Shown here piece by piece: positions 1 to 64,000 of a stretch of 64,000 bases of DNA. The DNA lies in assembly GCF_000013345.1 (NCBI RefSeq), contig NC_007777.1, positions 3,906,001 to 3,970,000 on the forward strand, read 5' to 3'. Source of the stretch: Frankia casuarinae. GTDB taxonomy: Bacteria; Actinomycetota; Actinomycetes; Frankiales; Frankiaceae. A program made the translations under genes and the position numbers. The notes beneath the pieces were generated by a model. It saw only the letters and a program-made list of their open reading frames with translations. It was not told where the DNA came from and made no database searches. The stretch's first letter is position 1. Every line of letters starts with the position of its first letter.

Positions 1-198
1 GCCAGCAGGTGCTTGGGGTTCCGAACCATGCAAAAGGCGGTTCCATCAGCCCGGGTGGCGTGCGTTCGTGGTCCAGCATCACGGTTTGACGGTCGAGGGT
101 TTCGGTGTGGCGCTATCCGCTGTCCGGAGCGGTGGATCAATGATCCCGGGAAGGGGCCAGCGCGGATCCGTCCGGAGGCGAGCCCGACGTGTGGGAGG

Positions 199-1908
199 TC
201 AGAAGTCAAGGTCGGATGCCTCGGTAGCCTGGAGGTGGGGCAGGTTTGCGGAGGCCACCGGTGGCTGGCTGGTGAGGGTGGGTAGGGCCGCCTGGCTGGG
301 AGGATCGGCGGGTTCGCTGGCGGCGGGGGTTCTCAGCGCTCCGGGGGTATGGGCGGCGACGAGGGCTGCCAGGGTGACGAGGGTTTCGGTGCCGTCGAGG
401 TCGATCCAGGGGTGGTCGGCAAGGATGCCGCGCAGCGTCTGGGGGGATCGGGTGACCGCGGTGGACAGGGTGGTGTTGTCGATCTGGAGGGTGCCGTGGC
501 GGGAGTCGTGGAGCCGGAGGGTTCCGTCGGGTTCCTCGTCGAGGACGGGGACGTGCCAGCCGGGCCGGGGGGTTTCCTGGGTGGCGGGGTGGGCGTCGCG
601 TAGGCCGAGAAGGTCGTGGTCGCCTTCGGGTGCGTAGCGCTGGACGAGGTAGAGGGCACGGGCGCGCTGCGGATGGATGCCGGGGAGGCGGAGCAGGTGG
701 GTGATGGTGGATCCGCCGTGGCCGGTGGCGGTGCGGTAGGCGTCGACGATCCAGGTCTGTTCGTTCCTGCCGATCGTCTGGTGTCCGGTTGGTGTGGCGG
801 GGCCGAGGAGGGCCTGGTGGGTGAGGAGGACCTCGACGGCGAGGCCGCTGCGTTCGGCGATCTCGGGGAGGACGAGGGTCGTGCGGCGCATCACGTCGAG
901 GACGCGGGCGAGGTCCCGGCGGCCGGGGTTCTTTCCGGTTCGGGTGTTCGCGACGAGGTAACGGCCGGTGTCGATGACCAGGCCGGGGGCCTCGTGGCCG
1001 TCGATGCCACGCGAGGCGGTCTGTTGCAGGAAGGTGCGGATGGCATGCCAGGATCGGGCGGTGTTCTCGGCCTGCTCGCAAGCGATGTCCAGGCGGGCGC
1101 GTTCGGGTCCGCGGACCAGGGTGGCGGCCTGCCGGGTCAGGCGGTGTGTCCGCTCGCTGATCGCCAGTGCGAGGGTGGCGAAGGCGAGCAGGGCCTGCTG
1201 GCTGATGAGCGCATCGGGTTGGCTGAGCTGGTGCAGCGTCCGTCGGACGTGGTGGATGGCGCGGTCGAGGGGTGGCGCTGCGGGATCGCCGAGCAGCGGG
1301 CCGACCGGGTCGAGGGCGTGGTCTCCGGTCGGGTGGAGGCGTTCCCGGGACATGCGGATCGGGCCGGTCAGGGCGCCGAGTCGGGTGAGGACCTGGGCGG
1401 CGGGGATGACCGAGGGGGCGTTCGTCTGGAAGGGCGCGATCAGCGGCGGGAGGGCTCGTGCGGTGAGCGCGGCGGGGAGGGTGATGTCGGTGAGCCGGGT
1501 CATCGCGCCGCGGACGGCGAGAGGGTCACCGAGCACCACGGCGTCGAGGCTGCGCTGCTGTCCGGCGCGGTCGACGTGGGAGGCGAGGAGGTCGTGGGCG
1601 GCGCCGAGCTTGTCGGCGGCACGATGCCACAGGGTGCGTCCGGGGGTGGGCTGGTCGTAGAGCTGGTCGGCGACCAGCGCGGCGGTGACGAGGCGGTTGA
1701 CGAAGGTGGTGGACCGGCCGGGGCCGCCGAACGGGGCGTCGAGGAGTTTGGCGTGGCGTCCGGCGGTGGCGAACAGCCGGCCGATGCCGGCGGCGTGGTC
1801 GAGGATCTCACCGAGGCGGGCGCCGGGCCGTGGCGGGTTGGTGGCGGCCGCGGCGGCGATGCGGGCGGCCTCGTCGGCGAGGCTGCCGTAGGTGAGGGGT
1901 TCACGCAT
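199..1908 (-). CDS. Hypothetical protein (569 aa), last gene of the coupling-protein operon
   Basis: I do not recognise the family. The ATG at 1908 is chosen because it overlaps the stop of the upstream HTH gene (ATGCGTGA), which implies translational coupling; the open frame runs further upstream but there it only shadows the HTH gene. The protein is mostly helical, with Ala/Leu/Arg-rich stretches and no clear membrane segment. The C-terminal part (about residues 465-540) has a module with DSRHG, then a stretch ending HPWIDLDGTETLVTLAALVA. This aligns by eye with DPRFG ... GIDGTEPPVTLAALAAL near the C-terminus of the 333-aa protein at 4748-5749, so the two share a domain. The tail is Pro/Ala-rich. 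It probably works with the conjugation genes upstream, but that rests on operon position only. Confidence 0.7.
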   Translation of the reverse strand: MREPLTYGSLADEAARIAAAAATNPPRPGARLGEILDHAAGIGRLFATAGRHAKLLDAPFGGPGRSTTFVNRLVTAALVADQLYDQPTPGRTLWHRAADKLGAAHDLLASHVDRAGQQRSLDAVVLGDPLAVRGAMTRLTDITLPAALTARALPPLIAPFQTNAPSVIPAAQVLTRLGALTGPIRMSRERLHPTGDHALDPVGPLLGDPAAPPLDRAIHHVRRTLHQLSQPDALISQQALLAFATLALAISERTHRLTRQAATLVRGPERARLDIACEQAENTARSWHAIRTFLQQTASRGIDGHEAPGLVIDTGRYLVANTRTGKNPGRRDLARVLDVMRRTTLVLPEIAERSGLAVEVLLTHQALLGPATPTGHQTIGRNEQTWIVDAYRTATGHGGSTITHLLRLPGIHPQRARALYLVQRYAPEGDHDLLGLRDAHPATQETPRPGWHVPVLDEEPDGTLRLHDSRHGTLQIDNTTLSTAVTRSPQTLRGILADHPWIDLDGTETLVTLAALVAAHTPGALRTPAASEPADPPSQAALPTLTSQPPVASANLPHLQATEASDLDF

Positions 1909-2545
1909 CGCCCGGCACGGTGTGAATGGGCCGCGGTGTCGCCGCTGCCGCGGAGACAGGCCGCCCGGTAAGCGGTACCTGAGTATCGCTGCGCCGGCCT
2001 GGGCGGGGCCCGGTCCCTGGGGTGCCGGGCCTTGGGGGTGCGGTCCTGACCGGTGTGGCGGCTGGTGCCGGCAGGCCGCGAGGTTCACCGGTCACGGCGA
2101 CCGTGGGGCGTACCCGGCCGTCCTGCTCGTCCCGGGCGGTCAGGCCGAGAGCCTGCAGGAGATCGACGGTGCGGACGCGGTAGAGGCGGCCGTAGCGCCG
2201 CACCGGGCAGGGAAACTCGTCGGCGCGGGCCAGTTCGTAGGCGAGGGTCCGGCCGATCCCGAACAGACGTGCGGCGCTGGGCAGGTCGATGACGGGTGGC
2301 AGCCGGCGGAGTCTTTCGATCTGCCGTTCCGGCCAGCCGTTCCCGTCCTGACCGAGGGCTTGTAGGAGATCCATGGTGCGGACGCGGTAGAGGCGGCCGT
2401 AGCGCCGCACCGGGCAGGGAAACTCGTCGGCGCGGGCCAGTTCGTAGGCGAGGGTCCGGCCGATCCCGAACAGACGTGCCGCGGTAGGCAGGTCGACGAT
2501 GAGAGGTAGACGGCGGAGGTTGTCGTGCGATGCAGGTGGCGGCAT
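1901..2545 (-). CDS. Tandemly duplicated helix-turn-helix (excisionase/MerR-like) DNA-binding protein
   Basis: The 214-aa protein has two nearly identical HTH units, about residues 11-64 and 80-133. Each carries the core AARLFGIGRTLAYELARADE followed by FPCPVRRYGRLYRVRT, a layout typical of small HTH_17/excisionase-type proteins in which a short wing follows the recognition helix. Such proteins usually have one unit. The tail from residue 140 is Pro/Arg-rich and probably disordered. The ATG at 2545 is preceded by AGGGA at a suitable distance; in-frame sequence further upstream is Arg/Pro-rich and looks non-coding. Its stop overlaps the start of the 569-aa gene. It may bind paired operator half-sites or regulate the element, which is inference. 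No catalytic residues are present, so it is not an integrase. Confidence 0.8.
   Translation of the reverse strand: MPPPASHDNLRRLPLIVDLPTAARLFGIGRTLAYELARADEFPCPVRRYGRLYRVRTMDLLQALGQDGNGWPERQIERLRRLPPVIDLPSAARLFGIGRTLAYELARADEFPCPVRRYGRLYRVRTVDLLQALGLTARDEQDGRVRPTVAVTGEPRGLPAPAATPVRTAPPRPGTPGTGPRPGRRSDTQVPLTGRPVSAAAATPRPIHTVPGDA
2168..2479. repeat. 105-bp perfect direct repeat, offset 207 bp, inside the HTH gene
   Basis: Positions 2168-2272 and 2375-2479 are identical. The offset is 69 codons, so the reading frame is kept and the HTH unit is duplicated. Perfect identity at the DNA level, including third positions, points to a recent duplication or ongoing gene conversion. Confidence 0.9.
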
Positions 2546-2607
2546 GGCGGGGCTTCCCTGGGATCGGTCCGGTGAGAACGCAGGCGGGGTGGGGCGCGGA
2601 CGCACGG

Positions 2608-4386
2608 TCACAGGCCGGGAATCGGCGGGCCCGGCCAGGCGGGTAACTCGGCGGGCGGAAGCTGTGGCTCCCCTGCGGGCCGGCCCGGCGCGGGATCGGT
2701 GTCCGGGCCGGCCCGGGTGGCCGGTGGCCCGCCGCCGGATTCCACCGGTCCGGGCGGTCCGGGTCGCGGATCTCCTCGGCCGTCTCCGAGGTGCGCTGGT
2801 GTGGCCGCCGATTCGGCGTGCGGCGCTGTCGATGTCGATGTCCTCGGCCCGGCCCCCGGTTTGAGCGACGCGGTCTTCTGACCGGCGACGACCGCGGGTG
2901 GTGTGGCGAGTATGTGCAGCCGCTGCGGGTCGAGGGTGAGGGCGCGACGGAGGCTGCGTTCGGGGAAGCGGGCGAGGAAGGCGACGGCGCGACTGGGGTG
3001 GGGGGTGATGTGCCAGTCGGCGAAGCGGGCGTGTGCCTCGCGGGACGCTTCGGCGAGCAGTTGGCGGACCTGGACGGCATCGTCGGCGGCGGGATCCCAC
3101 CGCCAGGTCCGGGCGTCGAGGTCACTGTCGGTGGGTGCGGCCTGGTGCAGCGCGGCGGCGAGGGCGGTGGTGTCCCCACGGGCGAGCCGGGCGCGGATCT
3201 CGTCGGTGACCGTGGTGGGCAGGACGCGTTCGACGAGTTCGCGGTGGTGACGTTCGTCGGGGGTGCCCAGCAGCCAGCCGTTACGGTCGCAGACCGCTTT
3301 CAGCGCGGTGTCCGTGAGGTCGACCAGATGGACGGGGAGTGGGAGCCGCTGGGCGAGGGTGCGCAGGTCGGCGAGGCGGAGCACACCGGGTCCGCGCAGG
3401 GCGAGTTCCGCGGCGATGGTCGGATGCGAGGCGTGCAGCACCCCGAGGGCGAGCAGGACGGCGTCGCTGCCGCCGCGGGCGGGTCCGGCGCGGGCGAGCC
3501 AGCGGCGACCCTCGGTGGCGGTGCGGACCGCGGCGTCGAGGTCACCGAGGGCGTTGCGGATGCCGAGCCAGCCGACGAGGTCGGTCCGGCGGGGGTGCAG
3601 GGCGGCGTCGGGGCCGCGCCCGGTGGCGGGCACGGTCAGGATCACCTGGGCGGGAATGCCGTGGGTGAGCGCGTTCGCGGTCATCCACAGCCGGGGCAGA
3701 TCGGGGTCGGAGAACGCCGCGTTCTCCCGCAGGTGGGCGCGGGCGAGGTAGGTGTCGAGCGCCAGCGGAAGGTTCGCGTCGTGCAACGCGTTCAGGCTGG
3801 GTTTGCCATCGCCGAGACGGCCAGTCGGGCCGTCTCGGCGGCCGTTTCGCGCACCGGGTGGGTTCCCGGGGGTGGCGCGGGCGATGAGGGTGCCCACGCC
3901 GAAGGCGACGCCGAGGAGCATGTCGGGGTCGAGCCGATGGTCCGCGGCGATACGCCGGACGGCGGCGAGCTGCCGGCGGGCCGGCCGACGGTGGGCGTTC
4001 CTGGCGATCGTGTGCAGCGCGGTGAGCAGCAGGGTGGGCGTCGCGGTCGGCAGGACGGGTGCCGGCCGGGGCAGGCGGCGCAGGTCGTTGACGATCCCGG
4101 CGGCGCGGCGGCGGCGGTCCTGCCGGGTGAGGGGGGTGGCCGGTGGGGTGTGCTCCGGCCACATGCTGGGTGTTCGGGTCAGGCCGAGGGTTCGGTCGTG
4201 GGCCGCGGCGGCGCCGACCCGCCGGGGCCGGGTGCCGGTCCACGGAGTACGAGCATGGGCAAGGTCCCGTTGCCCGCGGGGGCTGTGCTGGTCGTCGAAG
4301 AAACCGTGATCCCGCCGGCCGAGAGCGGCACTGTCGGCGTCCAGCGGAAGATCCCGGCCGGGCGGGCGGTCGTCGGCGCGGCTCAC
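2608..4386 (-). CDS. Hypothetical protein (592 aa), Ala/Arg/Leu-rich with proline-rich tail
   Basis: I do not recognise this protein. The GTG at 4386 overlaps the preceding stop as GTGA, so it is likely translated by coupling. The first 80 residues are Arg/Pro-rich and poorly ordered. The middle (about 90-480) is Ala/Leu-rich and probably all-helical, with repeated patterns such as LRLADLRTLAQRLPLPVHLVDL and WLLGTPDERHHRELVERVLP. The last 80 residues are Gly/Pro-rich and probably disordered. No membrane segment, nucleotide-binding motif or metal-binding motif was found. A 62-bp gap separates it from the HTH gene downstream. Its place in the coupling-ATPase operon suggests a role in conjugation or plasmid maintenance, without direct evidence. 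Confidence 0.65.
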   Translation of the reverse strand: MSRADDRPPGRDLPLDADSAALGRRDHGFFDDQHSPRGQRDLAHARTPWTGTRPRRVGAAAAHDRTLGLTRTPSMWPEHTPPATPLTRQDRRRRAAGIVNDLRRLPRPAPVLPTATPTLLLTALHTIARNAHRRPARRQLAAVRRIAADHRLDPDMLLGVAFGVGTLIARATPGNPPGARNGRRDGPTGRLGDGKPSLNALHDANLPLALDTYLARAHLRENAAFSDPDLPRLWMTANALTHGIPAQVILTVPATGRGPDAALHPRRTDLVGWLGIRNALGDLDAAVRTATEGRRWLARAGPARGGSDAVLLALGVLHASHPTIAAELALRGPGVLRLADLRTLAQRLPLPVHLVDLTDTALKAVCDRNGWLLGTPDERHHRELVERVLPTTVTDEIRARLARGDTTALAAALHQAAPTDSDLDARTWRWDPAADDAVQVRQLLAEASREAHARFADWHITPHPSRAVAFLARFPERSLRRALTLDPQRLHILATPPAVVAGQKTASLKPGAGPRTSTSTAPHAESAATPAHLGDGRGDPRPGPPGPVESGGGPPATRAGPDTDPAPGRPAGEPQLPPAELPAWPGPPIPGL

Positions 4387-4751
4387 GGCAACCCGTCCGG
4401 CAGGGTGGCTGCGGCGTCGGCGCGTTCACGGGCCAGGCGGTGGGCGCGGATCCATGCGGCGGCGGCAAGCTCGGCGGGTTCGGGGTCACCCCAGCTGCGG
4501 ACGAGTAGCCAGCCGTCGCGTTGTTCCCGGATCTCGAAGACGGTGCTGATCGTCCGCAGCGCCACGACACCGCTGTGCGCGAGCTGGCCGATGATCCTGG
4601 AGGCGGTGGGAGCGCCGGCGAGGTGACGTTCCAGGGCCACGGCTGCGAGCGCGAGCAGCGGGTCGGGGTCGTCACCGATCCGGGTGGGGACCTCGATGAC
4701 GACGGGTCGGCCGAGAACCCGGATGTCCCAGGCGGGTTGGGGTGCGGTCAT
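4383..4751 (-). CDS. Hypothetical protein (122 aa)
   Basis: A small protein in the overlapping operon: its ATG at 4751 overlaps the upstream stop (ATGA), and its own stop overlaps the next start (GTGA). It begins MTAPQPAWDIRVLGRPVVIE and contains LLALAAVALERHLAGAP, followed by a mixed strand/helix region and a C-terminal helix rich in Ala, Arg and Glu. There are no cysteines, signal peptide or membrane segment. It resembles no family I can name. The four-base overlaps on both sides make it a convincing real gene despite its size. Confidence 0.7.
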   Translation of the reverse strand: MTAPQPAWDIRVLGRPVVIEVPTRIGDDPDPLLALAAVALERHLAGAPTASRIIGQLAHSGVVALRTISTVFEIREQRDGWLLVRSWGDPEPAELAAAAWIRAHRLARERADAAATLPDGLP

Positions 4752-5749
4752 GACGGTCCGTCCAGGTCAGGGCCAGTCGACGCCGGCGGTTCCGGGGTGG
4801 ATGGTTCCGGCGCCGGCGGTTCCGGGGTGGATGGTCCCGGGGGCGGTGTGGGCGCGTGGATGTTCGGCAGGTCGGGCAGGTGGAGGGCTGCCAGGGCGGC
4901 GAGGGTGACCGGTGGCTCGGTGCCGTCGATCCCGCGGATGAGGGGTTGCAGGGCACGGACGAGCTCGTCGGAGCGGCGGGTCAGCGCGGCCGCGAGGTCG
5001 TCGGCGGGGACGTGCAGCCAGCCGAAGCGGGGATCGCTGACGGTGGCGGTGTCGCCGTGCCAGGTCAGCGACACCGCGGCGGGGGGTTGCGCCGGTTCCC
5101 GCCACGCTCGCTCCCGGGAGGGGTGGACGCCCAGGCTGCCGGCCGGGCCGCCGCGGGGTGTGGTGCCGGCTGGTTCACCGGCCCAGACCTGAGCTGCGAG
5201 GGCGTGCTGCGCGGCGGCGTAGGCGGCGGGCAGGCTGGGATGCGGGCCGTGCAGGACCAGCGCGCCGCGTTCGACGGCGTGCAGATAGCCCCACCATTCG
5301 ACGACGTTCGCCGCGGGCGGTGGTTGCGGCACACCCGAGCGGACAGCCGGCGGCGGGACGTTGCCGAGCTGGGGTCGGGTGACGGCCCGGAACCCGACGA
5401 CGTCACCGAGGTCGGCGATCTGCGGGAGTTGCACGCCGCGGTGGTGCGGCCCGCGTTGCCACTGGGCGAACGACCATCCACTCGGCGCGGCCGGTTCAGG
5501 CCAGAAGGTGGCCACATAGACGGCGGATCCCGGTGGCGGGGCGAACGGGAAGTCCAGCAGCAGCCCGCTGGGATGCAGCCGGGCGACCTTGAGCCGCGGG
5601 CCGGCGAGATCGGTCATCCACGACCTGGCCATGCTCGGCTCACCACCCGCCGGTGGTGACGAACCACCGGGAGTGCCGGACGGTTCACGCCCGAACGGCG
5701 CGGAGGCCGAGGGTGGCGTTGACGCGGGCTCCGGGGGCGGCGCGGTCAC
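4748..5749 (-). CDS. Hypothetical protein (333 aa) with C-terminal Pro/Glu/Ser repeats
   Basis: The GTG start at 5749 overlaps the upstream stop (GTGA). The N-terminal 40 residues are Pro/Ser-rich and probably disordered. The central part has an aromatic-rich stretch (EWWGYLHAVERGALVLHGPH). Residues from about 227 on contain VSDPRFGWLHVPADDLAAAL, followed by GIDGTEPPVTLAALAAL, a module shared with the C-terminus of the 569-aa protein at 199-1908. The last 30 residues repeat PSTPEPPAPE-like units coded by a 30-bp tandem duplication. No enzyme motif is visible. It is probably a partner of the other operon proteins. Confidence 0.65.
   Translation of the reverse strand: MTAPPPEPASTPPSASAPFGREPSGTPGGSSPPAGGEPSMARSWMTDLAGPRLKVARLHPSGLLLDFPFAPPPGSAVYVATFWPEPAAPSGWSFAQWQRGPHHRGVQLPQIADLGDVVGFRAVTRPQLGNVPPPAVRSGVPQPPPAANVVEWWGYLHAVERGALVLHGPHPSLPAAYAAAQHALAAQVWAGEPAGTTPRGGPAGSLGVHPSRERAWREPAQPPAAVSLTWHGDTATVSDPRFGWLHVPADDLAAALTRRSDELVRALQPLIRGIDGTEPPVTLAALAALHLPDLPNIHAPTPPPGPSTPEPPAPEPSTPEPPASTGPDLDGPS
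4781..4840. repeat. 30-bp tandem duplication coding Pro/Glu/Ser/Thr repeats
   Basis: Positions 4781-4810 and 4811-4840 are nearly identical and in tandem. They code a ten-residue PSTPEPPAPE-type unit near the C-terminus of the 333-aa protein. The copy number could vary between strains. Confidence 0.8.
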
Positions 5750-7299
5750 AGGTCCATGCCCATCGGTCCGATTCCCGGGTCTGGTGGTTCCGAGGGTGGT
5801 TCCGGAAACCGTGGGGGCGGCGGGCCGTCCGGGTCCACGGCATCCGAGAGGGTGAAGACGTCCGGAAGGCTCGAGACACCTGGGAGGCCGGACGGGTCGG
5901 GGTAGGCGGCCGAGATCGGGTCGGGTGTGTCGGGGTCTAGGACCCGGTCCGGTGAGAGCAACCCGTGGCGGACGAGGGCGTTCGCCACGGGTGGGTCGAC
6001 GGCGGGCATCACGGCGATTTCCCGGACGGTGACCAGGATCTCGCCGGCGATCAGTGGCACGTGCGCCGCGTCGCGGGCCTGGAGCAGACGGTCGACGGTC
6101 GGCCAGGCGGTGCCGGTCAGCGGGATCACGTCGTCGGCGTGCAGCCGGTGGCAGGCGCGCAGGTCGTCGTCCGGTTGGATGTCGTAGGCGAGCCGGCCCT
6201 CCTCGTCGAGGGCACGCAGGACCTTGCCGCGGGCGAAGCGGGGGTCGTCAACGGCCGCTACGGTCGCCCCGAAGGCGATGATCATCGGACCGTCCGGTCC
6301 GTCGACCGCGGTGTCCTTTCCCTCCAACGTGGCCCGCACCTGCGCGGCGTCGGCGCGCAGCAGGTAGCCGGGGTGTCCATGACCGGGATGCCCGGGCAGG
6401 TCGGCGACGTCCGGGCGCCACAGGTAGCCGGTCGTCCGACCGCCGCGCACGACCGGCCGGCGGATGGTTCCGGTCGCGGTCATCCCGCCCGGGCTGTCGA
6501 CCCGAACCCGGGTGCCCGCCGGGTAGGGCGGAGGCAGGCCGACGGATTCGAGCGCGAGGCATTCCCGGTGCACGTCCAGGAAGCTCTGCTGCGCGAACGA
6601 CAGCTCGCGGCGGTCCCACTGCTGGTAGATCACCTGGCCGATCACTTCGCGGACGGCGTCGTCCGACCGGGGATCCCACCCCGCCGGAATCATGACGTCG
6701 TCGCCGGCGAAGACGACGTCCCCGCCCAGCCAGACCCGGTAGGTCAGGTTGTGCCGGCTGCCGTCGTGCCGGCTGCCGTAGACGCCGTCGTCCGTGCCGG
6801 CGCCGACGACGTCGACCTGGTAGAGGTCGCGCTGCCAGGTCCGCAACGGCGGGTCGGTGTGCAGCAGCCGGCCGTAGGTGGCCGGTTCGCGGCCGGTGAG
6901 GTCGACGCGGCTGGCCCGCCACGGCCGTTCGTCCTGGTCGAGGCCGACGTCGAGGAGCAACTGTCCGTGCGCGACCTGCCAGCCTCCGGACGGGCCGGGG
7001 AAAACCAGCGCGTCCCGCCGCGGTGAGGCGGCGAATGTCGTGTGGACGGCCCGGGGAAACGGAAAGCGGAGGGTCTGCTCCAGCTCCCAGAGACTCAACC
7101 GGGCCACGGTGACGATCACGGCGGGTGTGCTGGTCTCGCCGGGCCAGCGCACCAGCTGGGCGGTGACGTCACGGGCACCGTCAGCCCCCGTGGTCGGCAG
7201 AAGCCGCCACCAGCCGGTGGGCACGGTGATACGAACCGGCGCCGGGTCGGTGAAGTACGAGTAGGAGGAACGCGGATCCTCGGGCATGGGACCTGTCAT
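5746..7299 (-). CDS. Hypothetical protein (517 aa), paralogue of the upstream 332-aa protein
   Basis: The ATG at 7299 overlaps the upstream stop by one base (TGATG). The protein has no recognised family. Its first half parallels the 332-aa protein encoded just upstream: the order GREPATYGRLL ... WQRDLYQVDV ... NLTYRVWLGGDVVFAGDDV ... IPAGWDPRSDDAVREV matches GRGPVTYAESL ... VYRLDVLAL ... ELTYRLSVNDRVMVAGNDI ... VPGGIVVRSSDTVRGL. A second shared block is GTIRR ... GYLWRPDVADLPG versus GTVTA ... SYQWNPDQASLPG. It then has an extra C-terminal part of about 170 residues ending in a Pro-rich tail (DGPPPPRFPEPPSEPPDPG). There is no membrane segment. Tandem paralogues next to a coupling ATPase suggest structural or substrate-adaptor roles, which is inference. 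Confidence 0.7.
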   Translation of the reverse strand: MTGPMPEDPRSSYSYFTDPAPVRITVPTGWWRLLPTTGADGARDVTAQLVRWPGETSTPAVIVTVARLSLWELEQTLRFPFPRAVHTTFAASPRRDALVFPGPSGGWQVAHGQLLLDVGLDQDERPWRASRVDLTGREPATYGRLLHTDPPLRTWQRDLYQVDVVGAGTDDGVYGSRHDGSRHNLTYRVWLGGDVVFAGDDVMIPAGWDPRSDDAVREVIGQVIYQQWDRRELSFAQQSFLDVHRECLALESVGLPPPYPAGTRVRVDSPGGMTATGTIRRPVVRGGRTTGYLWRPDVADLPGHPGHGHPGYLLRADAAQVRATLEGKDTAVDGPDGPMIIAFGATVAAVDDPRFARGKVLRALDEEGRLAYDIQPDDDLRACHRLHADDVIPLTGTAWPTVDRLLQARDAAHVPLIAGEILVTVREIAVMPAVDPPVANALVRHGLLSPDRVLDPDTPDPISAAYPDPSGLPGVSSLPDVFTLSDAVDPDGPPPPRFPEPPSEPPDPGIGPMGMDL

Positions 7300-8297
7300 C
7301 AGCCGGCGGCCGGATCGGGCAGAAGGGTGGCCCGCACGGCCGGGGCGGGGCTGACGATCCCGCCGCGCAGCAGCCCGTGCGGGCCGAAAAAACCACCGGG
7401 CAGTGACGCCTGGTCCGGGTTCCACTGGTAGGATCGCACATCCTGATCGGCGCCCCGGGTTGCCGCGGTGACCGTGCCGGTTAGCATCCGCCCGTCGGGC
7501 AGAGCGACCTCGACACGCTCACCGGGGCGCAACGGCCCGGGCTTCTCCGCGACCAGGCTCATCAGCTCATCGCGGCGCCGGAGAACATCACGTTGCCCGG
7601 CGGTCAGCGCCAGCTCCGGGTCGGGACTGGTCAGCATCACCATCAGGCCGCGGACGGTGTCGCTGCTGCGCACCACGATGCCACCGGGAACCTCGATGTC
7701 GTTCCCGGCGACCATCACCCGGTCGTTCACCGACAGCCGGTAGGTGAGCTCCCGCCGCCCCTCGCGGATGTCCCGGCTGAGCGCGAGGACGTCCAGCCGG
7801 TAGACGTCGGACAGGTCCTCGAGACCCCTCGCCTCCCAGCGCAGCAGCACCCGGGAGCATGCCAGGGACTCGGCGTAGGTGACCGGTCCGCGACCGGGAA
7901 CCCGCACCAGATCCGATGCCCGGGAAACCCGGGCTTCATCCGGGCCAGGCGAGTCCGCGCCGCGCGCCGCGACGGTGACACCCTCGGCCTCGGCATCCAG
8001 ACGCACGGTGACCGCCGCCAGGCGCAGGGCCTCGTGTACCTCGTCGCCGAGAGCCATCCCGATCTGCGGTTCCAGCTCCCAGCTCGACGCGGCGGTCACC
8101 GTGCGCGCCGGGACGGTGAACAGCACCCCCGCGTCCGGCGCGGCCGGCCGGTAGGCGGCGACGCACAGCCGGGTCCGCGGGTCGACCCCGACCAGCCACG
8201 CTCCCGACGGCGTCTCGACCACGGCCGGCCGTTCGCGCCGCCGCGCGACGGACACGGCTCGCGGGGTTCCCTGACGCGGACCCGCGGTGGCGATCAT
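7299..8297 (-). CDS. Hypothetical protein (332 aa), paralogue of the downstream 517-aa protein
   Basis: The ATG at 8297 overlaps the stop of the coupling-ATPase gene as ATGA; the frame extends twelve codons further upstream but the overlap start is preferred. Around residue 30 it has a strand-rich segment (ETPSGAWLVGVDPRTRLCVA). The core ELTYRLSVNDRVMVAGNDIE is shared with its neighbour. A C-terminal block, RMLTGTVTAATRG then SYQWNPDQASLPGG, looks like a small beta-barrel module and is also shared. No catalytic motif, signal peptide or membrane helix was seen. It is directly coupled to the VirD4-like gene, so a transfer-related role is plausible but unproven. Confidence 0.7.
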   Translation of the reverse strand: MIATAGPRQGTPRAVSVARRRERPAVVETPSGAWLVGVDPRTRLCVAAYRPAAPDAGVLFTVPARTVTAASSWELEPQIGMALGDEVHEALRLAAVTVRLDAEAEGVTVAARGADSPGPDEARVSRASDLVRVPGRGPVTYAESLACSRVLLRWEARGLEDLSDVYRLDVLALSRDIREGRRELTYRLSVNDRVMVAGNDIEVPGGIVVRSSDTVRGLMVMLTSPDPELALTAGQRDVLRRRDELMSLVAEKPGPLRPGERVEVALPDGRMLTGTVTAATRGADQDVRSYQWNPDQASLPGGFFGPHGLLRGGIVSPAPAVRATLLPDPAAG

Positions 8298-10366
8298 CGG
8301 CCGGTTCCGTTCGACCGGTGTCGGCGGTTCCACAGCCCGCGCACGCGCACCACCCGAACCGCCCGCACCACCCGACCAAACCCCTCACGGGGCGCGGCCG
8401 GCCGCACGCCCTGCGCCGCGGGCCGGGCCGGGGGCGGCTCCCCGGCGGCGAGGGCGAGCAGCGCCGGGTCCCGAAACCAGTAGCGTCCATGCAGGTGCAC
8501 GGGCGGGAGCGTGTTGTGCAGCAGCAACGCCTGCCCCGGCGCCACCTGGCGCAGCAGATGCGCCGGGAGGAGTTCCAGCCTGGTCGGCGCGTCGTTGATA
8601 CCCTGCCGTCCGCCACCCGGCGCGATATCACTGGACAGGCTGCGCGCGGCGACATGCTCCTGCCCGAGCAGCGAGGCGGCGTAGTCCAGGGTCGACTTGT
8701 CCGACAGCCCGGAGAAGAAGACCTTCGTGACCGCGTTGGACACGATGACGTCGGCTTTGCTGCCGTAGGCCGCGTCGATCTGCGCCTTGCTCTGGTAGAC
8801 GAGCATCAGCTGGATGCCCATGCCCGCGCAGGTGGAGATCCGGCCGGGCAGATTCTTCATCGGCCAGTTCCCCGCCTCGTCGATGACGACGAGCAGTGGC
8901 GGGTCCAACGGCTTACCTGTCACCCCGACCCGGGTATACACCGAGCGGATCAGATCATCGACCAGGCCCCCGAGCACCGGCGCCAACCGTTCGGCCCCGT
9001 CGAGATCCGCACACAGATAGACGCTGTTCGACCGCCGCCGCGGCCCGTCCCCCGGCTGCCCGGCGTCACCGAAATCCTCCGTGAACGGATCGCCGTCGGT
9101 GAACGGGTTGTTGTCGGTGAACGGGTCGAGGGCGGTGTCGGGCTCGTCGTCGGGCTCGTCACCGAGCAGCCAGTCCAGGCCGATCTCCGACCCGGCCGCG
9201 GAATACTGCACCGACGGTTCCTGCCACGGCCGGATCATCTGCCGGGCCACGAGGAACACCGACGAGACCTGCTTGGGATCCGTCTTCCACACCGCGCTCA
9301 GACCGGCCAGCACCTGCTCGCCGTCCACCCGGATCGCCGGGTCATCGTGACGGGCGAAGGCCTGGGCGAAACGCATCACCCCGTCGCGGTCCATGCTCGT
9401 CGTCCAACCGACCACCGCGTCCATCCCCAGCCCGGCGGTGGCGGCGACCCAGAACAGCAGGCCGAGAAGGTCCTCACCGGCGGTAGTCCAGAAACTCATG
9501 TCCGATCCGGAGGAGGTCCAGTCGGTGCTGTTCGCGATCGACCGGGCGGCCAGCCGCGCCCCGGCCAGCCCGGTGGACTCCGCCAGCGGCGACCAGGTCG
9601 CCGACAGTTCCCCGGTGACACCGGTAGGGTCGAAGACCCGCACCTGCCCGAGCGCCCGACGCCGGCGCACGGTCGCGCCCAGCAGGTCCGTCTTCACCGA
9701 CAGGGCGATCAGCGGGCCGTCCCACTCCAGGATCGCCGGCACCGCCAACGCCGCGGTCTTCCCGCAGCGGGACGGACCGACGACCAGCACCGCCCCCCGG
9801 TCACCCCGGCGGCGGGCAACCCGCCGGTGCAGCAGCCGCGGCACCGCGTCATCCACCGGCAGGGACGCGTCCTCGGTCGCAAGCAACCGGGTAACGATCC
9901 CGCTCCGGGCCCGACCGAGGATCATCCGGCCCCGGACCGGCCGGCGGACCCACATCGGGGCGATCTCCCACAGCCGGGCGAACCGCGCCTCCGGATCCAG
10001 GCCCATCCGCCGCCGACGAGCCACCCCGACCCGGCCCTGCAGCAGGAAGAACAGCACCCCGCCGCACAGCACCGCGACCGCCATCGGCACGACGCTTCCG
10101 GCCCAGTAGCCCACCGGCCCCGGCAGCAGGACCGCGGCCTCCGCCGGCCAGGCCCGCGCCGGATCACCCGGACGCAGGACGAGACGCGGCACCGCCACCA
10201 CCGCCGCGCCCAACCCGACCGGCAGCGGTTCATGCGCCCCGAACAGCAACGCGGCGGTCTGCGCGCCCGCCCACACCCCGCCCACGCCCGCCAGCACCGC
10301 GACACCGACGAGCAGCAGCGCAGGATCGGGCATCACCCCCGCGCCCGGTTCGCCCCGCGGGCTCAC
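8294..10366 (-). CDS. VirD4/TraG-type coupling ATPase (type IV coupling protein)
   Basis: The 690-aa protein has two N-terminal hydrophobic segments (about residues 16-40 and 88-110), a Walker A motif GPSRCGKT at 197-204, an FDPTG motif soon after, and a Walker B-type segment LLVVIDEAGNWPMKNLP in the C-terminal half. This is followed by a GIQLMLVYQSKAQIDAAYG region typical of TraG/TraD/VirD4 proteins. Members of this family sit in the inner membrane and hand the relaxase-DNA complex to the transfer channel. The GTG at 10366 overlaps the upstream stop (GTGA); an internal Met at 10333 is an alternative. An acidic insertion with DNNPFTDGDPFTEDF repeats lies near residue 415. It is the first clear conjugation gene of this operon and would serve the relaxase at 49805-54367. 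Confidence 0.9.
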   Translation of the reverse strand: MSPRGEPGAGVMPDPALLLVGVAVLAGVGGVWAGAQTAALLFGAHEPLPVGLGAAVVAVPRLVLRPGDPARAWPAEAAVLLPGPVGYWAGSVVPMAVAVLCGGVLFFLLQGRVGVARRRRMGLDPEARFARLWEIAPMWVRRPVRGRMILGRARSGIVTRLLATEDASLPVDDAVPRLLHRRVARRRGDRGAVLVVGPSRCGKTAALAVPAILEWDGPLIALSVKTDLLGATVRRRRALGQVRVFDPTGVTGELSATWSPLAESTGLAGARLAARSIANSTDWTSSGSDMSFWTTAGEDLLGLLFWVAATAGLGMDAVVGWTTSMDRDGVMRFAQAFARHDDPAIRVDGEQVLAGLSAVWKTDPKQVSSVFLVARQMIRPWQEPSVQYSAAGSEIGLDWLLGDEPDDEPDTALDPFTDNNPFTDGDPFTEDFGDAGQPGDGPRRRSNSVYLCADLDGAERLAPVLGGLVDDLIRSVYTRVGVTGKPLDPPLLVVIDEAGNWPMKNLPGRISTCAGMGIQLMLVYQSKAQIDAAYGSKADVIVSNAVTKVFFSGLSDKSTLDYAASLLGQEHVAARSLSSDIAPGGGRQGINDAPTRLELLPAHLLRQVAPGQALLLHNTLPPVHLHGRYWFRDPALLALAAGEPPPARPAAQGVRPAAPREGFGRVVRAVRVVRVRGLWNRRHRSNGTGR

Positions 10367-11253
10367 GCCGCCACCCCCGCCGACCCGCCCGGTACCGGAA
10401 CGGCGACGCTCTCCCCCGGGGCGCTGCCAGCGGCGGGCAGGACGGCGGCCCGCACGGCGCGCACCGCCGCATCCCGACGCAGCCGCACCCCCCGATCGGT
10501 GATCCCGACCCGGGCGGCGACCTGCGCCTGGCTGCGCCCGGTGAGCGTCAACTCGGCCAGCAGCCGCAGATGCGCCGGCTCCACCCCACCGTCACGGCCC
10601 TCGACCAGCACATCCAGCAGCTCCGCGGACGCCCCACCCCGACCACGTCCCGCGACCGGCCGCCCGTCCAACCCGGCCGGTACCTCCGGCAGCAGATCAA
10701 GGTAGACCGTGCACCGATCCATCCGCGGCCGGTACCCGAACACCCGGTAGACGGCGTCCCGCACCACATTCGCGGCGATCTTCCGCGGCCGCCGGTCCAA
10801 CGGAAACGTGCAGATCACCAGCCAGGCCGCGCCGACCAGCTCCACCAGCACCTCACCGAACGCCGAACCACCCCCCGCACCGGTCATCGCGGCCGGGTCG
10901 GCATGGCCGGCCCGCTCGGCGGCCCGCACCGTCAACGCCGGCATCACCCGCTCCAACACCACCCGCGCCGCCGCCCGGTCCCCCGCCCGGGCATGACCGA
11001 TCAGCGCCGCCAGCCGCCGATCCGCCACCGCCACCGCCACCGCCCGGTCCCGCCCGCACGCCGCGAGCAGCCCGACCGCCGACCCGCAGTGCGCGGCGAG
11101 AACGGGATCGAGCGACCAGCGGCGCAACCCCTCGGTCACCTCGACACCGGCCGACCAGCGTTCCCAGTCCCGCTGCCAGCGACGCAGCCCTGCCGTACGG
11201 GGCACGAACCGCCTGCGCTCACCATCCGAATCCGAATACGTGTCGTTCGACAT
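10363..11253 (-). CDS. Sigma-70 region 4-like HTH protein (296 aa), first gene of the operon
   Basis: The C-terminal part (about residues 229-270) reads LAELTLTGRSQAQVAARVGI followed by TDRGVRLRRDAAVRAVRAAV, a helix-turn-helix of the sigma-70 region 4 or LuxR-like type. The N-terminal two thirds are Ala/Arg-rich and helical, without a clear sigma region 2. It is the promoter-proximal gene of the minus-strand operon. Its ATG at 11253 lies beside the repeat array at 11289-11398, which could be its binding site. It may be an operon regulator, a divergent sigma factor, or a replication regulator; the sequence alone does not decide. Confidence 0.65.
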   Translation of the reverse strand: MSNDTYSDSDGERRRFVPRTAGLRRWQRDWERWSAGVEVTEGLRRWSLDPVLAAHCGSAVGLLAACGRDRAVAVAVADRRLAALIGHARAGDRAAARVVLERVMPALTVRAAERAGHADPAAMTGAGGGSAFGEVLVELVGAAWLVICTFPLDRRPRKIAANVVRDAVYRVFGYRPRMDRCTVYLDLLPEVPAGLDGRPVAGRGRGGASAELLDVLVEGRDGGVEPAHLRLLAELTLTGRSQAQVAARVGITDRGVRLRRDAAVRAVRAAVLPAAGSAPGESVAVPVPGGSAGVAA

Positions 11254-11288
11254 GGGACCCGACGATCCGAACCGGCAGCATCCACCAC

Positions 11289-11398
11289 GTCATCGCCACC
11301 GTCATCACCCAGGTCATCGCGGCAACCACCCGCATCGAAAACGTCATCACCACCGTCATCACCCAGGTCATCGCCACCGTCATCGCCACCTCATCGCG
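11289..11398. repeat. Iteron-like array of GTCATC repeats with 12-bp spacing
   Basis: GTCATC (one copy CTCATC) occurs at 11289, 11301 and 11313, then at 11343, 11355, 11367, 11379 and about 11390. The spacing is 12 bp within each block and 30 bp between blocks. The common unit is close to GTCATCRCCACC. The array lies between the divergent sigma-like gene and the primase gene. This fits replication iterons or operators for a DNA-binding protein. A minus-strand frame through it would be almost pure Met/Thr/Val repeats and is not credible as a gene. Confidence 0.7.
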
Positions 11399-11674
11399 GC
11401 GCCCGGCCACACCCGAACCGATCCCCCACCGGCCGCCGGCTCCCGCCGCGTCTCACCAGGTCACCCGACGGCGAAAGCCCCTCGCCCCACGCCGGATACC
11501 GGAGGCGGTGAGCCGCCGCCATCCACGCGGACCGCGGCCGGCACGGAAGCAGGACTTACTCCAGGAAATCCGAGAGGAACTTCGAGGAACGTTCCCTCTC
11601 CGCCTTCCGGAACCGTCACGCTTATTCACACAACACAAGCGAGCCCATCCGCACCGGAAAAGGGGCTGCCGCGG

Positions 11675-12844
11675 ATGCCGACAATCGACCGCGACGCCGT
11701 CCTCGACGCCACCGACCTCACCGCGCTGGCCACCGAAATCTGCGGCGAACCACAAGGCCGGGGCCGCGCCGCCCGCTGGCACTGCCCGAACCCCGCCCAC
11801 CCCGACGAACACCCCTCCATGGGCATCTACCAGGGACACCACGGCCGGTGGCGATGGAAATGCCACGCCTGCGGCGACGGCGGCACCGCCATCGACCTGC
11901 TCATGACCGGCACCGGCATGACCGTCCGCGAGGCCCTCCTCGACCTCGCCGACCGGGCCGGCATCACCCCCGCCCAGCACCACACCCCCCACCGCCCCCG
12001 TTCAACCGCCCACCCCACCCCCACACCACCCGCCGAACAGCTCACCCCGGTAGACCCGGCGATCGGCACCCTCGTCACCGCCGCCGCCGACCTGCTCTGG
12101 CGACCCATCGGCAGCGGAGCACGCCGCTACCTACACAACCGCGGCCTCACCGACCGGCTCCTCGCCGCCAACCGCGTCGGCTTCGACCCCGGACCCCGCC
12201 ACCTCCCCCGCCCCGACGGACTCCCCCGCGCAGGCCCCGGCATCGTCTTCCCCGTCCTGCACCCCACCGACCGCCGGCCCGTCTACTACCAGCTGCGCTA
12301 CCTCAATCCCGAACTCCGACGCCGCTACGACCAGCCCGCCCACGACCTCGCCCCCAACCCCAAACTCGCCCACCTGACCACCGACAGGCCCGCCCACCCC
12401 AACCTCACCGTCGTCTGCGAAGGCTTCCCGGACGCCCTGACCGCGGCCCACAGCGGGCTCGCCGCCGTCGCGCTCCTCGGCACCGCCCACGCCAGCCCCG
12501 CGAGCGCACCCACCCTCGCCCGCCGCCTCACCGAGGAACGCCCCGGCTCCGCGTTCATCATCTGCTTCGACGACGACACCGCCCACGACCCCGGCAAACT
12601 CCCCGCCGGCCAGAACGCCGCCGCCCGTCTCGCCGACGAACTCGCCCAGCACCAACGACTCGTCCTCAACATCCAGACCCCGGCCGGGATCAAGGACCTC
12701 AACGCCTGGTGGCAGCAAGACCCCGGCGCCGTCCACACCGTCTTCCGCGACCTCGCCACACTGCTCGAGCTCCCACACCCGGCCATCGGGCCACCAACCG
12801 ACAGCCCTCGTCCTACCGGCCCTGCGCTGCCCGAGGGCCCCTGA
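11675..12844 (+). CDS. DnaG-type primase with CHC2 zinc finger and TOPRIM domain
   Basis: The 389-aa protein has an N-terminal zinc-binding motif, C37-x4-H42 then C63-x2-C66 (HCPNPAHPDEHPS ... WKCHACGDGG), as in bacterial and phage primases. It also has a TOPRIM-type region with VVCEGFPDALTA and ICFDDD. No helicase domain is present. The ATG at 11675 follows AAAGGGG at a good distance; the frame is open further upstream but crosses the repeat array. Primases of this size are common on actinomycete plasmids and integrative elements and prime lagging-strand or post-transfer synthesis. Its position downstream of the iteron-like array suggests a replication module. It is transcribed away from the coupling operon. 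Confidence 0.88.
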   Translation: MPTIDRDAVLDATDLTALATEICGEPQGRGRAARWHCPNPAHPDEHPSMGIYQGHHGRWRWKCHACGDGGTAIDLLMTGTGMTVREALLDLADRAGITPAQHHTPHRPRSTAHPTPTPPAEQLTPVDPAIGTLVTAAADLLWRPIGSGARRYLHNRGLTDRLLAANRVGFDPGPRHLPRPDGLPRAGPGIVFPVLHPTDRRPVYYQLRYLNPELRRRYDQPAHDLAPNPKLAHLTTDRPAHPNLTVVCEGFPDALTAAHSGLAAVALLGTAHASPASAPTLARRLTEERPGSAFIICFDDDTAHDPGKLPAGQNAAARLADELAQHQRLVLNIQTPAGIKDLNAWWQQDPGAVHTVFRDLATLLELPHPAIGPPTDSPRPTGPALPEGP

Positions 12845-12959
12845 CCACCCCGATCTTGGCCACGTACACGGCACCGTCGCCCTGCCGGACCTCGGAGTCA
12901 ACGCGCCAGCCCTCGTAGTTCTGGGTCTCCAGGTAGCACCGCCTGGTGATGACCTCCGA

Positions 12960-14462
12960 TCAGGCGCAGGCGGACGCAGGATCTCCCGGTCCGGATTCGA
13001 GGGCTCGTCTGGAGGTTTGTACTATCTCGCCGAGGTCACGGACCGTGGGGAGCTCGGGCCATTTACCGTCCATCTGTCTCCACATCTGGCCTGCCTGCTG
13101 GATAACTGTCCGATTGGGTCGTCCGTCCACCGTGAGGAGTGCGTGACGCGCGGCGTCTGCGGCGGCTTCCGGATCCGGTTCGGGGCGGCGGAGGTAGGCG
13201 CGGCAGAGGGCGTTGTGTTTCCCGCCGATCTGCACATAATGGTCGGGGTTGGCCGCGATCTCCAGATCCAGGCCGACACGGGCATGCTGCTCGGCTTGAA
13301 CACCGTCGCCGACGTGGGCGAGCGCGACGGCGAGGAAGCCGTGTATGAACGCGGCGTCCCCCGGGTTCGGGCCGGGCATGACTGCGCCGTCCCAAAGATG
13401 CTCTTGCATGTCGGCCAAGGCGGCGCGGGCGTCGTCGGGTCGGTGCGCGAGCGCCGCGGCCCGTGCCTCGCAGCCGGCGAGGATCGGCAGGGCGAACGGA
13501 TGGGCGCCTTCCCGTGCCTGGGCGGCGATGTCGGCGGCTTCGCTGTACGCGCGGTTGAAGTAGGCGACGCTGGAACGGATCGCTGCGACGGATCCGTCGA
13601 GCAACAGGACGTCGGATCGGCGTGGAGAGCGGGCAGGCAGGAGTTGTTTCGTCTCGTCGGCGTGTTGGCTGGCGACCCGGAGAAGACTGCGTGCGGTGTC
13701 GTCGTCGCCGAGATCGAAGGCGAGCGTACCGAGGTAGAAGGCGTACTGTCCGGCGATCAACGTGAGGCGAGCGCGCACCGGCGGCGAGACACGGCGGTCG
13801 AGGATGCGTTCGATGTTCTGCCATTCCGGGCCGAGGGCGTCCATGAGTTCGCCATGGGGAGTGACGCGGTAGGCGGCGGCGATGCGGTGGATATGCGCTT
13901 CGGCTAGGTCGACACTGAGGGGGTCCGGGTCGGCCCCGGCGATGCTGCGGGAGAGGTCCGCCGCGACCGGGCCGAGTGCCGCGGTCCCCAGCGCCATGGC
14001 GCGTAGGGCGTCGCGTCTGTCCGTGGCTCTCGCCTCCCTTGGGTCACCTACGCCTATGGGCCCGTTGCTTGGTCCTCGTCCAGGCAGCGGGCTCGGTGTG
14101 ATGGGTAGCGTGGCCTGTAGCCCTAACTCCTGCCCTTCCTTCGGGACGCTGCTTTGCGGGGACGGCTGCGCCTTGTCCCGTCGGGGCGGTTCGGCGCCGA
14201 GACGTCGCGCCCGCTTCTCTCTGTGTGCCTCATCCCGAAGGTGACGAATCCTCCCGTTGCAACCGAACACGACGTCGAATGCGTCGGCGAGGTCCGGCGA
14301 TGGTACCTCACGGCCGTTGACTGCCCGGGAAACTTGCTGGCGAGGGAATCCTGTCCGCTCGGCCAGCCGCGTCCTGTTGGTACCAGATTTCTTGATCAAT
14401 TGTTGGAGTAGGGCCACCAGCTCGTCCAAGGTGTCGTTTCGCTGCCGCTCAGCCTCCAACAC
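12960..14462 (-). CDS. XRE-family HTH regulator with C-terminal TPR-like region
   Basis: This is a protein of about 500 aa. Residues 10-75 form an XRE-type helix-turn-helix (LIKKSGTNRTRLAERTGFPR then QQVSRAVNGREVPSP). Residues 150-500 form an Ala-rich helical region with paired-helix TPR-like patterns (AHIHRIAAAYRV, GQYAFYLGTLAFDLGDDDTA, HGFLAVALAHVGDGVQAEQHA). This is a common architecture in Streptomyces and Frankia regulators that lie next to biosynthetic clusters. The GTG at 14462 is chosen because GGGAGGAAG precedes it; a GTG at 14510 is possible. It is convergent with the primase gene and upstream of the lanthipeptide region, so it may regulate that cluster, which is inference. Confidence 0.8.
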   Translation of the reverse strand: MLEAERQRNDTLDELVALLQQLIKKSGTNRTRLAERTGFPRQQVSRAVNGREVPSPDLADAFDVVFGCNGRIRHLRDEAHREKRARRLGAEPPRRDKAQPSPQSSVPKEGQELGLQATLPITPSPLPGRGPSNGPIGVGDPREARATDRRDALRAMALGTAALGPVAADLSRSIAGADPDPLSVDLAEAHIHRIAAAYRVTPHGELMDALGPEWQNIERILDRRVSPPVRARLTLIAGQYAFYLGTLAFDLGDDDTARSLLRVASQHADETKQLLPARSPRRSDVLLLDGSVAAIRSSVAYFNRAYSEAADIAAQAREGAHPFALPILAGCEARAAALAHRPDDARAALADMQEHLWDGAVMPGPNPGDAAFIHGFLAVALAHVGDGVQAEQHARVGLDLEIAANPDHYVQIGGKHNALCRAYLRRPEPDPEAAADAARHALLTVDGRPNRTVIQQAGQMWRQMDGKWPELPTVRDLGEIVQTSRRALESGPGDPASACA

Positions 14463-14613
14463 CGTCTCTTCCTCCCGCCGCCGGTTCACGGGTGCAACAG
14501 ACCGGTGCACCCCCTGAACCGGCCCGATGCGATCTGGCCCTGATCTGGTGCGCAGTGTGTCATGTCCTTACCGGCGGATGTGCCGACCGGCACCCGGAGG
14601 CCAGGGAGGATCC

Positions 14614-14979
14614 ATGCCGACTACGGACTCTCCCTGCGGGTCGCCGGTGGCCGCCGCCGATGGTGGCCGTCTTGTCTGCGCCGGATCGCCGGGCGGGCAG
14701 AGGACGGCCGCATATACCGGGAGGGGGAACGGGCCCCACCGCTCGCAGGTGCCCTCCCCCTCCCGGACCCTGCCGACGCCCCGCCCCGGCCTGGACTGGA
14801 TTCCCGTGCGGGACGGGGCACCGGCGAACTATTCGATCTCCGTGCTCGACGGCGAGGGAAATCCGGTCGAAACCTTGATCGGCTGGTCGACCCCCCAGCT
14901 CGCCGACGAGTACGCCCGCACCCTGACCGGTATCGCCGGCTACCGGGTGGTGCCCTGCCGTCGGGCCGGCGGCCCCTGA
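14614..14979 (+). CDS. Small hypothetical protein (121 aa)
   Basis: The ATG at 14614 is preceded by GGGAGGA. The first half is Gly/Pro-rich; the second half (GLDWIPVRDGAPANYSISVL then DGEGNPVETLIGWSTPQLADEYARTL) looks like a small alpha/beta domain. There is no signal peptide and only two cysteines. I do not recognise the family. It is divergent from the XRE regulator and followed by two more small genes on the same strand. Such short genes often accompany XRE/TPR regulators in actinomycetes, but I cannot assign a role. Confidence 0.55.
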   Translation: MPTTDSPCGSPVAAADGGRLVCAGSPGGQRTAAYTGRGNGPHRSQVPSPSRTLPTPRPGLDWIPVRDGAPANYSISVLDGEGNPVETLIGWSTPQLADEYARTLTGIAGYRVVPCRRAGGP

Positions 14980-15113
14980 GACCGGGGGCGCCCCTTCCCC
15001 GAGGCGGCCCCCACCTGATCCCTCCCCGCCCGCGGCGACCGATGCCACCGGTGCGCTTCCGTGAGCGCATGCCGCGGGCGGGGAGGCTCCATCACACACG
15101 AGGAGACAAACGC

Positions 15114-15488
15114 ATGGGCGGGCGAAACCCCGGCACCCCGGTGAGCGCACCGTTGAACTGGCGCCGGGCAACCTGCGCCCCCTCGGCCCAGTTCGCCCGG
15201 GACGGCGCAGAGGTCGTCATCCGCTACCGGTATGCCGGCGAGGTCCACGAGCTACGGTTTCCCGGCGTCGTCTGGTTCGCGCTCGTTCAAGAGGCCCATG
15301 CGGCCACGTTCACTACGCTCACCTCCGCGTGGACGGCATGGGCGGTCGCTGGCGGCTTGGTCCGCCATGTGGACGGTCATGTGGATCTGCGCTACGGATA
15401 TCTGGGGCTTCGGGAGATTCGTTTGCCGGCCACGATCTGGGGTCAGATCCTCGCCGCGATCCGGGCGCGAGCCATAGATGATCTCTAA
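15114..15488 (+). CDS. Small hypothetical protein (124 aa)
   Basis: The ATG at 15114 follows GAGGAGAC, a clear ribosome-binding site. The protein contains VVIRYRYAGEVHELRFPGVV and a C-terminal part GYLGLREIRLPATIWGQILA, suggesting a compact beta-rich fold. It has no signal peptide or membrane helix and a single cysteine. It lies 134 bp after the previous small gene on the same strand. No family is recognised and no function can be assigned. Confidence 0.55.
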   Translation: MGGRNPGTPVSAPLNWRRATCAPSAQFARDGAEVVIRYRYAGEVHELRFPGVVWFALVQEAHAATFTTLTSAWTAWAVAGGLVRHVDGHVDLRYGYLGLREIRLPATIWGQILAAIRARAIDDL

Positions 15489-15644
15489 GGATGACGACCC
15501 GCGGACGTCCGCAGGCCACGTTCCGCGGCTGCCCATACTGCGTCAGCACCGGGCGCGCCGCATTCGGTCCGCCGGTGCTCCTGGGTCGGCGGTCTGGAGA
15601 ACCTGCCCCACCCTTCCAGCAACATCATCGAGGAATGTGCAAAC

Positions 15645-16007
15645 ATGCTTGGCCTTCTTGCTCTCCGTGCGACCGTCGTCCCGACCGATGGTCTGATCAC
15701 CCTGGAACGTGACCACCACCGGGAGATCGGGCTGACCAGGGCCCAGGTGGAGAAGCTGACAGACTCGAGTCTCGACTTCACCGAGGCCGGATCCATGATT
15801 TTTGCCGCGTTGGCGTCTACGACCGGCGAGCTCGAGAGGACATTGCGGCCGGGACGGCAGCTCACCGACGATGACCTGGCTGAACTGAACACCCTCGGCG
15901 ACGCGTACAAGACCCAGACCATTCTTCTCGTACAGCTGTACGTCGACTCGGTCATCCGAGGAAACGCGCTGCTGCGTGAGGAGCAGCTCCCTCTCTGTCA
16001 GACTTGA
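15645..16007 (+). CDS. Small hypothetical helical protein (120 aa)
   Basis: The ATG at 15645 has GAGGAA at a suitable distance. The protein is rich in predicted helix: DHHREIGLTRAQVEKLTDSS, then AGSMIFAALASTTGELERTL, then DDDLAELNTLGDAYKTQTIL. Only one cysteine (near the C-terminus) is present, so it does not look like a lanthipeptide precursor. Its codon and base use are less extreme than those of the conjugation genes, as in the whole cargo region. It is convergent with the thiopeptide-type protein gene. Its role is unknown. Confidence 0.55.
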   Translation: MLGLLALRATVVPTDGLITLERDHHREIGLTRAQVEKLTDSSLDFTEAGSMIFAALASTTGELERTLRPGRQLTDDDLAELNTLGDAYKTQTILLVQLYVDSVIRGNALLREEQLPLCQT

Positions 16008-16052
16008 GCATTCCTGGCGGCGTGGCCGCCACCTGATCGGATGCGACGATGT

Positions 16053-18305
16053 TCACCCACCTGCTTCCCGTCCGTCTAGTACGTCGAGGGCCTGAACCAG
16101 CACGGTCGTGGCGGTCTGGACTGATGCGAGCAGGTCGTCCCGGCTTGCTCCAGGAATCGACCCTGCGTCCAAGCCGGCTCGCGCGACGTACGCCGAGAGC
16201 TCGCCGGTCTGGGTCGATGTCATCCGCGCCCGGCAGACCGGGTTGCCCAGTAGTTCCCGGGCGACGAAGGCGTCCGCGGAATGCTCGGCCATGTCGATCA
16301 GCTCAGCGCACTGGAGATCGATCCCCTCGTTGACTGCCGCAGATGAGGCGAGGTCGACTGCGGTCAGGCCAAGTCGGAGATGGAACATCGTTGTTGGCCG
16401 GTCGCAGGAGAAACGAGCGGACCGGACCGCACCGAGCAGGGCTTCGAGGTCTATGTTGTCCCGCCGAGCGGCCCCGATGTTGATGTAAGCGCGAAGGCAT
16501 GCCGCTACGGCGGTTTCCCAGGGCTGGCTCACCACGCTGCTGTCAATAAGGGCTAGTGCCGGATCGGTGTGCCCGCTGCGGACGTGGGCGATGATGCGTG
16601 CCTGGCGGGATTCTCGGAGCATTTCCTGGGCATCGTCGTATCGTGCTGCGTGCGCTGCTGCTTCTTCCCAGCGGCCGGCGGCCACCAGGTTTCGGGTGCC
16701 ATCGTCGAGCATAACGACACGCATCCATTGAGCGGCTTTTGGGTACTCGCTATCCGCCGTGATGAATCCGCGGAAGGAGATGCGCTCGCCGTGGATCAGG
16801 GCGTCGCTGCCTGTGCGGGCTGCCCGTTCGATCTCGTTCAGCTCGTGGTGGGCACCGCCGGGATTTCCGGCCCGGCGGGTAAGACGGGTCAGGTTCACCA
16901 GCGGCTGTAGTGCGGCTATGATCGCGCTGCCAGATAGCGGCAGTGCGGCCTGGAATATGAGGAACTGGCGTCGGCACAGGTCAACTGCGAGGTCGGGAAC
17001 ACCGCAGTCGGCCGCAATCAACGCCGACAGGTTCCACACCGTGCAAGCGAGATTGATTCGGTCGTGGGGGTCGGTCGGCTCGTGGCAGGACTCCGCGCAC
17101 TCGCGTACGCTGCGCACCCGAGCTTCGAGGTCTGTGCAACGAAATCGGTGCTGCTCGACAAGAGGAAAACGGGCCACGGCGCGTTCCGCGTCGCCATCGA
17201 CCGTCAATGTCGGCCGCCCCCGCTGCATCGTTGTCCCGATACGTCGCATCGCTGGCAGGGGCTTGGTCGCTCCGGTGGGCGGGCCCAGGATGGCGGCACG
17301 CGCCGCCCAGGCCAGCGTGCTCTGTGTTCGGCTTGGCAATCCGAGGCGGTTCCAGTGAAAGATCGTCAGGTAGCTTGCCACGTCTCGGAGGCCCCGCTCC
17401 AGCGTGCCCGTGCGAGCTGCGCTGCCGAGGCTCTGCCCGGCTTGCCGGAAGGCGTCGGCCCAGCCCGCCGCATAGGCGAGAGGACCGTCTGCGTGCAGCA
17501 GCGGCCCGTCCGGAGTCGTGTCGACGAGCATCAACCGTTTGAGGTCGCTGATCATCGCCGTCAGCTTCGAGGTGGGGACGTCGGCGGGCAGGGGTCGTTC
17601 CAGAGTGACCCGGTGCCAGACGTCGCCTTGTTCGTACCATTCCAAGCCCGCTGCGCGCAGCAAACAGGTGCTCAGGAGCAGCGACAGTTCACGTCGGCCG
17701 AGCTCGGCGTCGGGATTACGGCTCAAATTCATGATGGAGTTGCTGTCAGCGCAGAACAGCCTGTGGGCGATGTCGATGCCGACCCCGCCGCCGAAAGCCG
17801 CTGTCTCTGCCTCGTATGTTCCTGTCCACCATCGGGCGATCCTGCCCTCGGTGACGAGCTCATCGAGGGCGGCCGCGGTGCTTGCCTTCATCACAGTTCC
17901 GGTTGGTCCTGGTCGGAGGCGAATCCTCCAGCAGGGATATTTCCGCATGAACCACCATGCAGCGACGATGCCGCAGTTTCCGGCACGATGGAGTAGTGGC
18001 GCGATGTAACGGGCAGCGGCCTGTTCGGCGGCGTGCCAGTCGGTGAACTCGATGTAGATCTGCCACCAGTCGGAGGCGACCTGTTGGTGAAGGGCCTGTC
18101 GTCCGGACCGCTGGTAGATGGCGGCGGCCTCAGCCAGTTCCGCTGGCTTCATGCGCTCGTCTCCGGCGGCCTCGTTCAGCGGTATCCCGGTCAACAGCTT
18201 CAGAACGGCGCGCTCGACATCCCTGTCGACGAGCGAGGCGCCTTCGGTTCCGCTTTCTTCTTCCGTTGCTCCGGGTGTCAGTCGATCAGTAGACACGCAT
18301 CCCAT
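16053..18305 (-). CDS. Thiopeptide-type bacteriocin biosynthesis (SpaB_C-like) protein with C-terminal helical extension
   Basis: The N-terminal half (about residues 75-345) carries hallmarks of the SpaB_C/thiopeptide-type family: WWQIYIEFTDWHAAEQ, WWFMRKYPCWRIRLRP, then TYEAETAAFGGGVGIDIAHR and FCADSNSIMNL. In lanthipeptide and thiopeptide pathways this domain eliminates glutamate from glutamylated Ser/Thr. The remaining ~400 residues are Ala/Arg-rich, helical and repeat-like (RWEEAAAHAARYDDAQEML), unlike typical members, which end near residue 350. The start at 18305 (ATG) lies just upstream of the ancestral lanC stop at 18278; a GTG at 18296 is an alternative. In the uninterrupted cluster the gene was probably coupled to lanC. 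Its transcription is now probably separated from lanB by the IS. Confidence 0.85.
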   Translation of the reverse strand: MGCVSTDRLTPGATEEESGTEGASLVDRDVERAVLKLLTGIPLNEAAGDERMKPAELAEAAAIYQRSGRQALHQQVASDWWQIYIEFTDWHAAEQAAARYIAPLLHRAGNCGIVAAWWFMRKYPCWRIRLRPGPTGTVMKASTAAALDELVTEGRIARWWTGTYEAETAAFGGGVGIDIAHRLFCADSNSIMNLSRNPDAELGRRELSLLLSTCLLRAAGLEWYEQGDVWHRVTLERPLPADVPTSKLTAMISDLKRLMLVDTTPDGPLLHADGPLAYAAGWADAFRQAGQSLGSAARTGTLERGLRDVASYLTIFHWNRLGLPSRTQSTLAWAARAAILGPPTGATKPLPAMRRIGTTMQRGRPTLTVDGDAERAVARFPLVEQHRFRCTDLEARVRSVRECAESCHEPTDPHDRINLACTVWNLSALIAADCGVPDLAVDLCRRQFLIFQAALPLSGSAIIAALQPLVNLTRLTRRAGNPGGAHHELNEIERAARTGSDALIHGERISFRGFITADSEYPKAAQWMRVVMLDDGTRNLVAAGRWEEAAAHAARYDDAQEMLRESRQARIIAHVRSGHTDPALALIDSSVVSQPWETAVAACLRAYINIGAARRDNIDLEALLGAVRSARFSCDRPTTMFHLRLGLTAVDLASSAAVNEGIDLQCAELIDMAEHSADAFVARELLGNPVCRARMTSTQTGELSAYVARAGLDAGSIPGASRDDLLASVQTATTVLVQALDVLDGREAGG

Positions 18306-18390
18306 CCAGAGCGCGGCGCGACAGTATGCGCGGCAGTGTGCAGGGTGAGGGCCGTGCCGGCTGTCCCGTTCAGGAGCCCGGGGCCGGCAA
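18278..18390 (-). pseudogene. 3' remnant of lanC cut off by the IS element
   Basis: Read on the minus strand and joined to the upstream part of lanC across the 8-bp target duplication, this segment continues the same frame. It gives 34 residues: PGLLNGTAGTALTLHTAA, then HTVAPRSGWDACLLID and a TGA at 18278-18280. This matches the usual LanC C-terminus (GLLxGxAGxALxLHTAA ... GWDACLLLD type). It no longer has a start codon. Removing the IS and one copy of the duplication would restore a protein of about 413 aa. Confidence 0.9.
18383..18390. repeat. 8-bp target-site duplication, left copy (GCCGGCAA)
   Basis: GCCGGCAA directly precedes the left inverted repeat of the IS. The identical sequence follows the right inverted repeat at 20028-20035. 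This is the expected scar of a simple transposition event. Confidence 0.93.
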
Positions 18391-18410
18391 CCAGGGTGAC
18401 CCGCAAAGTC
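18391..18410. repeat. IS left terminal inverted repeat
   Basis: The 20-bp sequence CCAGGGTGACCCGCAAAGTC is complementary to the right end at 20008-20027. The transposase stop codon (18409-18411) lies at its inner edge. Confidence 0.93.
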
Positions 18411-19692
18411 ATTGATGCAGGTCAGCGGGGTTGTCGAGAGTGAGGATGGCCAGGAGCAGGGCGTTGTCGTGTCGGATTCTGCGGATGGTCGGGGCGATGC
18501 GGTTATGGCCAGCGAGGCGAATCAGCCCGATGATCAGGTTACGGAGTGTGGTCATGATGCGGGGCAGTGGGCCGGTCCGAACCCGCGAGGCATCCTCACG
18601 GAACGTCACATCGCGCACCCAGTGGACCTTGTTCTCGATCGTCCAATGCCCTCGGGCGTAGCCCGCGAGATCAGCGGGTGTGACCGCGTCGAGGGTGAGG
18701 CTCGTCAGGACGTGGACCGTGACAGTGCTCGGGATCGTCCGGGTGACCCGGGCCCGGCCCGTGCCGGTGGTCACGGTCCGCCGGACATGACGGCGGATCC
18801 GCGCCACGGTGCGGGCGTGGGGATAGCGGGCACGGATCGCCTCGCTGGCCTGGGCCAGCTGGATGGTGCGTCGTTCGAACCGTCCATGGGCCCTGCCCTC
18901 GGCGCTGTGCCCGATCGGGATCTTCGTCCAGTCGGTCGCCTGGTGGCAGTCGACCGACAACGCCGGGGTGTTCGCCTTCACCGTGAACACGAAGTGCGCT
19001 CCCAGCTCGGTGACGATCAGGTCGGCGTGGGCGCGGGTCGTGTGCAACGCATCAGCGGTCACCACCACCCCATCCAGCGGATCATGGGAATGCAGTTCGC
19101 GGAGCAGCGGTGCGAACGCGGTGACCTCGTTCGTCTTCGCGCCGACCTCATGCTCGGCGAGCACCACACCCGTGCCGTGTTCGGCGACCGCGAGCAGGTG
19201 CGGTGCCCGCCCCTCAGGCCCAGCCGCGCCACGCAGGGTCTTCCCGTCGACCGCGACCACCCGCCGCCCACCACCACGGGCCTGGCGGGCGCGGGCCGCG
19301 GCGAACATCCCGACCGCCCTCGCCAGCGCCGAGCTGTCCACCGCGGACAGGACCCGGATCATCGTGTCCACCGACGGTGCCTGCGGCTGCCCGGTCACCG
19401 GATGGACCCGCGCCCCGAGAGCGGTCAGGACCTGCGTCGGGGCGTGCGCAGCCCAGGCCGCGATCTCCTCCACCGACTTCTCCCCCGCGGCGACCGCTGC
19501 GGCGGACAGTCCCAGGATCACCGGGAGCCGGTGACGTATCCCTCGCGGGTCCCGCGGGTCAGGCACCCCGGCGAGTACGTCGGCGAGCCCCTGCACCTCA
19601 CCGCCGTGCGCCCCCAGGACCCGCAGCGACCGCCGCATCCGGACCAGCTGCCCCGACCCGGCCTGTCCGAGATCGGTGGGAGTGACGGGCAT
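18409..19692 (-). CDS. ISAs1-family transposase (427 aa)
   Basis: The protein has the ISAs1/H-repeat layout: an N-terminal DUF4338-like part (LADVLAGVPDPRDPRGIRH), then a DDE-type core with VVAVDGKTLRGA (first Asp), VVVTADALHT (second Asp) and WTIENKVHWVRDVTFREDAS (Glu). It ends LIRLAGHNRIAPTIRRIRHD, typical of the family. The length of about 430 aa is normal. The ATG at 19692 is used; a TTG lies 18 bp upstream. All three acidic residues are present and no frameshift was seen, so the enzyme is probably functional. It mobilises only its own element, which lies antisense to nothing and in the same orientation as lanC. Confidence 0.93.
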   Translation of the reverse strand: MPVTPTDLGQAGSGQLVRMRRSLRVLGAHGGEVQGLADVLAGVPDPRDPRGIRHRLPVILGLSAAAVAAGEKSVEEIAAWAAHAPTQVLTALGARVHPVTGQPQAPSVDTMIRVLSAVDSSALARAVGMFAAARARQARGGGRRVVAVDGKTLRGAAGPEGRAPHLLAVAEHGTGVVLAEHEVGAKTNEVTAFAPLLRELHSHDPLDGVVVTADALHTTRAHADLIVTELGAHFVFTVKANTPALSVDCHQATDWTKIPIGHSAEGRAHGRFERRTIQLAQASEAIRARYPHARTVARIRRHVRRTVTTGTGRARVTRTIPSTVTVHVLTSLTLDAVTPADLAGYARGHWTIENKVHWVRDVTFREDASRVRTGPLPRIMTTLRNLIIGLIRLAGHNRIAPTIRRIRHDNALLLAILTLDNPADLHQ

Positions 19693-20007
19693 GCGAGACT
19701 GGACCGGCAACGGGGCTCCCTACGGCTGGTGATCTAGGCAATCCCCGTCCTACCGGGACCCCGTTGCCTCACCGCAGCCACCCTCACCGTGGTGGCCCGC
19801 CGTTGTTCCCCCGGACCCCACGGCCCCACCGCCCCACCCACCCCACCGGCTGTCACAGAACGTCATCGGTGGCGTTTCCGCCGGCGCCGGAACCCACCCT
19901 CACACGCGCTACTCACAGCGACGAAACAGCAGCCGGGCCCGGATCCTCACACCACCACCGGCCCCAGCCCCCCGCACCCCGTCTCACACCGTCTACCTGC
20001 ACAAACA

Positions 20008-20027
20008 GACTTTGCGGGTCACCCTGG
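20008..20027. repeat. IS right terminal inverted repeat
   Basis: GACTTTGCGGGTCACCCTGG is the exact reverse complement of the left end. It supplies the stop codon (TCA at 20019-20021 on the plus strand) that now ends the truncated lanC. Confidence 0.93.
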
Positions 20028-21164
20028 GCCGGCAACGGGCTCGAAGTCAGCGAATCGAACCAGGTTGTCAGCCAAGCACTGCAATTGGTCGGCAAGTACC
20101 GGTGTTATGGCATCGTGAGCTGCGCGCCAGACTGTCTGATACACACCGGCCCAACCGTGGCACAGTCCACCATCTTTGATCCGCCCCAGCTGAACGGGAT
20201 CGTTGAGACACTGGAAAAGCGCCTGTTCATACTTCTGCTGGCGGCGACCGTCACCGAGAGCGAGCGCCGCGAGCTGGCCCGCGCGGGCAAGCCCGGGAGT
20301 GCCGTAACACCAACTGGGACGCGCCGGGCCGGGCTGGCTTGTTCTGCCCTGACGCAGGTCGGGCAGAGTGATCCATTCCGGCCACCAGGGTCCGGCTTCG
20401 CCGTCCTGCTGCCAGGCGTCGAGCCAGGCGCAGACGTTTATGATCGTATCGTGCTGTCCGTCGACGACGACACCACGCCGCATCGCCCGACTGAGCAAGG
20501 ACAGCGGCCCGGCTATCCCGTGAGCGAGGCCCAAGTTACTGTGCCCACCGGGGTAGGCAGGGGAGGCGCGGCGGTGCGGATCGTGGTTGACCCACCAGCC
20601 CGGCAGCGTCTGCCCGTCGATCCGATGCGGCTTAGACAAGGCGACGAGGTAGGCGAGAACCCGCTCCATTGCGCTGCCCTGGGGAGCGCGACGCAGTAGC
20701 AGCGCGCCGATCCCGGTCAGACCGAAAAACACGTCGTACTCGCGGAACCCTGGCAGTCTCCCGGCCGCGATGCGCTCCATGGCTGCGTCGGCTCGGTGGT
20801 GGGCGATCGCGGCGACGTGCCCGTCGATGGCGGCGAGGGCGCCGCGGTAGCGGCTCGGGTCGCTTCCTGCCGCGGCGTCCAGCATGAAGGTGATCGCTGG
20901 GGCGCCGAGGTACAGGCCGGTGTTGTCTGTGATGTTGGCCGGCGCGGCGACCGCGCTGCGGATCCAGCGGTCGGCCTGCTGCCACGTGCCGAGCCCGGCG
21001 TGGGCGCGTTCGATGTGGAGCAGGGCGATGCCCGCGCTGCCTTTCGTGAGGGACTGCGGTGCCCAGGGTTCGCTCTCGGGCGGGGGCTCGGGCAGAGCTA
21101 GCCGCTCGGCGTAAAGATCAACGGTCTGCGCGATTCCCGGAGGGGTGCTCGTTGAGGTCGCCAC
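20019..21164 (-). CDS. lanC: LanC-like lanthionine synthetase, truncated by the IS
   Basis: LanC cyclases add cysteine thiols to dehydrated Ser/Thr to make lanthionine rings, using zinc held by Cys, Cys and His. All three ligands are visible here: C286 (WCYGTPG), C335 and H336 (LCHGWAG), close to NisC C284/C330/H331. The GTG at 21164 follows the lanB stop without a gap. The reading frame runs into the IS at 20027 and stops after two IS-derived codons (Pro-Gly), giving 381 aa. The missing 34 residues lie at 18278-18390. They form the last inner helix of the toroid (GLLNGTAGTALTL) and the GWDACLLID tail, so folding and activity are probably impaired. A partly active enzyme cannot be excluded, because the zinc site is upstream of the break. 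Confidence 0.92.
   Translation of the reverse strand: MATSTSTPPGIAQTVDLYAERLALPEPPPESEPWAPQSLTKGSAGIALLHIERAHAGLGTWQQADRWIRSAVAAPANITDNTGLYLGAPAITFMLDAAAGSDPSRYRGALAAIDGHVAAIAHHRADAAMERIAAGRLPGFREYDVFFGLTGIGALLLRRAPQGSAMERVLAYLVALSKPHRIDGQTLPGWWVNHDPHRRASPAYPGGHSNLGLAHGIAGPLSLLSRAMRRGVVVDGQHDTIINVCAWLDAWQQDGEAGPWWPEWITLPDLRQGRTSQPGPARPSWCYGTPGLARAGQLAALALGDGRRQQKYEQALFQCLNDPVQLGRIKDGGLCHGWAGVYQTVWRAAHDAITPVLADQLQCLADNLVRFADFEPVAGPG
20028..20035. repeat. 8-bp target-site duplication, right copy (GCCGGCAA)
   Basis: Identical to 18383-18390. In lanC it encodes the Ala-Gly pair just before the break. Confidence 0.93.
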
Positions 21165-24100
21165 TCATGTCTCCGTGCGGTGGGCGGTGTGGCGCAGCGC
21201 GCAGGCCCGTGCGAGCCGGCCGGTGGCTCGTTCGACAGCCGGGTCGACACCGACAGCGCGATTGTGGTGCAGGTGCAGGAGCGATCGCAGGACCGGCATC
21301 GGGTCGCGTTGGTCAGCGAGGGCATCTCGGTACGCCGCCAGCGCACTGGCGCGGGTGCCCCAGGCAGCCAGGACATCGCGTCCGCCGGGCAGGGATTGCA
21401 GCCGCGTCCAACTGCCGTGCGGGTCGGCTAGTTCGAGTGTCTGTTGCCGTAGCGCGGGGTCCAGCCTTCCGTGTTCTTGGCGGAGTTCGCGGATCAGCCA
21501 GTCCAGCCCGTCTTGTGGGGACCCGGCGTAGCTCACTGCCAGGTCGACCAGGCTGGCAGCGGCCAGGGCCTGGGGATGCACGCCTGCGCGGATGGATGCG
21601 CTGATCTGGGCGATGGCGCAGGCCGAGTCGGCGGCGAAGACGTCCTGGACGTGGTCCAGGGCTGGGCTGTGTCCGTAACGTCCCGACTGGGGGTCATAGG
21701 TGGTGAGCGAGACGTGCGCGAGCAGGTGTTGTCGGCGCAGATCGTCGGCCCACCGGGCAAGGCATGCGGCGGCAGGGCCGTATGCGGAGGGCTCCGATAG
21801 CCAGAGGTATACGGCGAGGTACTGGTCGATCTCTGGTCTGCGCATTTCGCGGTTCCGCCGAAACCACCAGCGCGGCCTGTGGACGCCGAAGGCGTCGATC
21901 ATGTGGGGAAGGTGTTGCGTCAGGAGTTCCTCGACGCGCGCCGGATGCCCGTACAGGTGCGCGGACACGACCGTGGACTCGCCGGGGAGATGCCCGGCGT
22001 CGACGGCCACGACTCGCCGTGTGCTGATGCCTGGCCCGGGATCTGTGGCGGGCTGCGGGTCCAAGACCATGGGGATCAGCACCTCGTGGGCACGCCCCAG
22101 CCAGGCCACGTCTTCCAGGGTCGACGTCTCGCGCAGTTCCAGGCGGTCAGCGCGTTCCAGCCGGGTGCGCAGCAGGAGACGGTGAAGCGGGTGGCCGAGG
22201 TCTACCGGCTGCCGCCGGTCGTGCTCCACCATCGCGACATGGCCGGGAACCCACCACCGGCTGCACCAGTCTTCCAGCGCGGCGTCCCACTCGGCCGTCG
22301 AGGCGCCGCGGCCGGGAAGTTCACCGGCCGCTAGCAGCCACCGTGCCGGAGACAGCACGGTGCGCCGGTATCGAACGCGTGGAAGGTAGGGAAGCTGTGC
22401 CGCCGCGCCGAAGTGGAATGCCTTGTACACGGCGGCTCGGGCGGTGGTGATCTCAGCGAGGAACCTCGCGAGCGGCGGGGTGTGCACGCCGGCCTCCAGG
22501 GCGTGGGCGACCCGCGGTTCGACGTACCGGCCGGTGGAGATCTGGGCGAGGTAGAAGCGGCGGTCGTCCACGCTGACCGCGAGGTCCGTCAGGGGGATCA
22601 GGCGTTCGTCGCCGTCGCGGTATTCGGCCACGGGGATCACATGTGTCAGGAGCTGCTGCGTGCGCGCGACGTTCTCGTTGCGCCGCTTACGCGGGGCGAA
22701 GGAGAGCTGCGCGGGGATCGCGTCGGTGCCGGCCGCAGCGAAGGTGCCCGCGATCAGGTCGCGGCCGTCCGCTGGCAGCAGGTGGGCGTAGCGGCCAGCC
22801 ATGCTGCTGCCGGGCCGTGGCGTGCCGGTCACCGCCACCGTGAACCGGCCGCGGGCCAGCGCCTCAACGGACATGGAGCGGATCTCCACGGCCACCTCGA
22901 CCCGAGCAGGCAGGTGCACGTCGGCCGGATCGCTGACCGCAAGCTCCTCGATCATCTGATCAGTCAGGACGATTTCGCCGCCGCCGGACAGCGTGGCCCG
23001 TTGGATCAGCGCCAGTAGTTTCTCGTCACGTTCACTCACCTGCCGAGCGGCACGCCTGCGCGCCGAGCCCAGATAGTCGGCCGGAACTCCCAGGCCACTG
23101 TCGGAGATCAGGTCCATGACCGGCACGAAGGCGCCCGTCCCGTAGCGGGTCCGGAACCGGGAGTGGTAGTCCCGCCAGGCGGGATAACCCAACGGATACG
23201 GTGAGAGTCGATAGAGGACCTGGACGGCGTTGCGGGCTTCCTGGGCGACCTGGTCCGGTATGTGAACGTCGCACTCCAGGATCGTGTCGACGATCATGGG
23301 TACCTCGGCGGCCTCGCTCAGCGCGTGCATCTGCTCGGTCACGGCCGACCTTGACCCGAGAACCTGGCTGGTGGCCGACACCTCCTTGTGGATCTCGAAC
23401 ATCGAACGGACAAGATCGCTAACCTCCGGAATGCTGTGGGCGTCAACGGCCTCCAGCTGAGCGCACGCATGACCGAGTGCATCCAGGCAGGTCATCGGCG
23501 CTGACAGATTGCTCAGCAGGATTCCTTGGTCGAGCAGACCCGTGAGCATCTCGTCGATCCGCTGCGCGGGGGCACTGGGGAAGCGCTCCATGAGCAGTGT
23601 TCGTAGCTCGCTGAACGTGACCGGTTTCCGCGTGGCCTCCAGCGCGGCGCAGACCGGTCGACTGTGGCGCACGGACACCTCGATCGGCGCCAACTCGTCC
23701 GCTATGCCATCCGGCGTCGGCGCGGGCGCTCCGAAGCGGTCACCGCGCACCAACCCGGCGCCATTGGCGACCAGCGACAGCCGCTCCCGCAGCGTCGGAC
23801 ACCGTTGCAGGCGCGCGAGGACATCACCGAGCCAGCCCGCGTCAACCCGGGCCTCGACCCGGTGATCGCGACCCCACCGCACCTTCGCCCCAGCATCGAT
23901 CCGGGCCAGCGCGACTCCGGCGAACAGCCCAAAGGGAGTGGGACGGCGCTGCCACCGAAGCAGATAGGACGCTACGGAAAGCACGGTCCGGCGAACCACT
24001 CGCACGTCATGACCACTGGAGGTCAGAACGGTGTCAACCTGCTGAATCAGCGCGGGACTCGCCTGAGCGATCGCCGCGCGAATTTCCTCGCGCCGCCACA

Positions 24101-24248
24101 TCGCCGACAGCCACGCCGACCCTTCTTCCGCGGCGTCGGCACCGAACAGGTCCAGGTCCGCTGGCAAGTCCAATCCGCCCGGATCGGTGCTCGCACGTAG
24201 TAGTGCTGCACCGGCCCACTGGTACATCGCTGGAGATCTCACCGCCAT
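21165..24248 (-). CDS. lanB: LanB-type lanthipeptide dehydratase, full length (1027 aa)
   Basis: Class I dehydratases glutamylate Ser/Thr of the precursor with Glu-tRNA and then eliminate glutamate. The N-terminal ~750 residues match the glutamylation domain (YLLRWQRRPTPFGLFAGVAL, YPLGYPAWRDYHSRFRTRYG, FVPVMDLISDSGLG, RFYLAQISTGRYVEPRVAHA). The C-terminal part has the elimination-domain signature PRWWFRRNREMRRPE ... YLAVYLWL ... WADDLRRQHLLAHVSLTTYD. The ATG at 24248 follows GGGAGG; a longer frame upstream overlaps the precursor gene and is rejected. The stop directly abuts the lanC start. Having a complete LanB as well as a separate SpaB_C-type protein (16053-18305) is typical of FxLD clusters. 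No frameshift was seen. Confidence 0.93.
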   Translation of the reverse strand: MAVRSPAMYQWAGAALLRASTDPGGLDLPADLDLFGADAAEEGSAWLSAMWRREEIRAAIAQASPALIQQVDTVLTSSGHDVRVVRRTVLSVASYLLRWQRRPTPFGLFAGVALARIDAGAKVRWGRDHRVEARVDAGWLGDVLARLQRCPTLRERLSLVANGAGLVRGDRFGAPAPTPDGIADELAPIEVSVRHSRPVCAALEATRKPVTFSELRTLLMERFPSAPAQRIDEMLTGLLDQGILLSNLSAPMTCLDALGHACAQLEAVDAHSIPEVSDLVRSMFEIHKEVSATSQVLGSRSAVTEQMHALSEAAEVPMIVDTILECDVHIPDQVAQEARNAVQVLYRLSPYPLGYPAWRDYHSRFRTRYGTGAFVPVMDLISDSGLGVPADYLGSARRRAARQVSERDEKLLALIQRATLSGGGEIVLTDQMIEELAVSDPADVHLPARVEVAVEIRSMSVEALARGRFTVAVTGTPRPGSSMAGRYAHLLPADGRDLIAGTFAAAGTDAIPAQLSFAPRKRRNENVARTQQLLTHVIPVAEYRDGDERLIPLTDLAVSVDDRRFYLAQISTGRYVEPRVAHALEAGVHTPPLARFLAEITTARAAVYKAFHFGAAAQLPYLPRVRYRRTVLSPARWLLAAGELPGRGASTAEWDAALEDWCSRWWVPGHVAMVEHDRRQPVDLGHPLHRLLLRTRLERADRLELRETSTLEDVAWLGRAHEVLIPMVLDPQPATDPGPGISTRRVVAVDAGHLPGESTVVSAHLYGHPARVEELLTQHLPHMIDAFGVHRPRWWFRRNREMRRPEIDQYLAVYLWLSEPSAYGPAAACLARWADDLRRQHLLAHVSLTTYDPQSGRYGHSPALDHVQDVFAADSACAIAQISASIRAGVHPQALAAASLVDLAVSYAGSPQDGLDWLIRELRQEHGRLDPALRQQTLELADPHGSWTRLQSLPGGRDVLAAWGTRASALAAYRDALADQRDPMPVLRSLLHLHHNRAVGVDPAVERATGRLARACALRHTAHRTET

Positions 24249-24319
24249 GCCGCCTCCCGGGGCACTGCTGCTGTGCGGGGGCCGTGGGTCGGGGAATGCA
24301 CCGACGACCCCCGTACAGG

Positions 24320-24517
24320 TCAGGACGGGTCGTCGGCGAACGAGTTGCAGGAGCTGTCGTTGCCCGAGCAGGTGTTGCCGCATCCGTCATCGGTGGGGCA
24401 GTCCCCCATGATCGGGCCGTACGCCACGAGCACCCGTACATCCAGCGTGTACTCGTCGTCCTCGCCAGGCCGTTCAGCCAACGCCGTGGCGCTTCCAGAC
24501 AGCGAAACCTCTGACAT
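24320..24517 (-). CDS. lanA: FxLD-type lanthipeptide precursor (65 aa)
   Basis: The ATG at 24517 has AGGAGG nine bases upstream; a Met three codons earlier would sit on the ribosome site. The leader carries EYTLDVRV at residues 22-29, a variant of the FxLD motif (here Tyr instead of Phe). The core is Cys/Ser/Thr/Asp-rich: C40, C46, C50, C57 with T42, T49, S51, S55, S56, S59. It includes CPTDDGCGNTC, the typical FxLD core. The Asp-Gly pair at 44-45 is the likely target of the PIMT-like methyltransferase. The core probably starts after MG at 38-39, but no protease gene was recognised nearby. It sits between the methyltransferase and lanB, as expected for the family. Confidence 0.9.
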   Translation of the reverse strand: MSEVSLSGSATALAERPGEDDEYTLDVRVLVAYGPIMGDCPTDDGCGNTCSGNDSSCNSFADDPS

Positions 24518-24522
24518 ATGGA

Positions 24523-25818
24523 TCATCCTCCTGCTCGGCGGGATGCTGCGCCCCGGCCGGCCGCGACGCTCGCCGCTCCCGGCCAGGAGATCGTGATCCG
24601 GCTGTGCTTCTTGTCGATGACGCGGCCAGCCGGCAGCTGGTCATCGGCGGTGCCTGCGGGGTCAACGCGGAACTGTGGCGAGCTGTGGCGGTGTTCCCGC
24701 CCCCAGACCTGGAGCTGCTCGGCGACCTGTTCGGCCAGCTCGGACGCGCCCGGACCGAAGGCATGCACACCTAACTCGACGTCCACCGAGTCCGCCGCAC
24801 CGCGCGTCGTGACATAGGCGAGGGTGTCGTCGTCGACGACGGCCACCGCGGCGGAGTGACTGCCCGGTGGGGAGAGCAGACCCGTGTCCAGCTTTCTGTC
24901 CAGCACAACGCGACAGAAGCCCGGCAGCACGGTGGCGAGCCACATCTGCGTACCGGCCCACGGTTCGAAACGGCCGATCGTGACCCCGCTCCAGACCTCC
25001 ACCCGCGGCGCGTCGAATACGCCTTCCAGCAGGCCCGGATCGGTCGGGGGCCCCTCCTCGAAGCGCAAGGTGATCTCACCCTCGCGTAGGACCAGCAACG
25101 TGGTCTGGTGCGCTCCGGCGCCCTGGATAGGCACGAAGCCGAACAACCGGGACGCCCGACTGAGCAAGTACTCGTTGGCTCGCTCGAAGGTGATCACACG
25201 CGACAGGCCCCGCAGCTGCAACGGCACCGCCAGACGACCGCCCTCGGCCAGCTGAGCCACCCAAGCCGGCGGAACGTCCCACGCACCGACCGTGACCAAA
25301 ATACGGTCATAAGGGGCGTGCTCAGGCACACCGAACTCGGCGTCGGCGAGCACAACGTTCACCTGAGGGTAGCCGACCTGCGCGAGAAGATGGCGCGCCC
25401 GGTCGATGACGTCCTTGTCGATGTCGACCGTGGTGACCTGACCTGCCGGACCGACGAGCTCGGCGATCAAGGCAGCGTTGTACCCCCCAGAGCCGATCTC
25501 CAAGATCCTCATGCCGGGGGTGATCGCAGCCTGCTCCAGCATGTACGCCTGGACCTGCGGAGCGGAAACCGAGCTCACAGAACTTCCAGCGTCGTCGCGC
25601 TTCGTAACTACTCCGTTGTAAAGCTGGTAAGCCTCCTCCAGCTCCACCCCCGGTGCGAAGGCTTCCCGACGGACCTTGCGCATCGCGGCCTCGACCGGCC
25701 GCGAGGTGATCGTGCCCTCGGCAAGAAGATCGTCAACCATCTTCCTGCGCAGCTGCGCTGCGCGATCGAGGCCGGAGACGTCGCTGTTCGGCTCTACGGG
25801 TGAAGACACGTCGGTCAC
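24523..25818 (-). CDS. Protein-L-isoaspartate O-methyltransferase-like enzyme of the FxLD system
   Basis: The 431-aa protein has the PIMT fold: SSVSAPQVQAYMLEQAAITP, then the SAM-binding loop MRILEIGSGGYNAALIAELV, then VTTVDIDKDVIDRA and YDRILVTVGAWDVPPAWVAQ. A C-terminal extension of about 190 aa is characteristic of the methyltransferase, FxLD system subgroup. Related enzymes in lanthipeptide pathways methylate an Asp side chain of the modified peptide, giving succinimide and then isoaspartate. The GTG at 25818 is used, with AAGGAAG upstream. The gene is first in the minus-strand cluster, and its stop is five bases before the precursor start. Promoters for it and for the divergent gene must lie in 25819-25942. 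Confidence 0.92.
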   Translation of the reverse strand: MTDVSSPVEPNSDVSGLDRAAQLRRKMVDDLLAEGTITSRPVEAAMRKVRREAFAPGVELEEAYQLYNGVVTKRDDAGSSVSSVSAPQVQAYMLEQAAITPGMRILEIGSGGYNAALIAELVGPAGQVTTVDIDKDVIDRARHLLAQVGYPQVNVVLADAEFGVPEHAPYDRILVTVGAWDVPPAWVAQLAEGGRLAVPLQLRGLSRVITFERANEYLLSRASRLFGFVPIQGAGAHQTTLLVLREGEITLRFEEGPPTDPGLLEGVFDAPRVEVWSGVTIGRFEPWAGTQMWLATVLPGFCRVVLDRKLDTGLLSPPGSHSAAVAVVDDDTLAYVTTRGAADSVDVELGVHAFGPGASELAEQVAEQLQVWGREHRHSSPQFRVDPAGTADDQLPAGRVIDKKHSRITISWPGAASVAAGRGAASRRAGG

Positions 25819-25942
25819 ACGATCTTCCTTGTCGTCGGCGGGTGCGGTGGCGAGCCGTATGGCCGTCAGCGGCTCGTTGGCTCGTCCGGTTAAGAATGCC
25901 GGCCACGATCACGATCGACCAGGCCAGCAGCTACCCGTGTCG

Positions 25943-27235
25943 ATGGTCATCGACCGACTATCTGGACATATCCTGGACGCTGTGGTGGTCATCCCTTCAC
26001 TGTCCGTCGATGAGGTTAAAGAGAGTCTGAAGCGCCTCCGCCAAGGACATGGCCTGGCTCGCCCCACCGCGCTTCCTACCGTGCTGCCTGAGCTGCTCCG
26101 GGCCCGCCTGGCAGACGGCAGGGTGAGCGAGCCTGCATCGGCGCAGGAGGTCACGCTGCTCGTGACCGCGTTCCGGCAAGCCGTCGAGGGGCTGGCCGAC
26201 GACGAGCGCCTGTGCGTCGAGGTCGACTTCAACCTGAGCGCCGAGCATCGGTACCCAACGCTCACCGAGCGACAAGAGTCGCTCGCGCGCCAGCAGAGGT
26301 GCGCGGCGAAGACCGTTCGTCGCCGCGCCGACCGAGCGCTGGACACCCTCGCCTACATGCTGTTGACGAACGGGCCATCGACCGTCACGTCGACGGTCAG
26401 AAGCCCGGCAACGATCTCGTCCCCTGAACAGGATCGGTCGCCGGTCGATCACGGCGAGCCCTGGGGCGAGGACCTGAGAGCGTTCTGGCGACTCTCCCAC
26501 GGGGCACGCATCGATATCGTCTGCTCGGAGATCCCCGAGGATGAGCGCCCAGAGTACGCCTCGCCAGCCGACCGTAACTACCTCCGTTATGCGAAGTTCG
26601 CGGATCTTGACACGTTGATCTACCTGCGGACCCGATTCGCCCGGTTAGCCCCGACCGTGACGATTCGAGACTTCGCCCCCTCGGAGTACTTCGACACCCA
26701 GGCCGATGTCCTCGTGGTCGTCGGCGGACCGCCGTGGAACGCCAAGTACCGCGAGTTTCTCCCGCGGCTGCCGTTCTTCTTCGAGCCCCATCCGCTGGGC
26801 GCGGACGATCCCCTGGTGGTACCCGGCATGAACGGGCTGGTTCTCGGTCCACGCTGGACCGAGCGCAACGAACTGCTGGAAGATCTCGCCGTCTTCACCC
26901 GGCTCACGCTCGCCCAGGGCACCACCGTCTTCCTGCTCGGAGGCTGCCTCACCCTCGGGGTACTCGGTGCCGCCCGTTGCCTACTGGAGGCCGAGCGCGG
27001 TGCACGCAGTTCCCGCTACATCACCGAGCATGTCAACGACGCAGACTTCGTCCTGGTCACCGAAGCCCGGCGGATCGGCGGCCTCACCGATGTAGCCGAC
27101 CTGACCCGGGTCCCTCCGCTGCTCCTGCTCGCCCGCAGCAACAACGAACCCTTCGCCGTGCACGTCGACAACTCCGACCGCTACCTTCAAGATCAGTCCG
27201 GAACGGAGGTCCACCACATTGATCACTCCTGCTGA
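25943..27235 (+). CDS. Unknown protein (430 aa) with a possible nucleotide-fold C-terminal domain, divergent from the RiPP cluster
   Basis: I do not recognise the family. The ATG at 25943 is used; a GTG at 25937 is in frame. Residues 1-150 are helical and contain RRADRALDTLAYMLLTNG, preceded by QRCAAKTVRRRADRALDTLA, which resembles a DNA-binding or sigma-like helix pair. The C-terminal half alternates strands and helices: RIDIVCSEIPEDERPEY, ADLDTLIYLRTRFARLAPTV, ADVLVVVGGPPWNAKY, GTTVFLLGGCLTLGVLGAAR, NDADFVLVTEAR. These look like a Rossmann-like or SLOG-type sensor fold. Its end overlaps the GT25 gene, so the two are co-translated. It could be a regulator or a new tailoring partner. Confidence 0.7.
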   Translation: MVIDRLSGHILDAVVVIPSLSVDEVKESLKRLRQGHGLARPTALPTVLPELLRARLADGRVSEPASAQEVTLLVTAFRQAVEGLADDERLCVEVDFNLSAEHRYPTLTERQESLARQQRCAAKTVRRRADRALDTLAYMLLTNGPSTVTSTVRSPATISSPEQDRSPVDHGEPWGEDLRAFWRLSHGARIDIVCSEIPEDERPEYASPADRNYLRYAKFADLDTLIYLRTRFARLAPTVTIRDFAPSEYFDTQADVLVVVGGPPWNAKYREFLPRLPFFFEPHPLGADDPLVVPGMNGLVLGPRWTERNELLEDLAVFTRLTLAQGTTVFLLGGCLTLGVLGAARCLLEAERGARSSRYITEHVNDADFVLVTEARRIGGLTDVADLTRVPPLLLLARSNNEPFAVHVDNSDRYLQDQSGTEVHHIDHSC

Positions 27236-27995
27236 TCTTCGTACCTATGTGATCAACCTGCTTCGGCGACCTGACCGGCGGGCACGGATGACGCACGTGC
27301 TTCCGCCGGAGCTCAAGGCGACGTTCACCTCGGACTGGCGCGGCCTCTTCGACGGCCTGAACCTCACCCGAAGCCAGCTCGACGCTGCCGGCTACACCCT
27401 CTTTCCCTGGCAGATCGAGTCCGACAATCCCTGGTGGGCCAGACCCCTGAAGTACGGCGAGATCGGCTGCACACTGGCGCACCTGGCCTGCTGGCGCCAT
27501 GCCGCTCAAACCGGTGACGAACCATTCATCGTCTTCCTCGAAGACGACCTCGTCATCCCGGACGCCTTCCTCGACCAGCTCCTCGCCGGCCTGCACCAGT
27601 TGACCCGCCACGGCCCCTTCGACCTGCTCTACCTCGGCCGCTTCCCCCTCGAACCCGACCACGACCAGCCGGTCCTGGATGGATTCGTCTCGCCTGGTTA
27701 CAGCCACTGCACCTTCGGCTACCTGCTCACCAGGCCCGGTCTCGGCCTGGTGCTTGCCGCCCACATCGAAGAGGCCGTCGTGCCGGTCGACGAGTTCCTG
27801 CCCGCGCTCTACATCGACCATCCGCGCCCTGATCTACGCGCCCGGTTCCGCCGACGGCTGACCGCCCTCGCGTTCGAACCACCACTGGTCTCCCAGCGCC
27901 CCAAGGATGAGGCCGGAAGCGACACCGAACGTTCGGCTTTCGTCGAGCCCAGAGACCGGCAGCCAGAACAGGGGGCGGCGAACCCTCGCCGTTAG
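27219..27995 (+). CDS. Family 25 glycosyltransferase (LPS-type), 258 aa
   Basis: The features are those of GT25: the N-terminal TYVINLLRRPDRRARM, then KYGEIGCTLAHLACWRHA, FIVFLEDDLVIPDAFLDQLL (acidic metal/donor site), and DLLYLGRFPLEPDH. GT25 enzymes transfer sugars from nucleotide donors, usually in lipooligosaccharide synthesis, and occasionally occur in natural-product clusters. The start is a TTG at 27219, chosen because GGAGGT lies about ten bases upstream and the gene overlaps the previous stop by 17 bp. The C-terminal 40 residues are charged and probably disordered. In a Gram-positive host its substrate is not lipopolysaccharide. A role in decorating the lanthipeptide or another surface glycan is speculation. 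Confidence 0.85.
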   Translation: MITPADLRTYVINLLRRPDRRARMTHVLPPELKATFTSDWRGLFDGLNLTRSQLDAAGYTLFPWQIESDNPWWARPLKYGEIGCTLAHLACWRHAAQTGDEPFIVFLEDDLVIPDAFLDQLLAGLHQLTRHGPFDLLYLGRFPLEPDHDQPVLDGFVSPGYSHCTFGYLLTRPGLGLVLAAHIEEAVVPVDEFLPALYIDHPRPDLRARFRRRLTALAFEPPLVSQRPKDEAGSDTERSAFVEPRDRQPEQGAANPRR

Positions 27996-28089
27996 CGGGG
28001 CGGTCGCCCAGCGGCCACATCCGGCCGACCGTGGGCAGCAGAGGACAAGGGTCGCTCCGCCTCGCCCCCTTCGCCTGAGATGACCTACG

Positions 28090-28764
28090 TCACAGCCTGT
28101 CTGTCTTCGCCAGAGCCTGCCAGTGGCGGATCAAGCCTTGCAGCCGGCGTCCTCGCCACCGCTCGGCCGGAACGTGGACGTTGATGCCCGTAACCACATG
28201 ATCCGGTGCAACGTCCCGGGTTACCACGGCGCCCGCGGCAACGTAGCTGCGTGGGCCGATACGGACGCCGCCCACCACCCTCGCGCCGTAGCCGACCACG
28301 GAGTCAGCTTCGATCATCGGAGGCTCCTCGTCGACCTCCCACCAGCCTTCGTGGGGACGGGCGTACTCGTGCACGAGATCGCCCATCATTGTGGAGCGAT
28401 CGCCGATGGTCGTGCCGTCACAGACGAATCCCGCCACGCAGGCGTCCACGCCGATCGCGACACGATCACACACATACGCTCCATAGGCGACACGGGTTCG
28501 TTCGCCGACCACGCAGTTGTAGCCGATCCGCACGCGGTCCTCGATGACGCAGTTCGCGCCGATCCAGACCCCTTCGTGGACCACGACCTGATTACCGATC
28601 ACGCAGTGCGCCCCCACCACCACCGGTTCCCCGGACGAGGTCGAGCCGGACCCCTTCTGCTGGGCCCGCAGGCGCGCCTCTTTCGGGTAGCCGAAAACGC
28701 AGTGCTCGCCCACCACGGTGCTCTCCTCAATGTGCACCGGTGCATACAGAGAGGCGATGTTCAT
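28090..28764 (-). CDS. Hexapeptide-repeat acyltransferase (left-handed beta-helix), 224 aa
   Basis: The sequence has many isoleucine-patch hexapeptides (VVVGAHCVIGNQVVVHEGVW, IGANCVIEDRVRIGYNCVVG, VAYGAYVCDRVAIGVDACVA) and a final coil VVGGVRIGPRSYVAAGAVVT followed by RDVAPDHVV. This is the LbH fold of trimeric acyl-, acetyl- or N-acyltransferases that use CoA or ACP donors. The ATG at 28764 overlaps the stop of the hydrolase gene (ATGA), so they form a two-gene operon. The acceptor cannot be predicted. It is convergent with the GT25 gene; the two could modify the same sugar or peptide. Confidence 0.88.
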   Translation of the reverse strand: MNIASLYAPVHIEESTVVGEHCVFGYPKEARLRAQQKGSGSTSSGEPVVVGAHCVIGNQVVVHEGVWIGANCVIEDRVRIGYNCVVGERTRVAYGAYVCDRVAIGVDACVAGFVCDGTTIGDRSTMMGDLVHEYARPHEGWWEVDEEPPMIEADSVVGYGARVVGGVRIGPRSYVAAGAVVTRDVAPDHVVTGINVHVPAERWRGRRLQGLIRHWQALAKTDRL

Positions 28765-29546
28765 GCTCGGCCCTTGTCGCCAACGAGCCACCTCACTGTG
28801 ACTGCGACTGCCTCGTCCTCTCGTTCTCGGGTGTCGAAGCCGTGATCCGAACCTTCGACGGTGTGAAACTCGGTGTGGGGTCTGGCGCAGGCTGCCTGCC
28901 ACGCGATCTCGTACGAGACCGCGGTGTCCCGATCGCCGTGTACCACGAGCGCCGGTGCAGCGGTCGCCATCAGGGAGTCCAGCGGCCGATAGTGATCAAA
29001 CTCGTCGAACAGCACCCGGCCGACCTCGAACTCCCCGTCGAGCACCAGGAACCCCTGACCTGACAGCAGCTTCTGCTGATCGGGGCCGAAGTTCTCTCGT
29101 CCCCACGGCAGTTCCGGTGTCAGGAATGTCCGCCGGAGGTCGAGTACCGGATTCCACAGGACGAGCCTGTTCAGGCGGTCGGCCAACCAGGGCAGCGAGA
29201 GCGAGGCCGATACCGCTCCGAAGCTCGACGCCACGATCGACAGGCGACCTGGCAACTGCTCCTCCGCGTACTCGACCGCGGCCTGGAGGTCGAGCAGCTC
29301 GCCGGCGATCGTCACGCCACGCTGGGTCCCTCCGCTTCCCCCGTGGCCGCGGAAGGAGAACCGCAAAACATGAAAGCCGGCGTGTGCAAGTCGATCAGCG
29401 AGTCGGACGAACATGCCGCCCTCGGTCATGTTTGCGTTGATTCCATGTAGCTGGATGACCACCCCCCGGTGCTGTCCTCCGACGGCTGCATGCACCGCGC
29501 CCTCCAGCCGTACTCCATCGATCGACGTCAGCTCCACCCGCTGCAT
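28761..29546 (-). CDS. Alpha/beta hydrolase (serine hydrolase family), 261 aa
   Basis: The fold is clear: VVIQLHGINANMTEGG (oxyanion strand), LRFSFRGHGGSGG, the nucleophile elbow SIVASSFGAVSASL (Ser of SSFGA), PALVVHGDRDTAVSY (Asp), and VEGSDHGFDT (His). All three catalytic residues are present. The size fits single-domain esterases or acyl-peptide-like hydrolases. The ATG at 29546 is preceded by a purine-rich GGGAGCAGCGGAAG. It is coupled to the acyltransferase gene downstream. An esterase or a transacylase working with the acyltransferase is possible. Removal of the lanthipeptide leader is less likely, since this family rarely has protease activity on such substrates. Confidence 0.88.
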   Translation of the reverse strand: MQRVELTSIDGVRLEGAVHAAVGGQHRGVVIQLHGINANMTEGGMFVRLADRLAHAGFHVLRFSFRGHGGSGGTQRGVTIAGELLDLQAAVEYAEEQLPGRLSIVASSFGAVSASLSLPWLADRLNRLVLWNPVLDLRRTFLTPELPWGRENFGPDQQKLLSGQGFLVLDGEFEVGRVLFDEFDHYRPLDSLMATAAPALVVHGDRDTAVSYEIAWQAACARPHTEFHTVEGSDHGFDTREREDEAVAVTVRWLVGDKGRA

Positions 29547-29782
29547 CTTCCGCTGCTCCCTGTCATATTTCCGGCCACCGGCAACCGAGCCAGCGCTCCT
29601 CCTACGACCAGGATGACCGCACCGTCGCGCCCGACGTTCCACCTTTCGATGTCTGCCGTTGGCGGGCGCCCACCCAGCCGGCCTGCGCTAGCAGGTGGGA
29701 GCAGCGCACGATCTTCGGCGACGCGCCGCTGCCGGCGGATTAGAGTGTGTCTCACGTGGCCGCTCCGGGTACATGTCTGATC

Positions 29783-29951
29783 ATGGATGTGATGGGGAGC
29801 AGCCTTGCTCCGCGGCTGGTCCCGGACGATCTGTGGAAGCTGGTCGAACCGCTGCTACCCCGGTTCGAGACACGCCCGCAGGGCGGTGGGACCGCCCCGG
29901 TCGAGGACCGGGCGGTGTTCACCGCGGTGGTGTACATGCTGACCGCTTCGC
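29783..29951 (+). pseudogene. Truncated IS5-family transposase remnant
   Basis: The first ~55 codons match the N-terminus of IS5-type transposases (LVPDDLWKLVEPLLPRFETR ... VEDRAVFTAVVYMLT). The frame then diverges abruptly near 29950 where CAWRHLP is normally expected. The rest of the gene and the right end are absent. This marks a decayed junction between the cargo and the secretion locus. Confidence 0.75.
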
Positions 29952-30184
29952 CTAGGGAAGCAACCACGTGTGCGGAACACAATAGTCAGGCCGCCTGACA
30001 GGCCAGCCGTTGCGACGGCTCGGAAGCCTCGTGGGCAGAGCCTTCCCGCGCGTGGGGATCATCGGAATGGAGACGGAGGCGCGTCCCACCTTGACCTAGA
30101 TCAATACGCCGCCCGCTCAGGGGACTGTCCCGCTCGTCGGCATGAGCGAACGCGGGTCTGTGGTATCGGCTGACAGCAGCCCTT
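29952..30184. other. Intergenic region between IS remnant and VirB4-like gene
   Basis: No gene is supported here. A short inverted repeat, GTCAGG-CCG-CCTGAC (29985-29999), could be a weak terminator or the end of a mobile element. Nothing else is visible. Confidence 0.5.
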
Positions 30185-31627
30185 CTATCGGTCGCGCCGT
30201 TCCGCCAAGCGGTTCGGGTCAAGGGCGCCTGTGTGCATGGCGGTGTTGGTGTCGGCGAGGGTCCATTCGTCGGTGGTGAGGAGGTGGTCGACGAGGGCGG
30301 TGTGGGTGCCGACGTGCCAGAGAGCGGTGAGGGGTGGGAGGTCGCCGAGCAGGGTGGCTTCGGTGGTAGTCAGCCCCATGTCGGTGAGCAGATGGCCGAC
30401 CTGTTCGGGGTTCTGGTGGAGGAAGACGCGGACGGAGGTGGTGTTGAGGAGTCCTTCGGCGATGCGGGCGGTGGCGCTGCCGGTGTCGACCTGGGAGTGC
30501 AGGTCGGCGAGGGCGTGGGTGATGAGGATGTTCGCGGCGCCCCATTGGCGTCCGAGTCGCCACTGGTCCTGGAGGAACTTGACGATGGCGAGGTCGTCGA
30601 GGGCGATCCACGCCTCATCCAGAATGGTGATCTTGTGCTGGTGGGTCTGTCCGTACATGACGGTCTGCAGCCAGCCGGCGGCGGCGGTGAGGACGAGGCG
30701 CAGCGCGCGGCGGTGGGTGAGCAGCGCGGACAGGTCGAGGATCAGGCCGGGGGCATGATCCCAGAGGCCGGGGGTGGTGGGGCCGTCGCAGATGCCGCGC
30801 AGGTCCTGTTCGAGGATGGTGGCGCAAGCGTCGAGGAGGGGGCGGCGGCGGTCAAGGAGTTCGGTGGGGGTGGTGTCGAGGTCGGCGGCGAGGGTGTGGT
30901 CGGGGTGGGCGAGTAGCCGGCGGACGTCGACCAGGGTCGGGGTGGTCTGGTGGGTGGCCAGGTGGCGGGCGACGGCGGTGAGCAGCCGCTGCTGGCTGAC
31001 CGGGAGTTCGGCTTGGCCGAGGGCGACGGCGAGCAGTGCCGTGAGCACCGCGGCGCGGCGGGCCACCTGGTCGTCGAGGCCCGTCCGGGCGGAGACGGCG
31101 CCGGTGCCGGTGCCGACGCCGGGGCCGGTGCCGATGTCGAGGGGGTTGACGCGCAGGTGGCCGCCGGGGCGGAGGCGCAGGGTGGCGTATCCGAGGCGGT
31201 CGCCGAGGGGGGTCCATTCGCCTTTGGGGTCGATGACGGCGGTGAAGCGGGGCCGGCCGTGCAGGGCGGCGAGCGCGGCGGCGCGGTGCACGTACGATTT
31301 GATGATCGCGGATTTGCCGTAGGCGCCGGCGCCGGAGACAACCATGTTCGGTCCCTGGATGAGGCCGGTCTGGTAGGCGTCGATGATGTCGAAGTGGAAG
31401 GCGCCGCCGGCGAGCCGGTTGGCGCCGAGGAACACGCCGTGATCCCCGAGGCCGGCTTCGATCGACCAGGGGGTCACCACGCACAGGTGTGCGGTGGTAG
31501 CGACGTTCCACGGCAGGGCGAGCCGGGCGCCTTTCGGCCCCCACCGGCCCCATCCGCGTTCTCGCCCGGGTCCGCGTTCGTGTCGGCGTTCGTGTTCTCG
31601 GCCGTTCCGGGTGAGAGGGTTGGGCAT
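30185..31627 (-). CDS. VirB4-like conjugation ATPase (480 aa)
   Basis: The C-terminal ATPase domain is recognisable. It has Walker A GAGAYGKS in the region NMVVSGAGAYGKSAIIKSYV, then FTAVIDPKGEWTPLGDRLGY, Walker B ITILDEAWIAL, and WGAANILITHALADL. Such ATPases energise type IV secretion and conjugation machines. The length is short compared with full VirB4 (about 800 aa), because the N-terminal VirB4 domain appears to be carried by the separate SCO6880-like gene upstream. The ATG at 31627 overlaps the upstream stop by one base (TGATG). A longer frame upstream only shadows the SCO6880-like gene. It is the last gene of the minus-strand secretion operon. Confidence 0.85.
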   Translation of the reverse strand: MPNPLTRNGREHERRHERGPGRERGWGRWGPKGARLALPWNVATTAHLCVVTPWSIEAGLGDHGVFLGANRLAGGAFHFDIIDAYQTGLIQGPNMVVSGAGAYGKSAIIKSYVHRAAALAALHGRPRFTAVIDPKGEWTPLGDRLGYATLRLRPGGHLRVNPLDIGTGPGVGTGTGAVSARTGLDDQVARRAAVLTALLAVALGQAELPVSQQRLLTAVARHLATHQTTPTLVDVRRLLAHPDHTLAADLDTTPTELLDRRRPLLDACATILEQDLRGICDGPTTPGLWDHAPGLILDLSALLTHRRALRLVLTAAAGWLQTVMYGQTHQHKITILDEAWIALDDLAIVKFLQDQWRLGRQWGAANILITHALADLHSQVDTGSATARIAEGLLNTTSVRVFLHQNPEQVGHLLTDMGLTTTEATLLGDLPPLTALWHVGTHTALVDHLLTTDEWTLADTNTAMHTGALDPNRLAERRDR

Positions 31628-33327
31628 CAGGGTGCTCCGGTGACGGTCGGCCGGGGTGCGAGGCCGAGGGGGAGGGTGGCGGCCCAGGCGGTGTGATGCC
31701 GGCCGTGCAGGGGGCGCAGGTCGACGATGCCGCAGCGGGCGGCCAGGTCGACGATCGCGGCGGACGCGTCGTCGAGGTCGTGCCGGCTGGGGGCGGTGAC
31801 GTCGAGGAGGCCGAGGTAGGCGTATTCGGGGTAGCCGGCGGTGAGTTCGGCGTCGCGGCGGTCGATGTCGTCGTGGGCCTGGGTGAGGTGGACGGGGACG
31901 CGGAAGGCATGCCGGTCGCGGAGGTGGACGGCGGTGTCGACGGAGACGGTGTCGCTGTTGATGCGCCGGCGGGAGACCCGCCACGGCACCGGGGTCATTG
32001 TGAGCGCGAGGGTGCGGACACAGGGAACGTCATGGAGCAGGGGGTCGAGCCAGCCCGGGCGCAGTCCGCCGGTGGGCCAGCCTGCGATCCAGAACACCCG
32101 GTGCCAGCTGTCGCCGATCCGGGCCGCGTCCCACCACGCCCGCAGCGTGAGGCTGTCCGGCTGGAGGCGCTGCGGCGGTCGCGGTGTGCCGGCTCCCGGG
32201 AGATGGGCGCGGGCCGCCAGGCCCGGAGTCGATGCGCTGTCCGGCTCCGCCGCACGACTGGGGGCTTCGAGGGCCTTCGAGGCTTCGGGAGGCGGCGGGT
32301 CGGCGTGGTCGAGCACGGTCTTGGTGAGCTCGGCGGTGGACAGCAGGCCGCGGACGTGCAGGCCGGCGCTGGCGCATCGGTCGGCCAGGGTTTCGGCGGC
32401 GGCCAGCGCGGTGGCCCGGCCGTCGGCGTGGCGGCCTCCGCGTGTCGGGCGGACGGTCAGCCATAGCCGCAGGTCGTGGCGGATCAGGGCGGGCTGTGCC
32501 TCGGCGAGGAGCCGCCGGTAGGCCAGCAGCTCCCCCGCCGGCGGGCGCGCCGGCTGCCGCGACCGGGCCGCCGCCGCGGATTCCGGCTGGCGGCGGGGTT
32601 CGACGGGGAGGTCCAGGGCGGTCGCCGGTCCGGAGCGGACCGTCCAGCCGAGCCGGGCCACCGGGGTTTCCCGGGCGAACTGGGTCAGCACCCGGGCCCA
32701 TCCGGCGGTCTGGCGGTCCTTCCCGGCGCCGTCGAGCAGTCCGAACGGGCCACCGCGCACGTCGAGGACCACGGTGATCGTCCCGGTGCGCCGGTCACGA
32801 ACCAGACCGGCCGGTTGCCCGTCTGCGGTTGGTACCCGGCAACCGGTCGCCGCCGCTACCACCTCGACCGACCGCGGCACCGCGGGAAGATCCACCCGTT
32901 CGGACCGGCGGCCGGCGGATCCCCACCCGGCCGCCCCCGCCCCGATGCCCGTCGGCCGAGCGGAGGAGGGGACGGCGCACGGCCGGCATCCGCCGCAGGT
33001 GTGCAGGAGGCGGGTGTGCAGCAGGCGGGTGTGCAGCAGGCGGGTGTGCAGCAGGCGGGTGTGCAGCAGGCGGGTGTGCAGCAGGTAGCCGGCGACGACC
33101 GGCAGGAGATGGACCAGGGGTTCCCCGCCGACCCGGACGAACGCGAACAGCAGGCAGGCCACCGCCACACCAACCCCGGCCGTCGTGCCGGAACCGCCGC
33201 CGAGCAGCCTCGGGCCCGCCGCGAGCCCGCCGACACCGAGGCCAATCAGGATGACCTGCGGGACGCTGGCGCCGAACAGCGCGGTCCCGGCTCGGCGCGG
33301 GGCGAGATGGTAGACCGGTCCGCTCAT
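31627..33327 (-). CDS. SCO6880-like membrane protein of actinobacterial type IV secretion (566 aa)
   Basis: The N-terminus has two hydrophobic segments (ASVPQVILIGLGVGGLAAG and TAGVGVAVACLLFAFVRVGG), as in PrgI-like/SCO6880 proteins that precede VirB4-like ATPases. A run of LLHTR pentapeptides follows (about residues 80-110), coded by a 15-bp tandem repeat. The rest is a soluble domain with GTITVVLDVRGGPFGLLDGA, LAYRRLLAEAQPALIRHDLR and YLGLLDVTAPSRHDLDDASA, matching the family pattern. The family is thought to supply the VirB3 and N-terminal VirB4 functions. The ATG at 33327 overlaps the previous stop (ATGA). Confidence 0.78.
   Translation of the reverse strand: MSGPVYHLAPRRAGTALFGASVPQVILIGLGVGGLAAGPRLLGGGSGTTAGVGVAVACLLFAFVRVGGEPLVHLLPVVAGYLLHTRLLHTRLLHTRLLHTRLLHTRLLHTCGGCRPCAVPSSARPTGIGAGAAGWGSAGRRSERVDLPAVPRSVEVVAAATGCRVPTADGQPAGLVRDRRTGTITVVLDVRGGPFGLLDGAGKDRQTAGWARVLTQFARETPVARLGWTVRSGPATALDLPVEPRRQPESAAAARSRQPARPPAGELLAYRRLLAEAQPALIRHDLRLWLTVRPTRGGRHADGRATALAAAETLADRCASAGLHVRGLLSTAELTKTVLDHADPPPPEASKALEAPSRAAEPDSASTPGLAARAHLPGAGTPRPPQRLQPDSLTLRAWWDAARIGDSWHRVFWIAGWPTGGLRPGWLDPLLHDVPCVRTLALTMTPVPWRVSRRRINSDTVSVDTAVHLRDRHAFRVPVHLTQAHDDIDRRDAELTAGYPEYAYLGLLDVTAPSRHDLDDASAAIVDLAARCGIVDLRPLHGRHHTAWAATLPLGLAPRPTVTGAP
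33001..33090. repeat. 15-bp tandem repeat coding LLHTR pentapeptides
   Basis: The unit GTGCAGCAGGCGGGT occurs four times perfectly from 33016 to 33075, with a one-mismatch copy at 33001-33015 and a partial copy at 33076-33090. On the minus strand it codes LLHTR repeats in frame. Being a multiple of three, it can expand or contract without a frameshift. Confidence 0.92.
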
Positions 33328-34859
33328 GATCCGGGCCGGTCCTCGGGTGGGGTCGCGGCCCCACCCGGACGGGCGGAGGAACCGGTGCGGGGTCGACGCC
33401 GCCAGCCCGGCGGTGCCCCTGCCGGTCCCGGCCGGAAAGACCCGCCACCGCCAGCCGGAGGGGTAGGCGGCGGGCCTCCGGGTCCCCCCAGGCCGGTCGG
33501 CCCCGTAGACCCTGACGATCCCGCGGGTCCTGGAGGACCCGACGGGCCTGGAGGTCCTGACGGACCCGGGGGTCCGGGTCTGCGTTCCCGTTCCACGCTC
33601 CCGCCGGGCGAGGCACTCGACGGGCGTCGCCGCAGGCTGACCTGCCCCGGCCGCCCACCAGACGCAGCGGTACCGGGCCCGCCACGCCGGTCGCCGACCG
33701 GTTCCCGGCCCCCGGGGTCACCCTCCCCGCCTACAGAGGTGTCCCCGGCCGGTCGGGGTCGCGGCTGCGATCGGGGCTGCCGGTGCGGCCCAGGCTGGGA
33801 CTGTCCCCGCCGGCGACGCCCCGGATCGGGCAGGCTCCGTGGTTCCCCGAGCCCACCCGGCTCCCCCGATCCGGATCCACCGGAACCATCCCCCGACGGC
33901 CGCCCACCACCACCCGGCCCACCACGGCGGCCACCACCACCGGGGCCACCACCGCGGCCGCCGCGGAGCGCCTGCGCCCAGTAGGCGGTCTGCACCGCCT
34001 GCAACGCGGCCCGGAACGGCGCCCGGGACACCCCCTGCGCGAGCACATACGCCTCGGCGACCGGAATCAGCCGCCACACCAGGAACGGCATGAACGCGGC
34101 GATCCCGATCACCGCCATGCCCGTCAGATAGCGGCCCCACCCACCCGGTGTGGCCCGGTCCCCGTCCGCGGCGATCAGATCCGCGCCGACCCGCAACGCG
34201 ATGAAAACCGCCGGTTTCGCGAACGCGACCGCCACCGTTATCTTCACCAGCTGGCCCGCCGCCTGCCGCGCCGACGGCATCGTCATCCCCGCGAACGACA
34301 ACGGCGCCAACACGGCGACGATCATCGCCAGCGCGTTACGGACCACGAGTTCCAGAAAGACCATCACCGTCGCCAGGAACACCATCACGGAGACCAGCAG
34401 TCCGGGAATGTCCCGCGACGGCGGCAACGACACGATCGTCAGCAGCTCCTGCTGGCCCCCGTTACCGGAAAGCACCGCGACGGCGATGACATCGGTCAGG
34501 GACAGCAGCCGATCAACGAGCCAGGGAAACCCCAGGATCGCGAGCACCGCCAGCGGAATATCCCGCGCCAGCCGCGCGAACGCCCGCCCCGGCTCCCCCG
34601 ACACCACGGCCGCCGCCACCCCCAGCACAGTCGACCCGACCAGCAGCAGACAGGAGACCGACGCCACCGTCTGATACGCCCCGCCCTTGCCCACGAAGAA
34701 CGCCGCGGTCACCTCCGGCCGCGTCGACGTCGAGACAAAATCACCGAGCAACGCCCGGGTCTGCTCCCCCAGAGAATCGACGAACCAGCCGATCATCACC
34801 TTGGCGGCCTTCTCCACCACCGCGGTGGAACCCTCACGCAGATAATCCAGAACGATCAT
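33324..34859 (-). CDS. VirB6/TrbL-like polytopic membrane protein with collagen-like tail (511 aa)
   Basis: The N-terminal ~290 residues contain several membrane segments (CLLLVGSTVLGVAAAVVSGE, IPLAVLAILGFPWLVDRLL, VSVMVFLATVMVFLELVVRN, AMIVAVLAPLSFAGM, GMAVIGIAAFMPFLVWRLIP). This matches TrbL/VirB6-like inner-membrane channel proteins of type IV secretion. The C-terminal ~210 residues are Gly/Pro/Arg-rich, with collagen-like G-P-x triplets (PGPPGPSGPPGPSGPPGPAG) near residues 430-460. The tail is probably disordered and may reach the periplasm or cell wall. The ATG at 34859 is used. The gene is coupled to the SCO6880-like gene by ATGA. Confidence 0.8.
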   Translation of the reverse strand: MIVLDYLREGSTAVVEKAAKVMIGWFVDSLGEQTRALLGDFVSTSTRPEVTAAFFVGKGGAYQTVASVSCLLLVGSTVLGVAAAVVSGEPGRAFARLARDIPLAVLAILGFPWLVDRLLSLTDVIAVAVLSGNGGQQELLTIVSLPPSRDIPGLLVSVMVFLATVMVFLELVVRNALAMIVAVLAPLSFAGMTMPSARQAAGQLVKITVAVAFAKPAVFIALRVGADLIAADGDRATPGGWGRYLTGMAVIGIAAFMPFLVWRLIPVAEAYVLAQGVSRAPFRAALQAVQTAYWAQALRGGRGGGPGGGGRRGGPGGGGRPSGDGSGGSGSGEPGGLGEPRSLPDPGRRRRGQSQPGPHRQPRSQPRPRPAGDTSVGGEGDPGGREPVGDRRGGPGTAASGGRPGQVSLRRRPSSASPGGSVERERRPGPPGPSGPPGPSGPPGPAGSSGSTGPTGLGGPGGPPPTPPAGGGGSFRPGPAGAPPGWRRRPRTGSSARPGGAATPPEDRPGS

Positions 34860-34983
34860 CTTGTTGTCCCCGCGCAGACCCCCGCCGAGACACCTGCGAC
34901 ACCCGAGACACCTGGGACCACCGGTGGCCCTGGCCGCGGCGCAGACCGGGGAACCCGGCTGGCGGGGCAGGGAGAGGGGCGAC

Positions 34984-35490
34984 TCACTGGGCCAGCCAGG
35001 AAATCAGATCCGGGGCGTACACGATGACGATCGCGCCGCCACCCCCACCGAGCAGCATCCCCATCCCCCGGACCCCGCCCGGCCCGGACCCGGACACCCG
35101 CCCGATCCCGAGCGCCGCTCCCCCGATGATCGCCACGGCGATGCAGCACGCCAACGCGACCTGCGACGCCGTATCAAGAAGATCCATGATCCGATCCCGG
35201 CCCGGCAGGTCATGCCAGTCCGGCGTCACCTCGATCGGATCCGGCATCCGCCGAGTGCCCGACGGCGACGGCACCCCACCCGACGGCGAGGGTGAGCGGG
35301 TGCCCAGCGCGAGTACCGGCCCGGCCGACCGAACCGGCCCGACCGCCGCCGACGCCGGAGCCGCACTGGCGCCCAAGAGCGTACCGAGACCGCACAGCAC
35401 CACCACCCACCACCGCCAGCCACACGACCACCGTCGTCGACAACGCCGTCCCCGCCGGGGACGACGCGACGAACCACGCCGAATGATCAT
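34984..35490 (-). CDS. VirB2-like small secreted/membrane protein (168 aa)
   Basis: The N-terminal ~50 residues form an Arg-rich start, a hydrophobic stretch (WWVVVLCGLGTLLGASAAPA) and an Ala-x-Ala site, like a signal peptide. After a Pro/Ser linker come two hydrophobic helices (QVALACCIAVAIIGGAALGI and GMLLGGGGGAIVIVYAPDLI), as in VirB2/TrbC-type pilin-like proteins. The ATG at 35490 has GGAGG five bases upstream; a GTG two codons earlier is less likely. It is the first gene of the VirB-like block, and a 124-bp gap separates it from the VirB6-like gene. It may form the pilus or channel subunit. Confidence 0.7.
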   Translation of the reverse strand: MIIRRGSSRRPRRGRRCRRRWSCGWRWWVVVLCGLGTLLGASAAPASAAVGPVRSAGPVLALGTRSPSPSGGVPSPSGTRRMPDPIEVTPDWHDLPGRDRIMDLLDTASQVALACCIAVAIIGGAALGIGRVSGSGPGGVRGMGMLLGGGGGAIVIVYAPDLISWLAQ

Positions 35491-35885
35491 CGACACCTCC
35501 GGGAGCGCTCGAACCCCTCACATCCCAGCTGTGTGAACCGCCACCCCCGAACCGGAAGCCGCCACGGGCAATCGGTCGGATCTCCACCGTCCAACCCCCT
35601 GCTGACTCCACGCTGGCGTCGCTACGACCATTTGACCCCGCCGGGATTCTTGTCAAGCACGCAGAGACCTACGGCAAAAGGATGAATGAGGCGTGGCCGA
35701 TGCTCCACACGGACGGCACCTTTGCTATGAGTAAGAGCCGGACTGAGCGGAGGAGAAAGCGATAGCATCGCCTGTCAACGAGGACAGATCGTGACCACCG
35801 TCAATTCGGTGGTCACTTCGTGAAGCATCCGCTATTACCGCGGGTCGCGCATCCGATCGGGTCCGCGGCGCGGGGCGTTGGCGGG
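35491..35885. other. Intergenic region with promoter for the VirB-like block
   Basis: No gene is supported. The region must hold the promoter of the VirB2-like gene and the end of the small HTH gene. It contains the 10-bp inverted repeat at 35791-35816. Confidence 0.5.
35791..35816. promoter_or_regulatory. Perfect 10-bp inverted repeat (operator or terminator)
   Basis: GTGACCACCG, six bases TCAATT, then CGGTGGTCAC. The arms pair perfectly. No U-run follows on either strand, so an operator is at least as likely as a terminator. It lies 70 bp downstream of the HTH gene and upstream of the VirB2-like gene. Confidence 0.6.
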
Positions 35886-36251
35886 TCAGCGGGGGTGTGA
35901 CTGGCAGGCATGATCCGGGTCTGCCGGTTGCCATGCACTCAGGTCGGGCAGGACATCGACGACGCGACGGGGCGGGCGGTCGGAAGAACGCCGCCGGCGC
36001 GGCCGGTGGGTGTGTGGTCGGCTGCTCCACCAGCGGTCGAAGGCCTCGGGATGAAAGTGACGGGCACCGCTGGCCCGGCCGGCGGCGTCCAGGGGATTCG
36101 GCGCCGGGTGGCCATCTCGAGCACCGCGGGTCATCGCCGTGCCGACCGTGCTGACGGCGACCCCGTACCGTCGCGCCAATTCCCGGATCGTCAACCCGCC
36201 GGCCCCACCCGTCGGTGACGCATACCTACCGTCAACCGTTTTCGGTGTCAC
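35886..36251 (-). CDS. Small HTH DNA-binding protein (121 aa)
   Basis: Residues about 15-60 contain GGLTIRELARRYGVAVSTVG followed by TAMTRGARDGHPAPNPL, a compact helix-turn-helix that resembles resolvase or excisionase-type HTH proteins. The rest is Arg/Pro-rich with RHFHPEAFDRWWSSRP, a typical ending of such one-domain proteins. The GTG at 36251 is preceded by GGAGG; a TTG at 36293 is less likely. It lies between the LysM-BTAD gene and the VirB2-like gene and could regulate one or both. Confidence 0.65.
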   Translation of the reverse strand: MTPKTVDGRYASPTGGAGGLTIRELARRYGVAVSTVGTAMTRGARDGHPAPNPLDAAGRASGARHFHPEAFDRWWSSRPHTHRPRRRRSSDRPPRRVVDVLPDLSAWQPADPDHACQSHPR

Positions 36252-36490
36252 GGTCGGCCCCCTCCACCCCACTGCACCTGCTGCGATTTCCAAGGTACGC
36301 CGGGGGATTGATCACGAACTGGCCGTACGGTTCTCACCCGTTAACGATCGTTTCCCGTGTCGGGTCGTCCGTCGTCTCACCATCGCTCACCATGAACCGT
36401 CACGGTGGGCCTTTTCCGGCGGCCAGCAGAAACGGCCTCTCATGCCACCGAGCGTATGTCCTGATGATCGGCGCCTACAGCCCCACACGA

Positions 36491-39400
36491 TCAAGATCTT
36501 CGGATTCGGAGATCGACCGGTGGCCGGCGGTGGGTGCTGTGGGTGAGGGTGCGGTAGAGGGTTTCGAGGTCGGGGTCGGTGGCGCCGTCCCAGAGGGGGT
36601 CGGCTTGTTCGGCGCGCAGGTAGGAGTGGTATTCGGCGCGGACGGCGCTGCGGTCGCCGGCGTGGGCGTAGGCGCGCATGCGCTGGGCGAACAGGCCGGG
36701 GTGGGCGGGCAGGACGGCGAGGCCGCGGCGGGTGGCGTCGAGGACGGCGGCGGTATCGCCGTGGGTGAGGTGCAGGTCGGCGAGGAGGAGGGCGGCGCGG
36801 ACAACGGTGGTGGTGAGCTGGGAGCCGAGTTCGGCGTCGATCCACGGGTGGCGGGCGGGGGTGCCGCGGACAAGGTCGAGTCCCTCGGTGAGGGCGGCGA
36901 TGGCGACCTCGGGATGGCGACGATGGGCTTCGGCGTGGCGGATGTGGGCGTGGAGCAGGTCGAGGTCGGTGACGACGGCGGGGTGGAGGGTGATGGTGGT
37001 GCGGCGGGTCGGGAGCCATTGCCGGGCCTGTTCGCCGACGAGGGCGACGAGGATGCTGCGGGCGCGGCCGAGCTGGTTGTTGATGGAGCGGGTCTGGGCG
37101 CCGGTGGGCCAGAGGGCGGCTTCCAGGTCGGTGCGGGTGCGGCCGCGGTGGGTGGCGAGCCAGGCGAGGACTTCCAGGGTGCGTTCGCGGGCAAGGTCGC
37201 GTGAGGGTCGGCGGCCGTCGCGGGCGACGACGGCCAGGGGGCCGAGGAGGCCGATCATCACCTGCCAGTCGGGGCCGGTGTAGGGGGCGGGGTCGGGTTC
37301 GGCGGGTGGCAGGGGGACGGGGTGGGGTGGTTGGTCGGCGTCGTCGAGGAGAAGGAGCAGATCGCGGAGTTCGTCGGCGGCCATCTGGGCGGGGAGGACG
37401 CGTAGGCCGAGGGGGTCGAGTCGCCACAGAGGTTCCCCGCCGGGTTCTGCCGGTCCGTCGAAGATGAGCCGCCAGGTGGCGGCATTCTCGTCGGGGTCCG
37501 GACTGGCCGGGTGGTGGGTGACGACGGCGAGTCCCTGGCCGCCGCCGCCGGCGAGGTCGATCAGGTCGGCGTGGGCGTGGGGGTCGTGGTCTGTGGGGTG
37601 TGGGAGGACGACGAGGGCCGCGGTCGGTTCCCAGTTCTCCACGGGGACGGCCGCGCGGGCGGCGAAGGTGGAGGTGTGGCCGGTGGCGGCGAGTTCGTCG
37701 TGGAGGGCCTGCAGGTCAGGGATGATCCGGTCGAGGAGGGTGGGGAGGTCGTCGGCGATGTCGATCCGGTCGTCGTCGAGGAAGCCGAGGGGGTCGAAGC
37801 CGACGGCCTCGATGCGGGGTGTTGCGGCGAGGGGGGACAGGGCGAGGGTGGCGAGCAGGGCGCGGGCCAGCGCGCGGAGGCCTTCGGTGCCGGTGTCGCC
37901 CGGGTCGAGGGTGAGGATCCCGAGGGCTTCCAGGTCGGCGTAGAGCTCGGCGCCGTCGGGTTCGGTGCCGAGTTGGACGAGAAGCGGGCAGGGCGGCGGG
38001 AGGTCGGGAAGCGGAGGTAGCGGGGCGGTGGGAGGCAGGATCCAGATCCGGCCGTCGACCTGCGCGTGCCAGGGTACCGGCGGGTCGGGACGGGGCTGGC
38101 GGAGGTAGACGTCGATGGTGCCGTCCGGGCGGACGAGGACGACCAGGGGTTCGGGACCTTCGGTGGGACCCGCGGGCCCGTGCACGGTGGGGATGTGCTG
38201 GGCGGCGAGTGCGCGGAGGGCGGCGTCGAGGCGGGACAGCCCGTCGGGGTCGGCGGTGGCGAGGACCGCGGTGTGCAGGGCGATGGTGCGCGGGTGGGGC
38301 GGGGGCGATGCGCCGCGCCGGTCGAGGCTTTGGTCGCGCCGTCGGCGCCGCGAGGTGACGGTGGACGCGACGGCCGCGGTGAGAAGGCCGGCGGCGCCGA
38401 CCCAGACGGGGAGGAGGTTCGGCGCGGTGGTGTGGTTCGGCGCGGTGGTGTGGTCGTCGTGCCGGGTCGCTGCGGGTGCGCTCGGGGACGGCCGGGTGGG
38501 GCCGGGTGCCAGCGACGTCGCTCTTACGATCCCCGGTGGGCTGGGCGCGTTCGGGTCCGACGTCGACGGCCCGTCGCCCGGGGGCGCCGCGGATCCGGCG
38601 CTGGGCGGCGCGGCACTGGACGTCGGCGCGCCGTTGCTGCCGGCGAGCACGGGTAGTCGGAGGATCATGCCGGGGTTAAGGAGGTTCGGGTCGTGGAGGC
38701 GTCGTCCGGCGGGATCCGTCGCGCCCTGGTTGGCGTGGAAGATCTGCCCGACCAGGTGCGGAAGGTCGTGCTTCGGGACGTCGGGGTAGGCGTTGTGGGC
38801 GATGTCCCAGAGCGTCTCGCCGGGACGAACCGTGTGGGTCGTCTCGGTCGGTGGGGTGCCTCGTGCCGGTTTCGCTGTGCCGGTGGTGGCGTTCGGGGTC
38901 GCGGATGCTGTGGTCGGTGCGGGGGCGAGGGGGATCCGTAGCAGGGTTCCGTCGCCGATCACCACGAAGTCGGGTGGGAGGGTGGTGCCGTCGGGTTGGC
39001 GCAGGCCGACGCTGGCGTCGCGGACCTCCTTCCACCGGTCCAGGTTGCCGAGGAACTGCGCGGCGACGGATCGCAGGGTGTCATAGGGGCCGCAGCGGTA
39101 GATGTCCCCGAAGAGCCGTCTCGGTTCCGGTAGCCCATGCCCGATCGGCCCCGGCCCGGGGCTGGCCTGGACGGGGCCGGCCAGGACGTCTGCAGCCGGG
39201 GCGGGGGCGGTGCCACCGAGGACGGTTGTGACGTCGGCGGATGCGCTCGCCGTGGCCGCCGGGTGCCCGGACGGGCCGGTCGTGGTCGGGGTGGCGGCGA
39301 GGGCGGCCCGGGAGGAGAGCAGGCTGACGGCGAGGGAGGCCAGCGCCACCCATCGCGCCGTGGCGCGCCGGACCACGTTCGGCGCGGGAAGGCGCCATCC

Positions 39401-39862
39401 GGCGCGTTCCGGCACGGTCGGCGCGTTGGACACGCCGCCGGGGCGGGCCGTGCCGTGTGGACCGCGTCGGCTCCGGGCGGTCTGGGTGAGGGCTTCCCCG
39501 ATGATGCACAGGGTGAGGTAGGCCCAGGTCAGCCAGGCCAGCACGGCGAGGGTGTCGGGGACGACGTCGGGGTGGAGGTAGCCCCGGGTGGCCAGCGTCG
39601 CCCACCGGGCGGGTTCCCAGGTGGTGGGCAGCGGGTTTCCCCGCCAGGCGGCCAGGAACACCGGCACGGCGGTGAGGAAGACCAGCAGGCCGAGAAGCGC
39701 GGCCAGGCCGCGCAGCGCCTGCCCGGCCGACGGGCGGGCCACACCGGCGGTCGCCCCCGTCCGTGAGCGTCGGCGTGCCGGCGTCCGGCCGGGTGGGGGG
39801 CCGAGTCGGCATTGATGATCTCGATGGTCGGCATGGCGGCGGGTGGGGGTGAGCTGGGGCAT
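36491..39862 (-). CDS. LysM- and BTAD-domain membrane regulator (1123 aa)
   Basis: The N-terminal ~230 residues hold several hydrophobic segments (ALLGLLVFLTAVPVFLAAW, LAVLAWLTWAYLTLCIIGEA, WVALASLAVSLLSSRAALA). A LysM domain follows (HTVRPGETLWDIAHNAYPDV ... NPGMILRLPVL), and another hydrophobic segment (LLPVWVGAAGLLTAAVASTV). The C-terminal ~260 residues form a SARP-type part: a winged helix (ERTLEVLAWLATHRGRTRTD, ALWPTGAQTRSINNQLGRAR) and a BTAD TPR region (VVTDLDLLHAHIRHAEAHRR). This architecture is frequent beside actinobacterial Tad/T4SS-like loci. LysM can bind peptidoglycan, so the protein may couple cell-wall state to gene expression. It starts at an ATG preceded by GGGAGAA. Confidence 0.88.
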   Translation of the reverse strand: MPQLTPTRRHADHRDHQCRLGPPPGRTPARRRSRTGATAGVARPSAGQALRGLAALLGLLVFLTAVPVFLAAWRGNPLPTTWEPARWATLATRGYLHPDVVPDTLAVLAWLTWAYLTLCIIGEALTQTARSRRGPHGTARPGGVSNAPTVPERAGWRLPAPNVVRRATARWVALASLAVSLLSSRAALAATPTTTGPSGHPAATASASADVTTVLGGTAPAPAADVLAGPVQASPGPGPIGHGLPEPRRLFGDIYRCGPYDTLRSVAAQFLGNLDRWKEVRDASVGLRQPDGTTLPPDFVVIGDGTLLRIPLAPAPTTASATPNATTGTAKPARGTPPTETTHTVRPGETLWDIAHNAYPDVPKHDLPHLVGQIFHANQGATDPAGRRLHDPNLLNPGMILRLPVLAGSNGAPTSSAAPPSAGSAAPPGDGPSTSDPNAPSPPGIVRATSLAPGPTRPSPSAPAATRHDDHTTAPNHTTAPNLLPVWVGAAGLLTAAVASTVTSRRRRRDQSLDRRGASPPPHPRTIALHTAVLATADPDGLSRLDAALRALAAQHIPTVHGPAGPTEGPEPLVVLVRPDGTIDVYLRQPRPDPPVPWHAQVDGRIWILPPTAPLPPLPDLPPPCPLLVQLGTEPDGAELYADLEALGILTLDPGDTGTEGLRALARALLATLALSPLAATPRIEAVGFDPLGFLDDDRIDIADDLPTLLDRIIPDLQALHDELAATGHTSTFAARAAVPVENWEPTAALVVLPHPTDHDPHAHADLIDLAGGGGQGLAVVTHHPASPDPDENAATWRLIFDGPAEPGGEPLWRLDPLGLRVLPAQMAADELRDLLLLLDDADQPPHPVPLPPAEPDPAPYTGPDWQVMIGLLGPLAVVARDGRRPSRDLARERTLEVLAWLATHRGRTRTDLEAALWPTGAQTRSINNQLGRARSILVALVGEQARQWLPTRRTTITLHPAVVTDLDLLHAHIRHAEAHRRHPEVAIAALTEGLDLVRGTPARHPWIDAELGSQLTTTVVRAALLLADLHLTHGDTAAVLDATRRGLAVLPAHPGLFAQRMRAYAHAGDRSAVRAEYHSYLRAEQADPLWDGATDPDLETLYRTLTHSTHRRPPVDLRIRRS

Positions 39863-39879
39863 GGCGGTTCTCCCGTGGG

Positions 39880-40289
39880 TTACGGGCCGCGGAGGGCGAC
39901 GGCGGACCGGGTCTGGGTGACCGTGGCGCCGGTCCGGCCGGACAGGGCGAGCAGGACATAGGTGATGCGCGTCTGAACGATGACCGTCACCGCGTCACCA
40001 GCGACGGTGATCGTGCCGTCGATGTGGTGACGGTCGAGGTAGGCGCGGGCGGCCGCGTCGGCCGCGGCCGGATCGAGGGTGGGACTGCCCGCACGCAGGC
40101 TGGCCGGGGCGATCTGTTGGGCGCCGGCGCGGGCGGCCTTGCCGGCGAGGTCGGAGGCGTCGGCGTTGGCATACAGGACCCGGCCGGTGTCGGCGATCAG
40201 TCCGGCGAGCAGGACCGCGCCGGCGAACAGCACCGCCAGCAGGAGGCTGACCGACCCCTGGTCACCGTGTTGGGCGGAGCGGGTGATGG

Positions 40290-40293
<4 letters not shown>
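39880..40293 (-). CDS. TadG/pilus-assembly-like protein (137 aa)
   Basis: The N-terminus GDQGSVSLLLAVLFAGAVLL then AGLIADTGRVLYANADASDL is the TadG-like (Rv3654c-type) signature: a glycine-led prepilin-like motif, a single hydrophobic helix, and a DTG-R region. The rest is a short beta-rich domain. The GTG at 40293 overlaps the upstream stop (GTGA). It ends 17 bp before the LysM-BTAD gene. Proteins of this type are minor pseudopilins of Tad-like machines. Confidence 0.82.
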
Positions 40294-40855
<562 letters not shown>

Positions 40856-40859
<4 letters not shown>

Positions 40860-41389
40860 GACGTCCGACCCGCGCCGGCGGGCACCGGTCCGCCGACGGC
40901 CAGCGGCGCGGTCCTCGTCGATGCGGCGCGCTCTGGTGCCACCGGTTGTGGGACGAACCGCAGCCGTGGCCCGGAGGCGGAGCGGGCAACCGTCGTGCCC
41001 AGGACCGAGGTGACGGTCACCGTCACGGTTACCAGATCCGGCGTGACCGCCACATCCGTCGTCACGCTGGTGACCGACCGGCTGGATCGGGCGAGCCGGT
41101 CCGCGACCGCTGTGGCGTCCTCGACGGTCCCATCGGGGCTCTGCATGATCTCCAAGGCGCGCTGCGCGGAGGCGCCGGCCGCCTGAACAGCCAGCCATCG
41201 CAGACCCAACCCGAGGACGATCACGAGGAGGGTCATGACCCCGCCCATTACCACGGCCAGTTCGACCGGGCTGCTTCCGGCATTGCGGACGGCTCGTCGA
41301 CGGAGGGCTCGTCGGCGGGCGGGGTGGCCGCCCGCCGCGGGACGGGCCGCGGCTACTACTGGCAGGTGGTGGGATCGGCGCTGGTGCAT
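40856..41389 (-). CDS. TadE-like pseudopilin (177 aa)
   Basis: The motif AGSSPVELAVVMGGVMTLLV then IVLGLGLRWLAVQAAGASAQ is the TadE hydrophobic segment with its leading Glu. An Arg-rich 35-residue stretch precedes it, and a beta-rich domain (VTPDLVTVTVTVTSVLGTTV) follows. The ATG at 41389 has GGAG five bases upstream and overlaps the previous gene by 34 bp; no better start exists. It is followed by ATGA coupling to the next TadE-like gene. Together these genes would supply minor pseudopilins to the Tad-like machine. Confidence 0.78.
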
Positions 41390-41763
41390 ACATGCTCCGC
41401 GACCTCGGTCGCCTTCGCCCGCAGAATCACGATCACCAGCGCCGCGATCAGGACCAGACCCACCGCGATGACCGCCGTCGGCAGCGCATCACCCCGGTCA
41501 CGCCCATCTTCAGCGGCCCGCTGGTGAAGATTCGTCCACCACAGGTGGGCCAAGGCCAGCAGTACCCCGAGTCGGCGCATCGCCGCCACCGTCCTCTCTC
41601 TTCGTCGGTCTCTTCGTCGGCTGGATTCCGTGGGTTCATGTCGCTCGTCGATCCGGCGTGCCTGGCGGCGGTGGGCGGGACGCGACCGGAACCCGGTCCG
41701 ATCAGGAGCGGACCGAGCCGGGGCTGCGTGATCCGGGGCTGCGTGACCCGGGCTGGGTGTCAT
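41356..41763 (-). CDS. Small membrane protein (135 aa), possible Flp/Tad-associated subunit
   Basis: The start ATG at 41763 overlaps the tadC stop (ATGA). The N-terminal 80 residues are Arg/Pro-rich and polar. A single hydrophobic helix (ALPTAVIAVGLVLIAALVIV) lies near residue 100, followed by a short tail with two cysteines. Its position between TadC and TadE-like genes is where small Flp- or TadE-related proteins occur in actinobacterial loci. No classical Flp processing site was seen. I cannot assign an exact function. Confidence 0.65.
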   Translation of the reverse strand: MTPSPGHAAPDHAAPARSAPDRTGFRSRPAHRRQARRIDERHEPTESSRRRDRRRERTVAAMRRLGVLLALAHLWWTNLHQRAAEDGRDRGDALPTAVIAVGLVLIAALVIVILRAKATEVAEHVCTSADPTTCQ

Positions 41764-42644
41764 GGGGTGGCTTCGACGCCGGTGAGGATCACCAGCAGGG
41801 GGATGGTGAGGAAGGCGACGAAGGCCAGGGCGACCATGACCGCCGGCAGCTCCATCGCGGCGTCCGCGACGGAGGCCGCGAGCCGGGCCTGCGCGGCCTC
41901 CGCGGCGCGCAGGTGGGTGCTCTTGCTCTGCAACGCGAGGACCGGGGACGCGCCGCGCAGCGCCGAGCTGACCGTCAGGCGCAGCTCGGCGAACTCCGCC
42001 ACCGGCACTCGCACGGCAAGGCGGTTCAGCCCGGCGTCCGGCGGGACATGGCGGGCGCGGGCCCACTGCAGGGCGGCGCGGATCTCGGTGAAGGCCCATC
42101 CCCGGCCGGCATCGGCCGCGGTCTGCAGCGCGGTATGCAGCGACAGCCCACCGACCAGCAGGATCCGCACCAGATCGAGATAGGCGGCCACGGCCAGCCT
42201 CGTCTCCTGCCGGCGGGCACTCGCCCGGCGGTGCAGCGGCCGATCCGCCCACACGAACCCGAACGGCACCGCGGCGACACAGCCGAGCGGCAGGGTCGTC
42301 GCGGGCAGCACGATCCCGCTCGCCCACCCCACCGCGGCCAGCCCCACCGTGGCGCTCACCACGACCAGCAGGCGGATCATCCTGGTCGCGGTGTGCGCGG
42401 CCGGGTCGAGGCCGAGCACGGCAAGGTCCTCGGCGAGGAGCAGTCGCCGCGCCCACACGGGGCCGACGGTCTGCTCGAACCGGCGGTGGACCTGCCCGGC
42501 CCAGCGGCCACCGGTCGCACCCCGGGCCGGCTGCTGGTCGGGTGCGGGGGTCGGGCGCAGGCTCCGCCCGAGGAGGAACAACCCGGCGCCGACGATCGCA
42601 CCGCAAAGAGCCGGTACTGCCGGGTCGGACAGCGGGCCGGTCAT
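41760..42644 (-). CDS. tadC: TadC-like inner-membrane platform protein (GspF domain), 294 aa
   Basis: A type II secretion F domain is visible in LAVAAYLDLVRILLVGGLSL then HTALQTAADAGRGWAFTEIR. It is flanked by hydrophobic segments (MIRLLVVVSATVGLAAVGWA, LPLGCVAAVPFGFVWADRPL, and the C-terminal LPAVMVALAFVAFLTIPLLV). The order and size fit TadC. The ATG at 42644 overlaps the tadB stop (ATGA). TadB and TadC together form the membrane platform on which the TadA ATPase acts. Confidence 0.85.
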   Translation of the reverse strand: MTGPLSDPAVPALCGAIVGAGLFLLGRSLRPTPAPDQQPARGATGGRWAGQVHRRFEQTVGPVWARRLLLAEDLAVLGLDPAAHTATRMIRLLVVVSATVGLAAVGWASGIVLPATTLPLGCVAAVPFGFVWADRPLHRRASARRQETRLAVAAYLDLVRILLVGGLSLHTALQTAADAGRGWAFTEIRAALQWARARHVPPDAGLNRLAVRVPVAEFAELRLTVSSALRGASPVLALQSKSTHLRAAEAAQARLAASVADAAMELPAVMVALAFVAFLTIPLLVILTGVEATP

Positions 42645-43546
42645 GTCGCGTCGCCGAAGAAGTCGGGGACCACGGCGGGCCGGGCCAGCCGGAGCAGGGT
42701 CCGCACCGCCAGACCCACAACGCCGGCGATCATGATGAGGACCGCCTGCCCCCAGGCGGTGCGGTAGGGAGCGAGCATCGCCGGCCATACCGCCAGGACA
42801 CCGACGACGGACACGGCAAACAGGCCGAGCAGCAGCACCATCGACCGGCGGTAGCGGGCCCGGGCGGCATGCAGATCCCGCAGCACCGCGACCCGGTGGC
42901 GGGTCGACTCGACCTGCTCGGCCATCAGCCGCGCCAGGTCCCCGGCGCCCCGCCGGTAGGTCAGCGACAGCACGGCGGCGATCGACCCGACAAGCGGATG
43001 GTTCACCTCCGCCCGGAAGCCGGCCAGCGCCGCCGGCAACGGCTCCTGATCGAGGCGGACCCGTAACCGGCCCAACGGCCCGGCGAGCGCGGACGGGGGC
43101 AGCTGACACGACGCCACCACCGCCGCCTTCAGCGGCTGCCCGGCGTCGAGTTCCTGGCGCACCGTCTCGCACCAGGTCGCGACCGCCTCACCGAGCTCGT
43201 TCAGCTCGTCGACGCTTGGACCCCGCCGGACGTCGTGCGTCAGCCACGCGGCGCCACCACCCAGCACCCCGAGCACCGGCACACCGACCACGACGCCGAG
43301 GATCAGACCAGCGAGCACGCCGCCCGCCACCGGCAACACGAACTCCGCACCCCACCCGGCCATCCCGGCGTCGGACGGCCGGCCCTCCCGGGGCCCGCCC
43401 GGCAGCCGGCGGCCCCAGCCAACAGGGCGGCTCCGGCCGGCGGGGACGTCCCGGTCCTGCAGCAAGGCGACGAGCAGCAGCCAGCATCCCAGGCCGACCA
43501 ACGCACCGGACAGCGCCCCGATGAAGAGGCGGGTCTGCGCGTTCAC
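42641..43546 (-). CDS. tadB: TadB-like inner-membrane platform protein (GspF domain), 301 aa
   Basis: N-terminal segments TRLFIGALSGALVGLGCWLL and VLAGLILGVVVGVPVLGVLG are followed by the F-domain region (ELNELGEAVATWCETVRQEL, DAGQPLKAAVVASCQLPPSA, GDLARLMAEQVESTRHRVAV) and two C-terminal membrane helices. The GTG at 43546 overlaps the TadA stop as GTGA; the open frame runs further upstream only as a shadow. The arrangement matches TadB of actinobacterial Tad loci. Confidence 0.85.
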   Translation of the reverse strand: MNAQTRLFIGALSGALVGLGCWLLLVALLQDRDVPAGRSRPVGWGRRLPGGPREGRPSDAGMAGWGAEFVLPVAGGVLAGLILGVVVGVPVLGVLGGGAAWLTHDVRRGPSVDELNELGEAVATWCETVRQELDAGQPLKAAVVASCQLPPSALAGPLGRLRVRLDQEPLPAALAGFRAEVNHPLVGSIAAVLSLTYRRGAGDLARLMAEQVESTRHRVAVLRDLHAARARYRRSMVLLLGLFAVSVVGVLAVWPAMLAPYRTAWGQAVLIMIAGVVGLAVRTLLRLARPAVVPDFFGDAT

Positions 43547-44892
43547 CAGGCCGCCCTCGTCCGGCGCCGGGTGAGGACCGCCGGGCCGACCCCGGCGGAA
43601 CGCAGCTTGGCGGCGAGCTGGTCGGAGAAGTCCAGGTCCGTGCGTACCGCCCGCTCGATCCTCGCGTCCCAGCGCCACAGCTCCGCCGAGGTCACCCGGC
43701 CCTCCCGGTACTCCCCGACCTCATGCACGCTCGTGACCACCCGCCGGCCGTCCAGGTTCGCGACATGCACGATCAGATCGACGGTGGACGCGATGGTCTC
43801 CAACACCGCCGCCTCCGGCACCCGCCCCGGGTCGAACGCCGCATACGTGCGTAGCCGGGCGACGACGTCGGCGGCGCTCGGTGCGTGGATCGTCGTCGCC
43901 ACCCCTTGGGCGATGCCCTGCCCGAGCGCCAGCAGCAGCGGCAGGACGCCGCCGTCGGGGCGCAGTTCCCCGAGCAGGACCCGGTGCGGGGTCTGACGGC
44001 GCAGGTTCTCCGCGAGATACCGCGCCATCGAATACTCGCCGCGGCCGTCGACGTTGCGCTCGCGGGCCTCGAACTCCACCAGGTTGCGGAACCGCTCCGG
44101 GGCCAGGAACAGCTCCTGCTCATCCTCCACCGTCACCATCCGGTCGAGGATCGGATCGTCGGGTGTGGCGTTGACCCACGCCCGCAGCAGCGTCGTCTTC
44201 CCCGCTCCCGTCCCACCCGAGATGATCAGCCCAAACGGTTGACGCAAAGCCGCCGTCCCCGCGAGCAGGGCGGTGATGTCAGATCCGAACATCCCCGCGT
44301 CGGCGAGCCCGTCCAGGGTGTCCAGGCCGGGCCGGAACAACCGGCAGTCGATATGGGTCAGGCGAGTCACCCGGGACACCGCGTGCACCCGAACCCCGTT
44401 CGGCAGCCGGAACCGCACCGACGGGTTGCTCTCGTCGAACCGGCGGCCGACCGACGCCGCATGCTCGGCCACCCACTCAAACGCCTGGGCGTCGCTACCG
44501 AACGGAGACCGTCCCTCGATCCGATGCCCGCTGCCGCGCTCGGTCAGCACCAGGTTGACCGCGCCGTTGACCTCCACATCGGAAAACCGGTCCGCCAGCA
44601 GGAACGGGCCGAGCGAACCCAGCTGCGACTGGGCCTGGCGGACCAGCAGCCGCACCTCGTTCTCCCCGGCCGCGTCCAGCGGCGGCGCGTCGGCCGCGCC
44701 GCGCCGGATGTCGGCCAGTTCCCGGGCGAGGAGCTCCTCGGCGAGCGCGGCGCGTTCCGTGGGGGTGAACCGCCGGCCGCTGCGGCGCGCCGCCGCCACC
44801 TGACGCTGCACCGCCGTGTTGATCGTGCTCGCTACATCCTCGGCGACATCGGACCCGCCGTCGGACCCGGAGGTGCTCGACTGCAGGCTCAT
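43543..44892 (-). CDS. tadA: TadA/CpaF-type secretion ATPase (449 aa)
   Basis: The protein has the type II/IV secretion ATPase pattern: the N-terminal FLLADRFSDVEVNGAVNLVL, RFDESNPSVRFRLPNGVRVH and HIDCRLFRP; Walker A GGTGAGKTT near residue 225; the Asp box MVTVEDEQELFL; and Walker B-like HRVLLGELRPDGG, where most relatives have GEVRGGE. The C-terminus has GVATTIHAPSAADVVARLRT. It powers pilus assembly or related export at the inner membrane. The ATG at 44892 overlaps the SAF gene stop (ATGA). Homologues also work in conjugation as VirB11, so here it may serve either role. Confidence 0.9.
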   Translation of the reverse strand: MSLQSSTSGSDGGSDVAEDVASTINTAVQRQVAAARRSGRRFTPTERAALAEELLARELADIRRGAADAPPLDAAGENEVRLLVRQAQSQLGSLGPFLLADRFSDVEVNGAVNLVLTERGSGHRIEGRSPFGSDAQAFEWVAEHAASVGRRFDESNPSVRFRLPNGVRVHAVSRVTRLTHIDCRLFRPGLDTLDGLADAGMFGSDITALLAGTAALRQPFGLIISGGTGAGKTTLLRAWVNATPDDPILDRMVTVEDEQELFLAPERFRNLVEFEARERNVDGRGEYSMARYLAENLRRQTPHRVLLGELRPDGGVLPLLLALGQGIAQGVATTIHAPSAADVVARLRTYAAFDPGRVPEAAVLETIASTVDLIVHVANLDGRRVVTSVHEVGEYREGRVTSAELWRWDARIERAVRTDLDFSDQLAAKLRSAGVGPAVLTRRRTRAAW

Positions 44893-45629
44893 CCGCCACC
44901 TCCCTGCCCAGGGCCGTCCCCGCTACCGCCGGCCGGGCCGCCGTCAGCCGGCCCGGGCGAAGACCCACCGCCGACACCGAAGAGGCGGACGCCATGCTCG
45001 GACATCGCAGCCGTCTCCACCGTCTCCGCCAGCCGCTCGGGCAGGGCGAGGTAGACGACGGTGTCCCCGGACCGGCCCGTCGCCGCCGGCGGGCGGACCT
45101 CGGCGATCCGTACATCACGGGCCAGCACCACGGCCCGGCCGGTCGTCGTGTCGAACCCCAGGACCCCCACGGCATCACCGGTCCGGACCGACGCCGAGGG
45201 CAGACCGTCCGGGCCGACCGTCACCCCGATCGAGACCTGCCCGGCGGGTGCCGTTACCGAGCCGACCATCTCCGGGCTGAGTAGGGTGCCCGCCGGTAGG
45301 TCCAGGAGCACCGGCCGCCCCACCAACGCGCGGCGCGCCGTGGCCGGCGTGGCCAGCCGCACCGACCCGCCCCGCGCATCCACACCGACGACCGCCAGAT
45401 CCGCCGGTGCCACCACCGTGCCGCGGGCCAGCGGACGGGCGAGCGCCACCACCTCGACCCGGCGTGCATCGTCCGAGGACAACCACAGCGCGCCGGCCGC
45501 GCCGAGGACCATGAGCAGCAGCGCCACGGCCGCGCCGCCCCACCGGCGGCGCGCCACGCCGCTCTGCGGACCGGGGTCGAGGTCGTCCGCGATCCAGTCG
45601 TGATCGGTGGGTCTCGCCGGCCGGGTCAT
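44889..45629 (-). CDS. SAF-domain (CpaB/RcpC-like) protein, 246 aa
   Basis: One membrane helix (GGAAVALLLMVLGAAGALWL) is followed by the SAF domain (VVALARPLARGTVVAPADLA, ALVGRPVLLDLPAGTLLSPE). The C-terminal part resembles RcpC/CpaB (VSIGVTVGPDGLPSASVRTG, DAVGVLGFDTTTGRAVVLAR). The Gly-rich tail is probably disordered. CpaB-like proteins join the outer part of Tad machines. The ATG at 45629 overlaps the previous stop (ATGA). Confidence 0.85.
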   Translation of the reverse strand: MTRPARPTDHDWIADDLDPGPQSGVARRRWGGAAVALLLMVLGAAGALWLSSDDARRVEVVALARPLARGTVVAPADLAVVGVDARGGSVRLATPATARRALVGRPVLLDLPAGTLLSPEMVGSVTAPAGQVSIGVTVGPDGLPSASVRTGDAVGVLGFDTTTGRAVVLARDVRIAEVRPPAATGRSGDTVVYLALPERLAETVETAAMSEHGVRLFGVGGGSSPGPADGGPAGGSGDGPGQGGGG

Positions 45630-46516
45630 CGCCCCGCCCTCTCAACCGCCTCGATCTCCCGCACCTCGACCGGCACCTCCGCCCGGGTCGTGATACCGGG
45701 AAGCGTGCCGTGTTCGCCGTCGCTCGCACTCCAGGCCACGGTCCAGTCGATGGCCAGCACCCCGGGCCAGAACCGGCCGCCCGGCGCGGCCGTGGAGGCG
45801 TCCCGATAGGTGTATGAGCAGGCCGGGGGACGCGCCGGCTCCGGTGTGCCGGGGACGAACACCGGGCCCGGCCCGACACAGGACACCGGCGGCGAGCCAT
45901 CGCCCGGGGCGAACCGCAACACCGTCGGGGCCGCGGTCACGGTCACCGACGCCCCCGGGATCTGCGCCGACGCGGACACCGCCGACCACTGCCCCGGCAC
46001 CGCGAACCACACCGACACCCGCACCACCGCCGCCCCCGCCACATCGGGGGAGAACCGGCCGCGTGGAGCCGGCAGCCGGCGCCGCACCTCCCGCGCCGCC
46101 GACGCCACCGCGCCGGAGACGTTCGGAACCCGCAGCCACGCCCACCCGACGATCCGGCCGTCGCAGATCCGCGCGTACATCCGGGACCGGCCACCGTCCG
46201 CCTCGACCCGTTCGACGTCGACCAGGCCGATGGACTCCGGTCGCGGCTTCACCAGCTGCTCGGCGGCCGCATAGCCCACCAGCCAGCGGCACGCGGCCGC
46301 GGCTGTAGCCGCCGGCGATCCGGCCGCGGCGCGACCAGCGCCCGTCGACTCCACCGAACCGACAAGCGCCCTGTCGGCCCTATCGACATCGGCGAAACCG
46401 CTCACAGCGCCCTGCCCATTCGTCCAGCCTGGCGTTGCCGCGCGGGCCACGGCAGCAGAAAGAATCAGCGGACACAGAACGGCACCAGCCATCACGAACG
46501 TTTTGACGGGGGACAT
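45626..46516 (-). CDS. Secreted hypothetical protein (296 aa) of the Tad/T4SS locus
   Basis: The start ATG at 46516 has GGGAGGG upstream. A signal peptide is clear: MSPVKTFVMAGAVLCPLILS then AAVARAATPG. The mature part is beta-rich with three cysteines spaced through the protein (ACRWLVGYAAAEQLV, ICDGRIVGWAWLRVPNVSGA, VSCVGPGPVFVPGTPEPARP). No family is recognised. It overlaps the lipoprotein gene by 25 bp and is coupled to the SAF gene. An extracytoplasmic component of the machine is the best guess. Confidence 0.7.
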   Translation of the reverse strand: MSPVKTFVMAGAVLCPLILSAAVARAATPGWTNGQGAVSGFADVDRADRALVGSVESTGAGRAAAGSPAATAAAACRWLVGYAAAEQLVKPRPESIGLVDVERVEADGGRSRMYARICDGRIVGWAWLRVPNVSGAVASAAREVRRRLPAPRGRFSPDVAGAAVVRVSVWFAVPGQWSAVSASAQIPGASVTVTAAPTVLRFAPGDGSPPVSCVGPGPVFVPGTPEPARPPACSYTYRDASTAAPGGRFWPGVLAIDWTVAWSASDGEHGTLPGITTRAEVPVEVREIEAVERAGR

Positions 46517-47175
46517 CCGTCCCTCCCATTCCAGGAGTCCGTGGTGGTCACCCGGTCGATCTGCCACGTTTCATGTTTCACCCAGGTGAAAAGGGTTCTC
46601 TCGCTGAGAGGAATGTCGTCGACGACGATCTCCGAACCATCCGGAGCCCTGCGACGCGCGTCGAAGATAACGCCGTCGTCGTAGCCGCAGACCGTCGCGA
46701 CCACGGTATCCAGCGCCGCCGTAGGCACCTCGATCTTCTCGATCACGTAACGGTTCCCGGCGCCCGGTCGGGCGGCGTAACCGCGGCGCGCGAGAAGCGC
46801 CAGCCAGGCGGTGACGTTCTGGCGCGGCGCGCCCGTCGCCGTATAACTGGCCAGCAGACCATCGACCCCACGCCGGTCACCGGGGGCCTCGACCGCGGCA
46901 AGAAAGGAACGGTAGTACCTCTCCTGCGCGGCGGCGATCTCCCTGCGTACCGTGCCAGCCGGATCAACCGCCTCCGACCGGGACACGGACGACGGGGACC
47001 TGGACGACCCGGGCGGGGACGCGGACGACCGTGTCGACAGGGGTCCAGATGGGTCCGGGCCGCCGTCAACGGTGCCGTGCGGACCCCCGCACGCCGCGCC
47101 CACGACGGCGACAACCACAAAGACGAGAACAACAGATAGCGGACAGGCGAGACGGGGACAGGGACTCGCGAACAT
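46492..47175 (-). CDS. Lipoprotein (227 aa), first gene of the Tad-like operon
   Basis: A lipobox is present: VVAVVGAACGG with Cys near residue 29, after a hydrophobic segment. A Pro/Ser linker follows, then a small alpha/beta domain with REIAAAQERYYRSFLAAVEA and YVIEKIEVPTAALDTVVATV, like NTF2/VirB8-like folds. The ATG at 47175 has GGAGG upstream. VirB8-like or lipoprotein subunits are usual in such loci, but the match here is by pattern only. It is the promoter-proximal gene of the Tad-like block. Confidence 0.72.
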   Translation of the reverse strand: MFASPCPRLACPLSVVLVFVVVAVVGAACGGPHGTVDGGPDPSGPLSTRSSASPPGSSRSPSSVSRSEAVDPAGTVRREIAAAQERYYRSFLAAVEAPGDRRGVDGLLASYTATGAPRQNVTAWLALLARRGYAARPGAGNRYVIEKIEVPTAALDTVVATVCGYDDGVIFDARRRAPDGSEIVVDDIPLSERTLFTWVKHETWQIDRVTTTDSWNGRDGCPPSKRS

Positions 47176-47632
47176 CACGACCTCCGGACGAGGATCTCCG
47201 GTAACGAGATACGGATCTCACCGGTTCGACGGCGGACGTGAATACCCGACCCTGCCACCGTTCCGGACGCCCCCCGACAATCCGTGAACGTACACAGCCT
47301 CACGTCGACCGCATCGTCACCGCGAGGCCCTTCCCGCCGCGCGCACCCACCCCTCTCCAGCAGACTCGGCGCGGCGCAACGATTCCTTTACGAACACCCT
47401 TGCTCGTCCATCCTTGGTATCACAGCACACGAACCATGAATAGCCACCCACAACCACAACCCCGAGCAAAAAAAGGAAGCCGATTGCAATCCGTGAAGAC
47501 GACTCGAGGCGACTCCGACACCACGGGCGCGCCGACCGTCGCGACGCGTGCGAGACGGCTTATAGATAGGAGAGGCTTCGGCGCCCAGCTGCCAAGCCGC
47601 TCCCCCGACCGTCCCGACCCGAGGGAGCGACC
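47176..47632. other. Divergent promoter region
   Basis: No gene is supported. The region separates the lipoprotein gene (minus) from the 234-aa gene (plus) and must hold both promoters. A TATAGAT-like element near 47560 could be the plus-strand -10. A stretch around 47450-47500 is locally A-rich. No repeat or RNA structure stands out. Confidence 0.5.
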
Positions 47633-48337
47633 ATGACCCACATCCCCGAACCGCTGTTCACCACCGGCCACGACCGCACCACCCTTACCCTGCACCGACA
47701 GACCCTCCCCCCACACGACGAGCCGGTCCTGCTGCTGCGCGTCACCGCCCCGCGCACCGGCATCGCCACCGCCCACCTCACCGACACCAGCGCCCGACTC
47801 CTCGCCGCCGCCATCCACGACCACCTCGACGCAGCCGACACACACCGTGAAAGTGATACTCATCACATCGAGGTCGACGGTGCGGACGGGACAGCACCGG
47901 ACCCCGACCACCTCGACCCCTGGGCCGCCGTTCCACCCACCCCCGCCTACGTCGCCGACCCCGGGCCCCTCGAACTCCACCGGGCCCAGACCGCCCTCGC
48001 CGAGGCCAACCGCGACCGCGACACCGCCGCCGCCTGGCTTGCCCGCGTCCACTGCCAGCACGCCGCCTACACCGTCGCCCTCGCCTACCCCGACGCCGCC
48101 TGGATCACCGTCGACCTGCGCACCCCCGATGACGACGGCGCCCTCCACGCCGCCCTCGTCGCGGTCCTCGACCCGCAGGGCAACCCCCTGATCGATCACG
48201 ACAGCACCGACCCGGTGTTCCACACGCTCGCGTTCCAGGTCAACCGCGCCCTGCGCACCGCCCTCGCCATCGCCCCCGGCCTCCTCGACTGGACCGGCCG
48301 CCGCAGCCTGCACCTCAGCCACTACGCCACCTGGTAG
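47633..48337 (+). CDS. Hypothetical protein (234 aa)
   Basis: The ATG at 47633 follows GAGGGAG. The protein is rich in Ala, Asp, His and Thr, with an N-terminal beta part (PVLLLRVTAPRTGIATAHL) and helical stretches (ELHRAQTALAEANRDRDTAA, AAWLARVHCQHAAYTVALAY). No membrane segment or metal motif was found. It is followed six bases later by the DUF2637 gene, so the two are co-transcribed. The family is unknown to me; plasmid-related function is suggested only by context. Confidence 0.65.
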   Translation: MTHIPEPLFTTGHDRTTLTLHRQTLPPHDEPVLLLRVTAPRTGIATAHLTDTSARLLAAAIHDHLDAADTHRESDTHHIEVDGADGTAPDPDHLDPWAAVPPTPAYVADPGPLELHRAQTALAEANRDRDTAAAWLARVHCQHAAYTVALAYPDAAWITVDLRTPDDDGALHAALVAVLDPQGNPLIDHDSTDPVFHTLAFQVNRALRTALAIAPGLLDWTGRRSLHLSHYATW

Positions 48338-48343
48338 ACCGCC

Positions 48344-49492
48344 ATGATCCTGACCGCCGAGAAGCCCCCGACCGCCCCGCCACCCTCGACCGGAACGATC
48401 ACACCGCTGGCGGGCCCGCCAGCACCACGACCCGCCGCGCCGCCACCCACCAGCCCGACCCGCGGGAATTCCACCGGCGGAGATGCCGGGAGCGGGAATG
48501 CCATCGACAGAAGCACAGCAAGCGACGGCTCCCCTGCGGCAACCGACGACCCGACGACCACGCAGCCCGCGCCCCCACCGGCGACGCCTTCACCGACCCA
48601 GGCCGACGACATGAACCGCGCCGACGACACGAACCGCGCCGCCCTCGCGCCCCCAACCGCGCCGACGCGCCCACCTGCCGCGCCCTCCTCGCCGGCCGCG
48701 AACGCGCCGGCAGGAAATCCAGACCGGCACGACCCGACGTCAGCGCCGTCCCGGCGGCGGCGCTGGCGAACCGGCGATCTCTGGATCCATATCGCCACCG
48801 TCATCGCCGTCCTCGGCGTCGCCGGCATCGCCGCCGTCGTCAGCTACCGCCACATGCGCGCCGTCGCCATCCTCCACGGCGAGAACCCCGCCAACGCCGC
48901 GATCATCCCGCTGTCCGTTGACGGCCTCATCGTCGCCGCCTCCATGACCATGCTCGCCGACAGCCGCGCTCACCGACACCGGTCCTGGCTCGCCTACAGC
49001 CTGCTCACCCTTGCCTCCGCCGCCAGCCTCGCCGCCAACGTCATGCACGCCGAACCCACCCTCGCCGCCCGCGTCATCGCCGCCTGGCCCAGCGCCGCCC
49101 TCATCGGCGCCTACGAACTCCTCACCGCCCAGATCCGCGGCGCCGTCACCACCCAGACCCACCCCGCCGCCCCACCCGCTCCAGCCGCCGCGCCGACTTC
49201 CGCCCCCGCGCCCACTCCAGCCGCCGCGCCCCCGGCGCCCGGCGCCCCGCCGAGCCCCGAACCCACGACGATCATCACCCCCGAGAAGAACGGGAACGAT
49301 CCCGGAACGAAAACAGCATCCCAGCCGGTCACGGTCAGACCCGGCACGAAGAAGGCCAGGCTCCAGAAGCTCCTCGAAGCCCTGCCCGCCAACGACCCCC
49401 GGTCCGTCTACGCCCTCGCCAAAGACCTCGCTCCCCTCATCGGCCTGAACGAAGGCACCGCCCGCCGCTACATCCCCCACCTCAGGTCATGA
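48344..49492 (+). CDS. DUF2637 spread-type membrane protein (382 aa)
   Basis: After a Pro/Ala/Thr-rich N-terminal ~145 residues, four membrane segments follow: LWIHIATVIAVLGVAGIAAV, IIPLSVDGLIVAASMTMLAD, WLAYSLLTLASAASLAANVM and AARVIAAWPSAALIGAYELL. This is the DUF2637 domain, common in Streptomyces plasmid spread (Spd) and transfer proteins. A C-terminal soluble part ends with a short winged-helix-like segment (DLAPLIGLNEGTARRYIPHL), which suggests DNA binding. It lies beside the relaxase gene and may help intramycelial plasmid spread. Confidence 0.85.
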   Translation: MILTAEKPPTAPPPSTGTITPLAGPPAPRPAAPPPTSPTRGNSTGGDAGSGNAIDRSTASDGSPAATDDPTTTQPAPPPATPSPTQADDMNRADDTNRAALAPPTAPTRPPAAPSSPAANAPAGNPDRHDPTSAPSRRRRWRTGDLWIHIATVIAVLGVAGIAAVVSYRHMRAVAILHGENPANAAIIPLSVDGLIVAASMTMLADSRAHRHRSWLAYSLLTLASAASLAANVMHAEPTLAARVIAAWPSAALIGAYELLTAQIRGAVTTQTHPAAPPAPAAAPTSAPAPTPAAAPPAPGAPPSPEPTTIITPEKNGNDPGTKTASQPVTVRPGTKKARLQKLLEALPANDPRSVYALAKDLAPLIGLNEGTARRYIPHLRS

Positions 49493-49804
49493 CCGCCCGG
49501 CACGAGGCCGGCGCTGCCGGCCGCATGCACCGCCTCCCCGTCACGTTCACCTCACAAAACCGGCTTACCCCGGCTTCCGATTCCTACAGTTTGGCGCCAC
49601 ATCGCCACGCCTGCTGGCCATACTCACGCCTATTTGCCATTGCGATGAACCGGCTGCTCCCAAAACCCTGGAAGGCGCAATGTACAAGGTCGGAAACGCT
49701 GCCGCACACGACCAATCCGGACAACAACGCCCCTCGCTACGCCGGTCACACCGTCGAGCCCTGACGCCACCGTGCAGACCCGACTCGGCCCGACCGGGAG
49801 TGGA
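49493..49804. other. Intergenic region between convergent genes
   Basis: No gene is supported. A short plus-strand frame (49489-49764) that overlaps the DUF2637 stop has no recognisable features and no good start. A terminator for both genes is expected, but no clear hairpin with a T-run was found. Confidence 0.4.
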
Positions 49805-52800
49805 TCATAAATCGAGGGTTGGGGTGTGCTCCCGGATCAGCGCACGTATTCCCCGGTAGCCCTCCGCGAGGGCCGGATCGGTGGGCCGGTCGCCGACGGC
49901 GCGGCGCAGCGGGTCGGTCTCGCCGTCGGTGGTGGCCGGGGTGCCGTAGGGCAGGCCGAGGTCGCGGTGGCGGAACCCCTCGACGGCCTCGACCCGGCTA
50001 TCCCATCCGGTGGCGTCCAGGCCTGCGCTGGAACGGGCACCGAGGAGTCCGGTGAGGTAGTCGGCGGGGTCGATACCGGCCCGGAACACGGCGTGCGCGA
50101 TCTGCCGGTCGAGGGCTTCCTCGATCAGCCGGAGCCTGTCCTGGCGGCCGGTGCGTGCCTCGACGGTGCTTGCCCGGCTGCCTTCTCCGTGTGGCCTCGC
50201 CCGCGGGACGGTCGCGCCTTGAGCGTCGCGGAGGTGGCGGCGTTCGGCGGCGAGCTGGGCGGTGGGGTGACGGGCCAGGTGGTGGATCTCGCAGGTGTCG
50301 AGCAGGCCGACGAGCTCGTTCCACTCGTCGCGGGCCGGACGCGGCGGGGGGAGGAGATAGTCGGTGGGGTGGAGTCCCTGCTGCTGGCAGAGGTCGGTGA
50401 CGCGGTGGTCGAGCACGGCGGCGCCGGTGCGGACGCTGCTCTGGTCCTCGCGGGTCAACGCGACGAGAAGATCAGCGGGCTGATGGCCGTTGTCGAGCAG
50501 GGCGTGCAGGCCGGCGATGGCGCGGGCGCGGGGGATCTGTTCGGCGCGGCTGTGGAAGCGGGCGCGGGCCCGGCGGGGTAGGACGTCGGCCCAGGTTCGA
50601 GCGAGGCGCGTGGCCTGATCATGGTGCAGCATCCACCGGGCCCGTAGGGTGCCGGCCGGTTCGCCGGATGAGAGTGGGGGTCCAGGGTCGTGGGGTGGGA
50701 CGGCCGGCCGGTAGCGGGCGTGGTGGACGGCGAGGGCGCCGACGGCCCGGTCCCACAGAGCGCGGTCGGCGCCGGCGGCGGCGGGTCGTGGCCCGATGCG
50801 AGCGACGAGATCGGCGGGCGGGTTGGCGACGGCGGCGGTGCGCAGGGCCGCTTCCGCTGCGAGTTCCGCGCGTCGCAGCACGGCGGGCGGCGCGGGCGGC
50901 GCGGGCGGCGCGCCGGCCGCGCGGTGCGCGCCGCCGGATGGCGGGGGTGCGGGGAGTCGGGCGAGGCCGGCGAGGGTGTGGGTGCGCCGCAGCCGGTGGG
51001 CAGCGTGGGCGAGCGGGTCGTACTCGCTGGCGAGGCGTTCGGTGCGGGACTGGGCGAGGTGGTCGGCGAAGCGTTCGAGGGGTCCGGTCGGGTCACGCAG
51101 GACGGGCAGCCAGTCTTCTTCGTCAAGGTCGGCTTCGAGATCGGCCCGGCGGATGACGTAGGCCGCGAGATCGGTCCGGGCTCGGGAGAGCATGACGTAG
51201 AGGCCGGCGCGGCTGGTGTCGTCGGGGGCGACGGCTCGTGCGGTGGGCAGGGAGGAGCCTTCGGCTTTCGCCGCAGTGATCGCGTAGGCGTAGCCGAGAC
51301 CGCCGGTGCGACCATCGGTGAACCGGTGGGTGAGGTACTCCCACGGCACCCGCACGCTGCCCTTCCTGGGAAAGCGGACGGTGAGGGCCTGCCGGTCAGG
51401 ATGGTCGGGATCCAGGTGGACGGCGGTGACCCGGCCGAGGGTGCCAGTACGGATGTAGGCCGAGGCGGGCTTACCGGCGGGGATCAGGGTGTGACCCGTC
51501 TGGGTCAGGGTGATGACCTCGTCGCCGGCCTGGAAGTCCCGGCCCGCCACGGTCAGGACCGGTCCGGTCAGGGTGCCGTCGGCGGCGAGACGGTCACGGG
51601 CGGCGCGGGCGAGGATCTCCACGTCGCGGGTCCGCTCGGCCATCATGTGCAACGCTGCCGCGGGTCGGGGCCGGACCGTACCCCCTGACCGGCGCCGTCC
51701 CGGACCGGCGGCCGTCCACCCGTCGCCCTCCGTGCTGCCCGCGCCGTCCACGCTGCCCGGGTCGGTGGCACTGTCCGGGTCGGTGGCGCCTCGAGGGTGC
51801 GGTGCGGTGCGTTCGGTGTACCAGTCGTTGACGACCTGGGCGAGCAGTGCTTCGCGGGAGTCGAACAGGCGGATCCGCCCGTCCGCGGCCAGCAGCTCGA
51901 GAGCCTTCCTCGCCGACGCGCCGCCCTCGGCGCGCAGCGCGCCGAGGGCGGCGCGGACCGGCGCAAGCGCCGCGCCGGTCTGCCGGTGCAGACTGCCCAA
52001 CGCCGGCACGTCGGGGGTGGAGGCGACGAGATGGGCGTACCAGCCGCCGGCGCCGACCGCGCCGAGCTGCGCCGGGTCACCGAGCAGGATCAGCACGGTC
52101 CCGGTCCGAGACGCATACCGCGCCAGTCGGGCGGCGTCCCGGGTCGAGACCTGCGTGGCCTCATCCACGATGACCACGCTGCCCGCCGGCCACACCCGGC
52201 CCGGATCCTCAGTGTGATCGAGCAGGGTCAGCCAGCCGGACACCACCCGCCCGGCCACCCCGATCCGGCCGGTGAGTTCCTCGGTCTGCCGGCCCCCGTG
52301 CGCGGCGGCGAACACCTGCCCGCCGCCGGCGTGGACGATCCGGGTCAGCAGGCGCATCGCCTCGGTCTTCCCCGACCCCGCCGGCCCGACGACCGGCCGC
52401 ACCAGATCCCCGGAGGTGAGCAGCCGGCGCACGAGGGTGATCTGCTCGGCCGACAGCGCCGGCCCCGACGGCCCACCGCTCCCCTGGCCGCCGTTCCCCT
52501 GGCCGCCGCCGTCCTCGCCGCCGACGCCACCCGGGCCGTCCGATGACGGCCGCTGCTGCGCGGCGGCGAGATGGGCTTCGAGCGTGGCCGGGTCGACGAG
52601 GATCCGCGGCTGCGCGCCGGCCTCAACCCGGCCCTGCCGGCAGAGGGCCAGCAGGGTGTCCTCGACCTCGAGCAGTTCCTGCGTCGTGTACACCGGCTCG
52701 GGTTGCTGGCGGGCCCGGGCGGCGCTGTGGCCGAGCAGGACGATCCGCCGGTCGGCCAACACCTGGTCGGTGAGCCGGTCGACCTCGTCCGCGGGCAGCC

Positions 52801-54367
52801 GATCGGCGGCCCAGGCGGCCACCCGTCGTACCACGGCACGGCGGTCGAACGTCGAGTCGTGCTCGGTCAATCCGGCCGGGCCGGTCAGCAGGTCGCACAA
52901 CCCGGCCAGGTCCTCACCGTCGACCGGGGCCCGGTTCCGGGAGGCGGGTGCGGCAAGGGCGCGGACCCGCTGCGGCGTCCATCCGGCGGCCGTCAGCCGT
53001 TCGTGTTGGATGCGGCGGACCTGCGCGTCAGCGAGGACCTTCTTCGCCGCCCGGGAACCGCGCTGCGCCGCCGCCTCGGTCACCCCACCCGGCGTCAACC
53101 CGTCGGCGACGAGCTGGGCGTACTCGGCCTGGACCTCCCCATGCCGGGTGGAGAACGCCGCCAGCAGCTGCGCGGGGAAGGCGGCGAGTTCAGCCACCCC
53201 GTTACGCACCGGCCCCCAGGCCAGTCCGCGCCGCCGGGACAGCTCATGGCGCAGCGCCGCCGCCCCCACATAGCCAGCGGTCTTCACGTGGGAGAGGAAC
53301 ACCTCCCCGTCCAACGCCCGCCAGTCCACCCGCCCCCGGCCCTGCTCATCGGCCACCGGCCGGCCTTGCTCATCCAGATCGGGGACGGCGGTCGCGTTCA
53401 CCACGATGGAATGCACATGCAGATGGGCCTCGTCGCTCCGCGACACCTCATGCGGGTACGACACCGCCGCCACCCCCACCCCCGGACGGTTCCGGCCGGC
53501 AACGGTGCCCACCGTCGCATGCCGTTCCAGATAGCCGAGCACCGCCTCCACACCGGCGTCCATCGCCGCGGCCACATCCCGGCGAATCTCCTCATCCCCG
53601 AACGCCCACAGCAACGACACCGACTTCGGCGCCGAACACGTCACGTCATAGCCCAACACCACCGCCGGCGGCACCCGCGCGGCACAGAACCGATCCACCT
53701 CCGTCGCACTCACCAGCCACCGGCCCGTCCCCGCCTCCCGCACCGCCGCCAACCACGGACCCCGCCCCTCCCCCACCCCGTTGTCCACCGCCCGGCCCTC
53801 ATCCCCCGGCACGCTGCCCGCCGAGGGGCCACGTCGCATCCCGGCCGCGCCTGTCCGCTCGTGCACCGCCCGATCGGCACCCTGCGCCGACCCGCCGGCA
53901 TCGGCATCGCCACCGCGGGAGGCTGAGCGCTCCGCGGTGGCCATGGCCGCGGTGCGTACCGCCAGCGCACGCAGATAGGCCGCGCTCACCCCCGCCCGCC
54001 GCGCCGCCTGGGCCAACGTCAACAACCCCCCGCCCGGCCCGGCCGAACGCTGCCCCTCCACGGGCGGCGATGCCCGACCCGCCGACCCCAATGCCGTCAG
54101 CAACGGCCTCCCCGTCACCGCGTGCTCCCCGCGCAGCAGCCGCTCCAACGCCTCCCCCGCCACCGGCCGGCCCGCGTCCAACCCGACCAGATACGCCGCC
54201 GACCCGCGCGCCCACCCGGGCACCAACCCCTCGCCGTAGTACCGGCGCAACGGCGCCACCGCCCCCGGCTGCCCACCCTCCACGTAGGCCACCACCGCCC
54301 GCGCCGCCCGAGCAACCGTCTCCCCATCCCGGGCCCGCAACGTCAATACCTTCACCGTAGCGATCAT
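49805..54367 (-). CDS. MobF/TrwC-type relaxase with superfamily 1 helicase domain (1520 aa)
   Basis: The N-terminal part has the relaxase pattern: VVLGYDVTCSAPKSVSLLWA, then the histidine triad HLHVHSIVVN near residue 315, followed by VDWRALDGEVFLSHVK. The central part is a RecD/TraI-like helicase with Walker A VVGPAGSGKT near residue 660, Walker B VVIVDEATQVS near 730, and later motifs (LTHRFTDGRTGGLGYAYAIT, AKAEGSSL). The C-terminal 400 residues are Ala/Arg-rich. Such proteins nick at oriT and unwind the strand for transfer. The ATG at 54367 starts MIATVKVLTLRARDG; upstream frame is Gly-rich noise. The catalytic Tyr was not pinned down. It lies beside a candidate oriT region (54368-54903). 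Confidence 0.93.
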   Translation of the reverse strand: MIATVKVLTLRARDGETVARAARAVVAYVEGGQPGAVAPLRRYYGEGLVPGWARGSAAYLVGLDAGRPVAGEALERLLRGEHAVTGRPLLTALGSAGRASPPVEGQRSAGPGGGLLTLAQAARRAGVSAAYLRALAVRTAAMATAERSASRGGDADAGGSAQGADRAVHERTGAAGMRRGPSAGSVPGDEGRAVDNGVGEGRGPWLAAVREAGTGRWLVSATEVDRFCAARVPPAVVLGYDVTCSAPKSVSLLWAFGDEEIRRDVAAAMDAGVEAVLGYLERHATVGTVAGRNRPGVGVAAVSYPHEVSRSDEAHLHVHSIVVNATAVPDLDEQGRPVADEQGRGRVDWRALDGEVFLSHVKTAGYVGAAALRHELSRRRGLAWGPVRNGVAELAAFPAQLLAAFSTRHGEVQAEYAQLVADGLTPGGVTEAAAQRGSRAAKKVLADAQVRRIQHERLTAAGWTPQRVRALAAPASRNRAPVDGEDLAGLCDLLTGPAGLTEHDSTFDRRAVVRRVAAWAADRLPADEVDRLTDQVLADRRIVLLGHSAARARQQPEPVYTTQELLEVEDTLLALCRQGRVEAGAQPRILVDPATLEAHLAAAQQRPSSDGPGGVGGEDGGGQGNGGQGSGGPSGPALSAEQITLVRRLLTSGDLVRPVVGPAGSGKTEAMRLLTRIVHAGGGQVFAAAHGGRQTEELTGRIGVAGRVVSGWLTLLDHTEDPGRVWPAGSVVIVDEATQVSTRDAARLARYASRTGTVLILLGDPAQLGAVGAGGWYAHLVASTPDVPALGSLHRQTGAALAPVRAALGALRAEGGASARKALELLAADGRIRLFDSREALLAQVVNDWYTERTAPHPRGATDPDSATDPGSVDGAGSTEGDGWTAAGPGRRRSGGTVRPRPAAALHMMAERTRDVEILARAARDRLAADGTLTGPVLTVAGRDFQAGDEVITLTQTGHTLIPAGKPASAYIRTGTLGRVTAVHLDPDHPDRQALTVRFPRKGSVRVPWEYLTHRFTDGRTGGLGYAYAITAAKAEGSSLPTARAVAPDDTSRAGLYVMLSRARTDLAAYVIRRADLEADLDEEDWLPVLRDPTGPLERFADHLAQSRTERLASEYDPLAHAAHRLRRTHTLAGLARLPAPPPSGGAHRAAGAPPAPPAPPAVLRRAELAAEAALRTAAVANPPADLVARIGPRPAAAGADRALWDRAVGALAVHHARYRPAVPPHDPGPPLSSGEPAGTLRARWMLHHDQATRLARTWADVLPRRARARFHSRAEQIPRARAIAGLHALLDNGHQPADLLVALTREDQSSVRTGAAVLDHRVTDLCQQQGLHPTDYLLPPPRPARDEWNELVGLLDTCEIHHLARHPTAQLAAERRHLRDAQGATVPRARPHGEGSRASTVEARTGRQDRLRLIEEALDRQIAHAVFRAGIDPADYLTGLLGARSSAGLDATGWDSRVEAVEGFRHRDLGLPYGTPATTDGETDPLRRAVGDRPTDPALAEGYRGIRALIREHTPTLDL

Positions 54368-54903
54368 GCCTCGCCCCCCACACCCCGCAGCCGACATCCC
54401 GGCGAAGCCGCCACACCCGGACCGCGGCGACGCTTCGACCCCGCCCCCCAGGAACACACCCGGCCGGACGTCCCACCATCCCCGCCGAGAACATCGCCAA
54501 GGACCTCGTCGAACACCTCACCGAGGACCTCGCCCGATACCTCCCCCGCGCCCATTGCCCCGCCAAGGAACACCACCACCGCGACAGGCAGGTCGCATGG
54601 CGTCGCCCGACGACCCCGAGGAACACACCCGACCCGGCCCCTCACGCCTCACCGGCACGGATAAACAACAAAAAAGAAGCCCGGAGAGAGGAATAGTCCC
54701 ACCGCCCGAAAACCACCGGCATATCTTGAGAGGATTCAACCAGCCAGAAAAACGATTATCCCGACCCGACCAAAACCGCAAAGAAACATATCAGCCAAGA
54801 GAGAAAAATATCGGTGCGCCGCAGCCACAATACCCTCAGAAACAGTAGAATATGAGGTGCTGCAAGGGGGCATCATCAATCCACCACCCAGCAGGGACGG
54901 ACC
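54368..54903. other. Non-coding region beside the relaxase; AT-rich core; candidate oriT
   Basis: No gene is supported. The stretch 54650-54860 is clearly richer in A+T than its surroundings, with A-runs such as AACAACAAAAAAGAAG. The sequence GGAACACACCCG occurs twice (near 54450 and 54620). The region lies between the divergently transcribed relaxase and DUF2786 genes, the usual place for oriT or a shared promoter region. No nic-site consensus was confirmed. Confidence 0.5.
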
Positions 54904-55641
54904 ATGCAACCAGACGTCGCACTCGACAAAATCCGCAAACTCCTCGCGATGGCGGAAGCGGACGGCATCAGCGAGCAGGCCCGCGAAAGCTACAACCTGA
55001 AAGCCACCGAGCTCATCGCCCGCTACGGCATCGACCAGGCCCGCCTCGACGCCCGACAGAACCGCCCCGCCACCCCCAGCGATATCCGCCTCGACATGGA
55101 CCCGCCCTACGCCCGCGACAAGCTCAACCTGCTGTCCTCCATCGCTGTCCCCCTCGGCTGCCAGATCGTCTCCCACACCCGCCGCGACCCCGACCGGCTC
55201 CGCCAGCAGGCCCACCTGTTCGGGATGACCGCCGACCTCGACCGCGCCCAGATCCTCTACACCTCCCTGCTCGTCCAGTCCTCCTACGGCATCACCGCCG
55301 CCCGCATCCCCACCGGGGAAAACCCGCGCGCCTTCCGCCGCTCCTGGCTCGCCGGCTTCGCCGTCGCCGTCTACAAACGGCTCACTGCCGCCGAAGCCGC
55401 CGCGAAAGCCCGCGCCCTGCGCGAAGACACCACCAGCACCGGACCGTCGACCGCCCTCGTCCTCGCCGACCGCGCCACCCTCGTCCAACGCCACCTCACC
55501 CACACCTACCCCCGGCTGCGCAAGGGACGAGCCCGCCAGCTCTCCGGCTCCGGCGGCCGCGACGGCTACCACGCCGGCGAACGCGCCGACCTCGGCGGCA
55601 CCCGCCTGACCCCCACCCAGCGGCCCGCTCTCGGCAGCTAA
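54904..55641 (+). CDS. DUF2786-domain protein (245 aa)
   Basis: The N-terminus ALDKIRKLLAMAEADGISEQ then ARESYNLKATELIARYGIDQ matches the DUF2786 domain, a short helical domain found in many actinobacterial plasmid and phage proteins. The next part has LNLLSSIAVPLGCQIVSHTR and HLFGMTADLDRAQILYTSLL. The C-terminus has LSGSGGRDGYHAGERADLGG. The function is unknown for the family. The ATG at 54904 is used, with a weak purine-rich site upstream. It is divergent from the relaxase gene, beyond the AT-rich region. Confidence 0.82.
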   Translation: MQPDVALDKIRKLLAMAEADGISEQARESYNLKATELIARYGIDQARLDARQNRPATPSDIRLDMDPPYARDKLNLLSSIAVPLGCQIVSHTRRDPDRLRQQAHLFGMTADLDRAQILYTSLLVQSSYGITAARIPTGENPRAFRRSWLAGFAVAVYKRLTAAEAAAKARALREDTTSTGPSTALVLADRATLVQRHLTHTYPRLRKGRARQLSGSGGRDGYHAGERADLGGTRLTPTQRPALGS

Positions 55642-55962
55642 CCCCACCGCACCCCGCGCCAGGCCGGCGCCGCCACCCAGCGGCGCCGGCCCTTCACCAT
55701 GCCCGCAGCTATTCCGGTACGCCCCGTGCCGTCTGTTCTGCCGGCGTCCTTCCCTTCCAGGCTACGATCGACTCCGACAAAGATCAGACAATGATTCCGG
55801 GAGAATCCAGCCCCAGAGCAACCCGCCCGAGACCACGACCAGAAAATCGGCAGGACGCGGCACACAAATGCGCCCCCGAAGCCCCACTCCCCCCGGGGAA
55901 AACAACCCGCCGGACGATGGACAGAACGGCACCCGGCGTCACCCACCTCCGACGGCACATAT

Positions 55963-55987
55963 GGAGCTTGCGCTACGCGCAAGCTCC
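55963..55987. terminator. Perfect 10-bp hairpin with 5-nt loop
   Basis: GGAGCTTGCG, loop CTACG, then CGCAAGCTCC. The stem is perfect. No T-run follows, so it may be a terminator of the actinobacterial type between convergent genes, or a recombination or binding site. Confidence 0.6.
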
Positions 55988-56031
55988 CAGGACCCATGAG
56001 GCCGCCCATCGAACCAGGGGCGAGAGGCTCC

Positions 56032-56046
56032 GGGCACGCCGTGCCC
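56032..56046. repeat. 15-bp palindrome (GGGCACG-C-CGTGCCC)
   Basis: A perfect inverted repeat with a one-base centre, 45 bp beyond the larger hairpin. It could be a protein-binding site. Confidence 0.55.
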
Positions 56047-56177
56047 TGGTAGAGAATTCTCCGGGGTGGCGTCGAGGGAAAGGAACCTGACCCTGGGTGA
56101 GTTCAGCGACTGGGATATCGGCATTGCCGAGCGTCGCAGGCGTCGGCTACGGCGGCGAGGCCCTTCCTGGCGGAGTT

Positions 56178-56375
56178 CTACTGGCCGTCGAGCGCACCGG
56201 GGCGGTGCTGCCGTAACCATGCCTCGACCTCAGGGCGCCGCCAGGCCCGGAAGTTCGGTCGCGCGATAACGGGCGTCGGGAAGTCGGACGCCTTCGAGAT
56301 CATCTTGTTGACGGCGGTCTGGGAGATCCCAAGCAACGACGCGATGTCACTGCTCGTCATGGTCTCATCCGCCAC
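56178..56375 (-). CDS. Small excisionase/AlpA-like HTH protein (65 aa)
   Basis: The sequence contains MTSSDIASLLGISQTAVNKM then SKASDFPTPVIARPNFRAWR and PEVEAWLRQHRPG, the usual layout of small HTH proteins of the excisionase/AlpA kind. The start is a GTG at 56375; an ATG at 56360 is an alternative. The gene is divergent from the small gene at 56523, and the two palindromic boxes lie in the gap between them. Such proteins often control element excision or transfer genes. Confidence 0.72.
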   Translation of the reverse strand: MADETMTSSDIASLLGISQTAVNKMISKASDFPTPVIARPNFRAWRRPEVEAWLRQHRPGALDGQ

Positions 56376-56392
56376 GGATCAACACTAGCTAG

Positions 56393-56440
56393 TTGCAGCG
56401 CTACAACCTCAGGGCGCATACTTTGATTGCAGCGCTACAA
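56393..56440. promoter_or_regulatory. Two identical 14-bp near-palindromic operator boxes
   Basis: TTGCAGCGCTACAA occurs at 56393-56406 and again at 56427-56440. Each is a near-perfect palindrome (TTG-YAGCGCTR-CAA). The start-to-start distance is 34 bp, about three helical turns, so two dimers would bind on the same face. The boxes lie between divergent small genes, which fits a repressor-controlled region. Confidence 0.75.
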
Positions 56441-56522
56441 CCCGTTGCGCCGAGAGGCGACTCCGCCCCGTGCCGACGATCGAGGCGGGACACCCGCGAC
56501 CGATCCGCAAGGAGGCCGCAGT

Positions 56523-56765
56523 ATGACCACCGTTCGACCATCCGAGCCACCCCCCAGTCCACAGCACGCGTCGGAGTTCGTCACGGTGACCCGCATCGTG
56601 CACCCGCCGGCGGTCGACATCGGGCTGTCCGTCTCGCCCGAGGCGACAGTCGAACAGGTAGCCGCCGCCCTCGCGTCCATGCCGGCCAGTGCCGTCTTCG
56701 CCGAGCACTTCGGCGACGTCGACGTCACCTTGGTCTTCCGCGAGACAGCATCCTCGGGCGACTGA
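56523..56765 (+). CDS. Small hypothetical protein (80 aa)
   Basis: The ATG at 56523 is preceded by AAGGAGGCCGC, a very strong ribosome-binding site. The protein has VTVTRIVHPPAVDIGLSVSP followed by ATVEQVAAALASMPASAVFA and DVDVTLVFRETAS, suggesting a compact alpha/beta fold. There is no signal peptide and no cysteine. I do not recognise the family. Its tight control region (two operator boxes) and position just upstream of the cas operon make it worth a closer look. Confidence 0.65.
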   Translation: MTTVRPSEPPPSPQHASEFVTVTRIVHPPAVDIGLSVSPEATVEQVAAALASMPASAVFAEHFGDVDVTLVFRETASSGD

Positions 56766-57333
56766 TCCGCCTTGGAGAGGGCGTCCGCCCGGGGGCGGGC
56801 GCTCAACGCTGCGCGGCGACGTCCTGCGCCGCGCCTTCACTCCGTTGTGATCCTCGCCGGGGACGGGCCCGTGCGGAAATCGGCGTTAGGGAGAACCGTT
56901 CTGCCTCGCGGCCAGGCCGCGAAGGTCGTCCGTTTCGTGGACGAACGCGGCGGTGAAGATGCGGGTCTGCGATGTCGAGGAAGCCGTGGTCGGGATCGTC
57001 GGCCAAGATCCGCTCTCCCCAGCTGATGGGTCGGCTCCCGCTCCAGCGAGTCGGTGGGGTACTCGCAAGGTTGGCTCAAGGTTCCGAGCTCTGCATGGTC
57101 GTGCTGGAGTGCCCTTCGAGTAGCAGCTTCCGGCATGTTTACATGATCGCTTCGTTCGTCGGCGGGACCATGGTCCTGAGCCGGATGGGTCGGGAAGCCG
57201 ATGGTTGGGAGATGGCATCGACCCCCGGCCGGAAACTGTCGGACCCATCCGCTTGAATGATCCTCGGACGAGGTTGCGTCGCTAATCGGCCACGGGGGGT
57301 GGCTCGACGCGGACTCGAGAGCGGGGTTCAGCG
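56766..57333. other. Intergenic region upstream of cas3
   Basis: No gene is convincingly supported. Short frames on both strands (for example 56972-57256 plus, 56803-57006 minus) lack recognisable motifs and good starts. The region should hold the cas promoter. No CRISPR repeats were found. Confidence 0.5.
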
Positions 57334-59589
57334 ATGTGGGCACACAGTATGAACACGTCCGGCATGCGCCACCGACTTGTCGATCATCTTGAGGGCACCG
57401 CACTGCTCGCTGAGCGTTTCGCCGCGGTGTTCGGTGCCGGTGAGGTGGGCCGCTTCGCAGGATTGGCGCATGACGTGGGCAAGGCATCCTGTGCCTGGCA
57501 GGACGGTCTGTTGCGGGCGGAGGCGACGGGCGTCCGCGTAGGTGAAGATCATAAAACGTTGGGCGTTCTTCTCGCGGAGCGGCGTGGGGCCTTCCCGGTG
57601 CTCGGTTTGCCTTTGCATGGTCATCACGGCGGGCTGACCAATCCGTCCGAGGTACGCTCGATGATCAAAGATCGAAGCAAACCGCGAGATGTACAGGACC
57701 GGGCGGAGGCGGAGGCAGCGCTACGTCCGCTGCTTCCTGGGTTGTTCGACGGGCCGCCGGTGCGTCTCCCGGTCGGGTTCGATGAGCCGGGTACCAGCGA
57801 GATGCTGATGCGCTTCCTGTTCAGCGCGTTGGTCGACGCGGACGGGCTGGACACGGCGGCTCATCGGTCCGGTGGCCAGCCGCAGGTTGCGGCTCCCGCG
57901 GACATGGCGATGTTGTGGGATCGGTTCGTCGGTCGGCGTAAGGAGATGCTGGCTGGTCGGCCCCCCGCCCCGGCTGCGGACCGGTTGCGCGGTGAGGTGT
58001 ATGAAGCGTGCCTGGCCGCGGCGGCCGGTCCGACGGGAATCTACCGGCTGCCGGCGCCGACGGGATCGGGGAAGACGATCGCGGCGGCCGGGTTCGGCCT
58101 CCGGCATGCCCTCGAGCAGGGAAAGTCCAGGGTGATCGTCGCGGTGCCCTTCATCACGATCACTGAGCAGAACCATGCAGTGTACCGGCGTCTGTTGGAC
58201 CCGGTCGGGGCGGGCAAGGGCGCTCCGGTGGTGTTGGAGCATCACTCGAACGTCACTGTCGATGACGACGGTCCGGCGCAACGGTGGCGCAGGCTGGCGG
58301 CGGAGAACTGGGATGCGCCATTCGTCGTGACGACCACCGTGCAGCTGTTCGACTCGCTTTTCGGCCGCAAGCCGGCGGCAATGCGCAAGGTGCACCGTCT
58401 CGCCAACTCCGTGATCGTCCTGGATGAGGTGCAGGCGTTGCCGGCGCCGCTGCTTCTCCCGATCGTGGACGGGTTGCGGACGCTGACGGCGCGGTTCGGG
58501 ACGACGGTGTTACTGGCATCGGCGACACAGCCGGAGCTGTGGGCGCTGGATCCGTTGGAGTCGATCACGCCGATCGAGGTGATCTCCAATCCGGAATCCT
58601 TGTATAAGACGTCATGTCGGGTTCGGTACGAGTGGTGGCCCGATCCGAAACCGACGTTGGAGCAGGTCGCTGATCGGGTTGCCGATCCGGCGGCTGCCGG
58701 TGCAGACCAGTCGCTGACGATCGTGAATACGGTCGCGAATGCCCGCCAGATGCGGGACCTGGTTGCTGCCCGTGTACCGGCGACCACCCCGGTGCTGCAT
58801 CTGTCGACGGCAATGTGCCCGGCGCACCGTCGAGAGGTACTCGCGGAGGTGAAGGAACGGCTCACCGCGCGGCTACCCGTCCGGCTGGTGAGCACCCAGC
58901 TGATCGAGGCCGGCGTCGACCTGGATTTCCCAGTGGTGTTCCGGGCGATGGCCCCGGCGGACTCGTTGCAGCAGGCCGCGGGCAGGGCGAACCGGGAGGG
59001 GCATCTCGGCCCGAAAGGCGGCTTGGTGGTCGTATTCGACCCGGCCGATGGCGGCCGTCCACGCTCCTACGACCTTCCCGTCGGCATCACCGCCCGGTAC
59101 ATCGGACTGGGCCGCGCCGACCCAGATGATCTCAAGGCACTACGCCTCTACTACCACAGCTACCTGCAAAATCCGCGGGTGTCAGGTAGGGATAGCAGGG
59201 GAGCGGCGGTGCAGATCAGCCGAGCGGCCCTCGACTTCCGCGCGGTAGCGGAAGGTCCGAAGCGCACAGGGGAAGACCCGAGACCGGACAGATCGAAGGC
59301 ATTCCGAATGATCGATGAGGACACCGTCCCGGTCGCCGTGCCTTACCAGGGTGAGGAGGAACGGGTCCGTCAGCTCGTCGAGCGGATTCGCATGGTCCCG
59401 CTTCCCGAGCCTCGCCTCTTCCGCGATCTTCAACCCTACTTGGTCATGATCCAACGCCGCACCCGGGACCGCGCCGACGTCGCCACGCTGTGCCAGCCCG
59501 TCTTCGGGGACCTCGTCGAATGGGCCGGCAGCTATGACAAAAACACCGGCATCGTTCTTGAACCGTCAGGAGAGGAGTTCATCGCATGA
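57334..59589 (+). CDS. cas3: CRISPR-associated Cas3 nuclease-helicase, type I-C (751 aa)
   Basis: The N-terminal HD nuclease shows RHRLVDHLEGTA and GLAHDVGKASCAW (HD pair). The helicase part has Walker A PTGSGKTIAAAGF, the DEVQ box IVLDEVQALPAP (the DEAD-box variant seen in this family), and the C-terminal motif IEAGVDLDFPVVFRAMAP then LQQAAGRANREG. Cas3 unwinds and degrades target DNA recruited by Cascade. The length is normal for I-C, and HD and helicase are in one chain. The ATG at 57334 is used. The stop overlaps the cas5 start (ATGA), and the whole set up to cas1 is one operon. Confidence 0.96.
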   Translation: MWAHSMNTSGMRHRLVDHLEGTALLAERFAAVFGAGEVGRFAGLAHDVGKASCAWQDGLLRAEATGVRVGEDHKTLGVLLAERRGAFPVLGLPLHGHHGGLTNPSEVRSMIKDRSKPRDVQDRAEAEAALRPLLPGLFDGPPVRLPVGFDEPGTSEMLMRFLFSALVDADGLDTAAHRSGGQPQVAAPADMAMLWDRFVGRRKEMLAGRPPAPAADRLRGEVYEACLAAAAGPTGIYRLPAPTGSGKTIAAAGFGLRHALEQGKSRVIVAVPFITITEQNHAVYRRLLDPVGAGKGAPVVLEHHSNVTVDDDGPAQRWRRLAAENWDAPFVVTTTVQLFDSLFGRKPAAMRKVHRLANSVIVLDEVQALPAPLLLPIVDGLRTLTARFGTTVLLASATQPELWALDPLESITPIEVISNPESLYKTSCRVRYEWWPDPKPTLEQVADRVADPAAAGADQSLTIVNTVANARQMRDLVAARVPATTPVLHLSTAMCPAHRREVLAEVKERLTARLPVRLVSTQLIEAGVDLDFPVVFRAMAPADSLQQAAGRANREGHLGPKGGLVVVFDPADGGRPRSYDLPVGITARYIGLGRADPDDLKALRLYYHSYLQNPRVSGRDSRGAAVQISRAALDFRAVAEGPKRTGEDPRPDRSKAFRMIDEDTVPVAVPYQGEEERVRQLVERIRMVPLPEPRLFRDLQPYLVMIQRRTRDRADVATLCQPVFGDLVEWAGSYDKNTGIVLEPSGEEFIA

Positions 59590-60251
59590 CCCTGACCCTG
59601 CCCCGTTCCCCCTCAGGGGACCCGCCGGTCGCCGTCCAGGTCTGGGCGGAAGGGGCGCTGTTCACCCGCCCGGAGTTCCGGGTCGAGCGGGTGAGTTACC
59701 CGGTGATGACGCCGACCGCTGCGGTCGGAGTGCTGGAGTCCATCTTCTGGAAGCCGGAGTTCCGCTGGGCTCCGGTGGCAATCGAGGTTCTCCGTCCGCT
59801 CCACCAGTTCACCCTCCGCCGGAACGAAACCTACGATCTGCCGCTTCTGTCGGACGCGGCAAGCGGAGTACGGCGGATCGACACGGTCGCTAACCGGGAC
59901 CAGCGCAGCGCCGTCTGCCTGAAAGATGTTGCCTACCGGATCCATGCGCATGTCGAACTCCAAGACCATGCGACGAAGGACGTTGCCGCCTACCGGGAGC
60001 AGTTCCGCCGTCGGGTGAGCCGTGGTGCTTGCTTCCAGCAGCCTTACCTCGGCGCACGGGAGTTCCCCGCCTCCTTCGCACCGCCCGACGGCACACCTGT
60101 GTGGAAGCAGGACGAGGACCTTGGCGTCATGCTGCACCGCATCCACCACGGCCCACCGGTGGCGTTCGACTGGTTCACCGCCCGCCTCGATGCCGGCGTC
60201 CTGTATGTCCCGCGGGCCGGTATCCGTGGTGACGTTCCGGCGGTGGCCTGA
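59586..60251 (+). CDS. cas5: Cas5c (catalytic crRNA-processing Cas5), 221 aa
   Basis: In type I-C, Cas5 cuts pre-crRNA in place of Cas6. The sequence fits: AVQVWAEGALFTRPEFRVER, VMTPTAAVGVLESIFWKPEF, CLKDVAYRIHAHVELQD and the C-terminal YLGAREFPASFAP ... DWFTARLDAGVLYVPRAGI. Residues of the type Tyr, Lys and His used for cleavage are present around KDVAYRIHAH. Length is typical (about 220 aa). Coupled to cas3 and, by TGATG, to cas8c. Confidence 0.95.
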   Translation: MTLTLPRSPSGDPPVAVQVWAEGALFTRPEFRVERVSYPVMTPTAAVGVLESIFWKPEFRWAPVAIEVLRPLHQFTLRRNETYDLPLLSDAASGVRRIDTVANRDQRSAVCLKDVAYRIHAHVELQDHATKDVAAYREQFRRRVSRGACFQQPYLGAREFPASFAPPDGTPVWKQDEDLGVMLHRIHHGPPVAFDWFTARLDAGVLYVPRAGIRGDVPAVA

Positions 60252-62134
60252 TGCTGCTGCAACGCCTCACCGAGTTCCAACGCCCGATGATCAGCGGGGT
60301 GGACGATCTACCGCCGTTCTACCAGTCTCGGCCGATGCGCTGGGGGTTGATGATCGACGCTGACGGTCAGCTCGCGATGCCGGACCTGCTAGATCTGTCC
60401 GATCCGACCGACAAACTACGCCGCTTCGGCGAGCCGGGCCCCGTGCCCTACCTGACCCGCAGCTCTGGCGCGTCGCCGCTGCTCGGTGCCGACGACATTC
60501 AATACGTCCTCGGTTGGGCCGATGACGATGCGAAGCCGGACTGGGTCGGACGGTGCCACGCAAGCTTCGTTGACCTCGTCCACCGCTGGGCCACCGCCTT
60601 CCCTGCCGATCTGATAGCTCAGGCCGTCGACGGCTTCTTCACGCGCCGTGGCCACAACCAGGTCCGCCGCCCGGAAGTCTGGACGTCGAAACAGGGAATT
60701 GTTCTGCTGGTCGGCGACGACGGGCACTGGCTTCCCGAGGAACGCTCCGTCCAGATCTTCTGGGAACGCGAGGTGCAGCGCCGCAAGGCTGGCGGGGACA
60801 GCCCCGACGGCGGGCGACGCGGAGTATGCCTGGTCTGCGGCCAGGATGGTGTTCTCGTCGAACGCTTCCCCCAGGGGATTCCCCGGCGGCTCGTTCCCCT
60901 CGCCGGTCAGGCCATTGCCGCACTCGTGTCCGCGAACAAGAAGATCCACACTTACGACTTCTCCGACAGCCTGGCAACCGTGCCGATCTGCATCGGCTGC
61001 GCCCGCATCTCCGTCGCGAACCTGCACTATCTGCTCGACCATCCCGATCACTCTCTGTCAGGTAGCGACGGTCGGATGACCTGGTGGACCATCGGCCGGG
61101 AAGTCGCCGTCATGACTCTTATGGGACAGGCGCGGGCAGCCGATGTCCGTGTCCTCGGTGAACGTGTCCACAGCGGTCGCGGCACTGAAGACACCGACCT
61201 GGAACACGAACGGTTCTGCTCAGTCACGATCAGTGGAAGCGGCGCTCGGATCGCAGTCCGGGACTGGATCGATATGCCCCTGGCGCAGCTCGAGGAAAAT
61301 ATCATCCACTGGTTCGGAGACCACCAGACATACGGCGTGAACCTGGCCCGCGGTGGTTACGTACCGCTGACCCGCCTAGTACTCGCTACCGGCCGGTGGA
61401 TCGAGCAAGGCGGTGGAGACCGCTCCTCCGGCGAGTACGCCCGATTCGACGACCGCAGCGCGCAACGTCCCGACGGTGTCCGCCGAGACCTCCTGCGCAT
61501 CGCGCTCAAAAACCTACCGGTACCACCCGCGCTGTTCGGCCATCTTCTGACCCGCATTCGTACCGACGGGCACGTCGATGACGCCAGAGTCGCACTGCTA
61601 CGCCTGGCCCTGGTCCGCCGAGCCCGCCTTGCCGACGAAAGGAACCGACCTGTGCCCGGACCCGGTCTTGACCCGGACAACCATGACCCCGCCTATCTCG
61701 CCGGACGGATCTTCGCCCAGTTGGAATCCATCCAGTACTATGCTTCCCAGATGGGCCGAGAAAAGGGTGATCGGCTCAACACCACCTTCGCCGACCGATA
61801 TTTCGCCGGTGCCGTTGCCAACCCGAAGACCGCTCTTATACAGGGATGGCTTCTTGTTCATCCATGGCTCAAGAAGATTCGTCGAGACAGTATCGCCCGA
61901 GCAGTCGCTCTCGAAAATCAGCTGCATGGGCTCAACGAACTACTGGTAGCCAGCGGCGGATTCCCTGGTCGAGGAAATCCCGACGACCAGGCTATGTTCA
62001 TTCTTGGCTATAGTCACCACCGGTCGGACTCAATGCGTCGAGGCGGCGCCGCCAACGCCGCGAAGACACCCGGCCCTGGATTTCCGCCGAACACTCCGGG
62101 GATGCCAGCGGATCCCGGCACACCCACCCCTTGA
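60251..62134 (+). CDS. cas8c: Cas8c/Csd1 large subunit of the type I-C Cascade (627 aa)
   Basis: The protein starts MLLQRLTEFQRPMISGVDDL and contains YQSRPMRWGLMIDADGQLA, which is typical of Csd1. A zinc-finger-like pair of CxxC motifs is visible (VCLVCGQDG and ICIGCARISVANLHYLLDHP). The C-terminal helical region includes YLAGRIFAQLESIQYYASQM and TFADRYFAGAVANPKTALIQ. Cas8c recognises the PAM and holds the complex together. The C-terminal tail is Pro/Gly-rich. The start overlaps the cas5 stop, and a 90-bp gap precedes cas7. Confidence 0.94.
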   Translation: MLLQRLTEFQRPMISGVDDLPPFYQSRPMRWGLMIDADGQLAMPDLLDLSDPTDKLRRFGEPGPVPYLTRSSGASPLLGADDIQYVLGWADDDAKPDWVGRCHASFVDLVHRWATAFPADLIAQAVDGFFTRRGHNQVRRPEVWTSKQGIVLLVGDDGHWLPEERSVQIFWEREVQRRKAGGDSPDGGRRGVCLVCGQDGVLVERFPQGIPRRLVPLAGQAIAALVSANKKIHTYDFSDSLATVPICIGCARISVANLHYLLDHPDHSLSGSDGRMTWWTIGREVAVMTLMGQARAADVRVLGERVHSGRGTEDTDLEHERFCSVTISGSGARIAVRDWIDMPLAQLEENIIHWFGDHQTYGVNLARGGYVPLTRLVLATGRWIEQGGGDRSSGEYARFDDRSAQRPDGVRRDLLRIALKNLPVPPALFGHLLTRIRTDGHVDDARVALLRLALVRRARLADERNRPVPGPGLDPDNHDPAYLAGRIFAQLESIQYYASQMGREKGDRLNTTFADRYFAGAVANPKTALIQGWLLVHPWLKKIRRDSIARAVALENQLHGLNELLVASGGFPGRGNPDDQAMFILGYSHHRSDSMRRGGAANAAKTPGPGFPPNTPGMPADPGTPTP

Positions 62135-62224
62135 TCAATATGCTGTCCTACCTGGCGTACTACAGCAGATTCCTGAAGCCCACTACCGCCGTCATTTCAC
62201 CAACTGCCCCCAGGAGTGCAATTC

Positions 62225-63112
62225 ATGGCCTTCAACCTTGATCCCGAGAAGAAGCACGACATGGTGCTGCTGTTCGACGTCACCGACGGCAACCCCAACG
62301 GTGACCCGGACAACGGAAACCGGCCCCGCACCGACGACGAAACCGGCCATGGCCTGGTCACCGACGTCGCGATCAAGAGGAAGGTCCGCGACACCATCGG
62401 CCTGGCCGCCGAAGCCGAAGGCCTCGACCTGACCCGCTACCAGATCTTCGTCGAAGCCGGCCACGCGCTGAACACCCGACTGGAAGAGTCCTACCTCGTC
62501 AAGGGACTCGAACTCGGCAAGAAGATCGACGATGCGAAAGCCGCGAAGGCCCGGGAATGGCTCGCCAACCGGTACGTCGACATCCGCCTGTTCGGCGCGG
62601 TCCTGTCCACCGGCAAGACCCAGTCGCTGGGGCAGATCCGCGGACCGATCCAGGTCGGCATGGCCCGGTCCCTCGACCCGGTCCTGCCCGTCGACCATGC
62701 GATCACCCGGGTCACCCAGACCACCCAGGCCGACATCGACAAGGGCGAACGCACCGAGATGGGCGGCAAGTGGACCGTCCCCTACGGCCTGTACCGGGCA
62801 GAGATCCACTACTCGGCGCCCCGAGGCCGCCAGACCGGTGTCAGCGCCGCCGACCTCGACCTGTTCCTGTGCACCCTGGTCAACATGTTCGACCACGACC
62901 GGTCCGCGACCCGCGGCGAGATGGCCACCCGTGGCCTGTACGTGTTCAGCCACCACAACGCCTTCGGCGTCGCACCGGCCCACACCCTCTCCGCCCGCAT
63001 CACCGCCCGGAAGATCTCCGCGGGTGAACCGCGCAGCTTCGGCGATTACAAGATCGACGTCGATGACGCCGACCTGCCCGACGACGTGGCCCTCACCCGC
63101 GTGCTGGGATGA
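62225..63112 (+). CDS. cas7: Cas7c/Csd2 backbone subunit of Cascade (295 aa)
   Basis: The signature LLFDVTDGNPNGDPDNGNRP then GLVTDVAIKRKVRDTIGLAA is characteristic of Csd2/Cas7. It is followed by VDIRLFGAVLSTGKTQSLGQ, IRGPIQVGMARSLDPVLPVD and the C-terminal HHNAFGVAPAHTLSARITAR. Multiple copies coat the crRNA. The ATG at 62225 (MAFNLDPEKK) has AGGAG upstream; a GTG at 62216 is less likely. The stop overlaps the cas4 start (ATGA). Confidence 0.95.
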   Translation: MAFNLDPEKKHDMVLLFDVTDGNPNGDPDNGNRPRTDDETGHGLVTDVAIKRKVRDTIGLAAEAEGLDLTRYQIFVEAGHALNTRLEESYLVKGLELGKKIDDAKAAKAREWLANRYVDIRLFGAVLSTGKTQSLGQIRGPIQVGMARSLDPVLPVDHAITRVTQTTQADIDKGERTEMGGKWTVPYGLYRAEIHYSAPRGRQTGVSAADLDLFLCTLVNMFDHDRSATRGEMATRGLYVFSHHNAFGVAPAHTLSARITARKISAGEPRSFGDYKIDVDDADLPDDVALTRVLG

Positions 63113-63774
63113 ACCCCTCTGACTGGTGGCCCGGCGGGGACGCCCACGCCGGACGGCTTCCCATCTCCGCCCTGGAACACCACGCCTACTGCCCCCGCCA
63201 GGCCGCACTGATCCACCTCGACAACGTCTTCGCCGACAACATCGAGACGATGCGCGGCAACGTCGCCCACGCTCACGTCCACGAACCGTCCCCCGCCGTC
63301 CCCACCCCCCAGGGAAACCGGATCCGGCAGGTCACCGGCCTGCAGGTCTGGAGCGACCGGCTGGGCCTGTACGGGGTATGCGACGTCGTCGAGATCAGCT
63401 CGACCAGCGCAATCCCGATCGAGCACAAGGTTGGCCCCTACGTCCCCGGCGGGCCGGCCGATCTCCAGGCCGGCGCCCAGGCGTTGTGTCTGCGAGACAT
63501 GCTCACGCTCGACGTCCCCTACGCCGAAGTGTTTTCCCACACCGACCGTCGGCGCCACCGCGTCGACCTCACCGACACACTCGCCACCCGAATCATCACC
63601 GCAGCCGAGCGGATGCGAGACATCCTCACCACCGCGGCCCTCCCCGAGGCCGTCGCCGACCGCCGCTGCCGACGATGCTCCCTACACCACGACTGCCTCC
63701 CCGAGCTGGCCAACGCCGCGGCGGGCACCCACGACCTGTTCACCCCACGACCCGCAGGACACTGGCATGGCTGA
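63109..63774 (+). CDS. cas4: Cas4 exonuclease for spacer acquisition (221 aa)
   Basis: The sequence has a RecB-like nuclease core (GLYGVCDVVEISS, then PIEHKVGPY with the conserved Glu-x-Lys) and four cysteines for an iron-sulfur cluster: HHAYCPRQAAL near the start and RRCRRCSLHHDCLPE at the end. Cas4 trims pre-spacers and helps to choose those with a correct PAM, acting with Cas1-Cas2. Its last eight bases overlap the cas1 start. Confidence 0.94.
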   Translation: MNPSDWWPGGDAHAGRLPISALEHHAYCPRQAALIHLDNVFADNIETMRGNVAHAHVHEPSPAVPTPQGNRIRQVTGLQVWSDRLGLYGVCDVVEISSTSAIPIEHKVGPYVPGGPADLQAGAQALCLRDMLTLDVPYAEVFSHTDRRRHRVDLTDTLATRIITAAERMRDILTTAALPEAVADRRCRRCSLHHDCLPELANAAAGTHDLFTPRPAGHWHG

Positions 63775-64000
63775 GCTCCTCAACACCCTCTACGCCACAA
63801 CACCCGGAACCAGCCTGCACCTCGACGGCGACGCCGTACGCATCTGGCATCCCGACAACGACAAAGGCCGCCGCCTTCTCCCCCTCGTCCGCGTCGATCA
63901 CATCGTCGTCTTCGGCGGCGTCACCATCACCGACGATCTCCTACAACGCTGCGCCACCGACCGCCGCTCCGTCACCTGGCTCACCGGCAACGGCCGCTTC
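63767..64000 (+). CDS. cas1: Cas1 integrase, partial (5' part only)
   Basis: The 78 visible codons start at the ATG at 63767 (MAELLNTLYATTPGTSLHLD). They continue with RLLPLVRVDHIVVFGGVTIT and CATDRRSVTWLTGNGRF, the N-terminal beta-domain of Cas1. The gene runs past the window edge. In I-C loci cas1 is followed by cas2 and the CRISPR array, which would lie beyond position 64000. Confidence 0.93.
   Translation, partial: MAELLNTLYATTPGTSLHLDGDAVRIWHPDNDKGRRLLPLVRVDHIVVFGGVTITDDLLQRCATDRRSVTWLTGNGRF

Follow-up and report, generated by a model that had tools for sequence, protein, structure and literature searches.

Two described systems stand closest to the locus analysed here, the coi cluster of Streptomyces coelicolor A3(2) (CoiA1, CoiB, CoiC, CoiSA; PMC9486935, PMC9011353) and the olv cluster of Streptomyces olivaceus (OlvA, OlvB, OlvC, OlvSA; PMC13001092). 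In olv, the methyltransferase was reported to methylate an Asp of the cyclised peptide, which leads via an aspartimide to 70-80 % isoaspartate (PMC13001092). For the coi peptide, the rings Thr43-Cys47, Thr50-Cys55 and Thr57-Cys51 have been described (PMC9486935). Like our locus, the coi cluster combines LanB and LanC of class I with a methyltransferase of the PIMT type, and it has an extra glutamyl lyase of the syn type next to the full-length LanB. It differs in that its syn-lyase is fused to the methyltransferase, whereas ours stands alone as a 750-aa protein, one half of which is a helical repeat; further differences are that our LanB lacks the equivalents of Arg784 and Arg786 and that our lanC is cut by an insertion element. 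The olv cluster likewise has a PIMT-type enzyme acting on a conserved core Asp beside LanB and LanC, but is described as lacking an extra lyase (PMC9486935). With FxLD-family lanthipeptides as a whole (TIGR04363/TIGR04364; families I 1-4 in PMC7268733; the TxDGC set in PMC10787088), the locus agrees in core motif and methyltransferase family, and in leader motif apart from a Tyr for the Phe, which is within the variation seen. Clusters I-III of Frankia sp. CcI3, with O-methyltransferases, were reported in 2010, two of them with previously unannotated lanA genes (PMC3091789). The chemistry proposed below is the known chemistry of this known family.

The window, i.e., the whole stretch of 64,000 nucleotides that was analysed, corresponds to positions 3906001-3970000 in the single contig (5,433,628 bases) of a genome which we take to be that of Frankia casuarinae CcI3. 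On an apparent integrative conjugative element, it very probably carries the five genes of a class I lanthipeptide pathway of the olv/coi kind (FxLD, 'lanthimiditide'), which is interrupted here. Gene identities and gene order were read from the sequence by family matches, and the five genes lie on the minus strand. The PIMT-like O-methyltransferase of the LanSA type (24523..25818, 431 aa) scored 537.6 bits against TIGR04364 "methyltransferase, FxLD system" (NCBIfam, cut-off 320) and 140.1 bits against PF01135. Its gene is located directly upstream of lanA, and its stop overlaps an ATG at 24526 that is in frame with lanA. The precursor gene lanA (24320..24517) starts with the ATG at 24517, ends with the stop codon at 24322-24320 and encodes the 65-aa peptide MSEVSLSGSATALAERPGEDDEYTLDVRVLVAYGPIMGDCPTDDGCGNTCSGNDSSCNSFADDPS; the alternative start at 24526 yields 68 aa. 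An AGGAGG sequence abuts the ATG at 24526 directly and is placed 9 nt ahead of the ATG at 24517. The precursor matched TIGR04363 "FxLD family lanthipeptide" (NCBIfam) with 48.7 bits (E 5.4e-13, cut-off 30). With both families above their cut-offs, the original prediction was supported in that the peptide is a class I lanthipeptide precursor of the FxLD type and its neighbour a PIMT-like enzyme. Downstream of lanA follows lanB for the dehydratase (21165..24248; PF04738 753.5 bits, PF14028 102.2 bits). Its reading frame is open up to 24383, a start ruled out by the position at which the alignments of relatives begin, residues 44-46 in L024-L026 and L031-L033; some other relatives align further upstream. 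The LanB start is probably near 24248. The fourth gene, lanC (20019..21164; PF05147 118.5 bits), has a 3' end truncated by an insertion, and the fifth encodes the 750-aa lyase protein (16053..18305; TIGR03891 187.7 bits, cut-off 48.45). Judged by these matches, the set of PIMT, LanA, LanB, LanC and extra lyase is of class I, and LanB, LanC and a PIMT homologue stand beside the precursor as in lanthimiditide clusters, here with a truncated LanC.

When genome contigs were scanned with the methyltransferase, 30 related loci emerged. Eleven of them had all five genes in the same order according to tblastn (L024, L025, L027-L034, L038), of which nine are distinct, as L024/L025 and L031/L032 look like copies. 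In L030, LanB and LanC were each in two pieces; a third copy of L024, L026, presented four genes before the stretch ends. Seven loci (L039, L041, L043-L046, L049) had the four enzymes and no precursor match at the tblastn threshold used, L047 had the PIMT with weaker LanB and LanC, and the remaining ten were without a LanB match. The nearest loci were located in Amycolatopsis, Prauserella and Lentzea (methyltransferase 71 %, precursor 80 % identity).

By homology to these systems, we infer the ring positions, the target Asp44, the order of reactions and the loss of LanC activity. LanB would glutamylate Ser and Thr of the core, and its own lyase domain together with the separate syn-type lyase would eliminate glutamate to form Dha and Dhb. 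LanC would then close the thioether rings. By analogy to coi, these may be Thr42-Cys46 around Asp44, Thr49-Cys57 and Ser59-Cys50, with Cys40 spare; the Ser-derived ring has no methyl stereocentre for a syn-lyase to set. The PIMT-like enzyme would methylate Asp44 inside the Thr42-Cys46 ring, and the ester would collapse to an aspartimide that hydrolyses mostly to isoaspartate. In the strain of the window, a dehydrated or glutamylated, poorly cyclised peptide without Asp modification would be expected, unless another LanC substitutes.

The interruption is caused by an element of the ISAs1 family (18391..20027; NF033564 165.8 bits, cut-off 70) with perfect terminal inverted repeats of 20 nt (18391-18410 and 20008-20027) and a transposase reading frame on the minus strand (18409-19710). 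It is flanked by an 8-bp target duplication, TTGCCGGC on the minus strand, at 20028..20035 on the lanC side and at 18383..18390 on the far side. The last codon and the stop of the truncated lanC come from the inserted element. Beyond it, the severed 3' end of lanC, the missing C-terminus, is still an open frame on the minus strand (18278..18390, part of a 44-aa reading frame, 18412..18278). The truncated LanC has 44 residues after the CHG motif, compared to 75-76 in seven relatives; the loss comprises about 33 C-terminal residues that are conserved in relatives. A 32-residue piece of the severed tail was 87 % identical to the end of the LanC of L031 (over 31 residues), 81 % to that of L038 and 74 % to that of L024. 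The complete LanC of L038 could be aligned to NisC up to chain residue 398, the LanC of the window only up to 332. The lost tail holds the motif GxxxGxxGxxLxL and a Trp, conserved in 73 % and 92 %, respectively, of 66 LanCs (PMC3091789). The insertion also breaks the overlap of the lanC and lyase genes seen in L024 and separates the lyase gene from the operon. In the genome, the transposase gene is present in at least 15 full-length copies, the one in the window included, that were 100 % identical after rounding (40 of 237 candidates scored); thus the insertion is probably recent.

OlvSA modifies cyclised OlvA, not the unmodified or only dehydrated peptide (PMC13001092). With lanC cut, Asp modification in this strain would therefore be doubtful unless another LanC helps. 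The isoaspartate or succinimide product foreseen for the locus agrees with the known chemistry of the family, but becomes doubtful in this strain. The locus is probably impaired, and the strain probably does not make the product in its predicted form. Rather unlikely is a cluster that still works and delivers the isoaspartate product, either with a truncated LanC that suffices or with cyclisation by the LanC of another cluster. Some activity of the truncated protein is possible, given that WCYG, CHG and AHG are retained, WCYG and CHG being motifs of the zinc site; the lost part, however, is conserved and corresponds in the alignment to the C-terminal region of NisC. For a complementation in trans, eight PF05147 matches above cut-off were present at about seven places in the genome, that of the window included. 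A complete tail follows the matches at 1.34, 2.16 and 2.39 Mb, so three other clusters of the same genome are possible donors, but their LanCs are only 45-51 % identical to the LanC of the window. A fourth cluster at 4.22 Mb is in pieces, methyltransferase and lyase at 5.34 Mb occur without a LanB or LanC match, and weaker LanC-like matches lie at 0.24 and 4.78 Mb. Near 1.345 Mb (L080:9042-11162), a complete FxLD-type methyltransferase stands beside a second one that is in two pieces in different frames. The cluster at about 4.22 Mb (L084:3646-8984) is decayed to fragments of LanB, LanC and methyltransferase. As the pathway is best read as interrupted in this strain, a search for the product is better begun from relatives with a complete lanC, in Lentzea and Amycolatopsis.

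The fifth gene encodes a glutamyl-lyase domain (residues ~71-341) followed by a helical-repeat, TPR-like C-terminal half. Syn-lyases give D-allo-L-methyllanthionine and are also known as standalone proteins beside a full LanB; their marks are the loss of Arg826 and of the His, a conserved Lys and the retention of Arg784/786 (PMC9011353; PMC9486935). In CoiSA(ED), K46 precedes R51 and R53 (PMC9486935). Eight aligned members of the lyase family have in common K122, R127, R129, A170 and N319-R320. In 23 lyase sequences, which take in two pairs of copies, the equivalents of Arg784 and Arg786 of NisB were always kept, and the place of Arg826 (Ala170) was always Ala. Lys122 was likewise present in 23/23, a few residues before the two Arg, and may be the counterpart of that K46. 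The place of NisB His961 in H-x-x-x-N-R, four residues before N319, was Ile in 21 and Leu in two. The register between lyase and NisB was taken from a profile alignment with an E-value of 0.46 that is in register with the fold match, and the position of H-x-x-x-N-R from PMC3091789. In its active-site residues, the fifth gene product fits the published standalone syn-glutamyl lyases.

Homology searches with the 750-aa protein reached less far: phmmer against solved structures gave one chance match only, and its profile reached NisB and MadB at E 0.46 only. The predicted structure (eight sequences, mean pLDDT 81, pTM 0.52) matched LanB lyase domains with Z-scores of 15.9-17.7 over 226-263 residues and thiopeptide-type cycloaddition enzymes (thiopeptide cyclases) with 14.3-16.0. 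An assignment to the latter was dropped: the gap in Z is too small, and the active-site residues fit syn-lyases. For the C-terminal half, Pfam gave nothing above cut-off (TPR_14 with E 0.075 in one of eight members); its structural neighbours were TPR and similar helical repeats with Z about 9-11, weak for helical repeats.

Arg784 and Arg786 of NisB bind the glutamate carboxylate (PMC9486935). The place of Arg786 was occupied by Y, F or I in nine distinct clusters (the window, L024 with its copies L025 and L026, L027-L029, L031 with its copy L032, L033, L034 and L038), and Arg784 was lost in eight of these, L033 retaining it. Both arginines were retained in twelve other LanBs, four of them from the same genome and one of these four in a decayed cluster. 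Arg826 was kept in eight of the nine clusters and the His in all nine; over all LanBs, the His of H-x-x-x-N-R was in place in 24/25 sequences, with L030, out of frame there, not counted. The missing glutamate-binding arginines are possibly new. They were not met in our literature searches, which had other aims, and may be in print elsewhere. If the loss has consequences, the dehydratase would be split: LanB would mainly glutamylate, elimination would be carried out by the syn-lyase with its TPR-like half, and the product would contain isoaspartate together with Thr rings that are D-allo-L throughout. Such a functionally split dehydratase would be hidden in an apparently whole LanB. We consider it unlikely, because NisB R784A still yields seven dehydrations (PMC4341554), CoiSA(ED) tolerates the loss of either Arg, and a coi LanB without lyase activity leads to an incompletely cyclised peptide (PMC9486935); furthermore, the kept Arg826 and His argue for a LanB lyase site that is still active somehow. 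Elimination by both lyases, as proposed above, is preferred, and the arginines lost in this clade offer a direct test of two lyases sharing the work in one pathway.

The original prediction regarded the leader segment YTLD and the core segment TDDG as distinguishing features. Counted from the start at 24517, YTLD, where the family motif has F-x-L-D, covers residues 23-26 (24440..24451), the core motif TDDGC residues 42-46 (24380..24394) and the Asp44 codon 24386-24388, all on the minus strand. Comparison of 29 precursors argued against either segment being unusual. Besides the precursor of the window, this set comprised 14 small open reading frames picked by eye behind the methyltransferase gene within L024-L049. 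Another 14 came from other searches and were selected by a pattern of two alternatives, one of them [TS]-x-D-[GNT]-C, so that for these 14 the motif is in part presupposed. Duplicates and near-duplicates were left out (L012, L025, L026, L032, L054, L056, L063, L065, L066), and L013-L015, L021, L023, L057, L058, L060, L061 and L067, which the pattern did not pick out, stayed outside. So did L030, which has a tblastn match of 50 % yet no small open reading frame there. After the methyltransferase of L041 and L045 no small precursor reading frame was found. The first leader-motif position was F in 21, Y in three, W and L in one each, and without a match in three precursors; Tyr recurred in a second precursor of the same genome (YDLD, 1.344 Mb) and in L049. 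Variation to LxLD is already in print (PMC12710340), and the Tyr is best read as ordinary variation. The core motif T-x-D-[G/N/T]-C occurred in 29/29, with G in 21, N in seven and T in one at its fourth position. In the literature, TxDGC is described as the core motif that most precursors from 1305 such clusters share (PMC10787088; PMC13001092), and a DGCG motif in actinobacterial LanA peptides was noted in 2010 (PMC3091789). What had been taken as new is the normal signature of a widespread family.

The suggestion that the Asp before Gly is modified fared better. TDDGC includes the conserved Asp of the TxDGC core. Within the selection limits given above, the position of Asp44 was Asp in 29/29 precursors, and the residue before it was variable (D in 17, S in six, N and G in three each), so that, by comparison with its relatives, the modification is likely to target the second Asp, Asp44. 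A different Asp chemistry, in which Asp43 is targeted or the aspartimide or methyl ester persists in the final product, appears quite improbable. Related lasso peptides and graspetides have been isolated with the aspartimide kept, but OlvA is converted to 70-80 % isoaspartate (PMC13001092), and 12 of the 29 precursors have S, N or G in place of Asp43, which speaks against it as the target.

The predicted 65-aa peptide itself, with EYTLDVRV, TDDG (residues 42-45) and four Cys (40, 46, 50, 57), is present, and its gene, first described without a strand, lies on the minus strand; the observation was confirmed and is more than chance. Its GC content by codon position was 0.58/0.55/0.82. The third codon positions were the most changed ones against all four orthologues compared (L024, L038, L028, L027; 21, 22, 28 and 24 changes). 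Synonymous codon differences exceeded non-synonymous ones against L024 (18/12), L038 (18/12) and L028 (20/16), with the reverse in L027 (14/24), the most distant of the four. The codon-position GC and the prevalence of third-position changes mark lanA as a coding gene. Precursor orthologues with 80 % identity were found by tblastn in L024, L025, L026, L028 and L038. In a search of 58 relatives, 13 had a match at E <= 0.001, the same genome among them; the top match outside it (59 % identity) came from another genus of the family. Five of 12 other genomes of the genus matched, at best with E 5.4e-6 and 49 % identity. TIGR04363 was found in seven of 396 genomes sampled from the phylum, six above cut-off, including this genome. 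With a curated family above cut-off, orthologues at the same place in relatives, codon bias and third-position changes, a mere chance reading frame can practically be dismissed.

The cluster is flanked on either side by transfer genes as in T4SS-type elements: a coupling-protein gene (8294-10366; T4SS-DNA_transf 96.9 bits) and a TrwC relaxase gene with helicase domain (49805-54457; TrwC 184.3 bits). A secretion ATPase gene lies at 43543-44892 (T2SSE 68.5 bits), and no tRNA gene was found inside the window. The element also carries genes for Cas3-like, Cas5, Csd1 and Cas7 proteins at 57334-63112, presumably a type I-C CRISPR-Cas system. A T4SS-type element of CcI3 with a lantibiotic dehydratase-like protein and CRISPR-Cas parts, Fcci3350, was reported in 2011 (PMC3218068). 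It is probably the element observed here, matched by content rather than by coordinates; if the genome is CcI3, the locus is probably already in print. The passages concerned in PMC3091789 and PMC3218068 are silent on the lanC interruption, the Asp chemistry and the syn-lyase of this locus.

Further genes in the vicinity were considered. GT25, hexapeptide-transferase and hydrolase genes at 27-30 kb were rejected as cluster members, being present in 0/30 loci (tblastn, E 1e-3). A 519-aa open reading frame on the plus strand (25676-27235) is divergent from the methyltransferase gene and probably starts beyond the overlap with it; it had no match in Pfam and NCBIfam, and in only three of the 30 loci was it detected by tblastn, each time antisense to the methyltransferase. 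Among the open reading frames scanned, none was identified as a protease or exporter gene of the cluster. A helix-turn-helix protein (12960-14510, minus strand; PF13560) may be a regulator; relatives of it occur near the 1.34 Mb cluster of the same genome (31 %) and near the methyltransferase of L036 (40 %).
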